Origin: Bolinopsis microptera
Taxonomy: Eukaryota; Ctenophora; Tentaculata; Lobata; Bolinopsidae
Direction: 5' to 3'
Length of the DNA stretch: 64,000 nt
Assembly: GCF_026151205.1 (NCBI RefSeq)
Contig: NC_087082.1
Span: 3,810,001-3,874,000 of the forward strand
Shown in pieces: positions 1 through 64,000 of this stretch (its first letter is position 1; each line of letters starts with the position of its first letter). The notes beneath the pieces were generated by a model, which searched no databases, had not been told where the DNA came from, and worked only from the letters and a program-made list of their open reading frames with translations. Made by a program: the position numbers and the translations under genes.

Positions 1-302
1 GGTTATCCGGGTAAGATTCGCTGTCATGTTATACTATAAGCGTATTAGGGGAGTTGTTCATATCCTGTTTGGACCGCAGAGAGAGTTCATACTTTCATAC
101 GACAATGTTAATGTTATGCGTGTTTTCAAATATTATAATACTATTATATTTGAACCGCTTTCCATTTTTTATTTAAATCGTTTTAGAAATTAACCCTTGT
201 TAACTCCGCACCACACCCGCCTATTATTATACACTTGTATTACACTAGTATATAATACAAGTGTATAATACACTAGTATATAATCAATAATACAATAGTA
301 TA
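1..302. other. AT-rich flank, no gene seen
   Basis: No convincing coding sequence. Positions 76-110 resemble part of the Helitron leader near 21858-21890 in direct orientation, while 149-177 resemble the same leader near 21910-21937 in inverted orientation. Positions about 225-300 form a palindromic tract built from repeats of tatacacttgtatt and actagtatataat. This may be the remnant of a Helitron relative, but that is only inferred. Confidence 0.4.
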
Positions 303-386
303 TAGACACTTTGGCAGTCAATATTTGTAGCCTACATTCAAGTATCCGTAGATTTAACAGTATAACTATAATAGATACACCCCGGC
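303..386 (+). repeat. Fragment of interspersed repeat family R
   Basis: This stretch matches the piece of the R repeat seen at 14477-14555 and 21450-21507, recognisable by tagacactttggcagtcaat followed by a conserved tail around gtagatttaacagtataa. Only this short segment is present. R is my label for a dispersed repeat that occurs several times in the window and codes for nothing I recognise. Confidence 0.6.
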
Positions 387-886
387 CGGCCCAGCGCGTG
401 GGGACACGTTTTTGCTAGTAGTAGTATAGTTGTCGTTTCAAGCATCGTTAATCTCATCATCCTAGGATAATCGTGTGTCGCACAGCACTTCATTCAGTAG
501 CGTCAGCGAGAGTAGTCGCCTGTTTGCTATAAAATGACGTGTACGTTTCGGTCACCTATATATAGTGTGGAAAAAGGGAGTGAGATATAAAAAGTCTGAG
601 CTGAGAGAAACCTGTTGGATAAAAGCCTTTCAGGTACATGTACTTAGCACGCCTAATATAATAAAAACGGTTATCACGTGCGCCAAACACCACTATGGGA
701 TGCAATACAAGTTGTAGGTTTATATTAATTTACCTCTACCACTACCAGGACGCGCGCCGTACAGAGTTGGACTCGTCGACGAAACAAATATTTTACGAGT
801 ACAAATATTTTACGAAACAAATATTTTAAGAGTATCACTATCACCCGGCGGCCCGCACCCGTTAAAATACAAGTAAAACGATTACA
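387..886. other. Intergenic, no gene seen
   Basis: Nothing protein-coding is supported. A short direct repeat around acaaatattttacga occurs two to three times at about 783-835. A GC-rich stretch at 382-410 shares gtggggacac with the R repeat body. Confidence 0.4.
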
Positions 887-894
887 TTGCAGGT

Positions 895-2276
895 CAGAGG
901 CACATATTAGGTGCGATGGGTGCGGGATCGCACAATTTACCGTTTTCCGCACATTTCCGCATAATTTATTGTTTTCCGCACACTTCCGCACATTTTGTAA
1001 TTTTCTGCATATTTCCGCATAATCTAGCATTTTCCGCGTAATTTCGCATAATTTTGAAATTTTCGCGTTAAGATTTTCGAGTGTAAAAACCAAAATTTGT
1101 TAAAAGTCGGGCCCTTTTAGGACCGTGACTCAGGCCCTTTTAGGACCGTGACTCAGGCCCTTTCGGGACCGTGACCCAGGCCCTTTTGGAACTCATACCT
1201 AGGCCACGTGACCCAGTTACCACGTGACCCAGGCCCTTTCGGGACCCTGACCCAGGCCCTTTCGGGACCGTGACCCAGGCCCTTTCGGGACCCTGACCCA
1301 GGCCCTTTCGGGACCGTGACCCAGGCCCTTTCGGGACCCTGACCCAGGCCCTTTCGGGACCGTGACCCAGGCCCTTTTGGAACTCATACCTAGGCCACGT
1401 GACCCAGTTACCACGTGACCCAGGCCCTTTCGGGACCCTGACCCAGGCCCTTTCGGGACTGTGACCCAGGCCCTTTTGGAACCCATGCCTAGGCCACGTG
1501 ACCCGGTTACCACGTGACCCAGGCCCTTTCGGGACCATGACCCAGGCCCTTTCGGGACCGTTACCCAGGCCCTTTCGGGACCATGACCCAGGCCCTTTCG
1601 GGACCGTTACCCAGGCCCTTTCGGGACCGTGACCCAGGCCCTTTCGGGACCGGGCGTACTAAATCACTCTACAGTCGATCTTCGAGATTGTTCTAGAAGG
1701 GCCCCCGACAGTTGAAACCAACTTCAATCGATGTATTTTCGGACGCTGATTCCGAATCACCCCCCATGACATAGGGTTAAAATGCTCCCCTGACGAGATA
1801 TAGGCGAAAAACTGTCTCGATCACGTGATATGACCGTATAAGGAATCTTGGATCAAATGGTTTACAAGTACTGACGATCAATGCCAACAAGCGTGTCACA
1901 TATTTGCGATCACGCATGGGATCTGATCGACTCTATCAAGAGGCGTCTTCAAATAACTGTCTCCTGATCTCTACCAGATCAAGTCACTGTTCTCAGATAA
2001 CTGAATCTCAATATAGGTTCAATCATGGACTTAGTAAAGAACTACACCCTCAGTAACACATAAACAGACCTATTTTTGAACGTTTAGAATTTCCAAAGTC
2101 CTTCAGAAAATACAAAAGAAAACCGCACAATTCCCGCACAAATTTCGAAAAAATCGTCGCACGTTTGCCGCATAATTGATAAAAATTTACCGCACCTTAC
2201 CGCACATTTTACCTTTATAGTCGGGTGCGGTACCGCATAATTTCGATTTTTTAACCGCACCTAATATGTGCCTCTG
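895..2276. mobile_element. Non-autonomous hAT-like DNA transposon carrying a minisatellite
   Basis: The element is bounded by perfect 21-bp terminal inverted repeats at 895-915 and 2256-2276, beginning CAGAGGCACATATTAG. It is flanked by a perfect 8-bp direct repeat, ttgcaggt, at 887-894 and 2277-2284. An 8-bp target duplication with a CAG-type terminus is the signature of the hAT superfamily (established knowledge). Both subterminal regions (about 930-1060 and 2110-2255) are rich in short ccgcac and ttccgcata motifs in opposite orientations, as expected of transposase-binding repeats. No transposase is encoded, so it would depend on an autonomous relative. The centre holds a GC-rich tandem repeat and a unique stretch (about 1660-2100) that shares about 85 bp with another small element in this window. 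Confidence 0.85.
1120..1650. repeat. GC-rich minisatellite, 23-bp unit with higher-order variants
   Basis: The basic unit is 23 bp, read as gacccaggccctttcggg plus accgt or accct, repeated through most of the interval. About three times (near 1185, 1373 and 1473) the array is interrupted by a longer variant containing gaactcatacctaggcc or a close form and two CACGTG sites, which gives a higher-order repeat. Open reading frames here run on both sides only because 23-bp units cycle through all frames without stops, so I do not call a gene. Confidence 0.9.
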
Positions 2277-2284
2277 TTGCAGGT

Positions 2285-3050
2285 AAATTTGATCGTGCGT
2301 GGTGTAACCGCGACCGCGGCGAAATTCTTGTTAAAATCAGTTATGTTTAATTTTTTTCATCGTCTAGCTCTGTTATACTGTCAAAATTATTGTAGAAAGT
2401 GTGGCTTTTATTTGGCAACGACGACAATGTTGTTATAGTATTCGGTTCCCTAAACGATACTTTTTACCGTATCAAAAATATCAATCACAACCAAAGTTAT
2501 GAATAGTCATCGCGTTACTGCGTGAGCCTAAATGTGAGGTAAATTAAAATAGTCATGACGACAGATGACGTATCATAATTATTGACATACGTTGCATGCC
2601 ACTTTTCGCGCCGCCGAAACATGTATCAACATAATTATAAAGCATGACAACAATAACACAACATGCGTTGCTAATCTGTTATTGCTCGCGCACGTGCAAT
2701 CTCTTGATGTTGCTAAGCAACGATACGACGCCATTTACCTTTGCTAAAATAATACCATTATTTTAAGTCTAACGTTTATTTTACCTTACTTCCGACATTA
2801 CCCAGCAATATAATAGTTACTGGCTGACGCTGGTACTAGAGGTGGTTTAATTTAAACAGACGGCTAGAGCTCGCGCGCGACATTAAGCATGATTTGCACG
2901 CGTGGCGCATTCCAATCTCCAAGCAGCCAGCACGTGACAGTGTGACACAATTCAGCCAATCAGAGGACAGGAATCTGCAAAGTTTAAGTTGCAAACTTTT
3001 GATCGGCCCAAAATGAGACTTTTCTGGAGATTTTGAGATAACTCAACAAC
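2285..3050. other. Intergenic, no gene seen
   Basis: AT-rich sequence with no long open frame. Positions 2291-2325, just outside the hAT-like element, contain atcgtgcgtggtgtaacc, which recurs at about 15293-15310 within another insertion. The two loci therefore share an older repeat into which the hAT-like element jumped. Confidence 0.45.
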
Positions 3051-3087
3051 TACATACATACATACATACATACATACATACATACAT
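3051..3087. repeat. (CATA)n microsatellite, likely LINE 3' tail
   Basis: About nine tandem tetranucleotides sit exactly at the 3' end of the minus-strand LINE that follows. Non-LTR retrotransposons of several clades end in short tandem repeats rather than poly(A), so this is probably the tail of that copy. Confidence 0.8.
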
Positions 3088-4670
3088 GGTAAGCTCTCCT
3101 CCTAGTCGTTGGAGTGGCCTGCATCACACACATCGCGTTGGCGGCGTAACATATGTCTCCACTGTACTCGGTTGGTAGCCAAAGCTTCTGTTGTGTCGTT
3201 GTCGATGTTTTCAACACCTGTAAACTTAGCAGCATCTTCGAGTACGCAGGACTTCCAGTTCTTACGGGGTCTGCCCCTTGACCTCTTTCCATAATTTGGC
3301 TTCCAGTTCAACAGAAACCTCGGTAGTCTAGAGTCTGGCATTCTAACTACATGTCCATACCAACGTAGCCTGGCAGCACTGATGAAAGTCTCAACTGACT
3401 TGATGCCAGTCCTCCTAAGAATTTCGTCGTTGGTCACATGAAAGAACCATTTAATCCTAAGGATCCTTCTCAAGGAGGTTTGATGGAAAACCTCGAAGCG
3501 TTTCATCTGCTTTTTGGTGGTGTTCCAGACTTCAGCTCCATACAACAAGATGGTGAGGACAGCAGCCCTAGCCTATAGATCCTGATCTTGGTTGGAGTCT
3601 TTATAGTTCTGCTATTCCAAATGTTCCAGAGCTGATGAAAGGCGCCATTAGCCTTCTGAATACGGACATCCAGGTCTCTGTTGATTGTCCCATCCCCACT
3701 GATAGTTGCACCCAGGTAGACAAAGTTGCTAACCTGCTCGACGGGTTCACCCTCAACCGACAGCTCAATACAATCATCCTTGATGAAAGGTCGCTGGGAG
3801 GCGCACTTGCTTACAGCCATGCATTGGGTCTTCTTTGCATTTATTCTGAACCCAGCGTAGGAGCTGTAATGAACTAATAGATCAGTTGATTCCTGTAGGC
3901 CTTCCCCTGAGTTGTCCATAATAGCCATGTCATCAGCATAATCGGTGTCCAGAATGACCTTTTCCTCGACCGTCTTCATCTCTTTCTGCAGCACTGTGCC
4001 TTGGCTGATGATCTTGTTGGTCAGAAATGCAGAAAAGTTTAGGCAGAAATTAAAGACAGGAGGTGCTTGAATGTCACCCTGACCTGTGCCTGAGTTAACA
4101 TCAAACCAGTCTGTCAGCTCCCCATTAACCCTCACGGCACTCATGGTACCCCCAAAAAAAGACTGAAATATTCTGACATATTTTTCAGGCAGCCCATAGT
4201 GTCTCATACTGCACCAAATAAAGTCCCTTCTGATAGAATCGAACGCTGCCTTGAAATCCACAAAATTAATGTAAAGAGGAATGTTAAACTAAAGACAGTT
4301 ATGAATAATAGTTCGGAGAGAATAAATCTGATCAATACATGAGCGGTTCTGTCTAAATCCGCACTGGTTCTCCCTGAGGAGACACTCCATACCAGCATGT
4401 AACCGCTTAAGAAGAATCATCTGAAAAAGCTTGGATGCTGTAGACCTTAAGGTGATCCCTCTGTTGTTCCCGCAGACTAAAGTGTCTCCTTTCTTCCCAA
4501 TAACAATGATCACACCCTTTAACCAATCTTCAGGAACAGTCTCTTCTTCCCACACTTTCTTGAATAGACACTCTAGTTGATCAACTAGAGCACTCGCACC
4601 ATATTTCAGTTGCTCGTTAGTTAAATTTGTTGTTTTAAATTTTCCTCCTGGGGAGGTAACGTTACTTTTA
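3088..4670 (-). pseudogene. 5'-truncated, mutated non-LTR retrotransposon (LINE) reverse transcriptase
   Basis: On the minus strand three open segments together make one reverse transcriptase. The first, from about 4670 to 4289, includes the fingers motif NRGITLRSTASKLF. The second, 4261-3503, has VDFKAAFDSI just upstream and the catalytic YADD box in DTDYADDMAI. The third, 3548-3102, is the C-terminal region with LRWYGHVVRM and the basic GKRSRGRPRKNW. A single TAG at 4289-4291 separates the first two, which share one frame. A small indel near 3565-3575 shifts the frame into the third. There is no apurinic endonuclease or ORF1 upstream, so the copy is 5' truncated at about 4670, as is usual for LINEs. 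The clade is uncertain. The copy is dead. Confidence 0.88.
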
Positions 4671-5159
4671 CAAGACGAACATGTTACAAAAAACCGGAAA
4701 TCGTTAACTCTTTAACTTTTGAAGTTAGGCCCTGGCCAGTAAGGGTTTTTGGGTAATAATAGAAAATCTAAAGCCTTAATCAAAATTCTAAGAATGCTAT
4801 GCCTATAGTTTATTATATACAGTAGACAAATTACTTTCGAACTGTGTCCATATTATTTATTCAAATCTAAAACAAATAACTTTATGAGTTTATTTGGCTT
4901 CAAAATTGTTCAAATCTGAATACGAGCTAATTACCAATTACGACGCATACAGGTCACCACACTGCACACTGCGCGCAGGGGTGCTATTATATAATATATT
5001 ACTATTAGTATTCCTATCCTTTTTTACAACCCTGCTAAACATGGCGAGGTTTCAACTCCATTTGCGAGCTGAAATTGGTGACACCAGAGTAGAGAGTCAT
5101 TTTAGGTAGATTTTCAGTGTTTTTTTTCTTACTATGTTCCCGTTGCCGGGGGGATTTCG
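4671..5159. other. Intergenic upstream of receptor 1
   Basis: No recognised gene. One 71-codon open frame on the plus strand (4894-5109) has no domain features and may be chance. Receptors 2 and 4 have reverse-oriented R repeats at the corresponding position, which are absent here. Confidence 0.4.
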
Positions 5160-5265
5160 TCAAATTTAAAGTATAGTATAGATATATGTAGCTGTAGTAG
5201 TACTAGTAGTACTACTGTAACACTAATACCCATATATTTGACAGGCAAGACACGATTGTAGTCAA
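5160..5265 (+). promoter_or_regulatory. Conserved 5' block of receptor 1
   Basis: A palindromic run around gtagtagtactagtagtact is followed by taatacccatatatttgaca and about 30 further bases to the ATG. The same block precedes receptors 2 (17160-17236) and 4 (53816-53893). It is the only upstream sequence common to all three complete genes, so it is the best candidate for 5' UTR and proximal promoter. This is inference from conservation among paralogues. Confidence 0.55.
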
Positions 5266-7743
5266 ATGGAGAATATCAAGTCAGCGATCCTACTGTGTGT
5301 TATAATACTCAATAAAACTGTCGGCATATCATCAACAAATTCAAACCGTAATACAAGTGAAGACGCAAAAGGGCACTTATCTAGAGAAAAAGTGGGAAGG
5401 GAAATGGACGAGAAGGCGGTAAAATCTGTTTCGCTTTATAAACACCCATTAAGTTTATTCCCTTCCTTTGTTGATGGGTCTAGTTTATACCCTTCACTGT
5501 GTCACAGACTGATTACATCTGGGAGTTACATGCACTATAACGATACTGACAGTCGATTTTATCACAAAGACGACGAATTGGATAAAACCTATATTCAAAA
5601 CATGTCGAAAATTTGCCCCATTGAAATAGATTATTTTAATTTTTACTTGGAGTGGAGTGAGATTCTAGTGAATGACACACTATCAGATTTAACAATGGTG
5701 GGAGGAGAACTTTACCAATGTGAAATATTTTCGAGTGAATTATGTAATTCATACAGTATATGCTCGACTGATGAGTGCAACTGCCGGACCGGAGGAACAT
5801 ACTATCAGGACCAGGTCATGTACTGTCCAAGGAGTGACGGAGGGATAGCTTGTATCAGCTTTGCAAATATTTGTGACGGGATAGTCGACTGTGCTGACCA
5901 AAGTGATGAGTGCCTTTGTCAGGATTCATATGAGTTGTCGTGTCACAAGATACCACAAATAAAACGACTTTGCCTACCCCGAGTCCAGTACTGTTTATAT
6001 CTACCACAAATAAGAAAATTGGACTGCTCAGGCCATCCAGCCGATATTAATTGCACTGACGGAGGTGAAAATGATGATTACAAAGTAACATACAAAAGTG
6101 AGCTGGGCGATTGTCTACAAAACTTGAATATACGTAGTCCCGCCGTACTTTCTGGTGGAAAAGCGAAGTCAGTTTGTCGTAGTCAGTGTACGAATACAAC
6201 AGAGTTGAAAAAATGGGAGAAATTTTGTCAGCATATTGACTTTATATATTTTGGAATGTCACTTAACTTTGTATTCCAATGCCAAATTGAGAATATGGAT
6301 GATCCGTTCGAGGAATCATACGCAATATCTGATATCTGTGATGGTATAATGAATTGCAAAAATAATGCTGATGAGCTTGGTTGTCCGGGACGCTTTTACT
6401 GCTCAACAAATGAAACTGTCTCATGGATTGACGAAAGTAGAGTATGTGATCAAAGGAGAGATTGCACAAATGGGAAAGATGAGTGTGCTGGTTGCATCAT
6501 GGATGGCTTGGCATCTTCAGAATTCCTGGTACAATCTAAACTCATTACAGTTTTGACAAGTTTTCTAGGACTTAGCACCATAATAATAAATATTGTTGTT
6601 GCACTCAAAACCTTACATTCAAGTCAAAATTCGAAAGCGGCTCAAATAGACAAACTTTTGCGGCTTCTAATATGCTTTTACGACCTTCTCATGGGAATAT
6701 ATTTGTTACTTATGATGGTTGCAGGAATTTTGTTGCAGTTCAAGGGTGATTACTGCCAATTTGATGAAGAGTGGCGTGCAAGTTTGCATTGTATGATGCT
6801 TGGAATTATATTTTCACTATCTTCTCATGGATCATTGCTTGTTATTGGCATCATGGGGATAGTGAGATGTATTAAATGTACAATGGGGAGCTCCGTTGAA
6901 CTGTCTAAAAGAAAGGTTATGATAGTTACTGCTGTCGTCTCTCTATTGAACCTGATCCATGCCATTGTACCTACTTTATCTGTTCATCAGATACAAAATG
7001 TCTTCCGGACAAGCATAAACCTGGTTGCAGTTCAAAGAAACCCTTTCATATCGACACAAAAAGGTCATGACATGATAGAACATGTTCGAAAAATTCACGG
7101 CCATTATTTTGAAAACAGTTCATCGACAGACATTTCAAAGATTCTGGCCGATCTCAGACATGCTAACATTACCTCTGATGATACAATTTTCGATGTAATT
7201 GATATAGGATACTACGGCAACACACCTCTTTGTATATATAACATCTTTAAGATGCAAAACAGCTATCAATTGTACAAAGTCTTCTACTGCATAGCTGTAT
7301 CTACTTTACTGATAGTAATTTCAGTAGCATACATCATCATTGTCATCGAAGCTAAACGTTCTCGTCGACGAGTTGGCCCAGACAATAATGACAACACAAC
7401 TCAGTTAGCTCTTAAAGTTTCTCTCATGATAATCTCCCAGTTAGTGAGCTGGGTGTCCTTCATGGCTGCTGTCATTCACTTCTCGTGGATCAGTAACAGT
7501 CCCCCTCCAGCCAAAACATTTGAAATATTCGCTCTGGTTGTGATTCCAATCAACAGTCTTCTCAACCCGATATTTTACAGTGGTTTGTATAAAAGTATGA
7601 CCTCTCTTGTTTGGAGAATATGGAAGAAATTAACTCACTCTGTTGATAACGTTACAACAAACGAAATTGAACTAAGTGTCATGGCAAATATTCCGAAAGT
7701 AAACGAACAATTAGCTCCTCTGCCAGAAGATCAGCCGACTTAA
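5266..7743 (+). CDS. LDLa-repeat rhodopsin-type GPCR, copy 1
   Basis: Single-exon gene for 825 residues, a predicted plasma-membrane receptor. A hydrophobic N-terminus (about residues 4-21) looks like a signal peptide. The ectodomain is cysteine-rich and holds three LDL-receptor class A-like modules: about 187-218 with ICDGIVDCADQSDEC, about 339-373 with ICDGIMNCKNNADELGC, and about 379-410. Seven hydrophobic segments follow at about 425-448, 463-490, 506-530, 549-572, 671-695, 714-741 and 751-773. TM7 ends NPIFY, matching the family NPxxY. After TM3 the usual DRY is replaced by IVRC around residue 532. The second extracellular loop is long (about 573-670). LDLa ectodomains on such receptors are known from relaxin-receptor and GRL101-like proteins, but I see no leucine-rich repeats. 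The ligand is unknown. The ATG is supported by the signal peptide and shared upstream block. Confidence 0.9.
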   Translation: MENIKSAILLCVIILNKTVGISSTNSNRNTSEDAKGHLSREKVGREMDEKAVKSVSLYKHPLSLFPSFVDGSSLYPSLCHRLITSGSYMHYNDTDSRFYHKDDELDKTYIQNMSKICPIEIDYFNFYLEWSEILVNDTLSDLTMVGGELYQCEIFSSELCNSYSICSTDECNCRTGGTYYQDQVMYCPRSDGGIACISFANICDGIVDCADQSDECLCQDSYELSCHKIPQIKRLCLPRVQYCLYLPQIRKLDCSGHPADINCTDGGENDDYKVTYKSELGDCLQNLNIRSPAVLSGGKAKSVCRSQCTNTTELKKWEKFCQHIDFIYFGMSLNFVFQCQIENMDDPFEESYAISDICDGIMNCKNNADELGCPGRFYCSTNETVSWIDESRVCDQRRDCTNGKDECAGCIMDGLASSEFLVQSKLITVLTSFLGLSTIIINIVVALKTLHSSQNSKAAQIDKLLRLLICFYDLLMGIYLLLMMVAGILLQFKGDYCQFDEEWRASLHCMMLGIIFSLSSHGSLLVIGIMGIVRCIKCTMGSSVELSKRKVMIVTAVVSLLNLIHAIVPTLSVHQIQNVFRTSINLVAVQRNPFISTQKGHDMIEHVRKIHGHYFENSSSTDISKILADLRHANITSDDTIFDVIDIGYYGNTPLCIYNIFKMQNSYQLYKVFYCIAVSTLLIVISVAYIIIVIEAKRSRRRVGPDNNDNTTQLALKVSLMIISQLVSWVSFMAAVIHFSWISNSPPPAKTFEIFALVVIPINSLLNPIFYSGLYKSMTSLVWRIWKKLTHSVDNVTTNEIELSVMANIPKVNEQLAPLPEDQPT

Positions 7744-8623
7744 TCTAAGAAAAAATGCTTTCACCACCTCCCCCAGTCCCCTCTCTACTTCAAGTTATAT
7801 TGTATATGCTTAATTGTCTGGTCAACCAGACAATTAGATCAGACAGGAACTGTGTCTCATTTTCAAAAATGAAATTTTGTGATCTTAACGCTATTATAGC
7901 TACAATTTCTTTCTTCTTGTACATCCCATATGATTCTTAATCAAGAAAATAATTGAACGCCTTAATCATGACCGATGTTTTCCCTCCAGTATTACAGATT
8001 ACAGCATTTGTAGTTTTCATGGGGGTAAAAATTAATCACATATCATCCTTGATTAGGAAAGAAGCATACTTTATATTTTTGCTATATTTGGGAGTACTGA
8101 TCAATTTCCGGTTTTTAAAATAAATTTGTTACTCCACTTTATCACATTGCTGAGTGACTAATAATTTTTCAAATTCATTTCGAATCGTGTAAATATGCAA
8201 CAGCTTTTTATAATCTTTTAACAGCTCGGTATTATTGTTTTTTCTCGAGTCAATCGATGATATTTAATTATTTGGGAGTTGGGACGATATGAGATAAAGG
8301 TGACAAGAGAAACTAAAGTCTAAACGCCCCGAATAGAAGACAAAGAGACTAAATATAACCGGAACCGGTACATTGATGACAATTCACCATTAATATTATA
8401 CTGGCCTCCTTTGTTCTATAAACATTCGGATCTTTCTCAAGATCAATCATATAAGTACCAGTGGAAAAGGTTTTGCCTTTTGGGTAGATGTCACACTTTG
8501 TTAGAGAGCTGCCTTTGCAGAAGTGCCAAACATATAGCTTCATCTCTGAGCGTCTTTCTCAGATAGTTAGATGGACGTACCCACCTGAGTCTAGTTATTG
8601 GTATATTCCTGTGGCGAGTATAT
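7744..8623. other. Receptor 1 3' flank, paralogous to the other receptor flanks
   Basis: Closely matches the sequence after receptors 2, 3 and partly 4, starting with the shared taatctaagaaaaaatgctt just past the stop. Compared with copies 2 and 3 it lacks about 275 bp, corresponding to 20252-20527. Homology to the copy 2 flank ends at gtggcgagtatat (8611-8623), where the Penelope-like element is inserted, and resumes at about 11986. A 64-codon minus-strand open frame at 8349-8543 has no support. Confidence 0.7.
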
Positions 8624-11600
8624 TATGACGCAATGAAACTACCGGACTGCGATGTATGGGGACTTGCCACCCCATGGCAACATTAAAATATATCGACTCT
8701 GTTACATCGTTTCCTGTTAGTATAAAACTCCGTTACAAAATGAACTAGGATCTGGCAATACTACACCTTAGATCAATAAAATATGATATAATAATGTATA
8801 ACTGTTAACTAGACTTAAATAAAAGTCTGAAAGAATATAGAAAATAAACTGGTTTACCGCTTGAAAGTTTAACAATAAACTGTGAAAGTAAACTGTACCG
8901 ATACGATCAAAGAAATAATGGCTAAAGGAGAAAGGCAAAAGGTAACATGCATAAGGAATTACAAGAGGGCTTCACACACACTATAATTACATGAAGTCAT
9001 TAACTGTGAAAATATGCCAGTGTCTGAGGATACACGCTGGCTGACTATTAATAAATAATTTAAGATATCTATGTAAGATTTTCCGTTCAAAATTCTGGGT
9101 AATCAGTTTATCAATTAATAATTTAACATCATGAATAAATTCAGTAACTACTGAGGAAGATTTGCATATCCTATATAATTCACCTACAAATACTCCATAC
9201 GAAGGTTTAACAGGTACGTTGGAGCGAAGGTTAGGAAAAGTAACGACTTTAAAATTAAAGTCACGTCGTTTGTCATATAATTTAGTGTAGAAACGATTGT
9301 TCAAAATATTAATGTCTAAATCAAGAAAAGTCGTAGATAAATTGCTAGAGTTTGTAAGTATAATCTTCAACTCTGCGGGGTAAATATCATTGCAAATAAT
9401 ATCGACAGTCTTATTGTTGATATTGGGGGTGATTAAATCGTCAATGTATCGACTGGCGTGTTTCAAAGTGTGAACCACAGGGTTTTTGTTTTTAACTTGC
9501 AATGTGATGTAATTATGCTCGTACCAGTATAGAAAAAGGTCTGCGACCTGGGAAGCACAATCACATCCCATTGGGATACCAATTACCTGTCTGTAGATCA
9601 CACCTCGAAACTTAACATAAATATTATCCATTAAGAATTTAAACATATCTATCAGGTCACTACATGTAAAAGACCACTTAGTCTTATTAACTCCCGACCA
9701 TCTAGCTTTAAACTGGTCGTTGATATTGATGAAGTCAAGTTTCTTTTCTTCAAAACATAATTTAATTAAAGATGATAACTTCTCAATAAGTTTATCATGG
9801 GGAAGGTTGGTGTACAGTTTCTTAAAATCAAACGAATACACTGACTTAGCTGAGCAGGCATTATTAAGATAATTAAGGTTGGATGTCACTCTGTCTTTAT
9901 TGTCGACAATCCAAAAACCAGAAGCGTTTAAGAACTTAAAATTAAAATTATCTAGGTATTTTAAAGTAGTACCAAGCAGTTTAAATACCCCACTCAGAAT
10001 TTTAGAAAGAACTTTAGTAGAAGATTTAACCCCAGCTGCAATGTACCTGAAATCCAAGGTCGGTTTATGGAATTTCGGTAACATGTGCATAAATGGTACC
10101 GAAAGATCATTCACCGGAATCTTAAACTTCTGGCAAAATTGCACATGCTTTCTTACAATATCCTCTTCAGAATCTGTGGAAACTTGATAAGTACTAGTGG
10201 AGGAAAGTTCATGCAATAAATTATCTAAATAGTACTTCTTGCAGACAAAAGAAACATTATTACTCGCTTTGTCTACGCTAGTCATAATAAAATGTTCTTT
10301 TAGGACATTAAGGTCCTCAAACTCCGAGGAAATAACAGTCTGATTCCGCTTACAAAATATCTTAGAGGAAAAAATCTTGGGTTTAAGAGTATCTAAAACT
10401 ATGGCTCGCCAACCATCAAATAATTTAGTGCTGACACTGTACTTAGTTGCCAGACTTTTAATATATCTATGTAAGTCTGATTTAACACTCCTAAAAATAG
10501 CAAACTTATTTTTGTAAACTGGTTCAATAAAAGTATAACCTTTCTTAAATAATTTTCTAAGTTTATTATTCTTAACAATATCTACGTTCCCAGTGATAAC
10601 ATGCCCGACACTCGGGTTGATGAAATCACTGTAATGACTACAAAAACAATTAACATTAGAGATAGGCTCATTATTTAAAACATGTTCCTTATAATTGGTA
10701 ACATCAGCACGGATTGACTTCTCATATTTAAAACAGGTCGAGAATCTAAACTGAGGATTACTGAATTTCTTACTGAGATCCTTAAACGGAAATACTTTCA
10801 TAGCGTCAGAATCATTTAATATACAGTTTAATCCAAAATATTCCAACTCTTTAGATACAAAGTTAATAGGCACAAATTCTGAATATTTATTAACTGGTTT
10901 CTTATTAACTTTAAAATTATGTTTCTTAAAATCTAAAAATGAGATAGAGCGAGTTTTAAAATGGTTACATAAATCAATCACAATTAAATAACAAACTTTA
11001 ATATCAGTAGTAGCATTGCCAATATTATTAGAAGTAAAGCTACCAAGGTCTATAACTTGATGCTTTTTAAGATTACAGATTAAAGCACGACATGCTCGAA
11101 GATTACCCTCTTTAAAAAGTTTCACAATATAGGAAAGTGTAATGTTAGGGTTAGAGTTGTTAGGGTTGGGAGGGGGTGAGGTTGTGGAATTTTTCGAGCC
11201 TCGAGATGTTCGGGACGAAGGGCGAGGGGGGAAGAGCTTGTAGATACATGCTCCATCCAGAAATTCGTTCTCTGCATCCAGGTAGTAAGGCTTCTCCAGG
11301 CGATCGTTTAGTCCATAGGGATATAGAGTGTTTAAGGACAGCATAAGGCTGTCTTCAACAGACTTAAGTGCAGCAGTCAGAGACTTTTTCTTGGAGTTAG
11401 GATTAGGATCTGATGTAAGAACCGTTTGTAGGGGTGTGATGCGTAGGTCTGAAGGCTGGTGGACTTTAGTGAAATGGTGAAGGACATGATGAGTTGAGCC
11501 TTTGCCATTTTTGAGGCCTGATCTATGATTTGTGAAGCGGGTTCTAAGCGATTGGATAGAGATGCCAACATACTGGAGAGGGCAGTCAGGATGTTCACAA

Positions 11601-11987
11601 GTAATAAGGTATACTATGCCGGAGGTAGTACACGTCATGGGCTCAGAGATTGTGTACTCCTCTCCTGTTATCCGATTGGAGTAGCAGGGGTCAGTTTTGA
11701 GGAAGCCTTTAAGGCACATAAGACATTTTCCACAGTCTGTAATAGGACTAGGCGTAGTACTGGGAGTACTGGGGTAATTACCAGGAGCAGCGGTCGGTGG
11801 TATGGGTAAGGGTATGGGAGTGGGTGGTGCTGGACATGGAGGAAGCTGTAAAGAGGGAAGTGGGGCGGAAGGAGTAGGAGGTATAGGCGATGGAAGGGTG
11901 GGAGCATAAGATAAGACCCTTCCACTTCGAAGTTTCATGGAAACAGGAACAGTCCGAAGTACAATAAATCACCAGATGATCTATGAC
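8624..11987 (-). mobile_element. Penelope-like retroelement with N-terminal GIY-YIG (Naiad/Chlamys type)
   Basis: The paralogous flank of receptor 2 reads continuously through this point (20811-20850, gtggcgagtatataacct), so the insertion can be bounded by comparison with that empty site. Candidate 6-bp target duplications tatgac lie at 8624-8629 and 11982-11987. The only long gene is on the minus strand and fills most of the element. The 3' untranslated part is about 8630-8986 and the 5' part is very short. I see no long terminal repeats. The single uninterrupted coding frame and few changes in the flanks suggest a young insertion. Confidence 0.8.
8987..11938 (-). CDS. GIY-YIG endonuclease plus reverse transcriptase (Penelope-like, permuted order)
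   Basis: 983 residues in one frame. The N-terminus is proline-rich (about 10-60). A cysteine motif, CGKCLMCLKGF with a further Cys, follows at about 69-85. Next comes a GIY-YIG nuclease core beginning GIVYLITCEH and continuing LQYVGIS, with a downstream arginine and histidine region (LRTRFTNHRSGLKNGKG). The C-terminal half is a reverse transcriptase: FDFKKLYTNLP carries the first catalytic aspartate, GIPMGCDCASQVADLF is the template-gripping motif, and RYIDDL holds the catalytic aspartate pair. Canonical Penelope elements carry GIY-YIG at the C-terminus. An N-terminal, zinc-finger-linked GIY-YIG is the feature of the Chlamys/Naiad group (established knowledge). Some Naiads use in-frame UGA for selenocysteine, but none is needed here. 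The product would nick DNA and copy its own RNA at the target. Confidence 0.9.
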   Translation of the reverse strand: MKLRSGRVLSYAPTLPSPIPPTPSAPLPSLQLPPCPAPPTPIPLPIPPTAAPGNYPSTPSTTPSPITDCGKCLMCLKGFLKTDPCYSNRITGEEYTISEPMTCTTSGIVYLITCEHPDCPLQYVGISIQSLRTRFTNHRSGLKNGKGSTHHVLHHFTKVHQPSDLRITPLQTVLTSDPNPNSKKKSLTAALKSVEDSLMLSLNTLYPYGLNDRLEKPYYLDAENEFLDGACIYKLFPPRPSSRTSRGSKNSTTSPPPNPNNSNPNITLSYIVKLFKEGNLRACRALICNLKKHQVIDLGSFTSNNIGNATTDIKVCYLIVIDLCNHFKTRSISFLDFKKHNFKVNKKPVNKYSEFVPINFVSKELEYFGLNCILNDSDAMKVFPFKDLSKKFSNPQFRFSTCFKYEKSIRADVTNYKEHVLNNEPISNVNCFCSHYSDFINPSVGHVITGNVDIVKNNKLRKLFKKGYTFIEPVYKNKFAIFRSVKSDLHRYIKSLATKYSVSTKLFDGWRAIVLDTLKPKIFSSKIFCKRNQTVISSEFEDLNVLKEHFIMTSVDKASNNVSFVCKKYYLDNLLHELSSTSTYQVSTDSEEDIVRKHVQFCQKFKIPVNDLSVPFMHMLPKFHKPTLDFRYIAAGVKSSTKVLSKILSGVFKLLGTTLKYLDNFNFKFLNASGFWIVDNKDRVTSNLNYLNNACSAKSVYSFDFKKLYTNLPHDKLIEKLSSLIKLCFEEKKLDFININDQFKARWSGVNKTKWSFTCSDLIDMFKFLMDNIYVKFRGVIYRQVIGIPMGCDCASQVADLFLYWYEHNYITLQVKNKNPVVHTLKHASRYIDDLITPNINNKTVDIICNDIYPAELKIILTNSSNLSTTFLDLDINILNNRFYTKLYDKRRDFNFKVVTFPNLRSNVPVKPSYGVFVGELYRICKSSSVVTEFIHDVKLLIDKLITQNFERKILHRYLKLFINSQPACILRHWHIFTVNDFM

Positions 11988-12717
11988 CTTTTTCTCGGTA
12001 AATAGACACCCGATCTGGGTAAATAATATAAAAATAAGGTTCTCATCAGGTAGTGTGTGGTGAGGTCAAATCTTTTAAAAAAGGAGCTATTCCTTCGCTT
12101 CGGTCTCGTATTATTATTATTATCTCGTATTATTCTCGTACTATTAGGCAGATTAACCTCGATTAAGTGAGAGTACTTTAAATTTTTTGAAACATTTTCT
12201 ATTTTTATGAAAACTGAGTGACCAGTTTTGAAAATCAAATTATAACTTAAATTTATCACATTACTGTGAAATCACAAACCATGATCGAGCTCTTTCAAAT
12301 TCATTTCGAATTGTGTAATGCAGCAGCTATAAATAATATATCAGCAGCTCGATATTCATATAATGCACGTGCAGCAGCGAGAAAATTATTTACAGATAAG
12401 AATCGATCAATGTCGCGTACTAGCAGATTTTAAAAACAAAAGAAGCTCTGTCGCTGACTATATTATATGAAAATTTTGATGATATCGGACTCGCTTCTTT
12501 GCAAAAAATCTATTGTCCTTCAATTCATTGCATCGATCAACCGCCTTTATCTGATTGTGAATAACTGAATAAGAAGGTCATGTGACCCAGCGGCCAGCAT
12601 CACTATATAGCGAGGTGGCGGCGAGCAGGTTGGGAGCTCAAGTCAGTCATTTTACCAAACTGAGCTGTTTGGTAATACTAATGATATCTTGAATACTTTA
12701 TTTACGCTGTGCGCCTG
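11988..12717. other. Conserved flank with an orphan promoter-like sequence
   Basis: No gene. Positions 12020-12719 match 42486-43195 at high identity apart from small indels. A TATA-like ctatatag at about 12602-12609 is followed about 35 bp later by agtcagtcat, resembling an initiator, in both copies. No open frame follows in either copy, because both run into R repeat material. Positions 12039-12053 are a paralogous empty site for the small inverted-repeat element found at 30299 and 42100. Confidence 0.45.
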
Positions 12718-13062
12718 TGCTTTTATAAAATTATTCTTCAAAAAAGCACTAACTTCAATAGCGAATATTTTAATGAAGAAGTAAGGTAGAAAACTTTTCC
12801 GGTAGATTTTCAGAATGCTTGAAATATTATCTAAGGTAGAAATGTCCTCAGATTTTAAATAAAATTACTTTTTGATGGTGTAAAATCGATTTGAAAAGTT
12901 GTTATTTTGTCAAAAATCAAGTTTTAAAAACACTTAAATTGATGACGTCATCAAGTGATGATGATGCCGATAAATTATTTTTCGATATAATTTAGTAAAC
13001 TAAAGTATAAACAATTATCTTTAAAACCTGTTACAATTGACTGCCAAAGCGTCTATCACAAT
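12718..13062. repeat. Left inverted arm of a long foldback
   Basis: This arm is the reverse complement of about 14475-14850 plus the start of 15328 onward, with conserved landmarks such as the cttccggtagattttcag-like stretch and gatgacgtcatcaag near the loop-proximal end. The arm is missing from the related locus at 43195-43200, where the same left flank joins the R start directly. So the arm arrived by a separate event or was lost there. Confidence 0.8.
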
Positions 13063-13425
13063 GCTGGCAAGCATTACCGTTGCCCTTATATTCACAACAC
13101 TATTTACCCCCTATACTATTATATCCCCTTTATTGTTTTCCAGGCATTAAGACTCATCGAAAGTAGTTCAGCAGGTATATTTAAGTTCAAAACATTCTAA
13201 TTCAATGTTAAAGATGACAGGAATAAGAAATAGTTATGTGGAGGTTTTTAAGAAATTTGTGCAAAATACGCGCCAGCATGTTATACGAAATTAGGTAAAA
13301 TACCCAAAATCACCATATTCAGGTGGCTTAAAAACCATGTTAAAATTGAGTTAGAGATCTGAAACTTTGCAGGGCGTCTAGACCTCGTCCAAATCGACTG
13401 TAAAAAAAGTTTCATGTTTCAGGAG

Positions 13426-14376
13426 GTAACACGACTCCTGTCCGACAGCGACATCTGTCCGACAGCGACATCTGTCCGAATCAGGGTACCAGAAAAAAAC
13501 GACATCTGTCCGAAATTGTGACCTGATTTCAATACGACACATTTCCAATTAGAGACATGATCTAAACTGTTACTTGCTAAATTGTATACGTAACATGTCC
13601 AATTTGAGATATGATCTGAGCCATAGTTTACTACCACAGTTTATTTTAATTTGATGTCGATAAATTGGACAATAGTTTCAATGTTATTTAAATGTTATAA
13701 ATTAATTCAATATAATACAATATCACAGAATCAAATCTAAAGCATAGTCAAATTTCCGATAGCTTTAAGGAAATCCATAGGGTTGCTGTAGTTGTCGTAA
13801 TCATCTACAATTCTCTGAAGTTGTCGATCATAACGGATCCATTTGGGTGCACGTGGCTCAGGTAGTTCAGGACAGGGTGAGTGTGGTCAGGAGTAGGAGT
13901 GATCAGTTGTCTGTCCACGGTACGGATGCGGGCTCTGCAACCCTTTCGGAATTCCGAACATTTCCAGTAGGAGGTGTCGTTACTTCGCTTGTCGAAGACG
14001 TATCTGAAGCCATTTAGGATAGGGTTCTCCGAGCCTTGTTTGCGTCCAGGGATAAACTGAAGATTGGTTGCCATTGTGGATTGCGATAAGTGATCTCCAT
14101 ACTGCTGTCCTATATGTACTCGTGTCCTGTGATGTGATCGACAGCTTGTTAGGGTACGGCTAGCACGATCCTGTTCTCAACTAGTCAATCACGTATCGAT
14201 GGATCACATCAGCTTTAGAACGTCACGAGATTACCTGTGAGCTTGTGAAATGCGAATGTGAACCTAAATTCGGACAGATGTCGCCAAAAACGACTCCTGT
14301 CCGACAGCGACATCTGTCCGAAATCCCTAATTCAGCTTTCGGACAGATGTCGCTTTCGGACAGATGTCGCCCAATC
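13426..14376 (-). mobile_element. FLYWCH-domain inverted-repeat element, possibly Mutator-like
   Basis: Inserted in R. The direct repeat gtttcaggag stands at 13416-13425 and 14377-14386, so the target duplication is 9 or 10 bp. In the other R copies this sequence occurs once (for example 21340-21349, gtttcaggag then catcggg). Both ends are inverted and rich in the motif gcgacatctgtccga: forward copies near 13443-13475, inverted copies near 14265-14370. The only gene is a short FLYWCH zinc-finger frame. A 9-bp duplication and FLYWCH domains are both associated with Mutator-like elements (established knowledge), but no catalytic transposase remains, so that class is inference. Confidence 0.75.
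13805..14074 (-). CDS. FLYWCH-type zinc-finger protein fragment
   Basis: 89 residues. The pattern GFRYVFDKRSNDTSYWKC, then GCRARIRT, then DHTHP follows the FLYWCH zinc finger: aromatic F/Y positions, an invariant W-x-C, a second cysteine in GCRAR, and a closing H-x-H. The whole protein is essentially this one DNA- or protein-binding finger, far shorter than a transposase. It lies inside an element with a 9-10 bp target duplication, so it may be what is left of a transposase N-terminus or a small accessory protein. The start at 14074 gives MATNLQFIPGRKQG, in the usual position before the finger. Confidence 0.75.
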   Translation of the reverse strand: MATNLQFIPGRKQGSENPILNGFRYVFDKRSNDTSYWKCSEFRKGCRARIRTVDRQLITPTPDHTHPVLNYLSHVHPNGSVMIDNFREL

Positions 14377-14474
14377 GTTTCAGGAGTATCGGGAAGTGAG
14401 TTTTCTGGAACCCCTGTTTTACAACAGATTGTCGTGAAGGATATATATATAATAAATGTATGTATGTATGTATG

Positions 14475-14850
14475 TATAGACGCTTTGGCAGTCAGTTGTA
14501 GCCTACATTTAAGTGTCCGTAGATTCAAAAGTATAAAAGATACAGTCATTTCGAACCACAGGTTTTAAAGATAATTGTTTATACTTTAGTTTACATTATA
14601 TCGAAAAATAATTTATCGTCATCATCATCACTTGATGACGTCATCAATTTAAGTGTTTTTAAAACTTGATTTTTGACAAAATAACAACTTTTCAAATCGA
14701 TTTTACACTATTAAAAAGTAATTTTATTCAAAATCTGAGGACATTTCTACCTTAGATAATATTTCAAGCATTCTGAAAATCTACCGGAAAAGTTTCCTAC
14801 CTTACTCCTTCATAAAAATATTCGCTATTGAAGTTAGTGCTTTTTTTCCC
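14475..14850. repeat. Right arm of the long foldback, part of R
   Basis: Reverse complement of 12718-13062 over more than 300 bp. Its outer edge coincides with gtgcttttttt, after which a foreign segment interrupts R until 15328. Together the arms could form a stem of over 300 bp with a loop of about 1.4 kb. Confidence 0.75.
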
Positions 14851-15327
14851 CTGCTCTTGCCGAAGGCAAAAAGATCGTAGGGAATAAGTAATAGGGTTTG
14901 GATATATGAGGTGGCCCGACGGTCCTGCGATGTCGACAAAACACAAAAGTCTGCTCTAGCTCCTTCGCAATATAGACCACTCCCCTATGATTATGAGTAT
15001 AGGAAGAGTCTGTTATGCTGCGCGCGACGCTCGGCATGTGTTAGTTAATTGCAGTATCCAACGCGAATTTCAATTGTCAAACGATGCCGTTCAAATAAAA
15101 TTAGGCCAAATTTGTGCGCGGCGTACTAAATATTCGAATACATGCAATCCTGCACGCGCGCAATAACAAATTCAAAATTACTATGAAAATATTGCAATTT
15201 TTCAACAACAAAATAATCTAATATCTAATTTTTATCAATCGATAAAATTAACTTTTCGTTGCAAATATTAACGGTTTAAGCAGGAAAAATTAATCGTGCG
15301 TGGTGTAACCACGGCGAAATTTTTGTA
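14851..15327. other. Unclassified insertion within R
   Basis: The R sequence reads gtgcttttttgaagaat in other copies. Here about 480 bp separate gtgcttttttt from tgaagaataat. The insert has no matching ends and no supported gene: a 67-codon minus-strand frame at 14834-15037 has no domain. Near its right end it carries atcgtgcgtggtgtaacc, also present beside the hAT-like element at about 2291. Confidence 0.5.
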
Positions 15328-15979
15328 TTTGAAGAATAATTTTATAAAAACACAAAAGTTGTGAATTAGTATTCTCTAGTGTTAAGTTGGACCATCCCTT
15401 GGGTTGTGGAGCTCAATTTTGCTTTTTAAAGGTCTAAATTGTGTAATAGGCTAGTTTTAAAGTTGAAAATCGAAAAATTGCACACGTGGGGACACGCCCA
15501 AATTGATTTAAAATAGCTTATATCACTGAAAATTGTTATTTTCACGATTTTTATCAACTTTGGAGTCCCGTTGTGATTCAAGTTCTTTTTGAAATCTTCT
15601 GAAACTTTGCGTGCTTGTCAAACTGTATATTAAATACCACTATGCAAAAATTTACGGTGATTCAATGTTGTATGCCGATGCGCATGCAGCGTCCGCTCAA
15701 AGTTTGCACGTGCGAAAGGTGAGAATTTTGCTCTTCGTGATTTCGAATATATTCTGCTTTCCCACGATATTTAAATGGCATTATATATGAATTAAATGCC
15801 AACTTCAGTGAGTAAAAAGTGCCATATTCAGTCTTTTATCGACAGATATACCTACCTAAAGACAAGGAAATGTTTTCAAAGGTAAAATTTCGAAATCGTT
15901 GAAATTACCCCCTTATAGTTATTCATGAAGTTTTGACTGTGTAAATTATCCTGACATAATAATCAAAAAGAGATGATAT

Positions 15980-16303
15980 TTGACCAAAACTCATAATCAT
16001 GGGTAGAGTGAACCGCTGCCAGTGTCTCTCTTTTCCAAACAAAAGGAAATGATATTAATTTGAGGAACCGTCCGCAAATGCAAATTGATACCGAGAATGA
16101 AATCGGTCGCTCGCTTTTCCCATTCATTCACGGCTCACGAATTGTAATAAAGCTTATTGAATGGGAAAAGCGAGCGACCGATTTCATTCTCGGTATCAAT
16201 TTGCATTTGCGGACGGTTCCTCAATTAATATCATTTCCTTTTGTTTGGAAAAGAGAGACACTGGCAGCGGTTCACTCTACCCATGATTATGGGTTTTGGT
16301 CAA
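15980..16303. repeat. Near-perfect 324-bp palindrome (foldback element)
   Basis: Arms 15980-16127 and 16158-16303 are reverse complements over nearly 150 bp. I see one substitution (actcat against acccat) and one single-base indel, around a loop of about 30 bp. Copies at 29750-30270 and 41551-42071 have the same arms with a loop of over 200 bp, so this one has lost most of its loop. It joins a forward R body to a reversed R fragment. Confidence 0.9.
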
Positions 16304-16334
16304 ATACATCTATATATATAAATATATACATCTA

Positions 16335-17159
16335 TATACTTCACGACAATCTGTTGTAAAACAGAGGTTCCAGAAAACCGTTTCCCGATACTCCTGAAAC
16401 ATGAAATTTTTTTCCAGTCAATTTGGACAAGGACTAGACGCCCTGCAAAGTTTCAGATCTCTAACTCAATTTTAACATGGTTTTTAAGGCACCTGAAAAT
16501 GGCGATTTTGGGTTTTTTACCTAATTTCGTATAACATGCTGGCGCGTATTTTGCGCAAATTTCTTAAGAACCTCCACATAACTATTTCTTATTCCTGTCA
16601 TCTTTAACATTGAATTAGAATGTTTTGAACTTAAATATACCTGCTGAACTACTTTCGATGAGTCTTAATGCCTGGAAAACAATAAAGGGGATATAATAGT
16701 ATAGCCATAGGGGGTAAATAGTGTTGTGAATATAAAGGCAACGGTTATACTTGCCAGCATTGTGACATGCTGGCGCGTATTTTGCGCAGATTTCTTAAAA
16801 ACCTCCACATAACTATTTCTTATTCCTGCCATCTTTAACATTGAATTCAAATGTACACCATTGCTGAACTACTTTCGATGAGTCTCAATGCCTGAAAAAC
16901 AATAACGGGGATATAATAGTATAGGGGGTATAATACTTTTGGACACGAAGGGAGACACACAACGTAAGGCTTGAAATCTTCGTAAAACTACATCATTAGA
17001 GCCTGTAAAAATATTTAACTTTAAGATAAGCAGTAAGCACTCTATCAAGTGAAATTCATACATAATCATCATAGTTTATTAACTCAAACTTAAAAATTAT
17101 GGGGGGTAAATAGTATTCTGAATATAATGGCAACGGTTATGCTTGCCAGCATTGTGATA
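16335..17159 (-). repeat. Two reverse-oriented R fragments upstream of receptor 2
   Basis: The first fragment runs from about 16335 to 16766 and ends at the R terminus ttgccagcattgtga. The second starts at catgctggcgcg and ends at 17159 with gcttgccagcattgtga, directly before the conserved receptor 5' block. The second is interrupted at about 16935-17098 by roughly 160 bp that recurs upstream of receptor 4 (about 53595-53755). Confidence 0.75.
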
Positions 17160-17236
17160 TAGTAGTACTAATAATAGAAGTACTACTGCAACACTAATAC
17201 CCGTATATTTGACAGGCAAGACACAATTGTAGTCAA
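17160..17236 (+). promoter_or_regulatory. Conserved 5' block of receptor 2
   Basis: Matches the block before receptors 1 and 4 from the tagtagtacta palindrome through to the ATG. Here it is immediately preceded by the terminus of a reversed R copy, so anything regulatory further upstream in receptor 1 has been displaced. Confidence 0.5.
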
Positions 17237-19714
17237 ATGGAGAAGATCAAGTCAGCAATCCTACTGTGTGTTATAATACTCAATAAAACTGTCGGCATAT
17301 CATCAACAAATTCAAACTGTAATACAAGTGAAGACGGAAAAGGGCACTTATCTAGAGAAAAAGTGGGAAGGGAAGTGGACGAGAAGGCGGTAAAATCTGT
17401 TTCGCTTTATAAACACCCATTAAGTTTATTCCCTTCCTTTGTAGATCGGTCTAGTTTATATATTTACCCTTCACTGTGTCACAGACTGATTACATCTGGG
17501 AGGTACATGCGCTATAACGATACTGACAGTCGATTTTATCACAAGGACGACGAATTGGATAAAACCTATGATCAAAACATGTCGACAATTTGCCCCATTG
17601 AAATAGATTATTTTAATTTTTACCTGGAATGGAGTGAGATTCTAGTGAATGACACACTATCAGATTTGACAATGGTGGGAGGAGACCTTTACCAATGTGA
17701 AATATTTCAGAGTGAATTATGTAATTCCTACAGTATATGCTCGACTGATGAGTGCAACTGCCGGACCAGAGGAACATACTATCAGTACCAGGTCATGTAC
17801 TGTCCAAGGAGTGACGGAGGGATAGCTTGTATCAGCTTTGCAAATATTTGTGACGGGATAGTTGACTGTGCTGACCAAAGTGATGAGTGCCTTTGTCAGG
17901 ATTCATATGAGTTGTCGTGTCACAAGATACCACAAATAAAACGACTTTGCCTACCCCGAGCCCAGTACTGTTTATATCTACCACAAATAAGAGAATTGGA
18001 CTGCTCAGGCCATCCAGCCGATATTAATTGCACTGACGGAGGTGAAAATTATTATTGCAAAGTAACAAGTGAGCTGGGCGATTGTCTACAAAACTTGAAT
18101 ATACGTAGTCCCGCTGTACTTTCTGGTGGACAAGCGAAGTCAGTTTGTCGTAGTCAGTGTACGAATACAACAGAGTTGAAAAAATGGGAGAAATTTTGTC
18201 AGCATATTGGCTTTATACATTTAGGAATGTCACTTAACTTTGTATTCCAATGTCAAATTGAGAATATGGATGATCCGTTCAAGGAATCATACGCATTATC
18301 TGATATCTGTGATGGTATAATGAATTGCAAAAATAATGCTGATGAGCTTGGTTGTCAGGGACGCTTTTACTGCTCAACAAATGAAACTGTCTCATGGATT
18401 GACGAAAGTAGAGTATGTGATCAAAGGAGAGATTGCACAAATGGGAAAGATGAGTGTGCTGGCTGCATCATGGATGGCTTGGCATCTTCAGAATTCCTGG
18501 TACAATCTATACTCATAACAGTTTTGACAAGTTTTCTAGGACTTAGCACCATAATAATAAATATTGTTGTTGCACTCAAAACCTTACATTCAAGTCAAAA
18601 TTCGAAAGCGGCTCAAATAGACAAACTTTTGCGGCTTCTAATATGCTTTTACGACCTTCTCATGGGAATATATTTGTTACTTATGATGGTTGCAGGAATT
18701 GTGTTGCAGTTCAAGGGTGATTACTGTCAATTTGATGAAGAGTGGCGTGCAAGTTTGCATTGTATGATGCTTGGAATTATATTTTCACTATCTTCTCATG
18801 GATCATTGCTTGTTATTGGCATCATGGGGATAGTGAGATGTATTAAATGTACAATGGGGAGCTCTGTTGAACTGTCTAAAAGAAAGGTTATGATAGTTAC
18901 TGCTGTCGTCTCTCTATTGAACCTGATCCATGCCATTGTACCTACTTTACCTGTTCATCGGATACAAAATGTCTTCCGGACAAGCATAAACCTGGTTGCA
19001 GTTCAAAGAAACCCTTTCATATCGACACAAAAAGGTCCTGACATGATAGAACATGTTCGAAAAATTCACGGCCATTATTTTGAAAACAGTTCATCGACAG
19101 ACATTTCAAAGATTCTGGCCGATCTCAGACATGCTAACATTACCTCTGATGATACAATTTTTGATGTAATTGATATAGGATACTACGGCAACACACCTCT
19201 CTGTATATATAACATCTTTAAGATGCAAAACAGCTATCAATTGTACAAAGTCCTCTATTGCATAGCTGTATCTACTTTACTGATAGTAATTTCAGTAGCA
19301 TACATCATCATTGTCATCGAAGCTAAACGTTCTCGTCGACGAGTTGGCCCAGACAATAATGACAACACAACTCAGTTAGCTCTTAAAGTTTCTCTCATGA
19401 TAATCTCCCAGTTAGTGAGCTGGGTGTCCTTCATGGCTGCTGTCATTCACTTCTCGTGGATCAGTAATAGTCCCCCTCCAGCCAAAACATTTGAAATATT
19501 CGCTCTGGTTGTGATTCCAATCAACAGTCTTCTCAACCCGATATTTTACAGTGGTTTGTATAAAAGTATGACCTCTCTTGTTTGGAGAATATGGAAGAAA
19601 TTAACTCACTCTGTTGATAACGTTGCAACAAACGAAATTGAACTAAATGTCATGGCAAATATTTCGAAAGTAAACGAACAATTAGCTCCTCTGCCAGAAG
19701 ATCAGCCGACTTAA
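17237..19714 (+). CDS. LDLa-repeat rhodopsin-type GPCR, copy 2
   Basis: 825 residues, colinear with copy 1 and differing by scattered substitutions, mostly in the ectodomain (for example RSSLYIYPSLC for GSSLYPSLC, ENYYCK for ENDDYK). Two compensating length changes keep the same total. Signal peptide, three LDLa-like modules, seven membrane segments, long second extracellular loop and NPIFY in TM7 are all retained. No frameshift or stop, so probably functional. The gene lies at the junction where the first 11.8-kb unit starts: its last 770 bp (from about 18944) reappear as the receptor 3 fragment. Confidence 0.9.
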   Translation: MEKIKSAILLCVIILNKTVGISSTNSNCNTSEDGKGHLSREKVGREVDEKAVKSVSLYKHPLSLFPSFVDRSSLYIYPSLCHRLITSGRYMRYNDTDSRFYHKDDELDKTYDQNMSTICPIEIDYFNFYLEWSEILVNDTLSDLTMVGGDLYQCEIFQSELCNSYSICSTDECNCRTRGTYYQYQVMYCPRSDGGIACISFANICDGIVDCADQSDECLCQDSYELSCHKIPQIKRLCLPRAQYCLYLPQIRELDCSGHPADINCTDGGENYYCKVTSELGDCLQNLNIRSPAVLSGGQAKSVCRSQCTNTTELKKWEKFCQHIGFIHLGMSLNFVFQCQIENMDDPFKESYALSDICDGIMNCKNNADELGCQGRFYCSTNETVSWIDESRVCDQRRDCTNGKDECAGCIMDGLASSEFLVQSILITVLTSFLGLSTIIINIVVALKTLHSSQNSKAAQIDKLLRLLICFYDLLMGIYLLLMMVAGIVLQFKGDYCQFDEEWRASLHCMMLGIIFSLSSHGSLLVIGIMGIVRCIKCTMGSSVELSKRKVMIVTAVVSLLNLIHAIVPTLPVHRIQNVFRTSINLVAVQRNPFISTQKGPDMIEHVRKIHGHYFENSSSTDISKILADLRHANITSDDTIFDVIDIGYYGNTPLCIYNIFKMQNSYQLYKVLYCIAVSTLLIVISVAYIIIVIEAKRSRRRVGPDNNDNTTQLALKVSLMIISQLVSWVSFMAAVIHFSWISNSPPPAKTFEIFALVVIPINSLLNPIFYSGLYKSMTSLVWRIWKKLTHSVDNVATNEIELNVMANISKVNEQLAPLPEDQPT

Positions 19715-20865
19715 TCTAAGAAAAAATGCTTTCACCACCTCCCCCAGTCCCCTCTCTACTTCAAGTTATATGCTTAATTATCTGGTCAACCAGACAATGG
19801 ATCAGACAGGAACTGTGTCTCATTTTCAAAAATGAAATTTTGTGATCTTAACGCTATTATAGCTACAATTTCTTTCTTCTTGTACATCCCATATGATTCT
19901 TAATCAAGCAAATAATTGAACGCCTTAATCATGACCGATGTTTTCCCTCCAGTATTACAGATTACAGCATTTGTAGTTTTCATGGGGTAAAAATTAATCA
20001 CATATCATCCTTGATTAGGAAAGAAGCATACTTTATATTTTTGCTATATTTGGGAGTACTGATCAATTTCCGGTTTTTAAAATAAATTTGTTACGCCACT
20101 TTATCACATTGCTGAATGACTAATAATTTTTCAAATTCATTTCGAATCGTGTAATGCAACAGCTTTTTATAATCTTTTAACAGCTCGGTATTATTGTTTT
20201 TTCTCGAGTCAATTGATGATATTTAATTATTTGGGAGTTGGGACGATATGAGAGTCTCCGCTCAGTGTGGCTTCGTTTAAGCCTATTTTGAAGTCTCTAC
20301 AACATTTAGAAATAAAGAGTCAGTTGCGTCGTTGGGTCAATATGGGCGTGGCCCTCCTGGGTTTTCCCCACGGTAAAAAAATGTCTCCAACCGAAAATCG
20401 TTTAATCATACCTTTGGCAAGGAGGAAGGTCTGTGCAAAGTCTTGTGAGTATCTGAAGATTTGCAGATTCGTTTCCATAAATGTCCATAAATGACTGGAC
20501 TAATAGGTTTGTACTTCTGAGTTGAAATAAGGGTGACAAGAGAAACTAAAGTCTAAACGCCCCGAATAGAAGACAAAGAGACTAAATATAACCGGAACCG
20601 GTACATCGGTGACAATTCACCATTATACTGGCTTCCTTTCTCAAGATCAATCATATAAGTACCAGCGGAAAAGGTTTTGCCTTTTGAGTAGATGTCACAC
20701 TTTGTTAGAGAGCTGCCTTTGCAGAAGTGCCAAACATATGGCTTTATCTCTGAGCGTCTTTCTCAGATAGTTAGATGGACGTACCCACCTGAGTCTAGTT
20801 ATTGATATATTCCTGTGGCGAGTATATAACCTTTTTCTCGGTAAATAGACAACCGATCTGGGTCA
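19715..20865. other. Receptor 2 3' flank
   Basis: Shared with the flanks of receptors 1 and 3. It includes 20252-20527, absent from receptor 1's flank, in which a 75-codon plus-strand frame (20267-20494) is identical in the second unit but has no recognisable domain. Positions 20811-20850 are the uninterrupted version of the site filled by the Penelope-like element near receptor 1. Confidence 0.6.
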
Positions 20866-21507
20866 CAGTGCTGGCAAGCACGACCGTTGCATTTATTGTG
20901 GGTATACTATGTTCCCCATTTACTATTATACCCCCTTTACTATTATACCCCCTTTACTATTATACCCCCTTTACTATTATACCCCCTTTGGTACACGTTA
21001 CAAGCCTCTTTTGTGCACGCGAAGCGTGCACTCCGGCCGGAGGCGGCGGCAGGAGTTTTCCAGGCATTAAGACTCATCGGAAGTCGTTCAGCAGATTTAT
21101 TTTTAGTTCAAAACATTCTAATTTGATGTCAAAGATGACAGGAATAAAAAATAGTTATGTTGAGGTTTTTAAGAAATTTGCATAAAATACTCGCCAGCAC
21201 TGTTATACGAAATTCGGTAAAAAACCCAAAATTGCCATATTCAGGTGCCTTAAAAACCATGTTAAAATTGAGTTAGAGATCTGAAATTTTTCAGGCCGTC
21301 TAGACGTTGACCAAATCGACTGCAAAAAAAGTTTCAGGTTTCAGGAGCATCGGGAAATGGGTTTTCTAGAACCCTTGTTTTACGATAGATTGTCGTGATA
21401 CATACATATATATATGTACATATATTCAGGGACATACATATATTCAGGGATAGACGCTTTGCCAGTCAATTGTAGCTTGTATTTAAGTGTCCATAGATTC
21501 AAAAGTA
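20866..21507 (+). repeat. R copy 2, left part, up to the Helitron
   Basis: Begins cacagtgctggcaagca and ends gattcaaaagta at the Helitron boundary. It contains a 17-bp tandem repeat, ctttactattatacccc, about four times at 20918-20990. A small hairpin at about 21013-21030 (gtgcacgcgaagcgtgcac) precedes a GC-rich bit. The copy resumes at 28792 on the far side of the Helitron. Confidence 0.8.
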
Positions 21508-22108
21508 TCAACTTAATAACACCAGAATGTGTGTGTGTGTGTCTGTTCGTGTGTAATTTCCGAACGGTTATACAAAAAAAATGGTAAGAGTTACGGGACT
21601 GGTTTTTTCGGTATAGTGTCGACAAAACTCTGACGAAGCCCATAAGCAAAATTTTTAAAAATCGGCCGGTGGTAAGTGGCTTAATTGATGGTTTTGTACC
21701 ATTAATGCAACATTATGGAGTGAGCCACTAAAATGGCTCACTTTTTCTTCCTCTTCGCTCTCTCTCTCTTCCATTACTGTAGCGTTGGTAATTAGGTTAG
21801 CCCCGCAAGTTATTATTAGGGGTGGAGGCACTGCTTGCGGTCTGTTTCAGAGTGTTTGGACTGTAGAAAGAGTTCATACTTTATTATGAGTGTGTGCTGC
21901 GGAGCTTATAAATTTAAACAAAAATGGAAAGCGGTTCAAGACGGGAGTGATGAGGTGAAATAGTCGTGGTACAGGCTGTACGGAGTACGGACCTTATGGT
22001 CATGGAATGTGGTGCCTAATAATGACTTAATTATCCACGAGAAAGAAGTTAAGTTTGAGTTTCGGCCCATTTCCGCAATATTCACTATCCAGTCTAAGTG
22101 AGAATACT

Positions 22109-22341
22109 ATTCACGTGCAATGATTACAAATACTCCAGCCGAACACAGTCGGGGACAGGGGAGAACTGCAGACCTGTATATATTGTGATGTAATTATTAA
22201 GGGGGTGTGTTGAAAAGGTGCTAAATATTGCTTGATACGTTGATTGAGTTTGCCCCCTTTCTTCAAGATTCTTTAGCCACTCGATGTGGTCCTAATATTC
22301 ACGTGATCAATTCTATCCAATGATTGCAAATACTCCAGCCG
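22109..22341 (+). promoter_or_regulatory. Repeated CACGTG-containing motif in the Helitron leader
   Basis: The sequence attcacgtg, then caatgatt-R-caaatactccagccg, occurs at 22109-22141 and, with a 12-base insert, at 22297-22341, about 100 bp before the ATG. The same pair is present in the other two Helitrons. It may be a promoter element, but function is only inferred from the duplication and position. Confidence 0.4.
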
Positions 22342-22445
22342 CTAGCAGAAATTTGTTTGTAGTTTCACAATTTTCACAGTTGGATTTGTTTCGCTAGCAA
22401 TTTCACGAATTTATCTTTGCCGCTTGATAGATTTATTGCAGGCTA

Positions 22446-25400
22446 ATGCCTGCAGAAAATAACGGCAGGGGTAGGGGAAGAAGACGTCGTGGTAGAACTA
22501 CTTTTAGTTCAGCAGCTAGAAGACGTAATCAACGTCGTGACAGACTAGCTAATGAGGCAGTAGAGGAAGCACAGCAGAGAAGAGAGCAAGACCGGTTGCG
22601 TCACACTCCAGAACCACGTATCACATTTATGATGAGTAGTAGTAATCGAGCTAGAGTTTTAGAAGCTTTGACTGATGTGTCTGATGCAGCCAGAACAGCC
22701 ATGGACGAGAACATCCAAGAGTTTATGACACATCGGAGCTTATATATGTCAGAGGAGCAGATTATAGAGATGGATCGCACAGTGGCCAGACTGAGGGAAT
22801 CACAGGCACGAGCAGAGATGACTCCTGAGCAACGGGCTGCCGCTAATGAGGCCGACAGATTACGGATATCACAGGCACGAGCAGAGATGACTGATGAGCA
22901 ACGGGCTGCTGCTTATGAGGCCGACAGATTACGAACATCACAGGCACGAGCAGAGATGACTGATGAGCAACGGGCTGCCGCCAATGAGGCCAACAGATTA
23001 CGAACATCACAGGCACGAGCAGAGATGACTGATGAGCAACTGGCTGCCGCTAATGAGGCCAACAGATTACAAACATCACAGGCACGAGCAGAGATGACTG
23101 ATGAGGAGAGAGAGGCTGAGAGGGCCCGTAATAGGGCACGCCTTGCTGCTGAAAGAGACAGAGCCCGGAGACAACTTGGTGATGCTGTTGCACGCTCTTG
23201 GCCAGACCAAACTCCTCAACCACTTCTATTGGGGCTACGTGATCGTCCCTGTCCGTACAACTGTAACGCCTTAAGATTTGAAAAGGAACTTAGTGGTGTA
23301 CATGCTAGCTTATGTTGTAATAGGGGTAGGGTTAAACTTGAAGATTGCCAGAAACTTTGTCCGTATCCCGATGAAATGAAATATTTGTTAATGGGTGATC
23401 ATCCTAACAGTAGTAACTTTTTTGAATACATTAGACGATATAATTCAGCTCTCGGATTTGCAAGTTTGGGAGCTAACACCACACCTCCTCCTGGATACGG
23501 ACCGTACTGCTTTAGGATTCATGGTGCTGTTTATCATAGATCTGGCTTATTGCACCCTGAGGCCATTAATGAATCGAGAAGGTACGGTCAGATTTACATC
23601 CTTGAAGGCGATGGAGCATTACAAGCAAGACTGAATAATAATGAAAGTACGTTACGTCATGTCATGTTGCTATTACAGAATAACCTTACTTTATGCAACC
23701 CGTATGCTGCTGCGTACAAGAACCTCAATACGCGTGAGCAAGAGGAGATGCAACTCGCGGGAGTTGAGAACAGAGAGCCTAAAAATATTGGTATGAGATT
23801 TAGTGCAGGTCCTGACAGGAGGAGGTACAATGCTCCAACTCACAATGACGTAGCGGCTGTGTTTGTAGGGGAGGACGGTGTTCCTGGCAAGCAAGAATTT
23901 TATGTTTATCCTAAATCGTCGGATACATTACACAAAATTTGTGGTCCACTGTATAGTATGAGAAGTAGAGATTATCTAACTGAACCGGTTGAGAACGTAA
24001 ATTTAAATGAGCTTCATGAAATGACACCTCCCGGTTTTCCATTACATGACTTACAATTAAAAGTAAATTGTAATGTTAGATTGCTTAAGGGATTAGACAG
24101 TTATCCGGACGTTCCTGTAGGCTCACGTTTAAAAGTTACTGAAGTAAACCAAGTTCACGGGTACATAGTTTGTACCTATGCTGGCCGTTCTTTGACTGTA
24201 AGTAAAACTGATTTCGTAACATCATACCAAAATTCCACAGTCATACGACATCAGTTGCCGGTTAAGTTAGAAACATATTTAGAAAATATTTCGGCACTTA
24301 ATGCTAATTTGGACCCATTAGTCTATCCCATATTGTTCCCGAAAGGTGAGAAAGGCTGGCACTCCGAAATGAAACTAAATGACAAGGCTAGGGTATCACA
24401 AAAGATGTTTTATTCGTATAGGATTGCTTACAGAAATGAGCCTTTCTCGCCATTGCATTTTGGTCGCAAACTCTTTCAACAGTACTGTGTCGATTGTTGG
24501 GTTAGAACCGAGGCCAATAGGTTGAAATATATTAATGACAATCAAACGAAGCTACGTGCTGACCTATATTTTGGCCTCATGGATCACCTTGAAAGTGAAA
24601 ACATTGACCCCGGCCAACAACCGCAGCCTGGCCGTCCCAAAATTCTAGCATCGTCCTTTACAGCCGGGCCACGATATATGAAACAAAACTATGAAGATGC
24701 GATGGCTATGGTGACTGAATACGGGAAACCAGACTTCTTTACCACTTACACATGTAACCCTAAGCACCCTGATATTGACAATAACCTTGGCAATGACCCA
24801 AATAGAAACACACATCGTCCAAAATTAACTGCATCGGATAGGCCCGATGTAGTAGCTGCCGTTTTTAAATTACACTTAGAAGCATTAAAAGTTGATCTTA
24901 AGAAAATGTTTGGTAAACAATTAGCTAACATCCATGTAATAGAATATCAGAAACGTGGCTTGCCTCATGCGCATATCCTTATTTGGTTGGTGAACGAGGC
25001 AAAAGTTAGAACAGTAGAGGAGTTAGATAGCTTGATTAGTGCTGAAATTCCTGATCCTAATGTATTTCCACGATTGCACGAAATAGTAACTTCGTGTATG
25101 CTACACGGCCCTTGCGGTTTGGTGAAACCTAACGCATCATGTATGGAAAATGGTAAATGCACAAAGAAGTTTCCTAAAGATTTCCAAGAGGAAACGGTCA
25201 TGGATGTTAATGGATACCCATTGTATAAACGCCCAAACAACGGTAGGATGGTGATGAAAAATGGTGTACCGCTTGACAATAGATACGTAGTACCGTACTG
25301 TCCTTACTTATCACTGAAGTATAATGCCCACATCAACGTAGAAGCCTGTACATCCATAAAATCTATTAAGTACATTTTCAAGTATGTTTACAAAGGTCAT

Positions 25401-27710
25401 GACTGTGCGAGAATTGAGACAACTGAAAGAGATCCCACCTCTCGGGACGAGATTAAGAAATACATTGATACCAGATACGTGAGTGCACCGGAGAGTGTGT
25501 GGAGACTCAGTGGATTTGATGTGTGCGATAAGAGCCACACTGTTGTGAGATTAGACATACACGAACACCTCCATCAGAGTGTCACTTTTAGAGAGGGTGC
25601 TGATATTGATGGGGTGTTGGAGCGAGATCACAGTACGAAGTTGACAGCTTGGTTTGATTTGAATGAGAGAGATCCTGAGGCACGACAGTATTTGTATAAT
25701 GAGATACCTAAGCACTATAGGTGGGACCAGAAAAACAAGAAGTGGATTAAACGAGTGAAGTCGGGTGCTGCGGTGATAGCAAGAATCTACAGTGTAGGTC
25801 CCAGGCAGCGAGAGAAATTTTACTTGAGAATGTTACTGCTTCATGTGCGCGGTGCGAGGTCGTTTCGTGAGATGAAAGTGTACGATGATGTGAGGTATGA
25901 TACGTATGAGGAGGTGTGTCGTGAGAGAGGTCTGTTAACTGATGACACAGAGTGGAAGAGAACACTGGAGGAAGCGTGTGGGATAGCTACGTGTAGGCAG
26001 ATAAGAGAGCTTTTTGTGACGATATTAGGCTGTTGTGAGCCGAGTAATCCTAGAGAACTGTGGGATGACTTCCAGGAACAGATGTATGAGGACTATGTGA
26101 ATATCCATAATTTACCTCCTGATAGGGCGGTACATTATGCCCTTAGAGACATCAATCATTCACTGCTTGCAAATTACCGTGTTTCTGTCACAACTTTTAA
26201 TATAGACTTACTCGAAAACTGGGAAGATTTGCCCTCACTTGACGAGGCTGAGCACGACTATATAGATGTTGCTGCTGAGGCTGATAGATTTGACACCATG
26301 TATAGTCGACTTAATGATGAACAAAGGTTTATAGTAGATTCAATTATTCACGAACTTACACTGCATGGTTCAGCACCTAGCTCCGACAGGGTACGTGCCT
26401 ATTTCATAGACGCTCCTGGTGGTACCGGTAAAACGTTTGTCTTTAACACTCTTATTGCAAAAGCACTTGCATTGGACCATAAAGTATCCTCTTGTGCCTG
26501 GACCGGGATAGCTGGTAATCTGCTTAGATTCGGCCGCACTGTCCACAGTTTATTCAAGCTTCCAGTCCCAATCCTTGAAACGTCGACTTGCAATATAACA
26601 CCTTCATCAAAGCAAGCTGCTTTTATAAGATCTTTAAGTGTAATCTTTATCGACGAGGCGTCCATGATACCAAAACATGCTCTCTCAGCTATTGATTTAA
26701 TGCTCAGGGACATAACAAACAACACAGTTCCATTTGGAGGTAAACTTTTGCTTTTTGCTGGGGACTTTCGACAAACATTACCGGTTACCCCTAGAGCACA
26801 GCCTGCTGGAATATTGGAAAACTGTATAAACAGATCACCTTTATGGGAGCACATTACTCAATTACAGTTGACACAGAACATGCGTGCGAGGCCTGGAGAG
26901 CGTGAGTTTTGTGAATGGTTGATTAAATTAGGTGATGGGAAACTTAGGTCGGACCTCCCCGATGCTTTACCCAGTCAAATCGATATACCTGATCAATGTA
27001 ACATAACATCCGGTGTAGTAGACGCTATCTATCCTGATTTTAACGTAGATAGATCTAAGAGCATTATATTGACACCGAAAAACGTTGATACACATGTCAT
27101 TAACAGGGACACTTTAGCTAAATTTAAACCTGAGGAACAGAGTAGGTCGTACTTTAGTTCAAATGTATATGTTGAGGATGAGGGTAATGAGGTAAATAAC
27201 ATGTCTGTTGAGTTTCTACACTCTCTAACACCTAGCGGCTTGCCTTTGCATGAACTTGAGCTGAAAATTGGGTGCCCAATCATGCTTCTAAGGAATTTGG
27301 ATGTCAAGAACGGTCTATGTAATGGCACAAGGCTTATTGTTAGGCATTTGGGCGATAGGTGCATAGCAGCGGACATAATATCCGGATCTGAGGCTTCAAT
27401 AGGACGTCAAGTATTGATACCCCGCGTGAAACTGATCACGTCTGATATAACAATACCGTTCAAGTTCCAACGGACCCAGTATCCGGTCCGCCTGGCGTAC
27501 TGCATGACCATCAATAAGAGCCAAGGCCAAACATTCAACAAAGTAGGACTGTATTTACCTCAACCCGTGTTCTCACATGGCCAACTGTATGTAGGCTTTT
27601 CGAGGGGTAAATGTTTTGAAGACATTTATCTGCAATTGAAAAATACTGTATTTCAATACACAACCGAAAATCAGGCAGTTACAGTTAACGTTGTATTCGA
27701 GGTTAAATAG
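22446..27710 (+). CDS. Helitron RepHel protein (rolling-circle initiator plus PIF1-like helicase), copy 1
   Basis: 1754 residues in one exon. The N-terminus is arginine-rich (about 5-35), followed by four to five tandem 23-residue repeats beginning SQARAEMTDEQ (about 119-225), probably helical. A cysteine-rich segment lies at about 268-306. The Rep nuclease core has the HUH motif in YQKRGLPHAHILIWL with H841 and H843, and the tyrosine motif YIFKYVYKGHD at 976-986. The helicase has Walker A PGGTGKT (K1329), Walker B IFIDEASM (D1403, E1404), GDFRQTLPV, and the C-terminal NKSQGQTFNKVG and LYVGFSRGK. It would nick, displace and rejoin the element as a single strand. All active-site residues are intact. 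No OTU, RPA or endonuclease extra domain is visible. Confidence 0.95.
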   Translation: MPAENNGRGRGRRRRGRTTFSSAARRRNQRRDRLANEAVEEAQQRREQDRLRHTPEPRITFMMSSSNRARVLEALTDVSDAARTAMDENIQEFMTHRSLYMSEEQIIEMDRTVARLRESQARAEMTPEQRAAANEADRLRISQARAEMTDEQRAAAYEADRLRTSQARAEMTDEQRAAANEANRLRTSQARAEMTDEQLAAANEANRLQTSQARAEMTDEEREAERARNRARLAAERDRARRQLGDAVARSWPDQTPQPLLLGLRDRPCPYNCNALRFEKELSGVHASLCCNRGRVKLEDCQKLCPYPDEMKYLLMGDHPNSSNFFEYIRRYNSALGFASLGANTTPPPGYGPYCFRIHGAVYHRSGLLHPEAINESRRYGQIYILEGDGALQARLNNNESTLRHVMLLLQNNLTLCNPYAAAYKNLNTREQEEMQLAGVENREPKNIGMRFSAGPDRRRYNAPTHNDVAAVFVGEDGVPGKQEFYVYPKSSDTLHKICGPLYSMRSRDYLTEPVENVNLNELHEMTPPGFPLHDLQLKVNCNVRLLKGLDSYPDVPVGSRLKVTEVNQVHGYIVCTYAGRSLTVSKTDFVTSYQNSTVIRHQLPVKLETYLENISALNANLDPLVYPILFPKGEKGWHSEMKLNDKARVSQKMFYSYRIAYRNEPFSPLHFGRKLFQQYCVDCWVRTEANRLKYINDNQTKLRADLYFGLMDHLESENIDPGQQPQPGRPKILASSFTAGPRYMKQNYEDAMAMVTEYGKPDFFTTYTCNPKHPDIDNNLGNDPNRNTHRPKLTASDRPDVVAAVFKLHLEALKVDLKKMFGKQLANIHVIEYQKRGLPHAHILIWLVNEAKVRTVEELDSLISAEIPDPNVFPRLHEIVTSCMLHGPCGLVKPNASCMENGKCTKKFPKDFQEETVMDVNGYPLYKRPNNGRMVMKNGVPLDNRYVVPYCPYLSLKYNAHINVEACTSIKSIKYIFKYVYKGHDCARIETTERDPTSRDEIKKYIDTRYVSAPESVWRLSGFDVCDKSHTVVRLDIHEHLHQSVTFREGADIDGVLERDHSTKLTAWFDLNERDPEARQYLYNEIPKHYRWDQKNKKWIKRVKSGAAVIARIYSVGPRQREKFYLRMLLLHVRGARSFREMKVYDDVRYDTYEEVCRERGLLTDDTEWKRTLEEACGIATCRQIRELFVTILGCCEPSNPRELWDDFQEQMYEDYVNIHNLPPDRAVHYALRDINHSLLANYRVSVTTFNIDLLENWEDLPSLDEAEHDYIDVAAEADRFDTMYSRLNDEQRFIVDSIIHELTLHGSAPSSDRVRAYFIDAPGGTGKTFVFNTLIAKALALDHKVSSCAWTGIAGNLLRFGRTVHSLFKLPVPILETSTCNITPSSKQAAFIRSLSVIFIDEASMIPKHALSAIDLMLRDITNNTVPFGGKLLLFAGDFRQTLPVTPRAQPAGILENCINRSPLWEHITQLQLTQNMRARPGEREFCEWLIKLGDGKLRSDLPDALPSQIDIPDQCNITSGVVDAIYPDFNVDRSKSIILTPKNVDTHVINRDTLAKFKPEEQSRSYFSSNVYVEDEGNEVNNMSVEFLHSLTPSGLPLHELELKIGCPIMLLRNLDVKNGLCNGTRLIVRHLGDRCIAADIISGSEASIGRQVLIPRVKLITSDITIPFKFQRTQYPVRLAYCMTINKSQGQTFNKVGLYLPQPVFSHGQLYVGFSRGKCFEDIYLQLKNTVFQYTTENQAVTVNVVFEVK

Positions 27711-27742
27711 CTTTTCTCTTTATATGCACTTTTAGCTCATGG

Positions 27743-28037
27743 AATGAGGGGTGACAGTTGCTTTTTGCCAGTTACTCTCATTAATTTTATAACACAGTAG
27801 CAATAAACAGTAGCAAATAACAGTAATTTACTATTATTTATTAACAATTATACAATGAGAGGTGACAGTTGCTTTTTGCCAGTTACTCTCATTAATTCTA
27901 TAACACCGTAGCAATGAACAGTAGCAAATAACAGTAATTTACTATTATATATTTTAACAATTATACAATGAGAGGTGACAGTTGCTTTTTGCCAGTTACT
28001 GATCTCATTAATTTTATAACACAGTAGCAATAAACAG
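27743..28037 (+). repeat. Tandem repeat, about 125-bp unit, in the Helitron tail
   Basis: Two full units and a partial third, each starting near gaggggtgacagttgc or gagaggtgacagttgc and containing tttttgccagttact. The same array follows the gene in the other two Helitrons (39544 and 49930 onward). Minus-strand open frames within it are not credible genes. Confidence 0.8.
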
Positions 28038-28765
28038 TTGAGATTTAACGTCGCAGAACATATTTTGTACCATATTACTGTACCGCATAACTGAGCTATA
28101 AGCTGGAACTGGTGTAGATCCTTGGCTTTCAGAAATAGAATTTGATAAAAGGGGAATTGCAATTCCTGCTTCGTTTCTGTTTCCAAAGCCTATGGTAACT
28201 ATTGGGCTGAGTATCATAAATAAATTTATATATATATCACCGAACTAAAAATGCATGGATGAGATTTATATTTTACTTTTATGTTTGAGACTATTTAAGT
28301 TTGCACCAGAGTTTGCGCCAGAGTTAGCACCAGCCTCAGACTTTGATACAAATTAAACAATTTAATAAACATTTGGTTGGGAGGGGAGGAAGTTGACTGG
28401 AAGGACAGATCAATTTACATACAAAACGACTACTGCTCGAGGAGCACATTCCTTTTAGTGCCACTCAAATTTCGACGAGGCCAGTACGACATAAATTTCA
28501 AATCTACATATGTTTCCTGATTATTTGCATCAAAAATTCGACGATAATTTTTTAAAACAGGCAGGCTAGAAGGAGTGTAAACGACGGCTCAGAATCCCAA
28601 CGGCTGAGACTAATAGTATTTATCTTTCATATAAACCTATATTTTTTGATTTAAGTTAAATACTATTGGATACGTGAGGGCACTCCGAATAAAATTGCTC
28701 ACCTAATGCGGATTTTGACTAAGCGGGTTAATACTCCTACCCTTTTTTAACTGCGGCAGTGAAAT

Positions 28766-28791
28766 CCCGGCCGAAGGCCGGGTTACACTAG
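28766..28791 (+). terminator. Helitron 3' hairpin and CTAG terminus, copy 1
   Basis: A 7-bp perfect stem CCCGGCC/GGCCGGG with a GAA loop, then TTACA and CTAG. This is the transposition terminator that marks the end of rolling-circle copying (known for the family), not a transcription terminator. Identical at 40567-40592 and 50953-50978. Confidence 0.93.
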
Positions 28792-29749
28792 TAAAAGATA
28801 AAGCCATTTCCGACCACAGTTCTTGCAAATAATTGTTTACACTTTAGTTTACATTGTATAAACAAATTATTTGACGTCATGAACACCCCTTGATGACGTC
28901 ATCAAGTTAACCGTTTTTAAAACTTGATTTTTGGCAAAGTAATAACTTTTAAAATTAATTTTAAACCATTAAGGAGTAATTTTATTCAAAATCTGAGGAA
29001 ATTTTTACCTTAGATAATTGTTCAAGCATTCTGAAAATCTACCGGAAAGTTTTTTTAGCTTGCTCCTTCATAAAGATATTCGTCATTGAAGTTTGTGCTT
29101 TTTTGAAGAATTATTTTATAAAAACGTCAATTTTGCGATTTAGTATTCTCTGGTGTTGGGCCATGCCTTGGGTTGTGGAGCTTAGTTCTGCTTCCTATAG
29201 GTATAAATTGTGCATTAGGCTAGTTTTGAAGTTGAAAATCGAAAAGTTGCACGCGTGGGGACACGCCCAAATTGATAGAAAATTTCTAAAATCACTGAAA
29301 ATTTCTGTTTTCGTCATTTTCTGTCAACTTTAGAGTGCCGTTGTGATTACAGTTCTTCTTGGAATACTTTGAAACTTTGCATGCTTATGAAGCTATATAT
29401 AAAACAATTACATTTAAAAATTTACGGCGATTCAATATTGAAGCGCACGCAACGTCCGCTCAAAGTTTGCACGTGCGAAAGGTGAGAATTTTGCTCAGTC
29501 GTGATTTCCAACAAATTCTGCTTTGCCACGACAGTTTAATGTCATTATATATGAATTTAATGCCAACTTGAATGAGTATTAAGTGGCATATTCAGTCAGT
29601 GATCGACCGATTTGCTTCCCTAAACACAAGGAAATGTTTTTAAAGGAAAAATTTCGAAATCGTTGAAACTTCCTCCTTATTAATGAAGATATCAGTTTAT
29701 ATTTCGACTTGATAAAGTACCCTGACATTATAATCAAAAAGAGATGATA
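28792..29749 (+). repeat. R copy 2, right part
   Basis: Resumes taaaagataaagccattt directly after the Helitron and continues through gatgacgtcatcaag and cacgcgtggggacacgccca to the foldback element. Short open frames (29103-29333, 29359-29571) are repeated in the second unit but are broken in R copy 1, so I do not call genes. Confidence 0.75.
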
Positions 29750-30270
29750 TTTTACCAAAACCCATAATCATGGGTAGAGTGGACCGCTGCCAGTGTCTCT
29801 CTTTCCCAAACAAAAGGAAATGATATTAATTTGATTGACCGTTCTCAAATGCAAAATGATACCGAGAATGAAATCGGTCGCTCGCTTTTCCCATTCATTT
29901 ACAATTGTAATAGATTAAGAAGAACTACCCAAAGGCAGCTGTACTCGGCAATCAGCAATGAAGATTCAATAAACTTCAGCTTGTTCAATTAGTAATAACT
30001 ACCACCCTTGTCCCTTACCCCGAAATACTAGGTATCGACCCGAACGCAACCCAAAGAGATTTTTACAGCATCTGATTGACGTAATCAATCGAAACTTATT
30101 TATACAATTTGTAAGCCGTGAATGAATGGGAAAAGCGAGCGACCGATTTCATTCTCGGTATCATTTTGCATTTGAGAACGGTCAATCAAATTAATATCAT
30201 TTCCTTTTGTTTGGGAAAGAGAGACACTGGCAGCGGTCCACTCTACCCATGATTATGGGTTTTGGTAAAA
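29750..30270. repeat. Foldback element with ~149-bp arms
   Basis: Arms about 29750-29898 and 30121-30270 are nearly perfect reverse complements, starting ttttaccaaaacccataatc. The loop of about 220 bp is unique sequence with no gene. Same family as the palindrome at 15980. It repeats at 41551-42071, with partial or split copies at 51999-52400 and 52538-53200. Confidence 0.85.
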
Positions 30271-30298
30271 TAAATAATATAAAAATAAGGTTCTCAAC

Positions 30299-30675
30299 CG
30301 TTCCTACTAAATCGCTCGCCCAAATTTTAAGAAAATTCTTGTGAAAAGGCCCTTTGGGCATGAAAGTGATCGGAATCGGTGTATTTTTGGACGCTGATTC
30401 CGAATCACCCCCCATGACATAGGGTTAAAATGCTTCCCTGGAGAGTTATGGGCAAAAAAACCGTTTTGGTCACGTGACAGGCTAGTAAAATACGAATTCG
30501 ATTGTTTAGGGCTCGTGTTAGGGTTAGGGTTGTGGTAAGGGTTATGGTTAGCTTCGGGGTTATGGTTAGGGTTAGGGTTGGGATAAGGGTTTATGTAAAA
30601 ACCGTTTTGTACGGCTGCAAAACCATAAAAACCAAAGTCACGTGAAATTTTTGGGCGAGCGAATTAGTAAAAGCC
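30299..30675. mobile_element. 377-bp inverted-repeat element with telomere-like core
   Basis: Flanked by the 9-bp direct repeat gttctcaac (30290-30298 and 30676-30684). The inverted ends share tcgctcgcccaaa and similar outer bases. The related locus at 12039-12053 reads gttctcatcagg with no insert, an empty site. The core contains several ttagggttaggg-like tracts (about 30510-30590) plus an 85-bp module also found inside the hAT-like element at about 1731-1815. No coding capacity. An 8-9 bp duplication fits hAT or Mutator superfamilies. Confidence 0.75.
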
Positions 30676-30755
30676 GTTCTCAACAGGTAGTGTGTGGTGA
30701 GGTCAAATCTTTAAATATAAAAAAGGCGCTATTTCAATTCGCTTCGGTCTCGTAT

Positions 30756-31528
30756 ATACTTTACCTGTTCATCAGATACAAAATGTCTTCCGGACAAGCA
30801 TAAACCTGGTTGCAGTTCAAATAAACCCTTTCATATCGACACAAAAAGGTCCTGACATGATAGAACATGTTCGAAAAATTCACGGCCATTATTTTGAAAA
30901 CAGTTCATCGACAGACATTTCAAAGATTCTGGCCGATCTCAGACATGCTAACATTACCTCTGATGATACAATTTTTGATGTAATTGATATAGGATACTAC
31001 GGCAACACACCTCTCTGTATATATAACATCTTTAAGATGCAAAACAGCTATCAATTGTACAAAGTCTTCTATTGCATAGCTGTATCTACTTTACTGATAG
31101 TAATTTCAGTAGCATACATCATCATTGTCATCGAAGCTAAACGTTCTCGTCGACGAGTTGGCCCAGACAATAATGACAACACAACCCAATTGGCTCTTAA
31201 AGTTTCTCTCATGATAATCTCCCAGTTAGTGAGCTGGGTGTCCTTCATGGCTGCTGTCATTCACTTCTCGTGGATCAGTAACAGTCCCCCTCCAGCCAAA
31301 ACATTTGAAATATTCGCTCTGGTTGTGATTCCAATCAACAGTCTTCTCAACCCGATATTTTACAGTGGTTTGTATAAAAGTATGACCTCTCTTGTTTGGA
31401 GAGTATGGAAGAAATTAACTCACTCTGTTGATAACGTTGCAACAAACGAAATTGAACTAAATGTCATGGCAAATATTCCGAATGTAAACGAACAATTAGC
31501 TCCTCTGCCAGAAGATCAGCCGACTTAA
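30756..31528 (+). pseudogene. 3' fragment of LDLa GPCR, copy 3
   Basis: Homology to the receptors begins abruptly at about 30756-30758, at the codon matching residue 570, and runs to the stop. It retains the long second extracellular loop and membrane segments 5-7, but has no signal peptide, LDLa modules or TM1-4. The open frame from its first methionine is 223 codons. One substitution turns the VQRNPF of the full genes into VQINPF. Upstream is gcttcggtctcgtata, which belongs to the end of the preceding 11.8-kb unit, so the fragment was made by the duplication breakpoint. Its tail (WRVWKK, IPNVNEQ) and 3' UTR are closer to receptor 4 than to receptor 2. It cannot encode a working receptor. 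Confidence 0.9.
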
Positions 31529-32667
31529 TCTAAGAAAAAATGCTTTCACCACCTCGCCCAGTCCCCTCTCTACTTCAAGTTATGTGCTTAATTGTCTGGT
31601 CAACCAGACATTGGATCAGTTTCATTTTCAAAAATGAAATTTAGTGATCTAAACGCTATTATAGCTACAATTTCTTTCTTCTGGTACATCCCATATGATT
31701 CTTAATCAAGCAAATAATTGAACGCCTTAATCATGACCGATGTTTTCCCTCCAGTATTACAGATTACAGCATTTGTAGTTTTCATGGGGTAAAAATTAAT
31801 CACATATCATCCTTGATTAGGAAAGAAGCATACTTTATATTTTTGCTATATTTGGGAGTACTGATCAATTTCCGGTTTTTAAAATAAATTTGTTACGCCA
31901 CTTTATCACATTGCTGAATGACTAATAATTTTTCAAATTTATTTCGAATCGTGTAATGCAACAGCTTTTTATAATCTTTTAACAGCTCGGTATTATTGTT
32001 TTTTCTCGAGTCAATTGATGATATTTAATTATTTGGGAGTTGGGACGATATGAGAGTCTCCGCTCAGTGTGGCTTCGTTTAAGCCTATTTTGAAGTCTCT
32101 ACAACATTTAGAAATAAAGAGTCAGTTGCGTCGTTGGGTCAATATGGGCGTGGCCCTCCTGGGTTTTCCCCACGGTAAAAAAATGTCTCCAACCGAAAAT
32201 CGTTTAATCATACCTTTGGCAAGGAGGAAGGTCTGTGCAAAGTCTTGTGAGTATCTGAAGATTTGCAGATTCGTTTCCATAAATGTCCATAAATGACTGG
32301 ACTAATAGGTTTGTACTTCTGAGTTGAAATAAGGGTGACAAGAGAAACTAAAGTCTAAACGCCCCGAATAGAAGACAAAGAGACTAAATATAACCGGAAC
32401 CGGTACATCGGTGACAATTCACCATTATACTGGCTTCCTTTCTCAAGATCAATCATATAAGTACCAGCGGAAAAGGTTTTGCCTTTTGAGTAGATGTCAC
32501 ACTTTGTTAGAGAGCTGCCTTTGCAGAAGTGCCAAACATATGGCTTTATCTCTGAGCGTCTTTCTCAGATAGTTAGATGGACGTACCCACCTGAGTCTAG
32601 TTATTGATATATTCCTGTGGCGAGTATATAACCTTTTTCTCGGTAAATAGACAACCGATCTGGGTCA
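31529..32667. other. Flank of receptor fragment 3
   Basis: Copy of 19715-20865 in the second tandem unit. The first roughly 150 bp resemble the receptor 4 flank more (ccagacattggatcag), and the remainder is almost identical to unit 1. No gene is supported. Confidence 0.6.
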
Positions 32668-33309
32668 CAGTGCTGGCAAGCACGACCGTTGCATTTATTG
32701 TGGGTATACTATGTTCCCCATTTACTATTATACCCCCTTTACTATTATACCCCCTTTACTATTATACCCCCTTTACTATTATACCCCCTTTGGTACACGT
32801 TACAAGCCTCTTTTGTGCACGCGAAGCGTGCACTCCGGCCGGAGGCGGCGGCAGGAGTTTTCCAGGCATTAAGACTCATCGGAAGTCGTTCAGCAGATTT
32901 ATTTTTAGTTCAAAACATTCTAATTTGATGTCAAAGATGACAGGAATAAAAAATAGTTATGTTGAGGTTTTTAAGAAATTTGCATAAAATACTCGCCAGC
33001 ACTGTTATACGAAATTCGGTAAAAAACCCAAAATTGCCATATTCAGGTGCCTTAAAAACCATGTTAAAATTGAGTTAGAGATCTGAAATTTTTCAGGCCG
33101 TCTAGACGTTGACCAAATCGACTGCAAAAAAAGTTTCAGGTTTCAGGAGCATCGGGAAATGGGTTTTCTAGAACCCTTGTTTTACGATAGATTGTCGTGA
33201 TACATACATATATATATGTACATATATTCAGGGACATACATATATTCAGGGATAGACGCTTTGCCAGTCAATTGTAGCTTGTATTTAAGTGTCCATAGAT
33301 TCAAAAGTA
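32668..33309 (+). repeat. R copy 3, left part
   Basis: Virtually identical to 20866-21507, including the 17-bp tandem repeat and gattcaaaagta at the Helitron boundary. This shared junction shows that the Helitron was already present when the unit duplicated. Confidence 0.8.
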
Positions 33310-36300
33310 TCAACTTAATAACACCAGAATGTGTGTGTGTGTGTCTGTTCGTGTGTAATTTCCGAACGGTTATACAAAAAAATGGTAAGAGTTACGGGAC
33401 TGGTTTTTTCGGTATAGTGTCGACAAAACTCTGACGAAGCCCATAAGCAAAATTTTTAAAAATCGGCCGGTGGTAAGTGGCTTAATTGATGGTTTTGTAC
33501 CATTAATGCAACATTATGGAGTGAGCCACTAAAATGGCTCACTTTTTCTTCCTCTTCGCTCTCTCTCTCTTCCATTACTGTAGCGTTGGTAATTAGGTTA
33601 GCCCCGCAAGTTATTATTAGGGGTGGAGGCACTGCTTGCGGTCTGTTTCAGAGTGTTTGGACTGTAGAAAGAGTTCATACTTTATTATGAGTGTGTGCTG
33701 CGGAGCTTATAAATTTAAACAAAAATGGAAAGCGGTTCAAGACGGGAGTGATGAGGTGAAATAGTCGTGGTACAGGCTGTACGGAGTACGGACCTTATGG
33801 TCATGGAATGTGGTGCCTAATAATGACTTAATTATCCACGAGAAAGAAGTTAAGTTTGAGTTTCGGCCCATTTCCGCAATATTCACTATCCAGTCTAAGT
33901 GAGAATACTATTCACGTGCAATGATTACAAATACTCCAGCCGAACACAGTCGGGGACAGGGGAGAACTGCAGACCTGTATATATTGTGATGTAATTATTA
34001 AGGGGGTGTGTTGAAAAGGTGCTAAATATTGCTTGATACGTTGATTGAGTTTGCCCCCTTTCTTCAAGATTCTTTAGCCACTCGATGTGGTCCTAATATT
34101 CACGTGATCAATTCTATCCAATGATTGCAAATACTCCAGCCGCTAGCAGAAATTTGTTTGTAGTTTCACAATTTTCACAGTTGGATTTGTTTCGCTAGCA
34201 ATTTCACGAATTTATCTTTGCCGCTTGATAGATTTATTGCAGGCTAATGCCTGCAGAAAATAACGGCAGGGGTAGGGGAAGAAGACGTCGTGGTAGAACT
34301 ACTTTTAGTTCAGCAGCTAGAAGACGTAATCAACGTCGTGACAGACTAGCTAATGAGGCAGTAGAGGAAGCACAGCAGAGAAGAGAGCAAGACCGGTTGC
34401 GTCACACTCCAGAACCACGTATCACATTTATGATGAGTAGTAGTAATCGAGCTAGAGTTTTAGAAGCTTTGACTGATGTGTCTGATGCAGCCAGAACAGC
34501 CATGGACGAGAACATCCAAGAGTTTATGACACATCGGAGCTTATATATGTCAGAGGAGCAGATTATAGAGATGGATCGCACAGTGGCCAGACTGAGGGAA
34601 TCACAGGCACGAGCAGAGATGACTCCTGAGCAACGGGCTGCCGCTAATGAGGCCGACAGATTACGGATATCACAGGCACGAGCAGAGATGACTGATGAGC
34701 AACGGGCTGCTGCTTATGAGGCCGACAGATTACGAACATCACAGGCACGAGCAGAGATGACTGATGAGCAACGGGCTGCCGCCAATGAGGCCAACAGATT
34801 ACGAACATCACAGGCACGAGCAGAGATGACTGATGAGCAACTGGCTGCCGCTAATGAGGCCAACAGATTACAAACATCACAGGCACGAGCAGAGATGACT
34901 GATGAGGAGAGAGAGGCTGAGAGGGCCCGTAATAGGGCACGCCTTGCTGCTGAAAGAGACAGAGCCCGGAGACAACTTGGTGATGCTGTTGCACGCTCTT
35001 GGCCAGACCAAACTCCTCAACCACTTCTATTGGGGCTACGTGATCGTCCCTGTCCGTACAACTGTAACGCCTTAAGATTTGAAAAGGAACTTAGTGGTGT
35101 ACATGCTAGCTTATGTTGTAATAGGGGTAGGGTTAAACTTGAAGATTGCCAGAAACTTTGTCCGTATCCCGATGAAATGAAATATTTGTTAATGGGTGAT
35201 CATCCTAACAGTAGTAACTTTTTTGAATACATTAGACGATATAATTCAGCTCTCGGATTTGCAAGTTTGGGAGCTAACACCACACCTCCTCCTGGATACG
35301 GACCGTACTGCTTTAGGATTCATGGTGCTGTTTATCATAGATCTGGCTTATTGCACCCTGAGGCCATTAATGAATCGAGAAGGTACGGTCAGATTTACAT
35401 CCTTGAAGGCGATGGAGCATTACAAGCAAGACTGAATAATAATGAAAGTACGTTACGTCATGTCATGTTGCTATTACAGAATAACCTTACTTTATGCAAC
35501 CCGTATGCTGCTGCGTACAAGAACCTCAATACGCGTGAGCAAGAGGAGATGCAACTCGCGGGAGTTGAGAACAGAGAGCCTAAAAATATTGGTATGAGAT
35601 TTAGTGCAGGTCCTGACAGGAGGAGGTACAATGCTCCAACTCACAATGACGTAGCGGCTGTGTTTGTAGGGGAGGACGGTGTTCCTGGCAAGCAAGAATT
35701 TTATGTTTATCCTAAATCGTCGGATACATTACACAAAATTTGTGGTCCACTGTATAGTATGAGAAGTAGAGATTATCTAACTGAACCGGTTGAGAACGTA
35801 AATTTAAATGAGCTTCATGAAATGACACCTCCCGGTTTTCCATTACATGACTTACAATTAAAAGTAAATTGTAATGTTAGATTGCTTAAGGGATTAGACA
35901 GTTATCCGGACGTTCCTGTAGGCTCACGTTTAAAAGTTACTGAAGTAAACCAAGTTCACGGGTACATAGTTTGTACCTATGCTGGCCGTTCTTTGACTGT
36001 AAGTAAAACTGATTTCGTAACATCATACCAAAATTCCACAGTCATACGACATCAGTTGCCGGTTAAGTTAGAAACATATTTAGAAAATATTTCGGCACTT
36101 AATGCTAATTTGGACCCATTAGTCTATCCCATATTGTTCCCGAAAGGTGAGAAAGGCTGGCACTCCGAAATGAAACTAAATGACAAGGCTAGGGTATCAC
36201 AAAAGATGTTTTATTCGTATAGGATTGCTTACAGAAATGAGCCTTTCTCGCCATTGCATTTTGGTCGCAAACTCTTTCAACAGTACTGTGTCGATTGTTG

Positions 36301-39300
36301 GGTTAGAACCGAGGCCAATAGGTTGAAATATATTAATGACAATCAAACGAAGCTACGTGCTGACCTATATTTTGGCCTCATGGATCACCTTGAAAGTGAA
36401 AACATTGACCCCGGCCAACAACCGCAGCCTGGCCGTCCCAAAATTCTAGCATCGTCCTTTACAGCCGGGCCACGATATATGAAACAAAACTATGAAGATG
36501 CGATGGCTATGGTGACTGAATACGGGAAACCAGACTTCTTTACCACTTACACATGTAACCCTAAGCACCCTGATATTGACAATAACCTTGGCAATGACCC
36601 AAATAGAAACACACATCGTCCAAAATTAACTGCATCGGATAGGCCCGATGTAGTAGCTGCCGTTTTTAAATTACACTTAGAAGCATTAAAAGTTGATCTT
36701 AAGAAAATGTTTGGTAAACAATTAGCTAACATCCATGTAATAGAATATCAGAAACGTGGCTTGCCTCATGCGCATATCCTTATTTGGTTGGTGAACGAGG
36801 CAAAAGTTAGAACAGTAGAGGAGTTAGATAGCTTGATTAGTGCTGAAATTCCTGATCCTAATGTATTTCCACGATTGCACGAAATAGTAACTTCGTGTAT
36901 GCTACACGGCCCTTGCGGTTTGGTGAAACCTAACGCATCATGTATGGAAAATGGTAAATGCACAAAGAAGTTTCCTAAAGATTTCCAAGAGGAAACGGTC
37001 ATGGATGTTAATGGATACCCATTGTATAAACGCCCAAACAACGGTAGGATGGTGATGAAAAATGGTGTACCGCTTGACAATAGATACGTAGTACCGTACT
37101 GTCCTTACTTATCACTGAAGTATAATGCCCACATCAACGTAGAAGCCTGTACATCCATAAAATCTATTAAGTACATTTTCAAGTATGTTTACAAAGGTCA
37201 TGACTGTGCGAGAATTGAGACAACTGAAAGAGATCCCACCTCTCGGGACGAGATTAAGAAATACATTGATACCAGATACGTGAGTGCACCGGAGAGTGTG
37301 TGGAGACTCAGTGGATTTGATGTGTGCGATAAGAGCCACACTGTTGTGAGATTAGACATACACGAACACCTCCATCAGAGTGTCACTTTTAGAGAGGGTG
37401 CTGATATTGATGGGGTGTTGGAGCGAGATCACAGTACGAAGTTGACAGCTTGGTTTGATTTGAATGAGAGAGATCCTGAGGCACGACAGTATTTGTATAA
37501 TGAGATACCTAAGCACTATAGGTGGGACCAGAAAAACAAGAAGTGGATTAAACGAGTGAAGTCGGGTGCTGCGGTGATAGCAAGAATCTACAGTGTAGGT
37601 CCCAGGCAGCGAGAGAAATTTTACTTGAGAATGTTACTGCTTCATGTGCGCGGTGCGAGGTCGTTTCGTGAGATGAAAGTGTACGATGATGTGAGGTATG
37701 ATACGTATGAGGAGGTGTGTCGTGAGAGAGGTCTGTTAACTGATGACACAGAGTGGAAGAGAACACTGGAGGAAGCGTGTGGGATAGCTACGTGTAGGCA
37801 GATAAGAGAGCTTTTTGTGACGATATTAGGCTGTTGTGAGCCGAGTAATCCTAGAGAACTGTGGGATGACTTCCAGGAACAGATGTATGAGGACTATGTG
37901 AATATCCATAATTTACCTCCTGATAGGGCGGTACATTATGCCCTTAGAGACATCAATCATTCACTGCTTGCAAATTACCGTGTTTCTGTCACAACTTTTA
38001 ATATAGACTTACTCGAAAACTGGGAAGATTTGCCCTCACTTGACGAGGCTGAGCACGACTATATAGATGTTGCTGCTGAGGCTGATAGATTTGACACCAT
38101 GTATAGTCGACTTAATGATGAACAAAGGTTTATAGTAGATTCAATTATTCACGAACTTACACTGCATGGTTCAGCACCTAGCTCCGACAGGGTACGTGCC
38201 TATTTCATAGACGCTCCTGGTGGTACCGGTAAAACGTTTGTCTTTAACACTCTTATTGCAAAAGCACTTGCATTGGACCATAAAGTATCCTCTTGTGCCT
38301 GGACCGGGATAGCTGGTAATCTGCTTAGATTCGGCCGCACTGTCCACAGTTTATTCAAGCTTCCAGTCCCAATCCTTGAAACGTCGACTTGCAATATAAC
38401 ACCTTCATCAAAGCAAGCTGCTTTTATAAGATCTTTAAGTGTAATCTTTATCGACGAGGCGTCCATGATACCAAAACATGCTCTCTCAGCTATTGATTTA
38501 ATGCTCAGGGACATAACAAACAACACAGTTCCATTTGGAGGTAAACTTTTGCTTTTTGCTGGGGACTTTCGACAAACATTACCGGTTACCCCTAGAGCAC
38601 AGCCTGCTGGAATATTGGAAAACTGTATAAACAGATCACCTTTATGGGAGCACATTACTCAATTACAGTTGACACAGAACATGCGTGCGAGGCCTGGAGA
38701 GCGTGAGTTTTGTGAATGGTTGATTAAATTAGGTGATGGGAAACTTAGGTCGGACCTCCCCGATGCTTTACCCAGTCAAATCGATATACCTGATCAATGT
38801 AACATAACATCCGGTGTAGTAGACGCTATCTATCCTGATTTTAACGTAGATAGATCTAAGAGCATTATATTGACACCGAAAAACGTTGATACACATGTCA
38901 TTAACAGGGACACTTTAGCTAAATTTAAACCTGAGGAACAGAGTAGGTCGTACTTTAGTTCAAATGTATATGTTGAGGATGAGGGTAATGAGGTAAATAA
39001 CATGTCTGTTGAGTTTCTACACTCTCTAACACCTAGCGGCTTGCCTTTGCATGAACTTGAGCTGAAAATTGGGTGCCCAATCATGCTTCTAAGGAATTTG
39101 GATGTCAAGAACGGTCTATGTAATGGCACAAGGCTTATTGTTAGGCATTTGGGCGATAGGTGCATAGCAGCGGACATAATATCCGGATCTGAGGCTTCAA
39201 TAGGACGTCAAGTATTGATACCCCGCGTGAAACTGATCACGTCTGATATAACAATACCGTTCAAGTTCCAACGGACCCAGTATCCGGTCCGCCTGGCGTA

Positions 39301-40592
39301 CTGCATGACCATCAATAAGAGCCAAGGCCAAACATTCAACAAAGTAGGACTGTATTTACCTCAACCCGTGTTCTCACATGGCCAACTGTATGTAGGCTTT
39401 TCGAGGGGTAAATGTTTTGAAGACATTTATCTGCAATTGAAAAATACTGTATTTCAATACACAACCGAAAATCAGGCAGTTACAGTTAACGTTGTATTCG
39501 AGGTTAAATAGCTTTTCTCTTTATATGCACTTTTAGCTCATGGAATGAGGGGTGACAGTTGCTTTTTGCCAGTTACTCTCATTAATTTTATAACACAGTA
39601 GCAATAAACAGTAGCAAATAACAGTAATTTACTATTATTTATTAACAATTATACAATGAGAGGTGACAGTTGCTTTTTGCCAGTTACTCTCATTAATTCT
39701 ATAACACCGTAGCAATGAACAGTAGCAAATAACAGTAATTTACTATTATATATTTTAACAATTATACAATGAGAGGTGACAGTTGCTTTTTGCCAGTTAC
39801 TGATCTCATTAATTTTATAACACAGTAGCAATAAACAGTTGAGATTTAACGTCGCAGAACATATTTTGTACCATATTACTGTACCGCATAACTGAGCTAT
39901 AAGCTGGAACTGGTGTAGATCCTTGGCTTTCAGAAATAGAATTTGATAAAAGGGGAATTGCAATTCCTGCTTCGTTTCTGTTTCCAAAGCCTATGGTAAC
40001 TATTGGGCTGAGTATCATAAATAAATTTATATATATATCACCGAACTAAAAATGCATGGATGAGATTTATATTTTACTTTTATGTTTGAGACTATTTAAG
40101 TTTGCACCAGAGTTTGCGCCAGAGTTAGCACCAGCCTCAGACTTTGATACAAATTAAACAATTTAATAAACATTTGGTTGGGAGGGGAGGAAGTTGACTG
40201 GAAGGACAGATCAATTTACATACAAAACGACTACTGCTCGAGGAGCACATTCCTTTTAGTGCCACTCAAATTTCGACGAGGCCAGTACGACATAAATTTC
40301 AAATCTACATATGTTTCCTGATTATTTGCATCAAAAATTCGACGATAATTTTTTAAAACAGGCAGGCTAGAAGGAGTGTAAACGACGGCTCAGAATCCCA
40401 ACGGCTGAGACTAATAGTATTTATCTTTCATATAAACCTATATTTTTTGATTTAAGTTAAATACTATTGGATACGTGAGGGCACTCCGAATAAAATTGCT
40501 CACCTAATGCGGATTTTGACTAAGCGGGTTAATACTCCTACCCTTTTTTAACTGCGGCAGTGAAATCCCGGCCGAAGGCCGGGTTACACTAG
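33310..40592 (+). mobile_element. Autonomous Helitron, copy 2 (complete)
   Basis: Same TC start, CCCGGCC hairpin and CTAG end as copy 1, and the same flanking R sequence on both sides, so it is the duplicated form of that insertion. Length 7283 bp: the one difference I noticed is one A fewer in the poly-A run near 33375. Confidence 0.95.
34247..39511 (+). CDS. Helitron RepHel protein, copy 2
   Basis: The translation is identical over 1754 residues to the product at 22446-27710, including the HUH histidines, the tyrosine motif and the Walker A and B residues. Intact and presumably functional. Identity with copy 1 is explained by segmental duplication. Confidence 0.95.
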   Translation: MPAENNGRGRGRRRRGRTTFSSAARRRNQRRDRLANEAVEEAQQRREQDRLRHTPEPRITFMMSSSNRARVLEALTDVSDAARTAMDENIQEFMTHRSLYMSEEQIIEMDRTVARLRESQARAEMTPEQRAAANEADRLRISQARAEMTDEQRAAAYEADRLRTSQARAEMTDEQRAAANEANRLRTSQARAEMTDEQLAAANEANRLQTSQARAEMTDEEREAERARNRARLAAERDRARRQLGDAVARSWPDQTPQPLLLGLRDRPCPYNCNALRFEKELSGVHASLCCNRGRVKLEDCQKLCPYPDEMKYLLMGDHPNSSNFFEYIRRYNSALGFASLGANTTPPPGYGPYCFRIHGAVYHRSGLLHPEAINESRRYGQIYILEGDGALQARLNNNESTLRHVMLLLQNNLTLCNPYAAAYKNLNTREQEEMQLAGVENREPKNIGMRFSAGPDRRRYNAPTHNDVAAVFVGEDGVPGKQEFYVYPKSSDTLHKICGPLYSMRSRDYLTEPVENVNLNELHEMTPPGFPLHDLQLKVNCNVRLLKGLDSYPDVPVGSRLKVTEVNQVHGYIVCTYAGRSLTVSKTDFVTSYQNSTVIRHQLPVKLETYLENISALNANLDPLVYPILFPKGEKGWHSEMKLNDKARVSQKMFYSYRIAYRNEPFSPLHFGRKLFQQYCVDCWVRTEANRLKYINDNQTKLRADLYFGLMDHLESENIDPGQQPQPGRPKILASSFTAGPRYMKQNYEDAMAMVTEYGKPDFFTTYTCNPKHPDIDNNLGNDPNRNTHRPKLTASDRPDVVAAVFKLHLEALKVDLKKMFGKQLANIHVIEYQKRGLPHAHILIWLVNEAKVRTVEELDSLISAEIPDPNVFPRLHEIVTSCMLHGPCGLVKPNASCMENGKCTKKFPKDFQEETVMDVNGYPLYKRPNNGRMVMKNGVPLDNRYVVPYCPYLSLKYNAHINVEACTSIKSIKYIFKYVYKGHDCARIETTERDPTSRDEIKKYIDTRYVSAPESVWRLSGFDVCDKSHTVVRLDIHEHLHQSVTFREGADIDGVLERDHSTKLTAWFDLNERDPEARQYLYNEIPKHYRWDQKNKKWIKRVKSGAAVIARIYSVGPRQREKFYLRMLLLHVRGARSFREMKVYDDVRYDTYEEVCRERGLLTDDTEWKRTLEEACGIATCRQIRELFVTILGCCEPSNPRELWDDFQEQMYEDYVNIHNLPPDRAVHYALRDINHSLLANYRVSVTTFNIDLLENWEDLPSLDEAEHDYIDVAAEADRFDTMYSRLNDEQRFIVDSIIHELTLHGSAPSSDRVRAYFIDAPGGTGKTFVFNTLIAKALALDHKVSSCAWTGIAGNLLRFGRTVHSLFKLPVPILETSTCNITPSSKQAAFIRSLSVIFIDEASMIPKHALSAIDLMLRDITNNTVPFGGKLLLFAGDFRQTLPVTPRAQPAGILENCINRSPLWEHITQLQLTQNMRARPGEREFCEWLIKLGDGKLRSDLPDALPSQIDIPDQCNITSGVVDAIYPDFNVDRSKSIILTPKNVDTHVINRDTLAKFKPEEQSRSYFSSNVYVEDEGNEVNNMSVEFLHSLTPSGLPLHELELKIGCPIMLLRNLDVKNGLCNGTRLIVRHLGDRCIAADIISGSEASIGRQVLIPRVKLITSDITIPFKFQRTQYPVRLAYCMTINKSQGQTFNKVGLYLPQPVFSHGQLYVGFSRGKCFEDIYLQLKNTVFQYTTENQAVTVNVVFEVK

Positions 40593-41550
40593 TAAAAGAT
40601 AAAGCCATTTCCGACCACAGTTCTTGCAAATAATTGTTTACACTTTAGTTTACATTGTATAAACAAATTATTTGACGTCATGAACACCCCTTGATGACGT
40701 CATCAAGTTAACCGTTTTTAAAACTTGATTTTTGGCAAAGTAATAACTTTTAAAATTAATTTTAAACCATTAAGGAGTAATTTTATTCAAACTCTGAGGA
40801 AATTTTTACCTTAGATAATTGTTCAAGCATTCTGAAAATCTACCGGAAAGTTTTTTTAGCTTGCTCCTTCATAAAGATATTCGTCATTGAAGTTTGTGCT
40901 TTTTTGAAGAATTATTTTATAAAAACGTCAATTTTGCGATTTAGTATTCTCTGGTGTTGGGCCATGCCTTGGGTTGTGGAGCTTAGTTCTGCTTCCTATA
41001 GGTATAAATTGTGCATTAGGCTAGTTTTGAAGTTGAAAATCGAAAAGTTGCACGCGTGGGGACACGCCCAAATTGATAGAAAATTTCTAAAATCACTGAA
41101 AATTTCTGTTTTCGTCATTTTCTGTCAACTTTAGAGTGCCGTTGTGATTACAGTTCTTCTTGGAATACTTTGAAACTTTGCATGCTTATGAAGCTATATA
41201 TAAAACAATTACATTTAAAAATTTACGGCGATTCAATATTGAAGCGCACGCAACGTCCGCTCAAAGTTTGCACGTGCGAAAGGTGAGAATTTTGCTCATT
41301 CGTGATTTCCAACAAATTCTGCTTTGCCACGACAGTTTAATGTCATTATATATGAATTTAATGCCAACTTGAATGAGTATTAAGTGGCATATTCAGTCAG
41401 TGATCGACCGATTTGCTTCCCTAAACACAAGGAAATGTTTTTAAAGGAAAAATTTCGAAATCGTTGAAACTTCCTCCTTATTAATGAAGATATCAGTTTA
41501 TATTTCGACTTGATAAAGTACCCTGACATTATAATCAAAAAGAGATGATA
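40593..41550 (+). repeat. R copy 3, right part
   Basis: Copy of 28792-29749 with a few substitutions (for example caaactctgagg for caaaatctgagg, gctcattcgtg for gctcagtcgtg). No gene. Confidence 0.75.
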
Positions 41551-42071
41551 TTTTACCAAAACCCATAATCATGGGTAGAGTGGACCGCTGCCAGTGTCTC
41601 TCTTTCCCAAACAAAAGGAAATGATATTAATTTGATTGACCGTTCTCAAATGCAAAATGATACCGAGAATGAAATCGGTCGCTCGCTTTTCCCATTCATT
41701 TACAATTGTAATAGATTAAGAAGAACTACCCAAAGGCAGCTGTACTCGGCAATCAGCAATGAAGATTCAATAAACTTCAGCTTGTTCAATTAGTAATAAC
41801 TACCACCCTTGTCCCTTACCCCGAAATACTAGGTATCGACCCGAACGCAACCCAAAGAGATTTTTACAGCATCTGATTGACGTAATCAATCGAAACTTAT
41901 TTATACAATTCGTAAGCCGTGAATGAATGGGAAAAGCGAGCGACCGATTTCATTCTCGGTATCATTTTGCATTTGAGAACGGTCAATCAAATTAATATCA
42001 TTTCCTTTTGTTTGGGAAAGAGAGACACTGGCAGCGGTCCACTCTACCCATGATTATGGGTTTTGGTAAAA
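41551..42071. repeat. Foldback element, second unit
   Basis: Copy of 29750-30270 with at least one substitution in the loop (aattcgtaag for aatttgtaag). The arms of about 149 bp are preserved. Confidence 0.85.
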
Positions 42072-42099
42072 TAAATAATATAAAAATAAGGTTCTCAAC

Positions 42100-42476
42100 C
42101 GTTCCTACTAAATCGCTCGCCCAAATTTTAAGAAAATTCTTGTGAAAAGGCCCTTTGGGAATGAAAGTGATCGGAATCGGTGTATTTTTGGACGCTGATT
42201 CCGAATCACCCCCCATGACATAGGGTTAAAATGCTTCCCTGGAGAGTTATGGGCAAAAAAACCGTTTTGGTCACGTGACAGGCTAGTAAAATACGAATTC
42301 GATTGTTTAGGGCTCGTGTTAGGGTTAGGGTTGTGGTAAGGGTTATGGTTAGCTTCGGGGTTATGGTTAGGGTTAGGGTTGGGATAAGGGTTTATGTAAA
42401 AACCGTTTTGTACGGCTGCAAAACCATAAAAACCAAAGTCACGTGAAATTTTTGGGCGAGTGAATTAGTAAAAGCC
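42100..42476. mobile_element. 377-bp inverted-repeat element, second unit
   Basis: Same element and same gttctcaac target duplications (42091-42099, 42477-42485) as at 30299-30675, with a few substitutions. It was carried along in the tandem duplication rather than inserted independently. Confidence 0.75.
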
Positions 42477-42485
42477 GTTCTCAAC

Positions 42486-43199
42486 AGGTAGTGTGTGGTG
42501 AGGTCAAATCTTTAAACATAAAAAAGGCGCTATTTCAATTCGCTTCGGTCTCGTATATAATTATAAGTTCACCTTCATTACTAATACTATTACTATTAGC
42601 AGATTAAGTGAGAGTACTTTAAATTTTTTGAAACATTTTCTATTTTCATAAAAACCGAGTGACCATTTTTGAAAATCAAATTATAACTTAAATTTATCAC
42701 ATTACTGAGAAATCACAAACCATGATCAATTGCTTTTTCAAATTCATTTCGAATTGTGTAATGCAACAGCTATAAGTATAAATAATATATCAGCAGCTCG
42801 ATATTCATACACGTGCAGCAGCGAAACAATTATTTACAGATATTGATAAGAATCGATCAATGTCGCTTACTAGCAAATGTTAAAAACAAAAGAAGCTCTG
42901 TCGCTGACTATATTATATGAAAATTTCGGTGATATCGGACTCGCTTCTTTGCAAAAAATCTATTGTCTTTCAATTCATTGCTATGCATCGATCAACCGCC
43001 TTTATCTGATTTGTGAATTTCAATAACTGAATAAGAAGGTCATGTGACCCAGCGCGCGGCCAGCATCACTATATAGCGAGGTGGCGGCGAGCAGGTTGGT
43101 AGCTCAAGTCAGTCATTTTACCAAACTGAGCTGTTTGGTAATACTAATATGATATCTTGAATACTTTATTTACGCTGTGCACCTGTGTATTACTATTTG
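42486..43199. other. Flank paralogous to 12045-12719, no gene
   Basis: After gcttcggtctcgtatata (about 42541-42558), where unit 1 instead jumps into receptor 3, this sequence continues through a block shared with 12130-12719. It includes the TATA-like ctatatag at about 43073 and agtcagtcat after it. No open frame is supported. Confidence 0.5.
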
Positions 43200-43694
43200 T
43201 ATCACAATGCTGGCAAGCATGACCGTGCCTCTTATATTCACAATACTATTTAACCCCTTTACTATTTACCCCCTTTACTATTTACCCCCTTGACTTTTAT
43301 ACCCCCTTTACTATTATACCCCTTTATTGTTTTTCAGGCATTAAGACTCATCGAAAGTAGTTCAGCAGGTATATTTATGTTCAAAACATTCTAATTTAAT
43401 ATTAAATATGACAGGAATAAGAAATAGTTATGTTAAGGTTTTTAAGAAATTTGCGCAAAATACGCGCCAGCATGTTATACGAAATTCGGTAAAAAACCCA
43501 AAATCGCCATATTCAGGTGCCTTAAAAACCATGTTAAAATTGTGTTAGAGATCTGAAAATTTGCAGGGCGTCTAGACGTTGACCAAATCGACTGCAAAGA
43601 AAGTTTCAAGTTTCAGGAGCATCGGGAAATGGGTTTTCTAGAACCCCTGTTTTACGACAGATTGTCGGGACATATACAGATATACATACAGATA
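43200..43694 (+). repeat. R copy 4, left part
   Basis: Begins at 43201 with cacaatgctggcaagca immediately after gtgtattactatttgtat, without the foldback arm seen at 12718. It ends catacagata at the third Helitron. The break is about 70 bp upstream, in R coordinates, of the break in copies 2 and 3. Confidence 0.8.
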
Positions 43695-46600
43695 TCAACT
43701 TAATAACACCAGAATGTGTGTGTGTGTGTCTGTTCGTGTGTAATTTCCGAACGGTTATACAAAAAAAATGGTAAGAGTTACGGGACTGGTTTTTTCGGTA
43801 TAGTGTCGACAAAACTCTGACGAAGCCCATAAGCAAAATTTTTAAAAATCGGCCGGTGGTAAGTGGCTTAATTGATGGTTTTGTACCATTAATGCAACAT
43901 TATGGAGTGAGCCACTAAAATGGCTCACTTTTTCTTCCTCTTCGCTCTCTCTCTCTTCCATTACTGTAGCGTTGGTAATTAGGTTAGCCCCGCAAGTTAT
44001 TATTAGGGGTGGAGGCACTGCTTGCGGTCTGTTTCAGAGTGTTTGGACTGTAGAAAGAGTTCATACTTTATTATGAGTGTGTGCTGCGGAGCTTATAAAT
44101 TTAAACAAAAATGGAAAGCGGTTCAAGACGGGAGTGATGAGGTGAAATAGTCGTGGTACAGGCTGTACGGAGTACGGACCTTATGGTCATGGAATGTGGT
44201 GCCTAATAATGACTTAATTATCCACGAGAAAGAAGTTAAGTTTGAGTTTCGGCCCATTTCCGCAATATTCACTATCCAGTCTAAGTGAGAATACTATTCA
44301 CGTGCAATGATTACAAATACTCCAGCCGAACACAGTCGGGGACAGGGGAGAACTGCAGACCTGTATATATTGTGATGTAATTATTAAGGGGGTGTGTTGA
44401 AAAGGTGCTAAATATTGCTTGATACGTTGATTGAGTTTGCCCCCTTTCTTCAAGATTCTTTAGCCACTCGATGTGGTCCTAATATTCACGTGATCAATTC
44501 TATCCAATGATTGCAAATACTCCAGCCGCTAGCAGAAATTTGTTTGTAGTTTCACAATTTTCACAGTTGGATTTGTTTCGCTAGCAATTTCACGAATTTA
44601 TCTTTGCCGCTTGATAGATTTATTGCAGGCTAATGCCTGCAGAAAATAACGGCAGGGGTAGGGGAAGAAGACGTCGTGGTAGAACTACTTTTAGTTCAGC
44701 AGCTAGAAGACGTAATCAACGTCGTGACAGACTAGCTAATGAGGCAGTAGAGGAAGCACAGCAGAGAAGAGAGCAAGACCGGTTGCGTCACACTCCAGAA
44801 CCACGTATCACATTTATGATGAGTAGTAGTAATCGAGCTAGAGTTTTAGAAGCTTTGACTGATGTGTCTGATGCAGCCAGAACAGCCATGGACGAGAACA
44901 TCCAAGAGTTTATGACACATCGGAGCTTATATATGTCAGAGGAGCAGATTATAGAGATGGATCGCACAGTGGCCAGACTGAGGGAATCACAGGCACGAGC
45001 AGAGATGACTCCTGAGCAACGGGCTGCCGCTAATGAGGCCGACAGATTACGGATATCACAGGCACGAGCAGAGATGACTGATGAGCAACGGGCTGCTGCT
45101 TATGAGGCCGACAGATTACGAACATCACAGGCACGAGCAGAGATGACTGATGAGCAACGGGCTGCCGCCAATGAGGCCAACAGATTACGAACATCACAGG
45201 CACGAGCAGAGATGACTGATGAGCAACTGGCTGCCGCTAATGAGGCCAACAGATTACAAACATCACAGGCACGAGCAGAGATGACTGATGAGGAGAGAGA
45301 GGCTGAGAGGGCCCGTAATAGGGCACGCCTTGCTGCTGAAAGAGACAGAGCCCGGAGACAACTTGGTGATGCTGTTGCACGCTCTTGGCCAGACCAAACT
45401 CCTCAACCACTTCTATTGGGGCTACGTGATCGTCCCTGTCCGTACAACTGTAACGCCTTAAGATTTGAAAAGGAACTTAGTGGTGTACATGCTAGCTTAT
45501 GTTGTAATAGGGGTAGGGTTAAACTTGAAGATTGCCAGAAACTTTGTCCGTATCCCGATGAAATGAAATATTTGTTAATGGGTGATCATCCTAACAGTAG
45601 TAACTTTTTTGAATACATTAGACGATATAATTCAGCTCTCGGATTTGCAAGTTTGGGAGCTAACACCACACCTCCTCCTGGATACGGACCGTACTGCTTT
45701 AGGATTCATGGTGCTGTTTATCATAGATCTGGCTTATTGCACCCTGAGGCCATTAATGAATCGAGAAGGTACGGTCAGATTTACATCCTTGAAGGCGATG
45801 GAGCATTACAAGCAAGACTGAATAATAATGAAAGTACGTTACGTCATGTCATGTTGCTATTACAGAATAACCTTACTTTATGCAACCCGTATGCTGCTGC
45901 GTACAAGAACCTCAATACGCGTGAGCAAGAGGAGATGCAACTCGCGGGAGTTGAGAACAGAGAGCCTAAAAATATTGGTATGAGATTTAGTGCAGGTCCT
46001 GACAGGAGGAGGTACAATGCTCCAACTCACAATGACGTAGCGGCTGTGTTTGTAGGGGAGGACGGTGTTCCTGGCAAGCAAGAATTTTATGTTTATCCTA
46101 AATCGTCGGATACATTACACAAAATTTGTGGTCCACTGTATAGTATGAGAAGTAGAGATTATCTAACTGAACCGGTTGAGAACGTAAATTTAAATGAGCT
46201 TCATGAAATGACACCTCCCGGTTTTCCATTACATGACTTACAATTAAAAGTAAATTGTAATGTTAGATTGCTTAAGGGATTAGACAGTTATCCGGACGTT
46301 CCTGTAGGCTCACGTTTAAAAGTTACTGAAGTAAACCAAGTTCACGGGTACATAGTTTGTACCTATGCTGGCCGTTCTTTGACTGTAAGTAAAACTGATT
46401 TCGTAACATCATACCAAAATTCCACAGTCATACGACATCAGTTGCCGGTTAAGTTAGAAACATATTTAGAAAATATTTCGGCACTTAATGCTAATTTGGA
46501 CCCATTAGTCTATCCCATATTGTTCCCGAAAGGTGAGAAAGGCTGGCACTCCGAAATGAAACTAAATGACAAGGCTAGGGTATCACAAAAGATGTTTTAT

Positions 46601-49600
46601 TCGTATAGGATTGCTTACAGAAATGAGCCTTTCTCGCCATTGCATTTTGGTCGCAAACTCTTTCAACAGTACTGTGTCGATTGTTGGGTTAGAACCGAGG
46701 CCAATAGGTTGAAATATATTAATGACAATCAAACGAAGCTACGTGCTGACCTATATTTTGGCCTCATGGATCACCTTGAAAGTGAAAACATTGACCCCGG
46801 CCAACAACCGCAGCCTGGCCGTCCCAAAATTCTAGCATCGTCCTTTACAGCCGGGCCACGATATATGAAACAAAACTATGAAGATGCGATGGCTATGGTG
46901 ACTGAATACGGGAAACCAGACTTCTTTACCACTTACACATGTAACCCTAAGCACCCTGATATTGACAATAACCTTGGCAATGACCCAAATAGAAACACAC
47001 ATCGTCCAAAATTAACTGCATCGGATAGGCCCGATGTAGTAGCTGCCGTTTTTAAATTACACTTAGAAGCATTAAAAGTTGATCTTAAGAAAATGTTTGG
47101 TAAACAATTAGCTAACATCCATGTAATAGAATATCAGAAACGTGGCTTGCCTCATGCGCATATCCTTATTTGGTTGGTGAACGAGGCAAAAGTTAGAACA
47201 GTAGAGGAGTTAGATAGCTTGATTAGTGCTGAAATTCCTGATCCTAATGTATTTCCACGATTGCACGAAATAGTAACTTCGTGTATGCTACACGGCCCTT
47301 GCGGTTTGGTGAAACCTAACGCATCATGTATGGAAAATGGTAAATGCACAAAGAAGTTTCCTAAAGATTTCCAAGAGGAAACGGTCATGGATGTTAATGG
47401 ATACCCATTGTATAAACGCCCAAACAACGGTAGGATGGTGATGAAAAATGGTGTACCGCTTGACAATAGATACGTAGTACCGTACTGTCCTTACTTATCA
47501 CTGAAGTATAATGCCCACATCAACGTAGAAGCCTGTACATCCATAAAATCTATTAAGTACATTTTCAAGTATGTTTACAAAGGTCATGACTGTGCGAGAA
47601 TTGAGACAACTGAAAGAGATCCCACCTCTCGGGACGAGATTAAGAAATACATTGATACCAGATACGTGAGTGCACCGGAGAGTGTGTGGAGACTCAGTGG
47701 ATTTGATGTGTGCGATAAGAGCCACACTGTTGTGAGATTAGACATACACGAACACCTCCATCAGAGTGTCACTTTTAGAGAGGGTGCTGATATTGATGGG
47801 GTGTTGGAGCGAGATCACAGTACGAAGTTGACAGCTTGGTTTGATTTGAATGAGAGAGATCCTGAGGCACGACAGTATTTGTATAATGAGATACCTAAGC
47901 ACTATAGGTGGGACCAGAAAAACAAGAAGTGGATTAAACGAGTGAAGTCGGGTGCTGCGGTGATAGCAAGAATCTACAGTGTAGGTCCCAGGCAGCGAGA
48001 GAAATTTTACTTGAGAATGTTACTGCTTCATGTGCGCGGTGCGAGGTCGTTTCGTGAGATGAAAGTGTACGATGATGTGAGGTATGATACGTATGAGGAG
48101 GTGTGTCGTGAGAGAGGTCTGTTAACTGATGACACAGAGTGGAAGAGAACACTGGAGGAAGCGTGTGGGATAGCTACGTGTAGGCAGATAAGAGAGCTTT
48201 TTGTGACGATATTAGGCTGTTGTGAGCCGAGTAATCCTAGAGAACTGTGGGATGACTTCCAGGAACAGATGTATGAGGACTATGTGAATATCCATAATTT
48301 ACCTCCTGATAGGGCGGTACATTATGCCCTTAGAGACATCAATCATTCACTGCTTGCAAATTACCGTGTTTCTGTCACAACTTTTAATATAGACTTACTC
48401 GAAAACTGGGAAGATTTGCCCTCACTTGACGAGGCTGAGCACGACTATATAGATGTTGCTGCTGAGGCTGATAGATTTGACACCATGTATAGTCGACTTA
48501 ATGATGAACAAAGGTTTATAGTAGATTCAATTATTCACGAACTTACACTGCATGGTTCAGCACCTAGCTCCGACAGGGTACGTGCCTATTTCATAGACGC
48601 TCCTGGTGGTACCGGTAAAACGTTTGTCTTTAACACTCTTATTGCAAAAGCACTTGCATTGGACCATAAAGTATCCTCTTGTGCCTGGACCGGGATAGCT
48701 GGTAATCTGCTTAGATTCGGCCGCACTGTCCACAGTTTATTCAAGCTTCCAGTCCCAATCCTTGAAACGTCGACTTGCAATATAACACCTTCATCAAAGC
48801 AAGCTGCTTTTATAAGATCTTTAAGTGTAATCTTTATCGACGAGGCGTCCATGATACCAAAACATGCTCTCTCAGCTATTGATTTAATGCTCAGGGACAT
48901 AACAAACAACACAGTTCCATTTGGAGGTAAACTTTTGCTTTTTGCTGGGGACTTTCGACAAACATTACCGGTTACCCCTAGAGCACAGCCTGCTGGAATA
49001 TTGGAAAACTGTATAAACAGATCACCTTTATGGGAGCACATTACTCAATTACAGTTGACACAGAACATGCGTGCGAGGCCTGGAGAGCGTGAGTTTTGTG
49101 AATGGTTGATTAAATTAGGTGATGGGAAACTTAGGTCGGACCTCCCCGATGCTTTACCCAGTCAAATCGATATACCTGATCAATGTAACATAACATCCGG
49201 TGTAGTAGACGCTATCTATCCTGATTTTAACGTAGATAGATCTAAGAGCATTATATTGACACCGAAAAACGTTGATACACATGTCATTAACAGGGACACT
49301 TTAGCTAAATTTAAACCTGAGGAACAGAGTAGGTCGTACTTTAGTTCAAATGTATATGTTGAGGATGAGGGTAATGAGGTAAATAACATGTCTGTTGAGT
49401 TTCTACACTCTCTAACACCTAGCGGCTTGCCTTTGCATGAACTTGAGCTGAAAATTGGGTGCCCAATCATGCTTCTAAGGAATTTGGATGTCAAGAACGG
49501 TCTATGTAATGGCACAAGGCTTATTGTTAGGCATTTGGGCGATAGGTGCATAGCAGCGGACATAATATCCGGATCTGAGGCTTCAATAGGACGTCAAGTA

Positions 49601-50978
49601 TTGATACCCCGCGTGAAACTGATCACGTCTGATATAACAATACCGTTCAAGTTCCAACGGACCCAGTATCCGGTCCGCCTGGCGTACTGCATGACCATCA
49701 ATAAGAGCCAAGGCCAAACATTCAACAAAGTAGGACTGTATTTACCTCAACCCGTGTTCTCACATGGCCAACTGTATGTAGGCTTTTCGAGGGGTAAATG
49801 TTTTGAAGACATTTATCTGCAATTGAAAAATACTGTATTTCAATACACAACCGAAAATCAGGCAGTTACAGTTAACGTTGTATTCGAGGTTAAATAGCTT
49901 TTCTCTTTATATGCACTTTTAGCTCATGGAATGAGGGGTGACAGTTGCTTTTTGCCAGTTACTCTCATTAATTTTATAACACAGTAGCAATAAACAGTAG
50001 CAAATAACAGTAATTTACTATTATTTATTAACAATTATACAATGAGAGGTGACAGTTGCTTTTTGCCAGTTACTCTCATTAATTCTATAACACCGTAGCA
50101 ATGAACAGTAGCAAATAACAGTAATTTACTATTATATATTTTAACAATTATACAATGAGAGGTGACAGTTGCTTTTTGCCAGTTACTGATCTCATTAATT
50201 TTATAACACAGTAGCAATAAACAGTTGAGATTTAACGTCGCAGAACATATTTTGTACCATATTACTGTACCGCATAACTGAGCTATAAGCTGGAACTGGT
50301 GTAGATCCTTGGCTTTCAGAAATAGAATTTGATAAAAGGGGAATTGCAATTCCTGCTTCGTTTCTGTTTCCAAAGCCTATGGTAACTATTGGGCTGAGTA
50401 TCATAAATAAATTTATATATATATCACCGAACTAAAAATGCATGGATGAGATTTATATTTTACTTTTATGTTTGAGACTATTTAAGTTTGCACCAGAGTT
50501 TGCGCCAGAGTTAGCACCAGCCTCAGACTTTGATACAAATTAAACAATTTAATAAACATTTGGTTGGGAGGGGAGGAAGTTGACTGGAAGGACAGATCAA
50601 TTTACATACAAAACGACTACTGCTCGAGGAGCACATTCCTTTTAGTGCCACTCAAATTTCGACGAGGCCAGTACGACATAAATTTCAAATCTACATATGT
50701 TTCCTGATTATTTGCATCAAAAATTCGACGATAATTTTTTAAAACAGGCAGGCTAGAAGGAGTGTAAACGACGGCTCAGAATCCCAACGGCTGAGACTAA
50801 TAGTATTTATCTTTCATATAAACCTATATTTTTTGATTTAAGTTAAATACTATTGGATACGTGAGGGCACTCCGAATAAAATTGCTCACCTAATGCGGAT
50901 TTTGACTAAGCGGGTTAATACTCCTACCCTTTTTTAACTGCGGCAGTGAAATCCCGGCCGAAGGCCGGGTTACACTAG
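43695..50978 (+). mobile_element. Autonomous Helitron, copy 3 (complete, independent insertion)
   Basis: 7284 bp with the same TC start, hairpin at 50953-50969 and CTAG end, between A (43694) and T (50979). The flanks are R sequence, but the junction falls at catacagata/tacatatatattc rather than aaaagta/taaaaga. It therefore arrived by its own transposition and not by the tandem duplication. Confidence 0.95.
44633..49897 (+). CDS. Helitron RepHel protein, copy 3
   Basis: 1754 residues, identical in translation to the other two. Because its insertion site differs, the absence of any amino-acid change dates this transposition, or a later gene conversion, as very recent. All catalytic motifs are intact. 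Confidence 0.95.
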   Translation: MPAENNGRGRGRRRRGRTTFSSAARRRNQRRDRLANEAVEEAQQRREQDRLRHTPEPRITFMMSSSNRARVLEALTDVSDAARTAMDENIQEFMTHRSLYMSEEQIIEMDRTVARLRESQARAEMTPEQRAAANEADRLRISQARAEMTDEQRAAAYEADRLRTSQARAEMTDEQRAAANEANRLRTSQARAEMTDEQLAAANEANRLQTSQARAEMTDEEREAERARNRARLAAERDRARRQLGDAVARSWPDQTPQPLLLGLRDRPCPYNCNALRFEKELSGVHASLCCNRGRVKLEDCQKLCPYPDEMKYLLMGDHPNSSNFFEYIRRYNSALGFASLGANTTPPPGYGPYCFRIHGAVYHRSGLLHPEAINESRRYGQIYILEGDGALQARLNNNESTLRHVMLLLQNNLTLCNPYAAAYKNLNTREQEEMQLAGVENREPKNIGMRFSAGPDRRRYNAPTHNDVAAVFVGEDGVPGKQEFYVYPKSSDTLHKICGPLYSMRSRDYLTEPVENVNLNELHEMTPPGFPLHDLQLKVNCNVRLLKGLDSYPDVPVGSRLKVTEVNQVHGYIVCTYAGRSLTVSKTDFVTSYQNSTVIRHQLPVKLETYLENISALNANLDPLVYPILFPKGEKGWHSEMKLNDKARVSQKMFYSYRIAYRNEPFSPLHFGRKLFQQYCVDCWVRTEANRLKYINDNQTKLRADLYFGLMDHLESENIDPGQQPQPGRPKILASSFTAGPRYMKQNYEDAMAMVTEYGKPDFFTTYTCNPKHPDIDNNLGNDPNRNTHRPKLTASDRPDVVAAVFKLHLEALKVDLKKMFGKQLANIHVIEYQKRGLPHAHILIWLVNEAKVRTVEELDSLISAEIPDPNVFPRLHEIVTSCMLHGPCGLVKPNASCMENGKCTKKFPKDFQEETVMDVNGYPLYKRPNNGRMVMKNGVPLDNRYVVPYCPYLSLKYNAHINVEACTSIKSIKYIFKYVYKGHDCARIETTERDPTSRDEIKKYIDTRYVSAPESVWRLSGFDVCDKSHTVVRLDIHEHLHQSVTFREGADIDGVLERDHSTKLTAWFDLNERDPEARQYLYNEIPKHYRWDQKNKKWIKRVKSGAAVIARIYSVGPRQREKFYLRMLLLHVRGARSFREMKVYDDVRYDTYEEVCRERGLLTDDTEWKRTLEEACGIATCRQIRELFVTILGCCEPSNPRELWDDFQEQMYEDYVNIHNLPPDRAVHYALRDINHSLLANYRVSVTTFNIDLLENWEDLPSLDEAEHDYIDVAAEADRFDTMYSRLNDEQRFIVDSIIHELTLHGSAPSSDRVRAYFIDAPGGTGKTFVFNTLIAKALALDHKVSSCAWTGIAGNLLRFGRTVHSLFKLPVPILETSTCNITPSSKQAAFIRSLSVIFIDEASMIPKHALSAIDLMLRDITNNTVPFGGKLLLFAGDFRQTLPVTPRAQPAGILENCINRSPLWEHITQLQLTQNMRARPGEREFCEWLIKLGDGKLRSDLPDALPSQIDIPDQCNITSGVVDAIYPDFNVDRSKSIILTPKNVDTHVINRDTLAKFKPEEQSRSYFSSNVYVEDEGNEVNNMSVEFLHSLTPSGLPLHELELKIGCPIMLLRNLDVKNGLCNGTRLIVRHLGDRCIAADIISGSEASIGRQVLIPRVKLITSDITIPFKFQRTQYPVRLAYCMTINKSQGQTFNKVGLYLPQPVFSHGQLYVGFSRGKCFEDIYLQLKNTVFQYTTENQAVTVNVVFEVK

Positions 50979-51998
50979 TACATATATATTCAGGGATAGA
51001 CGCTTTGCCAGTCAATTATAGGCTATATTCAGGTGTCCGTATATTCAGAAGCTTTAAAGATACAGCCATCTCGGACCACAGGTCTTGAAGATAATTGTTT
51101 AGACTTTATTTTACATTATATTAAAAAGTAATTTAACGTCGTCATTACCACTTGATGACGTCATCAAGTTAACCATTTAAAAAACCTGTTTTTTGACAAA
51201 GTAATCACTTTTAAAATCGATTTTACGCCATTAAAGAGTAATTTTATTCAAAATTTGAGGACATAATGAAGTTAGATAATTGTTTAAGCATTCTGAAAAT
51301 CTACCGGAAAGTTTCCCTACCTTGCTCCTTCATAAAGATATTTGCCATTGAAGTTAGTGCTTTTTTGAAGAATTATTTTATAAAAACTTCAATTTTGCGA
51401 TTTAGTATTCTCTGGTGTTGGGCTATCCCTTGGGTTGTGGAGCTCATTTCTGCTTCTTATAGGTATAAATTGTGCATTAGGCTAGTTTTAAAGTTAAAAA
51501 TCGAAAAGATGCACACGTGGGGACACGCCCAAATTGATTAAAAATTGCTAAAATCACTCAAAATTGCTGTTTTTACCATTTTCTGTAAACTTTGGTGTGC
51601 CGTGGTGATTACAGTTCTACTTGAAATACTTTGAAACTTTGCATGCTTATCAAACTATATATAAAACACCAACACGCAAAAATTTACGGCGATTCAATAT
51701 TGGATGCGCACGCAACGTCCGCTCATAGTTTGCACGTGCGAAAGGTGATAATTTTGCTCATTCGTGATTTCGAACAAATTCTGCTTTACCACGACAGTTC
51801 AATGTCATTATATATAAATTTAATACCAACTTGAATGAGTATAAAGTGGCAAATTCAGTCAGTGATCGACCGATATGCTTACCCAAACACAAGGAAATGT
51901 TTTCGAAGGAAAAATTTCGAAATCGTTGAAACTTCCTCCTTATTAATGAAGATATCAGTTTATACATTATATTTCGACTTTATAGTACCCTGACATTA
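50979..51998 (+). repeat. R copy 4, right part
   Basis: Resumes tacatatatattcagggata after the Helitron, through tagacgctttgccagtcaat, gatgacgtcatcaag and cacacgtggggacacgccca. It contains more differences from copies 2 and 3 than those have from each other. Open frames (51266-51541, 51631-51834) are repeat-derived. Confidence 0.75.
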
Positions 51999-52537
51999 AT
52001 CAAAAAGAGATGATATTTGACCAAAACCCATAATCATGGGTAGAGTGGACCGCTGCCAGTATCTCTCTTTCCCAAACAAAAGGAAATGATATTAATTTGA
52101 TTGACCGTTTTCAAATGCAAAATGATACCGAGAATGAAATCGGTCGCTCGCTTTTCCCATTCATTTACAATTACAAATGTAATAGATTAAGAAGAACTAC
52201 CATACCCGAAGATAGCTGTACTCGGCAATAAAGATTCAATTAACTTCAGCTAATTCACTAACTACCACCCTTATCCCGAAATACTAGGTAACGACCCGAA
52301 CGCAACCCAAAAAGATTATTAATATTACAGCATACAGTGATCGATGTAATTTATCGAAACCTATTACAATTCGTATAACTATAAGCCGTGAATGAATGGG
52401 AAATCACGACAATCTGTTGTAAGTGGTTTCCAGAAAACCCACTTCCCGATACTCCTGAAACATTTGGTCAACGTCTAGACGCCCTGCAAAGTTTTAGATC
52501 TCTAACTCAATTTTAACATGGTTTTTAAGGCACCTTA
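51999..52537. repeat. Truncated foldback element joined to reversed R fragment
   Basis: The left arm and loop of the foldback (from tttgaccaaaaccc to about 52400) are present, but the right arm is missing after gccgtgaatgaatggg. The sequence switches to a reversed R fragment (atcacgacaatctgttgt to about 52537). Confidence 0.7.
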
Positions 52538-53210
52538 ATTTGACCAAAACCCATAATCATGGGTAGAGTGGACCGCTGCCAGTGTCTCTTTTTCCCAAAC
52601 AAAAGGATATTATCTTACTATATATAAAGCTAGACGATAATATATATGGATATATCCGTGCCATTTTACTGACACCAGGGCATTAACTTTAACGCGACTT
52701 TCCGCAAAAACCGTAAAAAATATACAACTGAAACTTATTTGACAGGGTCAAATGCTTTAATGGCCTTCAAATCAGCATGAAAAAATTAAAAATTGGCCAA
52801 GGAATAAGAATTTTAGTGCCCAAAATTTGGACTCCCAAGTGGTGTCAAAAACGCGAATTAAATAGGTAATAATTATTTTATTCTCTCGAGTCTTGACACC
52901 ACTTTAGGGTAGACGGGTTCCTGTTAGTGATATTAATTTGATTGACCGTTCTCAAAAATGCAAAATGATACCGAGAATTAAATCGGTCGCTCGCTTTTCC
53001 CATTCATTCACGGCTTACGAATTGTAATAAGTTTCGATTAATTACATCAATCACATGCTGTAAAAATCTCTTTGGGTTGTGTTCTGGTCGATGCCTAGTA
53101 TTTCGGGATAAGGGTGGTAGTAAGCGAATTAGCTGAAGTTTATTGAATCTTTATTGCCGAGTACAGCTGCCTTCGGGTAGTTCTTCTTAATCTATTACAA
53201 TTGTATCACG
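52538..53210 (-). repeat. Second foldback copy, split by a ~310-bp insert
   Basis: The arm starts tttgaccaaaaccc at 52538 and stops near 52615 in aaaaggatatta. The arm resumes near 52922 with gatattaatttgattgacc and the loop continues in the opposite orientation to the neighbouring copy. The insert (about 52616-52921) has no gene and no clear inverted ends. Its edges share gatatta, a possible target duplication. Confidence 0.6.
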
Positions 53211-53815
53211 ACAATCTGTTGTAAAACAGGGGTTCCAGAAAACCCACTTCCCGATACTCCTGAAACTTGGAATTTTTTTACAGTCGATTTGGTCAACGTC
53301 TAGAGTCTAGCACGCCCTGCAAAGTTTCAGATCTCTAACTCAATTTTAATATGGTTTTTAAGGCACTTGAATATGGCGATTTTGGGTTTTTATCGAATTT
53401 CGTATTATATAACATGCTGGCGCGTATTTTGCTCAAATTTCTTAAAAACCTCCACATAACTATTTCTTATTCCTGCCATCTTTAACATTGAATTCAAATG
53501 TTTTGAACTTAAGTATACCATTACCTGCTGAGCTACTTTCGATGAGTCTCAATGCCTGAAAAACAATAACGGGATATAATAGTATAGGGGGTATAATGCT
53601 TTTGGACACGAAGGGAGACACACAACGTAAGGCTTGAAATCTTCGTAAAACTACATCATTAGAGCCTGTAAAAACATTTAACTTTAAGATAAACACTCTA
53701 TCAAGTAAAATTCATATATAATCATCATGGTTTATTAACTCAAACGTAAAAATTATTGGAGGTAAATAGTATTGTGAATATATTGGCAACGGTTATGCTT
53801 GCCAGCATTGTGAGA
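53211..53815 (-). repeat. Reversed R fragment upstream of receptor 4
   Basis: Starts cacgacaatctgttgtaaaa and ends with gcttgccagcattgtga, the R terminus, right at the receptor 5' block. It contains the same roughly 160-bp interruption (about 53595-53755, including ggacacgaagggagacacac) as the fragment before receptor 2. Confidence 0.75.
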
Positions 53816-53893
53816 TAGTAGTACTAGAAGTACTACTGCAACAGTCAACACTAATACCCATACATTTGACAGGCAAGACACGATTGTAGTCAA
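53816..53893 (+). promoter_or_regulatory. Conserved 5' block of receptor 4
   Basis: Shares the tagtagtacta palindrome and the taataccca to ATG stretch with receptors 1 and 2, with a small local duplication (caacagtcaacac). It abuts the R terminus, as in receptor 2. Confidence 0.5.
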
Positions 53894-56371
53894 ATGGAGA
53901 AGATCAAGTCAGCAATCCTACTGTGTGTTATAATACTCAATAAAACTGTCGGCATATCATCAACAAATTCAAACTGTAATACAAGTGAAGACGGAAAGGG
54001 GCACTTATCTAGAGAAAATCAAAAAGTGGGAAGGGAAATGGACGAGAAGGCGGTAAAATCTGTTTCGCTTTATAAACACCCAATAAGTTTATTCCCTTCC
54101 TTTGTTGATCGGTCTAGTTTAAAGCCTTCATTGTGTCACAGACTGATTACATCTGGGAGTTACATGCACTATAACGATACTGACAGTCGATTTTATCACA
54201 AGGACGACGAATTGGATAAAACCTATGATCAAAACATGTCGACAATTTGCCCCATTGAAATAGATTATTTTAATTTTTACCTGGACTGGTGTGAGATTCT
54301 AGTGAATGACACACTATCAGATTTGACAATAGTGGGAGGAGACCTTTACCAATGTGAAATATTTCCGAGTGAATTATGTAATTCCTACAGTATATGCTCG
54401 ACTGATGAGTGCAACTGCCGGACCGGAGGAACATACTATCAGGACCAGGTCATGTACTGTCCAAGGAGAGATGGAGGGATAGCTTGTATCAGCTTTGCAA
54501 ATATTTGTGACGGGATAGTTGACTGTGCTGACCAAAGTGATGAGTGCCTTTGTCAGGATTCATATGAGTTGTCGTGTCACAAGATACCACAAATAAAACG
54601 ACTTTGCCTACCCCGAGCCCAGTACTGTTTATATTTACCACAAATAAGAGAATTGGACTGCTCAGGCCATCCAGACGATATTAATTGCACTGACGGAGGT
54701 GAAAATTATTATCACAAAGTAACAAGTGAGCTGGGCGATTGTCTACAAAACTTGAATATACGTAGTCCCGCTGTACTTTCTGGTGGACAAGCGAAGTCAG
54801 TTTGTCGTAGTCAGTGTACGAATACAACAGAGTTGAAAAAATGGGAGAAATTTTGTCAGCATATTGGCTTTATACATTTTGGAATGTCACTTAACTTTGT
54901 ATTCCAATGTCAAATTGAGAATATGGATGATCCGTTCAAGGAATCATACGCAATATCTGATATCTGTGATGGTATAATGAATTGCAAGAATAATGCTGAT
55001 GAGCTTGGTTGTCCGGGACGCTTTTACTGCTCAACAAATGAAACTGTCTCATGGATTGACGAAAGTAGAGTATGTGATCAAAGGAGAGATTGCACAAATG
55101 GGAAAGATGAGTGTGCTGGTTGCATCATGGATGGCTTGGCATCTTCAGAATTCCTGGTACAATCTAAACTCATTACAGTTTTGACAAGTTTTCTAGGACT
55201 TAGCACCATAATAATAAATATTGTTGTTGCACTCAAAACCTTACATTCAAGTCAAAATTCGAAAGCGGCTCAAATAGACACACTATTACGGCTTCTAATA
55301 TGCTTTTACGACCTTCTCATGGGAATATATTTGTTACTTATGATGGTTGCAGGAATTGTGTTGCAGTTCAAGGGTGATTACTGTCAATTTGATGAAGAGT
55401 GGCGTGCAAGTTTGCATTGTATGATGCTTGGAATTATATTTTCACTATCTTCTCATGGATCATTGCTTGTTATTGGCATCATGGGGATAGTGAGATGTAT
55501 TAAATGTACAATGGGGAGCTCTGTTGAACTGTCTAAAAGAAAGGTTATGATAGTTACTGCTGTCGTCTCTCTATTGAACCTGATCCATGCCATTGTACCT
55601 ACTTTACCTGTTCATCAGATACAAAATGTCTTCCGGACAAGCATAAACCTGGTTGCAGTTCAAAGAAACCCTTTCATATCGACACAAAAAGGTTCTGACA
55701 TGATAGAGCATGTTCGAAAAATTCACGGCCATTATTTTGAAAACAGTTCATCGACAGACATTTCAAAGATTCTGGCCGATCTCAGACATGCTAACATTAC
55801 CTCTGATGATACAATTTTCGATGTAATTGATATAGGATACTACGGCAACACACCTCTCTGTATATATAACATCTTTAAGATGCAAAACAGCTATCAATTG
55901 TACAAAGTCTTCTATTGCATAGCTGTATCTACTTTACTGATAGTAATTTCAGTAGCATACATCATCATTGTCATCGAAGCTAAACGTTCTCGTCGACGAG
56001 TTGGCCCAGACAATAATGACAACACAACTCAGTTAGCTCTTAAAGTTTCTCTCATGATAATCTCCCAGTTAGTGAGCTGGGTGTCCTTCATGGCTGCTGT
56101 CATTCACTTCTCGTGGATCAGTAACAGTCCCCCTCCAGCCAAAACATTTGAAATATTCGCTCTGGTTGTGATTCCAATCAACAGTCTTCTCAACCCGATA
56201 TTTTACAGTGGTTTGTATAAAAGTATGACCTCTCTTGTTTGGAGAGTATGGATGAAATTAACTCACTCTGTTGATAACGTTGCAACAAACGAAATTGAAC
56301 TAAATGTCATGGCAAATATTCCGAACGTAAACGAACAATTAGCTCCTCTGCCAGAAGATCAGCCGACTTAA
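53894..56371 (+). CDS. LDLa-repeat rhodopsin-type GPCR, copy 4
   Basis: 825 residues, colinear with copies 1 and 2. It differs in the N-terminal region (SRENQKVGREMD, RSSLKPSLC) with balancing indels, and in a few ectodomain and tail residues (WRVWMK, IPNVNEQ). All three LDLa-like modules, the seven membrane segments and NPIFY are present, with no disrupting change, so it is likely functional. Its tail and 3' UTR are the closest match to the broken copy 3, suggesting exchange between these loci. Confidence 0.9.
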   Translation: MEKIKSAILLCVIILNKTVGISSTNSNCNTSEDGKGHLSRENQKVGREMDEKAVKSVSLYKHPISLFPSFVDRSSLKPSLCHRLITSGSYMHYNDTDSRFYHKDDELDKTYDQNMSTICPIEIDYFNFYLDWCEILVNDTLSDLTIVGGDLYQCEIFPSELCNSYSICSTDECNCRTGGTYYQDQVMYCPRRDGGIACISFANICDGIVDCADQSDECLCQDSYELSCHKIPQIKRLCLPRAQYCLYLPQIRELDCSGHPDDINCTDGGENYYHKVTSELGDCLQNLNIRSPAVLSGGQAKSVCRSQCTNTTELKKWEKFCQHIGFIHFGMSLNFVFQCQIENMDDPFKESYAISDICDGIMNCKNNADELGCPGRFYCSTNETVSWIDESRVCDQRRDCTNGKDECAGCIMDGLASSEFLVQSKLITVLTSFLGLSTIIINIVVALKTLHSSQNSKAAQIDTLLRLLICFYDLLMGIYLLLMMVAGIVLQFKGDYCQFDEEWRASLHCMMLGIIFSLSSHGSLLVIGIMGIVRCIKCTMGSSVELSKRKVMIVTAVVSLLNLIHAIVPTLPVHQIQNVFRTSINLVAVQRNPFISTQKGSDMIEHVRKIHGHYFENSSSTDISKILADLRHANITSDDTIFDVIDIGYYGNTPLCIYNIFKMQNSYQLYKVFYCIAVSTLLIVISVAYIIIVIEAKRSRRRVGPDNNDNTTQLALKVSLMIISQLVSWVSFMAAVIHFSWISNSPPPAKTFEIFALVVIPINSLLNPIFYSGLYKSMTSLVWRVWMKLTHSVDNVATNEIELNVMANIPNVNEQLAPLPEDQPT

Positions 56372-57367
56372 TCTAAGAAAAAAAGCGTTCACCACCTCCC
56401 CCAGTCCCCCCTCTACTTCAAGTTATGTGCTTAATTGTCTGGTCAACCAGACATTGGATCAGTTTCATTTTCAAAAATGAAATTTAGTGATCTTAACGCC
56501 ATTATAATAGGTACAATTTCTTTCTTCTTGTACATCCCATATGATTCATAATCAAGCGAATAATTGAACGCCTTAATCATAACCGATGTTTTCCTTAATC
56601 ATGGCTGATGTTTTCCCAGTATTACAGTTTACAGCATTTGTAGATTTCATGGGGTAACAATTAATCACATATCATCCTTGATTATGATTTATGTGAGAAG
56701 CATTCTTTATATTTTTGTTATATTTGTGAGTATTGCTCAATTACTCCACTTTATCACATTGCTGAGAAATGACTAATAATTTTTCAAATTCATTTTGACT
56801 CGTGTAATGCAACAGCTTTTTATAATCTATCAACAGCTCGGTATCATCGTTTTTTCTCGATTGAATCGATGATATTTGATTATTTGGGACGAAATGAGAG
56901 TCTCCGCTCAGTGTAAAAAATAAAATGTTCACGTCGATGTTTCGGCCACACGCCTTTGCCATGGACGAAACGTTCACATAACTTCTTACATAGCTACAAC
57001 ATAGAATTGTTAAAATAAATGTGTTGTACAACTATCAATAACGTGAAATAACTACTAATAACGTAATATATAACCTTCAAAGTTTGCAAAAATCTATGTA
57101 ATACAATTTTGTAAATAAAATAAAAACAAAAAATAGATGACTTCGAAATCGGGATAGGAAACGTGAAAACTTATATGTTATAAATGTTTCGATTCAGTGT
57201 ACTTAACTTTTCGTGTAAAATGACCGTATCCGATGACTCAAGGATTTTTGAAGAAAACTTTATATTTGATGATGAGGAAATATGAACATTTAAATAGGAA
57301 AGGAAGGAAAATAAACACAATAATTACTACCCCGCTTGTATGCGACAAAAATATTGAATAAAATATA
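56372..57367. other. Receptor 4 3' flank, then unique sequence
   Basis: Homology to the other receptor flanks holds until about 56915 (agtctccgctcagtgt) and then stops. 56916-57367 is AT-rich with no supported gene. A 96-codon minus-strand frame (56741-57031) crosses this boundary and is not credible. Confidence 0.5.
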
Positions 57368-58068
57368 GATGTGGATACTGGCGGGGAGGTGATATTGATA
57401 ATTGTTTGTTTACATTAATAGTGAGCACATGTTCAGGAGGCTGAGAGGTGATAATTGTTTGTTTACATTTTAGGGCGAGCACATGTTCAGGAGGCTGATG
57501 AGGTGATGAGCATGGCTGCCCGTACGTTCAGAATAAATATAATTGAATTTATAGTACGATTGTTCTATCATGGTGTTGGTTACCTACCTTTATTGCGTTT
57601 CTTTTGACTTTTGCGTTTCTTTTGACTTTGCTATTGTGCTCTGCTCTGAAAATTGTGATAGAACCTGTTCGAGTTGTTAACAAGACAATCTCCTTGTTCT
57701 TTCGTTGCAGAATCAACATGTTCTTTGTAAAACCAACTTAAATCGATTTCTCGTGCAACGTTGTACAGGTGAGGAACAGTCACCAAAATGAGTTGCTTAC
57801 CTGCTGTGTTTTGTCGTACTCTGCTCTTCGCTCAAAATGAGTTAATAAGAAGGGCGATTTCTCGGTCATTTTTGAGCTTTCGTTCAGAAAATAATTCGGG
57901 GCCCTCAAAGGGGGGTAACAAGAAGGCGTTACAAGCGTCTCTTCAGCCTCCTGAACATGTGCTCGCCCTAAAATGAAAACAAGCAATTATCACCTCATCA
58001 GCCTCCTGAACATGTGCTCACTATTAATGTAAACAAACAATTATCACCTCCCCGCCAGTATCCACATC
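57368..58068. mobile_element. Inverted-repeat element with ~140-bp compound ends, TA target
   Basis: Ends start GATGTGGATACTGGCGGGG and are flanked by TA on each side (57366-57367, 58069-58070), compatible with a TA target duplication. Each arm contains two tandem units of about 55 bp, recognisable by gaggtgataattgtttg and gagcacatgttcaggaggct, so the ends are inverted repeats made of direct repeats. The middle (about 57510-57940) is unrelated sequence with a possible small exon. No transposase is present. Confidence 0.8.
57788..57976 (+). CDS. Small ORF inside the element, possible captured exon
   Basis: 62 codons, MSCLPAVFCRTLLFAQNELI and onward: arginine-, serine- and phenylalanine-rich without acidic residues in the first 17, resembling a mitochondrial targeting leader (RRAISRSFLSFRS). 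The last residues (QPPEHVLALK) are encoded by the element's own right arm, so the frame as it stands is chimeric. A pyrimidine-rich tract ending ttcgttgcag at about 57709 could be a splice acceptor. It may be a captured gene start or chance. Confidence 0.3.
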   Translation: MSCLPAVFCRTLLFAQNELIRRAISRSFLSFRSENNSGPSKGGNKKALQASLQPPEHVLALK

Positions 58069-58070
58069 TA

Positions 58071-58611
58071 TTAGTATTGGCTTTTAGTATTAGTATAAGT
58101 ATTATACTGTAAGTATCTTTTCAAAATTTGAAGGACTTGATCATTTAAACCCTAAATTGGCATAGCAAAGCCAAAATCTTGCTGGATTTATCATTTCATA
58201 ATCATATTGCTAGAATATTTCAATCCTGCAGAAATTCTTCCAAAGAATACAATATAACGGGTATTGACAAAAAATGGAACTTTTCCCGGGCATAGACATG
58301 TGCAGTAGCCAGCACTCCAAAGTCAAAAAAAGTCCTATATAGGTCTACATTTAATATTGTGGAAATTCAGTTGGGTTGACCTTTTTTTATACATTTTTTT
58401 ATACGTTCGAAATTTTCTGCATTTATTTTTGCTTCACGTTTTGCTATTTTTTAAAGATATCTGGGCACTTTGGTGCGCTTTAAACAACGAATTTTTAATC
58501 TTTATTGGTCGTTCTCGAAATATATCCCTGAGTACAGCCTTATCGTACTATAAGTATACAGTCAGGGACCTCTGAGAGATGCCGGTCATGTGGTCGACTA
58601 AACGTCTAAGT
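58071..58611. other. Intergenic, no gene seen
   Basis: AT-rich. A 72-codon plus-strand frame at 58357-58575 is hydrophobic low-complexity sequence with no support. Confidence 0.4.
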
Positions 58612-58821
58612 TCAAAGTTGGGCAATTTTTTCACGTCTCATTTTAGCGGCACGTCTTTCTGACCGTGTAGCTCTGGCTACAGATCCTTCCTTCTCATATT
58701 GCTTCACAATCCGGTAGATAGTAGTCTTAGCCAAACCTTGTGCTATAACATTTTTTGCTGTGAAGCTTTGCCAGTCGTCACGTTGGCTTTCCCAAATTTC
58801 AATAAACTGTACAACATACAA
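58612..58821 (-). pseudogene. Transposase helix-turn-helix fragment (Tc1/mariner-like)
   Basis: 69 residues with AQGLAKTTIYRIVKQYEKEG, then SVARATRSERRAAKMRREK. A helix-turn-helix followed by a basic linker of the GSxxR type is the N-terminal DNA-binding region of Tc1/mariner-like transposases. No catalytic domain follows: the frame stops at 58612 and nothing similar is found downstream. A short palindrome, gtatacctcgaaaagaggta, lies at 58849-58868. Class assignment is tentative. Confidence 0.45.
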
Positions 58822-59024
58822 GCTGCAGTATTGAGTATAGTGTATACAGTATACCTCGAAAAGAGGTATACAGCGTGTGTCAAACTATTGACATACATGA
58901 TCTCCTGATCCTACGACCCACAGTTCGAAATCAAACATTATTTTAATATTATGATCGTAACAATTGACCCATTCTGTACACCCAGTTTAAAAATGACGAA
59001 TGGTATGGTCTTGTAAAACGCCTT

Positions 59025-60318
59025 GGGGGGGGGGGGGGGGCAACCATATTAAAGTATATTAAAATGTAGGATTTTTCCCGATTTTGACCCGGGGATATAC
59101 TTTAATATACTTTAATATACTTTAATATACCTACAATATACTTTAATATATCCCTATCCTTGGAGGCCTACACTGCCCAAATTTGACAAAAGGAAGTATG
59201 TGCATTTTTGACTTTTCGAGATAATGGCAAGTTTGTGATGGCCGTTTTTTTCACCTTATAGGTTGAAATGTTTTCTTGGGATAATGTTTTTTTAATCCAA
59301 AATTGTCAGGAAAAACTTGTGAGACTTCATCCATTCCCTCTTCTTTGACCATTTTTCCTCAAAAACGACCGTTTTAAAACAATTTATCCAGTTATTTTAC
59401 CCTGTGTATTTTAATACATAAAAGGAAGTAAGTACAATGATCAATATAATAAATATCATAAAAAGGAAGTATTTCCAACAAAAAAGGAAGTATGTACACA
59501 CAGTAATGGGCAAAATAATTTTACAAAAGGAAGTATGTGCGCACATACTTCCTTTTGTGATAATCTACCAGCAAGTATCAGGATATTCAGGTTAAAAACT
59601 GTCACATACTTCCCTGGGTCAACATTATAGAAGCATTTTCATGTAATGCCACTTATCCAGTGGGATAGAGCTTATTGCCAGCTTTTCAACGGTATATAAA
59701 ACTCCATATCTTCAAAAATGTCACATACTTCCTTTTGTCAAATTTGGGCAGTACATCGAAAATTGTTACCCAAAATAAGCTTGAAATGCAATTCTTAATC
59801 GATTCCAAAAAGTTCTTGAAAAAATATTGAAAACTGATGGAGTTATTTCAATTTTAATGAAGTCATTTTGGCTAGTATTCCGAACAGAGATATTATGTGC
59901 AATTTTCCCAATTTTGTTCATGGAGGTCTTTTTACTTAGTATCCACTATATTCAACAAACACTGAGTTATATCTTTCACATAGAGTTAGTCTCATTAAAA
60001 AATATTGAAATTTTATCGAATTTGGGCAAAAGCGAATTTGGGCAAAAGCGTATGCCCAAATATGGGCATATTTTTTAAAGCTCATAGCTCAGCCAATTTT
60101 TGACCAATCTGGATGGAAATTCATGTACTAGTCCTAAAACAGGCTTATCTTGCGAATCTGAGTGAAAAATATAGTTCATCATGTAAATCTTAACGAAGAA
60201 TATAAATCTTCTAATTGTAGGTATATTAAAGTATATTAAAATGTAGGATTTTTTCCGATTTTGACCCGGGGATATACTTTAATATACTTTAATATGGTTG
60301 CCCCCCCCCCCCCCCCCC
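59025..60318. mobile_element. G-run-terminated inverted-repeat element with 7-bp target duplication
   Basis: Begins with 16 G then caaccatattaaagtatatt and ends with the inverse followed by 18 C. The direct repeat acgcctt flanks it at 59018-59024 and 60319-60325. Just inside each end the same segment, tgtaggattttt then ccgattttgacccgggg, occurs in direct orientation (about 59065-59095 and 60241-60270), beside arrays of tatactttaa. No transposase or other gene is supported: an 83-codon frame at 59827-60078 is low in information. A smaller element is nested at 59173-59751. I do not know the superfamily. Confidence 0.75.
59173..59751. mobile_element. 579-bp nested element with repeated AAGGAAGTATGTG motif
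   Basis: Inverted ends CTGCCCAAATTTGACAAAAG continuing through gaagtatgtg (about 30 bp, perfect), flanked by taca at 59169-59172 and 59752-59755. Inside, aaaggaagta recurs several times in both orientations (near 59411, 59462, 59484), including a central palindrome at about 59522-59557 built from aaggaagtatgtgc and its complement. No coding capacity. The repeated motif may be the binding site of the mobilising transposase. Confidence 0.8.
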
Positions 60319-60325
60319 ACGCCTT

Positions 60326-61294
60326 AACACTAAAAAGTTAAAGCAGACTGCAAACGTCGCATTCTATGAAAAGATTCCCGCCTAGCTAAACTATGTAGTT
60401 ATATGAAGTATGATCACCGATCAGGACTGCAGGATCAAAATCTAGGTGACAGCATAATAATAGACAAGAATCGAAACGCATGATAATTTCAAATTTAAGT
60501 ATGTCATAGGCAGTATTATATTATGTATTATATGTAAGCCTCTTGATTATATATATAGCTATAGGGTAGCTAGCTCATAGCTAGCCAGGCACCAGGGTAG
60601 CTATGGGGTCCGGACTCTACGGCGGGTTAGGGTTAGAGTCTTACGCCGGTAGAGTCCCGGACCCGGTAGCTATATTATATAGCTAGCTCACGCATATTGC
60701 ATACGTACGTACGCACGTGCGCTGCGCGCGCTCAGACGCCCCACGAGCGTCATAATGTCTCACGGCTGTTCTAGCGTGGATTTTAATCCGATAGGATTAC
60801 GCCATTCCTAGTTGGACGACGTTCGCTGTCCTAGGGTGATCCGATCGCATTTCAGATCGCCGTCCGATCGCTCCTGAGAGCTAGGCGCTCGGATTTTATT
60901 TTTGAGAGGCGATAGGATAAGAAAATCCGAGAGCCTAGCTCTAGGATTTTACAATTCCGTGCGCTCTGCTCTCGGATTTACCATTTCCGTGAGCGCCGCG
61001 CGCATGAAATTCTGATCTGAACCATCGATTTAGATTTACAAAAAACGTCGAGTAAGATCGAGCGCTCAAATATATAACCGTAATCATAGCGACCATTTTA
61101 ATTGAATGTTTTTGCGTCTGCTAATTGTTGATATTAATGCGTTCAATCTTTCACAAACTATTATACATTACACTTACTTTACTTTACTTATTGCCTATTG
61201 GGATTGTCTAATATATGTTATATTAGAATTGAACTACTACATATTGTAGCATGTTTGAATTGTTCCGCAATAATTTGTATTCTTATCATAGAAT
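60326..61294. other. Intergenic with hairpin-rich tracts, no gene seen
   Basis: Contains tagctagc-rich sequence at 60555-60690, a tiny hairpin element (listed separately), and a region at 60740-60990 with several imperfect copies of ctcggattt and its complement. No supported open frame. Confidence 0.4.
60605..60665. mobile_element. 61-bp hairpin insertion with 8-bp direct repeats
   Basis: The flanks gtagctat (60597-60604 and 60666-60673) form an 8-bp direct repeat. The insert is a hairpin with arms ggtccgg-actctac-ggcg and cgccggtagagtcccggacc (two single-base bulges) around a gggttagggtt-containing loop. It looks like an extreme miniature inverted-repeat element, but the surrounding tagctagc repetition leaves some doubt. 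Confidence 0.5.
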
Positions 61295-62083
61295 ATGTCT
61301 ACTAACGAGGAGCTTGCTGGAGCCATGGGTGGTTGTCGAACCATCACAGGAAACAGATTTTTCTGTGGGGTTTCGACAACCACTCATGGCCTCAAACCGA
61401 GTCCGTTTAAAGAGAACCACAACATCAGGACCCGAGAGAGGGAAATATGGCGGTAAGTGAAGTAATTATGCTCACTGCATTTGGTCGATATATTAATATA
61501 TATATTTATATTGATGATGTCTAGGGGTCGTTCATATAAATACTGATAGTTGGATAACCGGATATTATCAACGAAATAATACATAAGTTCTAATTTATGT
61601 ATTTCACAGTTGGCTGATGCGGCAATTGTCTCGGTACAGCCTGGAGATGACGAAAGAGAAGAGCGTGAGGATCTCCACGCTGGGGAGGGTGCTGCCCCGG
61701 TACCTCAGGCTGGACAACGGCAGAGGGTTCTCCTGGATGGAGTTAGAGGAGGTCGACCTGAGGTACCGGGTCAGATCCTCCAATAGGAGATACGACCGCA
61801 TGAAGCGAGAGCGTACTAGCAGGGCAGCCCGAATGGGCAAGATAGCTGCACAGATTGTGCAGCTTCAAACACAGTACCGCATGTTGGAGTATGTTTATCT
61901 TTGAAGTCAATAAGGAAACAATGTTACACATATTTGTACAATCAATCTAGTAATTCGCACGTGACAAAAATTGAAAGACCATAACGTGTTATCTTATTCC
62001 TCAGAGAAGAAGCAGCAGCGGAGAGAGCAGCTGAGAGAGCAGCTGAGGTACAGAGCCCTCACAGAACAGAGCCTTCTCAGTAG
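61295..62083 (+). CDS. Three-exon gene, 171-residue basic coiled-coil protein of unknown function
   Basis: Exons 61295-61452, 61610-61888 and 62005-62083. Introns start gtaagt and gtatgt and end ttcacag and cctcag, with phases that join without a stop. The product begins [21 protein letters not shown] middle part has [20 protein letters not shown], an arginine-rich helix ([20 protein letters not shown]) and [20 protein letters not shown], ending TEPSQ at a TAG. The C-terminal half looks helical and charged, compatible with a coiled coil. I recognise no family. The start follows ttatcatag, which could instead be a splice acceptor, in which case more exons lie upstream. The second exon is open in a second frame ([20 protein letters not shown]) but hits a stop. 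Function unknown. Confidence 0.6.
61323..61389. repeat. 67-nt inverted repeat within exon 1
   Basis: Arms CCATGGGTGGTTGTCGAA and TTCGACAACCACTCATGG pair over 18 positions with one G-T type mismatch. A second short stem, cacag/ctgtg, lies inside. A transcript would fold strongly here. It coincides with the coding part [10 protein letters not shown] to STTTHG. Confidence 0.7.
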
Positions 62084-62099
62084 TACCCTCCCCTTCGCT

Positions 62100-62428
62100 A
62101 TCGACAACGAAGCCCTGTACGATATCTGCTTCAGAACCCTAAAACTCACCACCCCCACATACGGAGAGCTCAACCGTACCGTCTCGTCTCCGCCACCATG
62201 TATGGTGTCACCACCTGCCTCAGATTCCCTGGACAGCTCAACGCTGATCTCAGGAAACTCGACGTCAACATGGTTCCCTTCCCCCATGCCAGGATTCGCC
62301 CCACTCACCAGCAGTACAGAACACTCACAGTTCCAGAACTCACCCAACAGATGTTCGACGCTAAGAACATGATGGCCGCTTGCGATCCCCGACACGGCCG
62401 ATACCTCACAGTCGCCGCTATGTTCAGA
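62100..62428 (+). pseudogene. Beta-tubulin gene fragment, decayed
   Basis: Encodes in broken frames the stretch of beta-tubulin from about residue 200 to 317: [18 protein letters not shown], then [36 protein letters not shown], and [20 protein letters not shown] to [10 protein letters not shown]. At least three indels break it: a 5-base duplication (gtctcgtctc, near 62180), a loss where the protein normally continues after VNMVPFP, and a loss after APLTS. There is no intron inside. It begins 17 bases after the stop of the three-exon gene and would lie in its 3' UTR. A retroposed or captured fragment is likely. It is not a functional tubulin. Confidence 0.93.
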
Positions 62429-62653
62429 AGTTGAACTGATATTTTGACCATTTTTGACTTATGTATATATTCCAATATATTGATCACATTCTTAAAATTC
62501 CGTGTTAATTATTTATATTAAAATTTACATACATAATTGTTTCTGTTGTGTCCCCGAAATTATAGCAATAGAAACCAGACAGCAGCTTAATTTGGAAACC
62601 TGTCTACCCTATGAACCACAAATTATTTAAATATTATCTAGATTGTCAAGAAA
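62429..62653. other. Intergenic or UTR, no gene seen
   Basis: Short AT-rich stretch between the tubulin fragment and the next gene, with nothing identifiable. Confidence 0.4.
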
Positions 62654-63938
62654 ATGTCCAGGATGGATAAATCTATATATGAATTCCTGAACGATAACAG
62701 CCCCCCCGACGACCTTTGTTTTAAAGTTGCCCGCCATGCTATTGAAAGAATACGAACCCACAGCACCAATCGGTATCTGTCAATTCACTTACTTAAATAT
62801 TAATAAGGATCATAACATGAAGCCAACAAATTAACTTCATTGTATTTGAAAAAGAATTGAGCATGAATATTCTATCGTGGCTAAATAATTTCAGAAACAT
62901 CGTAGAAATAAAGAACCAGAGGGGCAAGCCGTTATGTCTGACTGTTATTAAAAGACCTGTAAAGACTATTAATAACCCTGAGCAGTCTAAACGAAGAAAA
63001 CACCAAGACCATTTTGTCCCCGTGATGAACTTCCAGGTAATAAGTCAAGCCAATTATAACTACGAAAACATTATTAGTCAATAACTATGAAATACGCTGT
63101 ATTGAGATGTTCGGTGAAATAGCATCGGTTTCAATATTTCAGGCTGATTCTAGCAGCAGCGACAACGACGAGGGCCAGGGGGATACTGTAAAACGCATTT
63201 CTACTGCTGCTTTTACGAAACTAAATGTAGAAAACAAGGAGTATAGTTAAGCTGTTCATCGATTCAGACAGCTCACCCTCGACCAAGATTGCACTGAATA
63301 TAATAAATCAGAGCAAGTGCAACGCTTGTCTGAAACACGTACCGTTCGTTTACGCAGACTGTCCTGATACAGAGGATAACCTCTGTAAAATGATGGTTTG
63401 CGTAAACAGCTTCCTTGACAATGAGACAGCATATAGTCTAGATGGGCATGAACTACAGTTCGTTTTCTGTGCTGATACAAAAGCTGAATGGCAGGTAAAT
63501 ATACTGATCCAGTTATGAGTATTTCGATCATGTGACTAATAAACAGCGAACTACTCGATCATTTGGCAGGGAAATATGTTTTGAAAATTGAAGAATGGTT
63601 AACCCTCCGTCTTTGATATAGTACACTGTGAATTTAAAGCAGCACTATTTCAGTTGCTAGGGATGTCTACGTCCTCCAACATGACGTACCCATGCCCGTT
63701 CTGTCAAGCCAGTGCGCAAGACATTAAAGTCCCTGTTGTCATGCGTGGCCAAAGCATATTTCGGACTTATCAGGGGATCTTGGATCTCTATAAAAAGAAT
63801 CGTAGAGAGACCGGATTAAACCGGGATTTACAGGCTCAATATCAGAATATTATTGATAAGCCAAAGCTAACCAAGGCTCCCAATGACATGAACAACTTAC
63901 CAATTCATCATTGGCTGATTATTCCTTTCCTACATGTG
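62654..63938 (+). pseudogene. Multi-exon gene of unknown function, one frameshift, runs past the window
   Basis: Proposed exons: 62654-62772, 62895-63036, 63143-63494 and 63654-63938. Donors gtatct, gtaata, gtaaat and gttagt pair with acceptors atttcag, atttcag and tatttcag, and all join in frame. The start MSRMDKSIYEFLNDNS is followed by NIVEIKNQRGKPLCL, an acidic serine stretch ADSSSSDNDEGQGD, then a cysteine-rich part (SKCNACLKHVPF, ADCPDTEDNLC) and LLGMSTSSNMTYPCPFCQAS with a C-x-x-C pair. In exon 3 one extra T near 63247 creates a TAA at 63248-63250; without it the frame continues as EYSKLFIDSDSS. It could be a pseudogene, a sequencing error, or have an unseen splice. The cysteine-rich exons are in the style of transposon-derived metazoan proteins, but I cannot name the family. 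Confidence 0.6.
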
Positions 63939-64000
63939 GTTAGTAATATTTATTCATGAGTAGTGAGTAATTATAAATTGACGATAAATATCCCGACATG

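Follow-up and report, generated by a model that had tools for sequence, protein, structure and literature searches.

How a eukaryotic Helitron chooses the places where it inserts is the question raised by the window, the whole 64,000-nucleotide stretch of Bolinopsis microptera DNA analysed here. To our knowledge, bench work has covered few Helitrons, and the window carries a natural, undisrupted one. The original prediction treated this element as single. Copy A is indeed intact, but it is one of three near-identical copies in the window, two of which lie within a tandem duplication:

21508..28791, + strand: Helitron copy A, 7,284 bp, defined by its ends, an empty site and genome copies.
33310..40592, + strand: Helitron copy B, 7,283 bp, with one A fewer in a poly-A run, within the tandem duplication.
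43695..50978, + strand: Helitron copy C, 7,284 bp, 100% identical to A, between a different A and T in another copy of host repeat R.
18943..42559, + strand: tandem duplication with copies A and B, units 18943-30758 and 30757-42559.

Copy A (21508-28791, 7,284 bp) starts with TC, ends with a hairpin followed by CTAG, and sits between host A and T. Its junctions read host ...attcaaaagtA, then TCAACTTAATAAC...CCCGGCCGAAGGCCGGGTTACACTAG, then host Taaaagata. Folded as DNA, the hairpin gave a z-score of -3.12, and 1 of 200 shuffles folded as well. Host repeat R has a paralogous site that lacks the element and reads attcaaaagtataaaaga without interruption, and the joined flanks of A align to it with no gap at the junction. 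A second R copy (L018) is also uninterrupted at A's insertion point.

28766..28782, + strand: 3' hairpin CCCGGCC-GAA-GGCCGGG, a 17-nt palindrome 9 nt before the element end.
14523..14540, + strand: empty paralogue of A's insertion site in host repeat R, identified by sequence and by alignment of the joined flanks.

Exact borders had been claimed from this locus, and they recur: the same two end points were found in independent genome copies, and the fetched derivatives, which might have ended elsewhere, share both. All 20 fetched 5' loci begin with TCAAC, while CTAG closes 17 of the 18 fetched loci in which the 3' end was located (TTAG in the remaining one, L024), with T directly after the 3' end in 18 of 18. 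The claimed insertion between A and T also held at sites outside the window, where the host base before TC was A at 35 of 37 5' sites (c in L034, g in L057) and the host base after the 3' end was T in 36 of 36 flanks, a set that excludes L065 and L077 for their altered ends. In the whole genome, the exact 3' 14-mer CCGGGTTACACTAG occurs 446 times, with T next in 437. The empty site had been placed at 14524-14541; it is an uninterrupted paralogue, gap-free at the junction as proposed, but its position is 14523-14540, one base to the left.

Helitrons normally leave no target duplication. An exception is a 5'-truncated copy on C9 (L043, C9:12332280-12341080, read on the minus strand), which has an exact 28-bp direct repeat on either side (around 4445-4473 and 8502-8529 of the locus), starting precisely at the host T after CTAG. 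This looks like repair synthesis begun at a nick between A and T, or like a staggered nick.

Each of the three window copies has an open reading frame of equal length for a RepHel transposase (34247-39511 in copy B, 44633-49897 in copy C). Pfam matches to this frame were Helitron_like_N (1.2e-52), PIF1 (9.5e-50) and the Pif1 2B domain (1.1e-23); NCBIfam gave weak RecD-type matches alone, all under their cut-offs. The best match among solved structures was Helraiser (PDB 7lcc, 1067 bits), with residues 610-1751 aligned to 358-1491. Zinc-finger-like cysteines, HAH within GLPHAH and YxxxY within KYxFKY are kept relative to Helraiser, whose tyrosines Y727 and Y731 are named in the accessible part of PMC5876387. 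The helicase part has Walker A, the DEA box and the later helicase motifs. For the catalytic motifs, this alignment bears out the earlier statement that all Rep and helicase residues are intact.

22446..27710, + strand: RepHel transposase ORF of copy A, 1,754 aa, from the open reading frame, Pfam and the Helraiser alignment.
24966..24974, + strand: HUH motif H841-A-H843, from the Helraiser alignment, position counted by hand.
25371..25385, + strand: Y2 motif Y976-IFK-Y980, opposite Helraiser Y727/Y731, numbering counted by hand.
26430..26432, + strand: Walker A lysine K1329 of the Pif1-like helicase, from the alignment, position counted by hand.
22799..23105, + strand: tandem repeat with a 69-bp unit in 4.4 copies, translated as a 23-aa N-terminal repeat.
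27743..28038, + strand: tandem repeat with a 111-bp unit in 2.6 copies, downstream of the ORF.

We therefore read the element, with a probability of about 0.96, as an autonomous Helitron of canonical (Helitron1) type that belongs with Helraiser; the exact ends, the open RepHel frame and the paralogous empty site all support the Helitron identity first proposed. Of the features that define Helitron1, the 5' TC and 3' CTRR termini appear as TC and CTAG in the window and genome copies, and the 16-20-bp hairpin near the 3' end is here 17 nt long. Insertion is between A and T without target duplication, the truncated C9 copy being the exception, and RepHel has HUH, two tyrosines and an SF1B/Pif1 helicase. 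Helentrons and Helitron2 elements also encode RepHel, but they are characterised by a target between T and T, an endonuclease domain and asymmetric terminal inverted repeats. Here insertion is between A and T, the termini are TC and CTAG, and there is no endonuclease domain among Pfam matches up to E 0.001, so that assignment to either type is highly improbable. The canonical hairpin distance is quoted as 10-15 bp from the 3' end in the text available of PMC13286980; at 9 nt the hairpin here is one base closer than that range, and Helraiser's is at 11.

The canonical Helitron of the window is thus a known kind of element, unusually complete, and apparently recently active. By its encoded domains, the RepHel HUH/Y2 nuclease would nick the top strand before TC, the Pif1-like helicase would peel the strand off, and the 3' hairpin and CTAG would terminate strand transfer. 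The copy would then be joined into host DNA between A and T without target duplication, perhaps via a circle by analogy with Helraiser.

The three window copies bear on how this element multiplies. C matches A at 7,284 of 7,284 letters, it is inserted into another R copy at a point about 75 bp upstream of that used by A, and the right flanks of A and C are 87% similar. Because the insertion points differ and lie in different R copies, A/B and C are most simply read as separate insertion events, yet A and C are undiverged. If the assembly is right, copy B would have arisen by tandem duplication together with its flanks, and copy C (or A) by transposition. Identity between copies can also be maintained by gene conversion, which weakens it as a sign of recent activity.

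The duplication units, 11.8 kb and 99.69% identical, are joined mid-gene. Self-comparison of the window gave 38 differing alignment columns, unevenly spread. The first 1.2 kb is divergent, with 31 columns (19 substitutions and one 12-base gap) at 18943-20138; the next 8.9 kb has one difference, none falling in 20139-21507 and a single-base gap in the element; and the last 1.8 kb, the right flank, has six. This unevenness suggests gene conversion or haplotype mixing; conversion or a misassembled haplotype could explain why an 8.9-kb stretch is nearly identical between more divergent ends.

The three copies might partly be an assembly artefact, with haplotypes placed in tandem instead of three loci. 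In favour of this, the 11.8 kb common to A and B are 99.7% identical and the joint falls inside a gene. However, C lies in a different paralogue with a right flank that is 87% similar, which leaves at least two real loci if the assembly is right at C. The truncated receptor remnant of B differs from the A unit by the 19 substitutions and 12-base gap within 1.2 kb noted above, although alleles could differ equally. We consider an artefact unlikely. Equally unlikely in our view is that three copies within 30 kb reflect local hopping. A and C are 22 kb apart, and the 37 non-window 5' sites include 2 pairs within 25 kb against 0.12 expected; however, control repeat R clusters alike, with 2 pairs among 37 sites against 0.12 expected (places on C16, on C108 and in the window left out). 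The 36 non-window 3' sites gave 1 pair (0.13 expected), which has one shared flank and looks like duplication, and Helraiser was unclustered around donors in 701 insertions (PMC4778049, text).

A preference for host repeat R as target was considered and rejected. Besides A/B and C, R contained 2 insertions in one set of 20 further 5' sites, 1 in a second set of 17, and 1 of 20 3' flanks, and R itself is abundant (1853 first-look candidates, of which the best 40 were scored). The start of contig C11, examined as an allelic empty site, was also rejected: the 6 kb covered there match the receptor region as a paralogue with rearrangements, and A's R site is absent from them.

The surrounding DNA holds a tandem cluster of receptor-like genes with 7tm_1 matches (window 5266-7743, 17237-19714, 30857-31528 and 53894-56371), two of them with weak LDL-receptor class A matches and one truncated by the tandem duplication; related copies lie at the start of C11. 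Reverse-transcriptase-like frames of other mobile elements occupy 3503-4261 and 8987-11938 on the minus strand.

To describe the family across the genome, we used two coding probes. A 401-bp piece of the ORF matched 6 places, of which the window accounts for three, a single C8 copy for two and C9 for one. A 204-aa piece matched 14, adding to the same 6 a further 8 whose identity is at most 64%; some of these have long open frames. Because of these 8 places, further Helitron families exist in the genome, their RepHel loci being 64% and about 43% identical. Both ends are present in the C8 copy, which also has an internal duplication and an interrupted frame, and the C9 copy is without its first 3,265 bp. 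In the C8 copy (L030), a piece of the element's own left end lies at the joint of the ORF duplication, about 4790-4940, as if by template switching.

A first look at the ends gave 717 candidates on the 3' side and 1141 on the 5' side; in each case the best 40 were scored. The 20 fetched 5' loci comprised the C8 copy, L022, in which no 3' end was found, and 18 shorter elements (17 measuring 436-881 bp, the other 3.6 kb) with ends as in copy A. Further copies and short derivatives had been anticipated; short ones with the same ends were found, but in an assembly that may be incomplete the two probes detected no undisrupted copies of this family beyond the three in the window. Two side observations concern other 3' ends. 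A satellite with a 29-bp period at C4:15736455-15736741 has a unit that includes the Helitron 3' end and a target-like flank, and two pairs of 3' ends with the same 7,186-bp spacing occur on different chromosomes (C1:5001489/5008675 and C3:1058677/1065863), possibly carried in repeats of another element.

The flanks of these insertions show that family copies tend to land just upstream of a precisely placed ATAA, beyond mere AT-richness. ATAA started at +4 to +10 after CTAG in 28 of 40 3' flanks (the 36 non-window flanks plus A, C, C8 and C9), compared with 6.2% of the 5793 AT sites in the window and with 6 of 40 when the same flanks were read at +34 to +40. Dropping L024, whose flank is another Helitron, left 28 of 39 sites. 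In a held-out test with the prediction fixed beforehand, ATAA was present in 14 of 15 3' matches with previously unread flanks. Genome-wide, 74 of the first 100 listed places, which run from C1 to C3:15.5 Mb, were counted by hand and partly overlap the discovery set, had ATAA, compared with 11 of 100 in a control thirty bases further on. A genome pattern with ATAA at +4 to +10 gave 307 matches and its shifted control 47, where a place with two words counts twice and the C4 satellite supplies 7 of the 47, its contribution to the 307 falling outside the rows listed.

28792..28803, + strand: target-side flank of copy A, with ATAA at +7.

The ATAA excess might simply express a general preference for DNA that is rich in AT and melts easily; such a preference is reported for Helraiser, whose AT-rich bias is strongest on the 3' side (PMC4778049, text). 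The flanks do have raised AT, 0.88 over +1 to +12 against 0.66 at window AT sites; by position, AT was 0.72-1.0 over +1 to +14 downstream and 0.51-0.78 upstream apart from the junction A (window 0.61). However, AT-matched sites between A and T, drawn from fetched DNA with element copies included, had ATAA in 9.0 +- 2.6 of 39 (about 23%), with a maximum of 18 in 2000 draws, and composition-shuffled flanks in 10.5 +- 2.6 of 39, with 0 of 5000 reaching the observed 28. Word starts also peak sharply: among the 89 words in the 100 places listed, 45 were at +8 and 72 at +7 to +9. We therefore regard general AT preference as a quite unlikely explanation and retain a placed word.

The 446 exact 14-mer places thus amount to a genome-wide footprint of target choice by a natural undisrupted Helitron, and they turn target choice by a eukaryotic HUH transposase into a question about a single four-base word whose distance is almost fixed. 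Compared with the AT-rich preference as PMC4778049 words it in its text, logos aside, the footprint may be sharper and its downstream word differently positioned. Among the paper titles listed by our literature searches, none dealt with Helitrons of ctenophores or with ATAA as a target word; these searches covered text, mainly of open papers, and such work may be published.

ATAA also occurs in the element itself, at +9 of its 5' end. When the flanks were slid along the left end, identity was highest, at 0.485, after a shift of one base; AT-matched sites gave 0.368 +- 0.020 there, and 0 of 1000 AT-matched draws reached the observed value. There was no excess in register (0.350 against 0.346), and slides of -2 and +2 gave 0.401 and 0.393. 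Because the ATAA flank resembles the left end one base out of register, this suggests that the enzyme may read its target like its own 5' end. Tentatively, and as a possibility that we hold at well below even odds, the nuclease pocket holding A followed by TCAACTTAATAA at the donor also reads A followed by TANNNNTATAA in the host, so that existing 5' ends would be preferred targets. If true, head-to-tail arrays would form by self-targeting, beyond rolling-circle concatemers alone. Exact head-to-tail junctions, GTTACACTAG directly followed by TCAMCTTAATA, occur at 10 genome places, and these fit self-targeting and rolling-circle concatemers equally well. Head-to-tail junctions and tandem arrays are known from plants and bats, according to the accessible part of PMC5876387.

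Three known systems bear comparison with this Helitron. The bacterial IS91 and IS200-IS605 transposons share HUH chemistry, and their target resembles the element's own cleavage site. They differ from the present eukaryotic case, in which the hypothesised resemblance is one base out of register. The Xuan-Feng Helitrons of wheat (PMC13286980) are similar in having an autonomous RepHel copy with non-autonomous partners and an AT dinucleotide target; they are plant elements, and the text available, logos aside, names the AT dinucleotide alone as target. Closest is Helraiser/Helibat1 of bats, for which the accessible parts of PMC4778049 and PMC5876387, with PDB 7lcc, describe TC...CTAG ends, a 3' hairpin near the end, insertion at AT, and a RepHel protein with an N-terminal domain, together with the AT-rich bias on the 3' side. 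The host is different, the protein here has 1,754 aa against 1,496 in 7lcc and carries the 23-aa N-terminal repeat, and the present element is a natural copy whereas Helraiser is a reconstruction. Set against Helraiser's text description rather than its logo, the target bias of the Bolinopsis element additionally includes a placed ATAA word.
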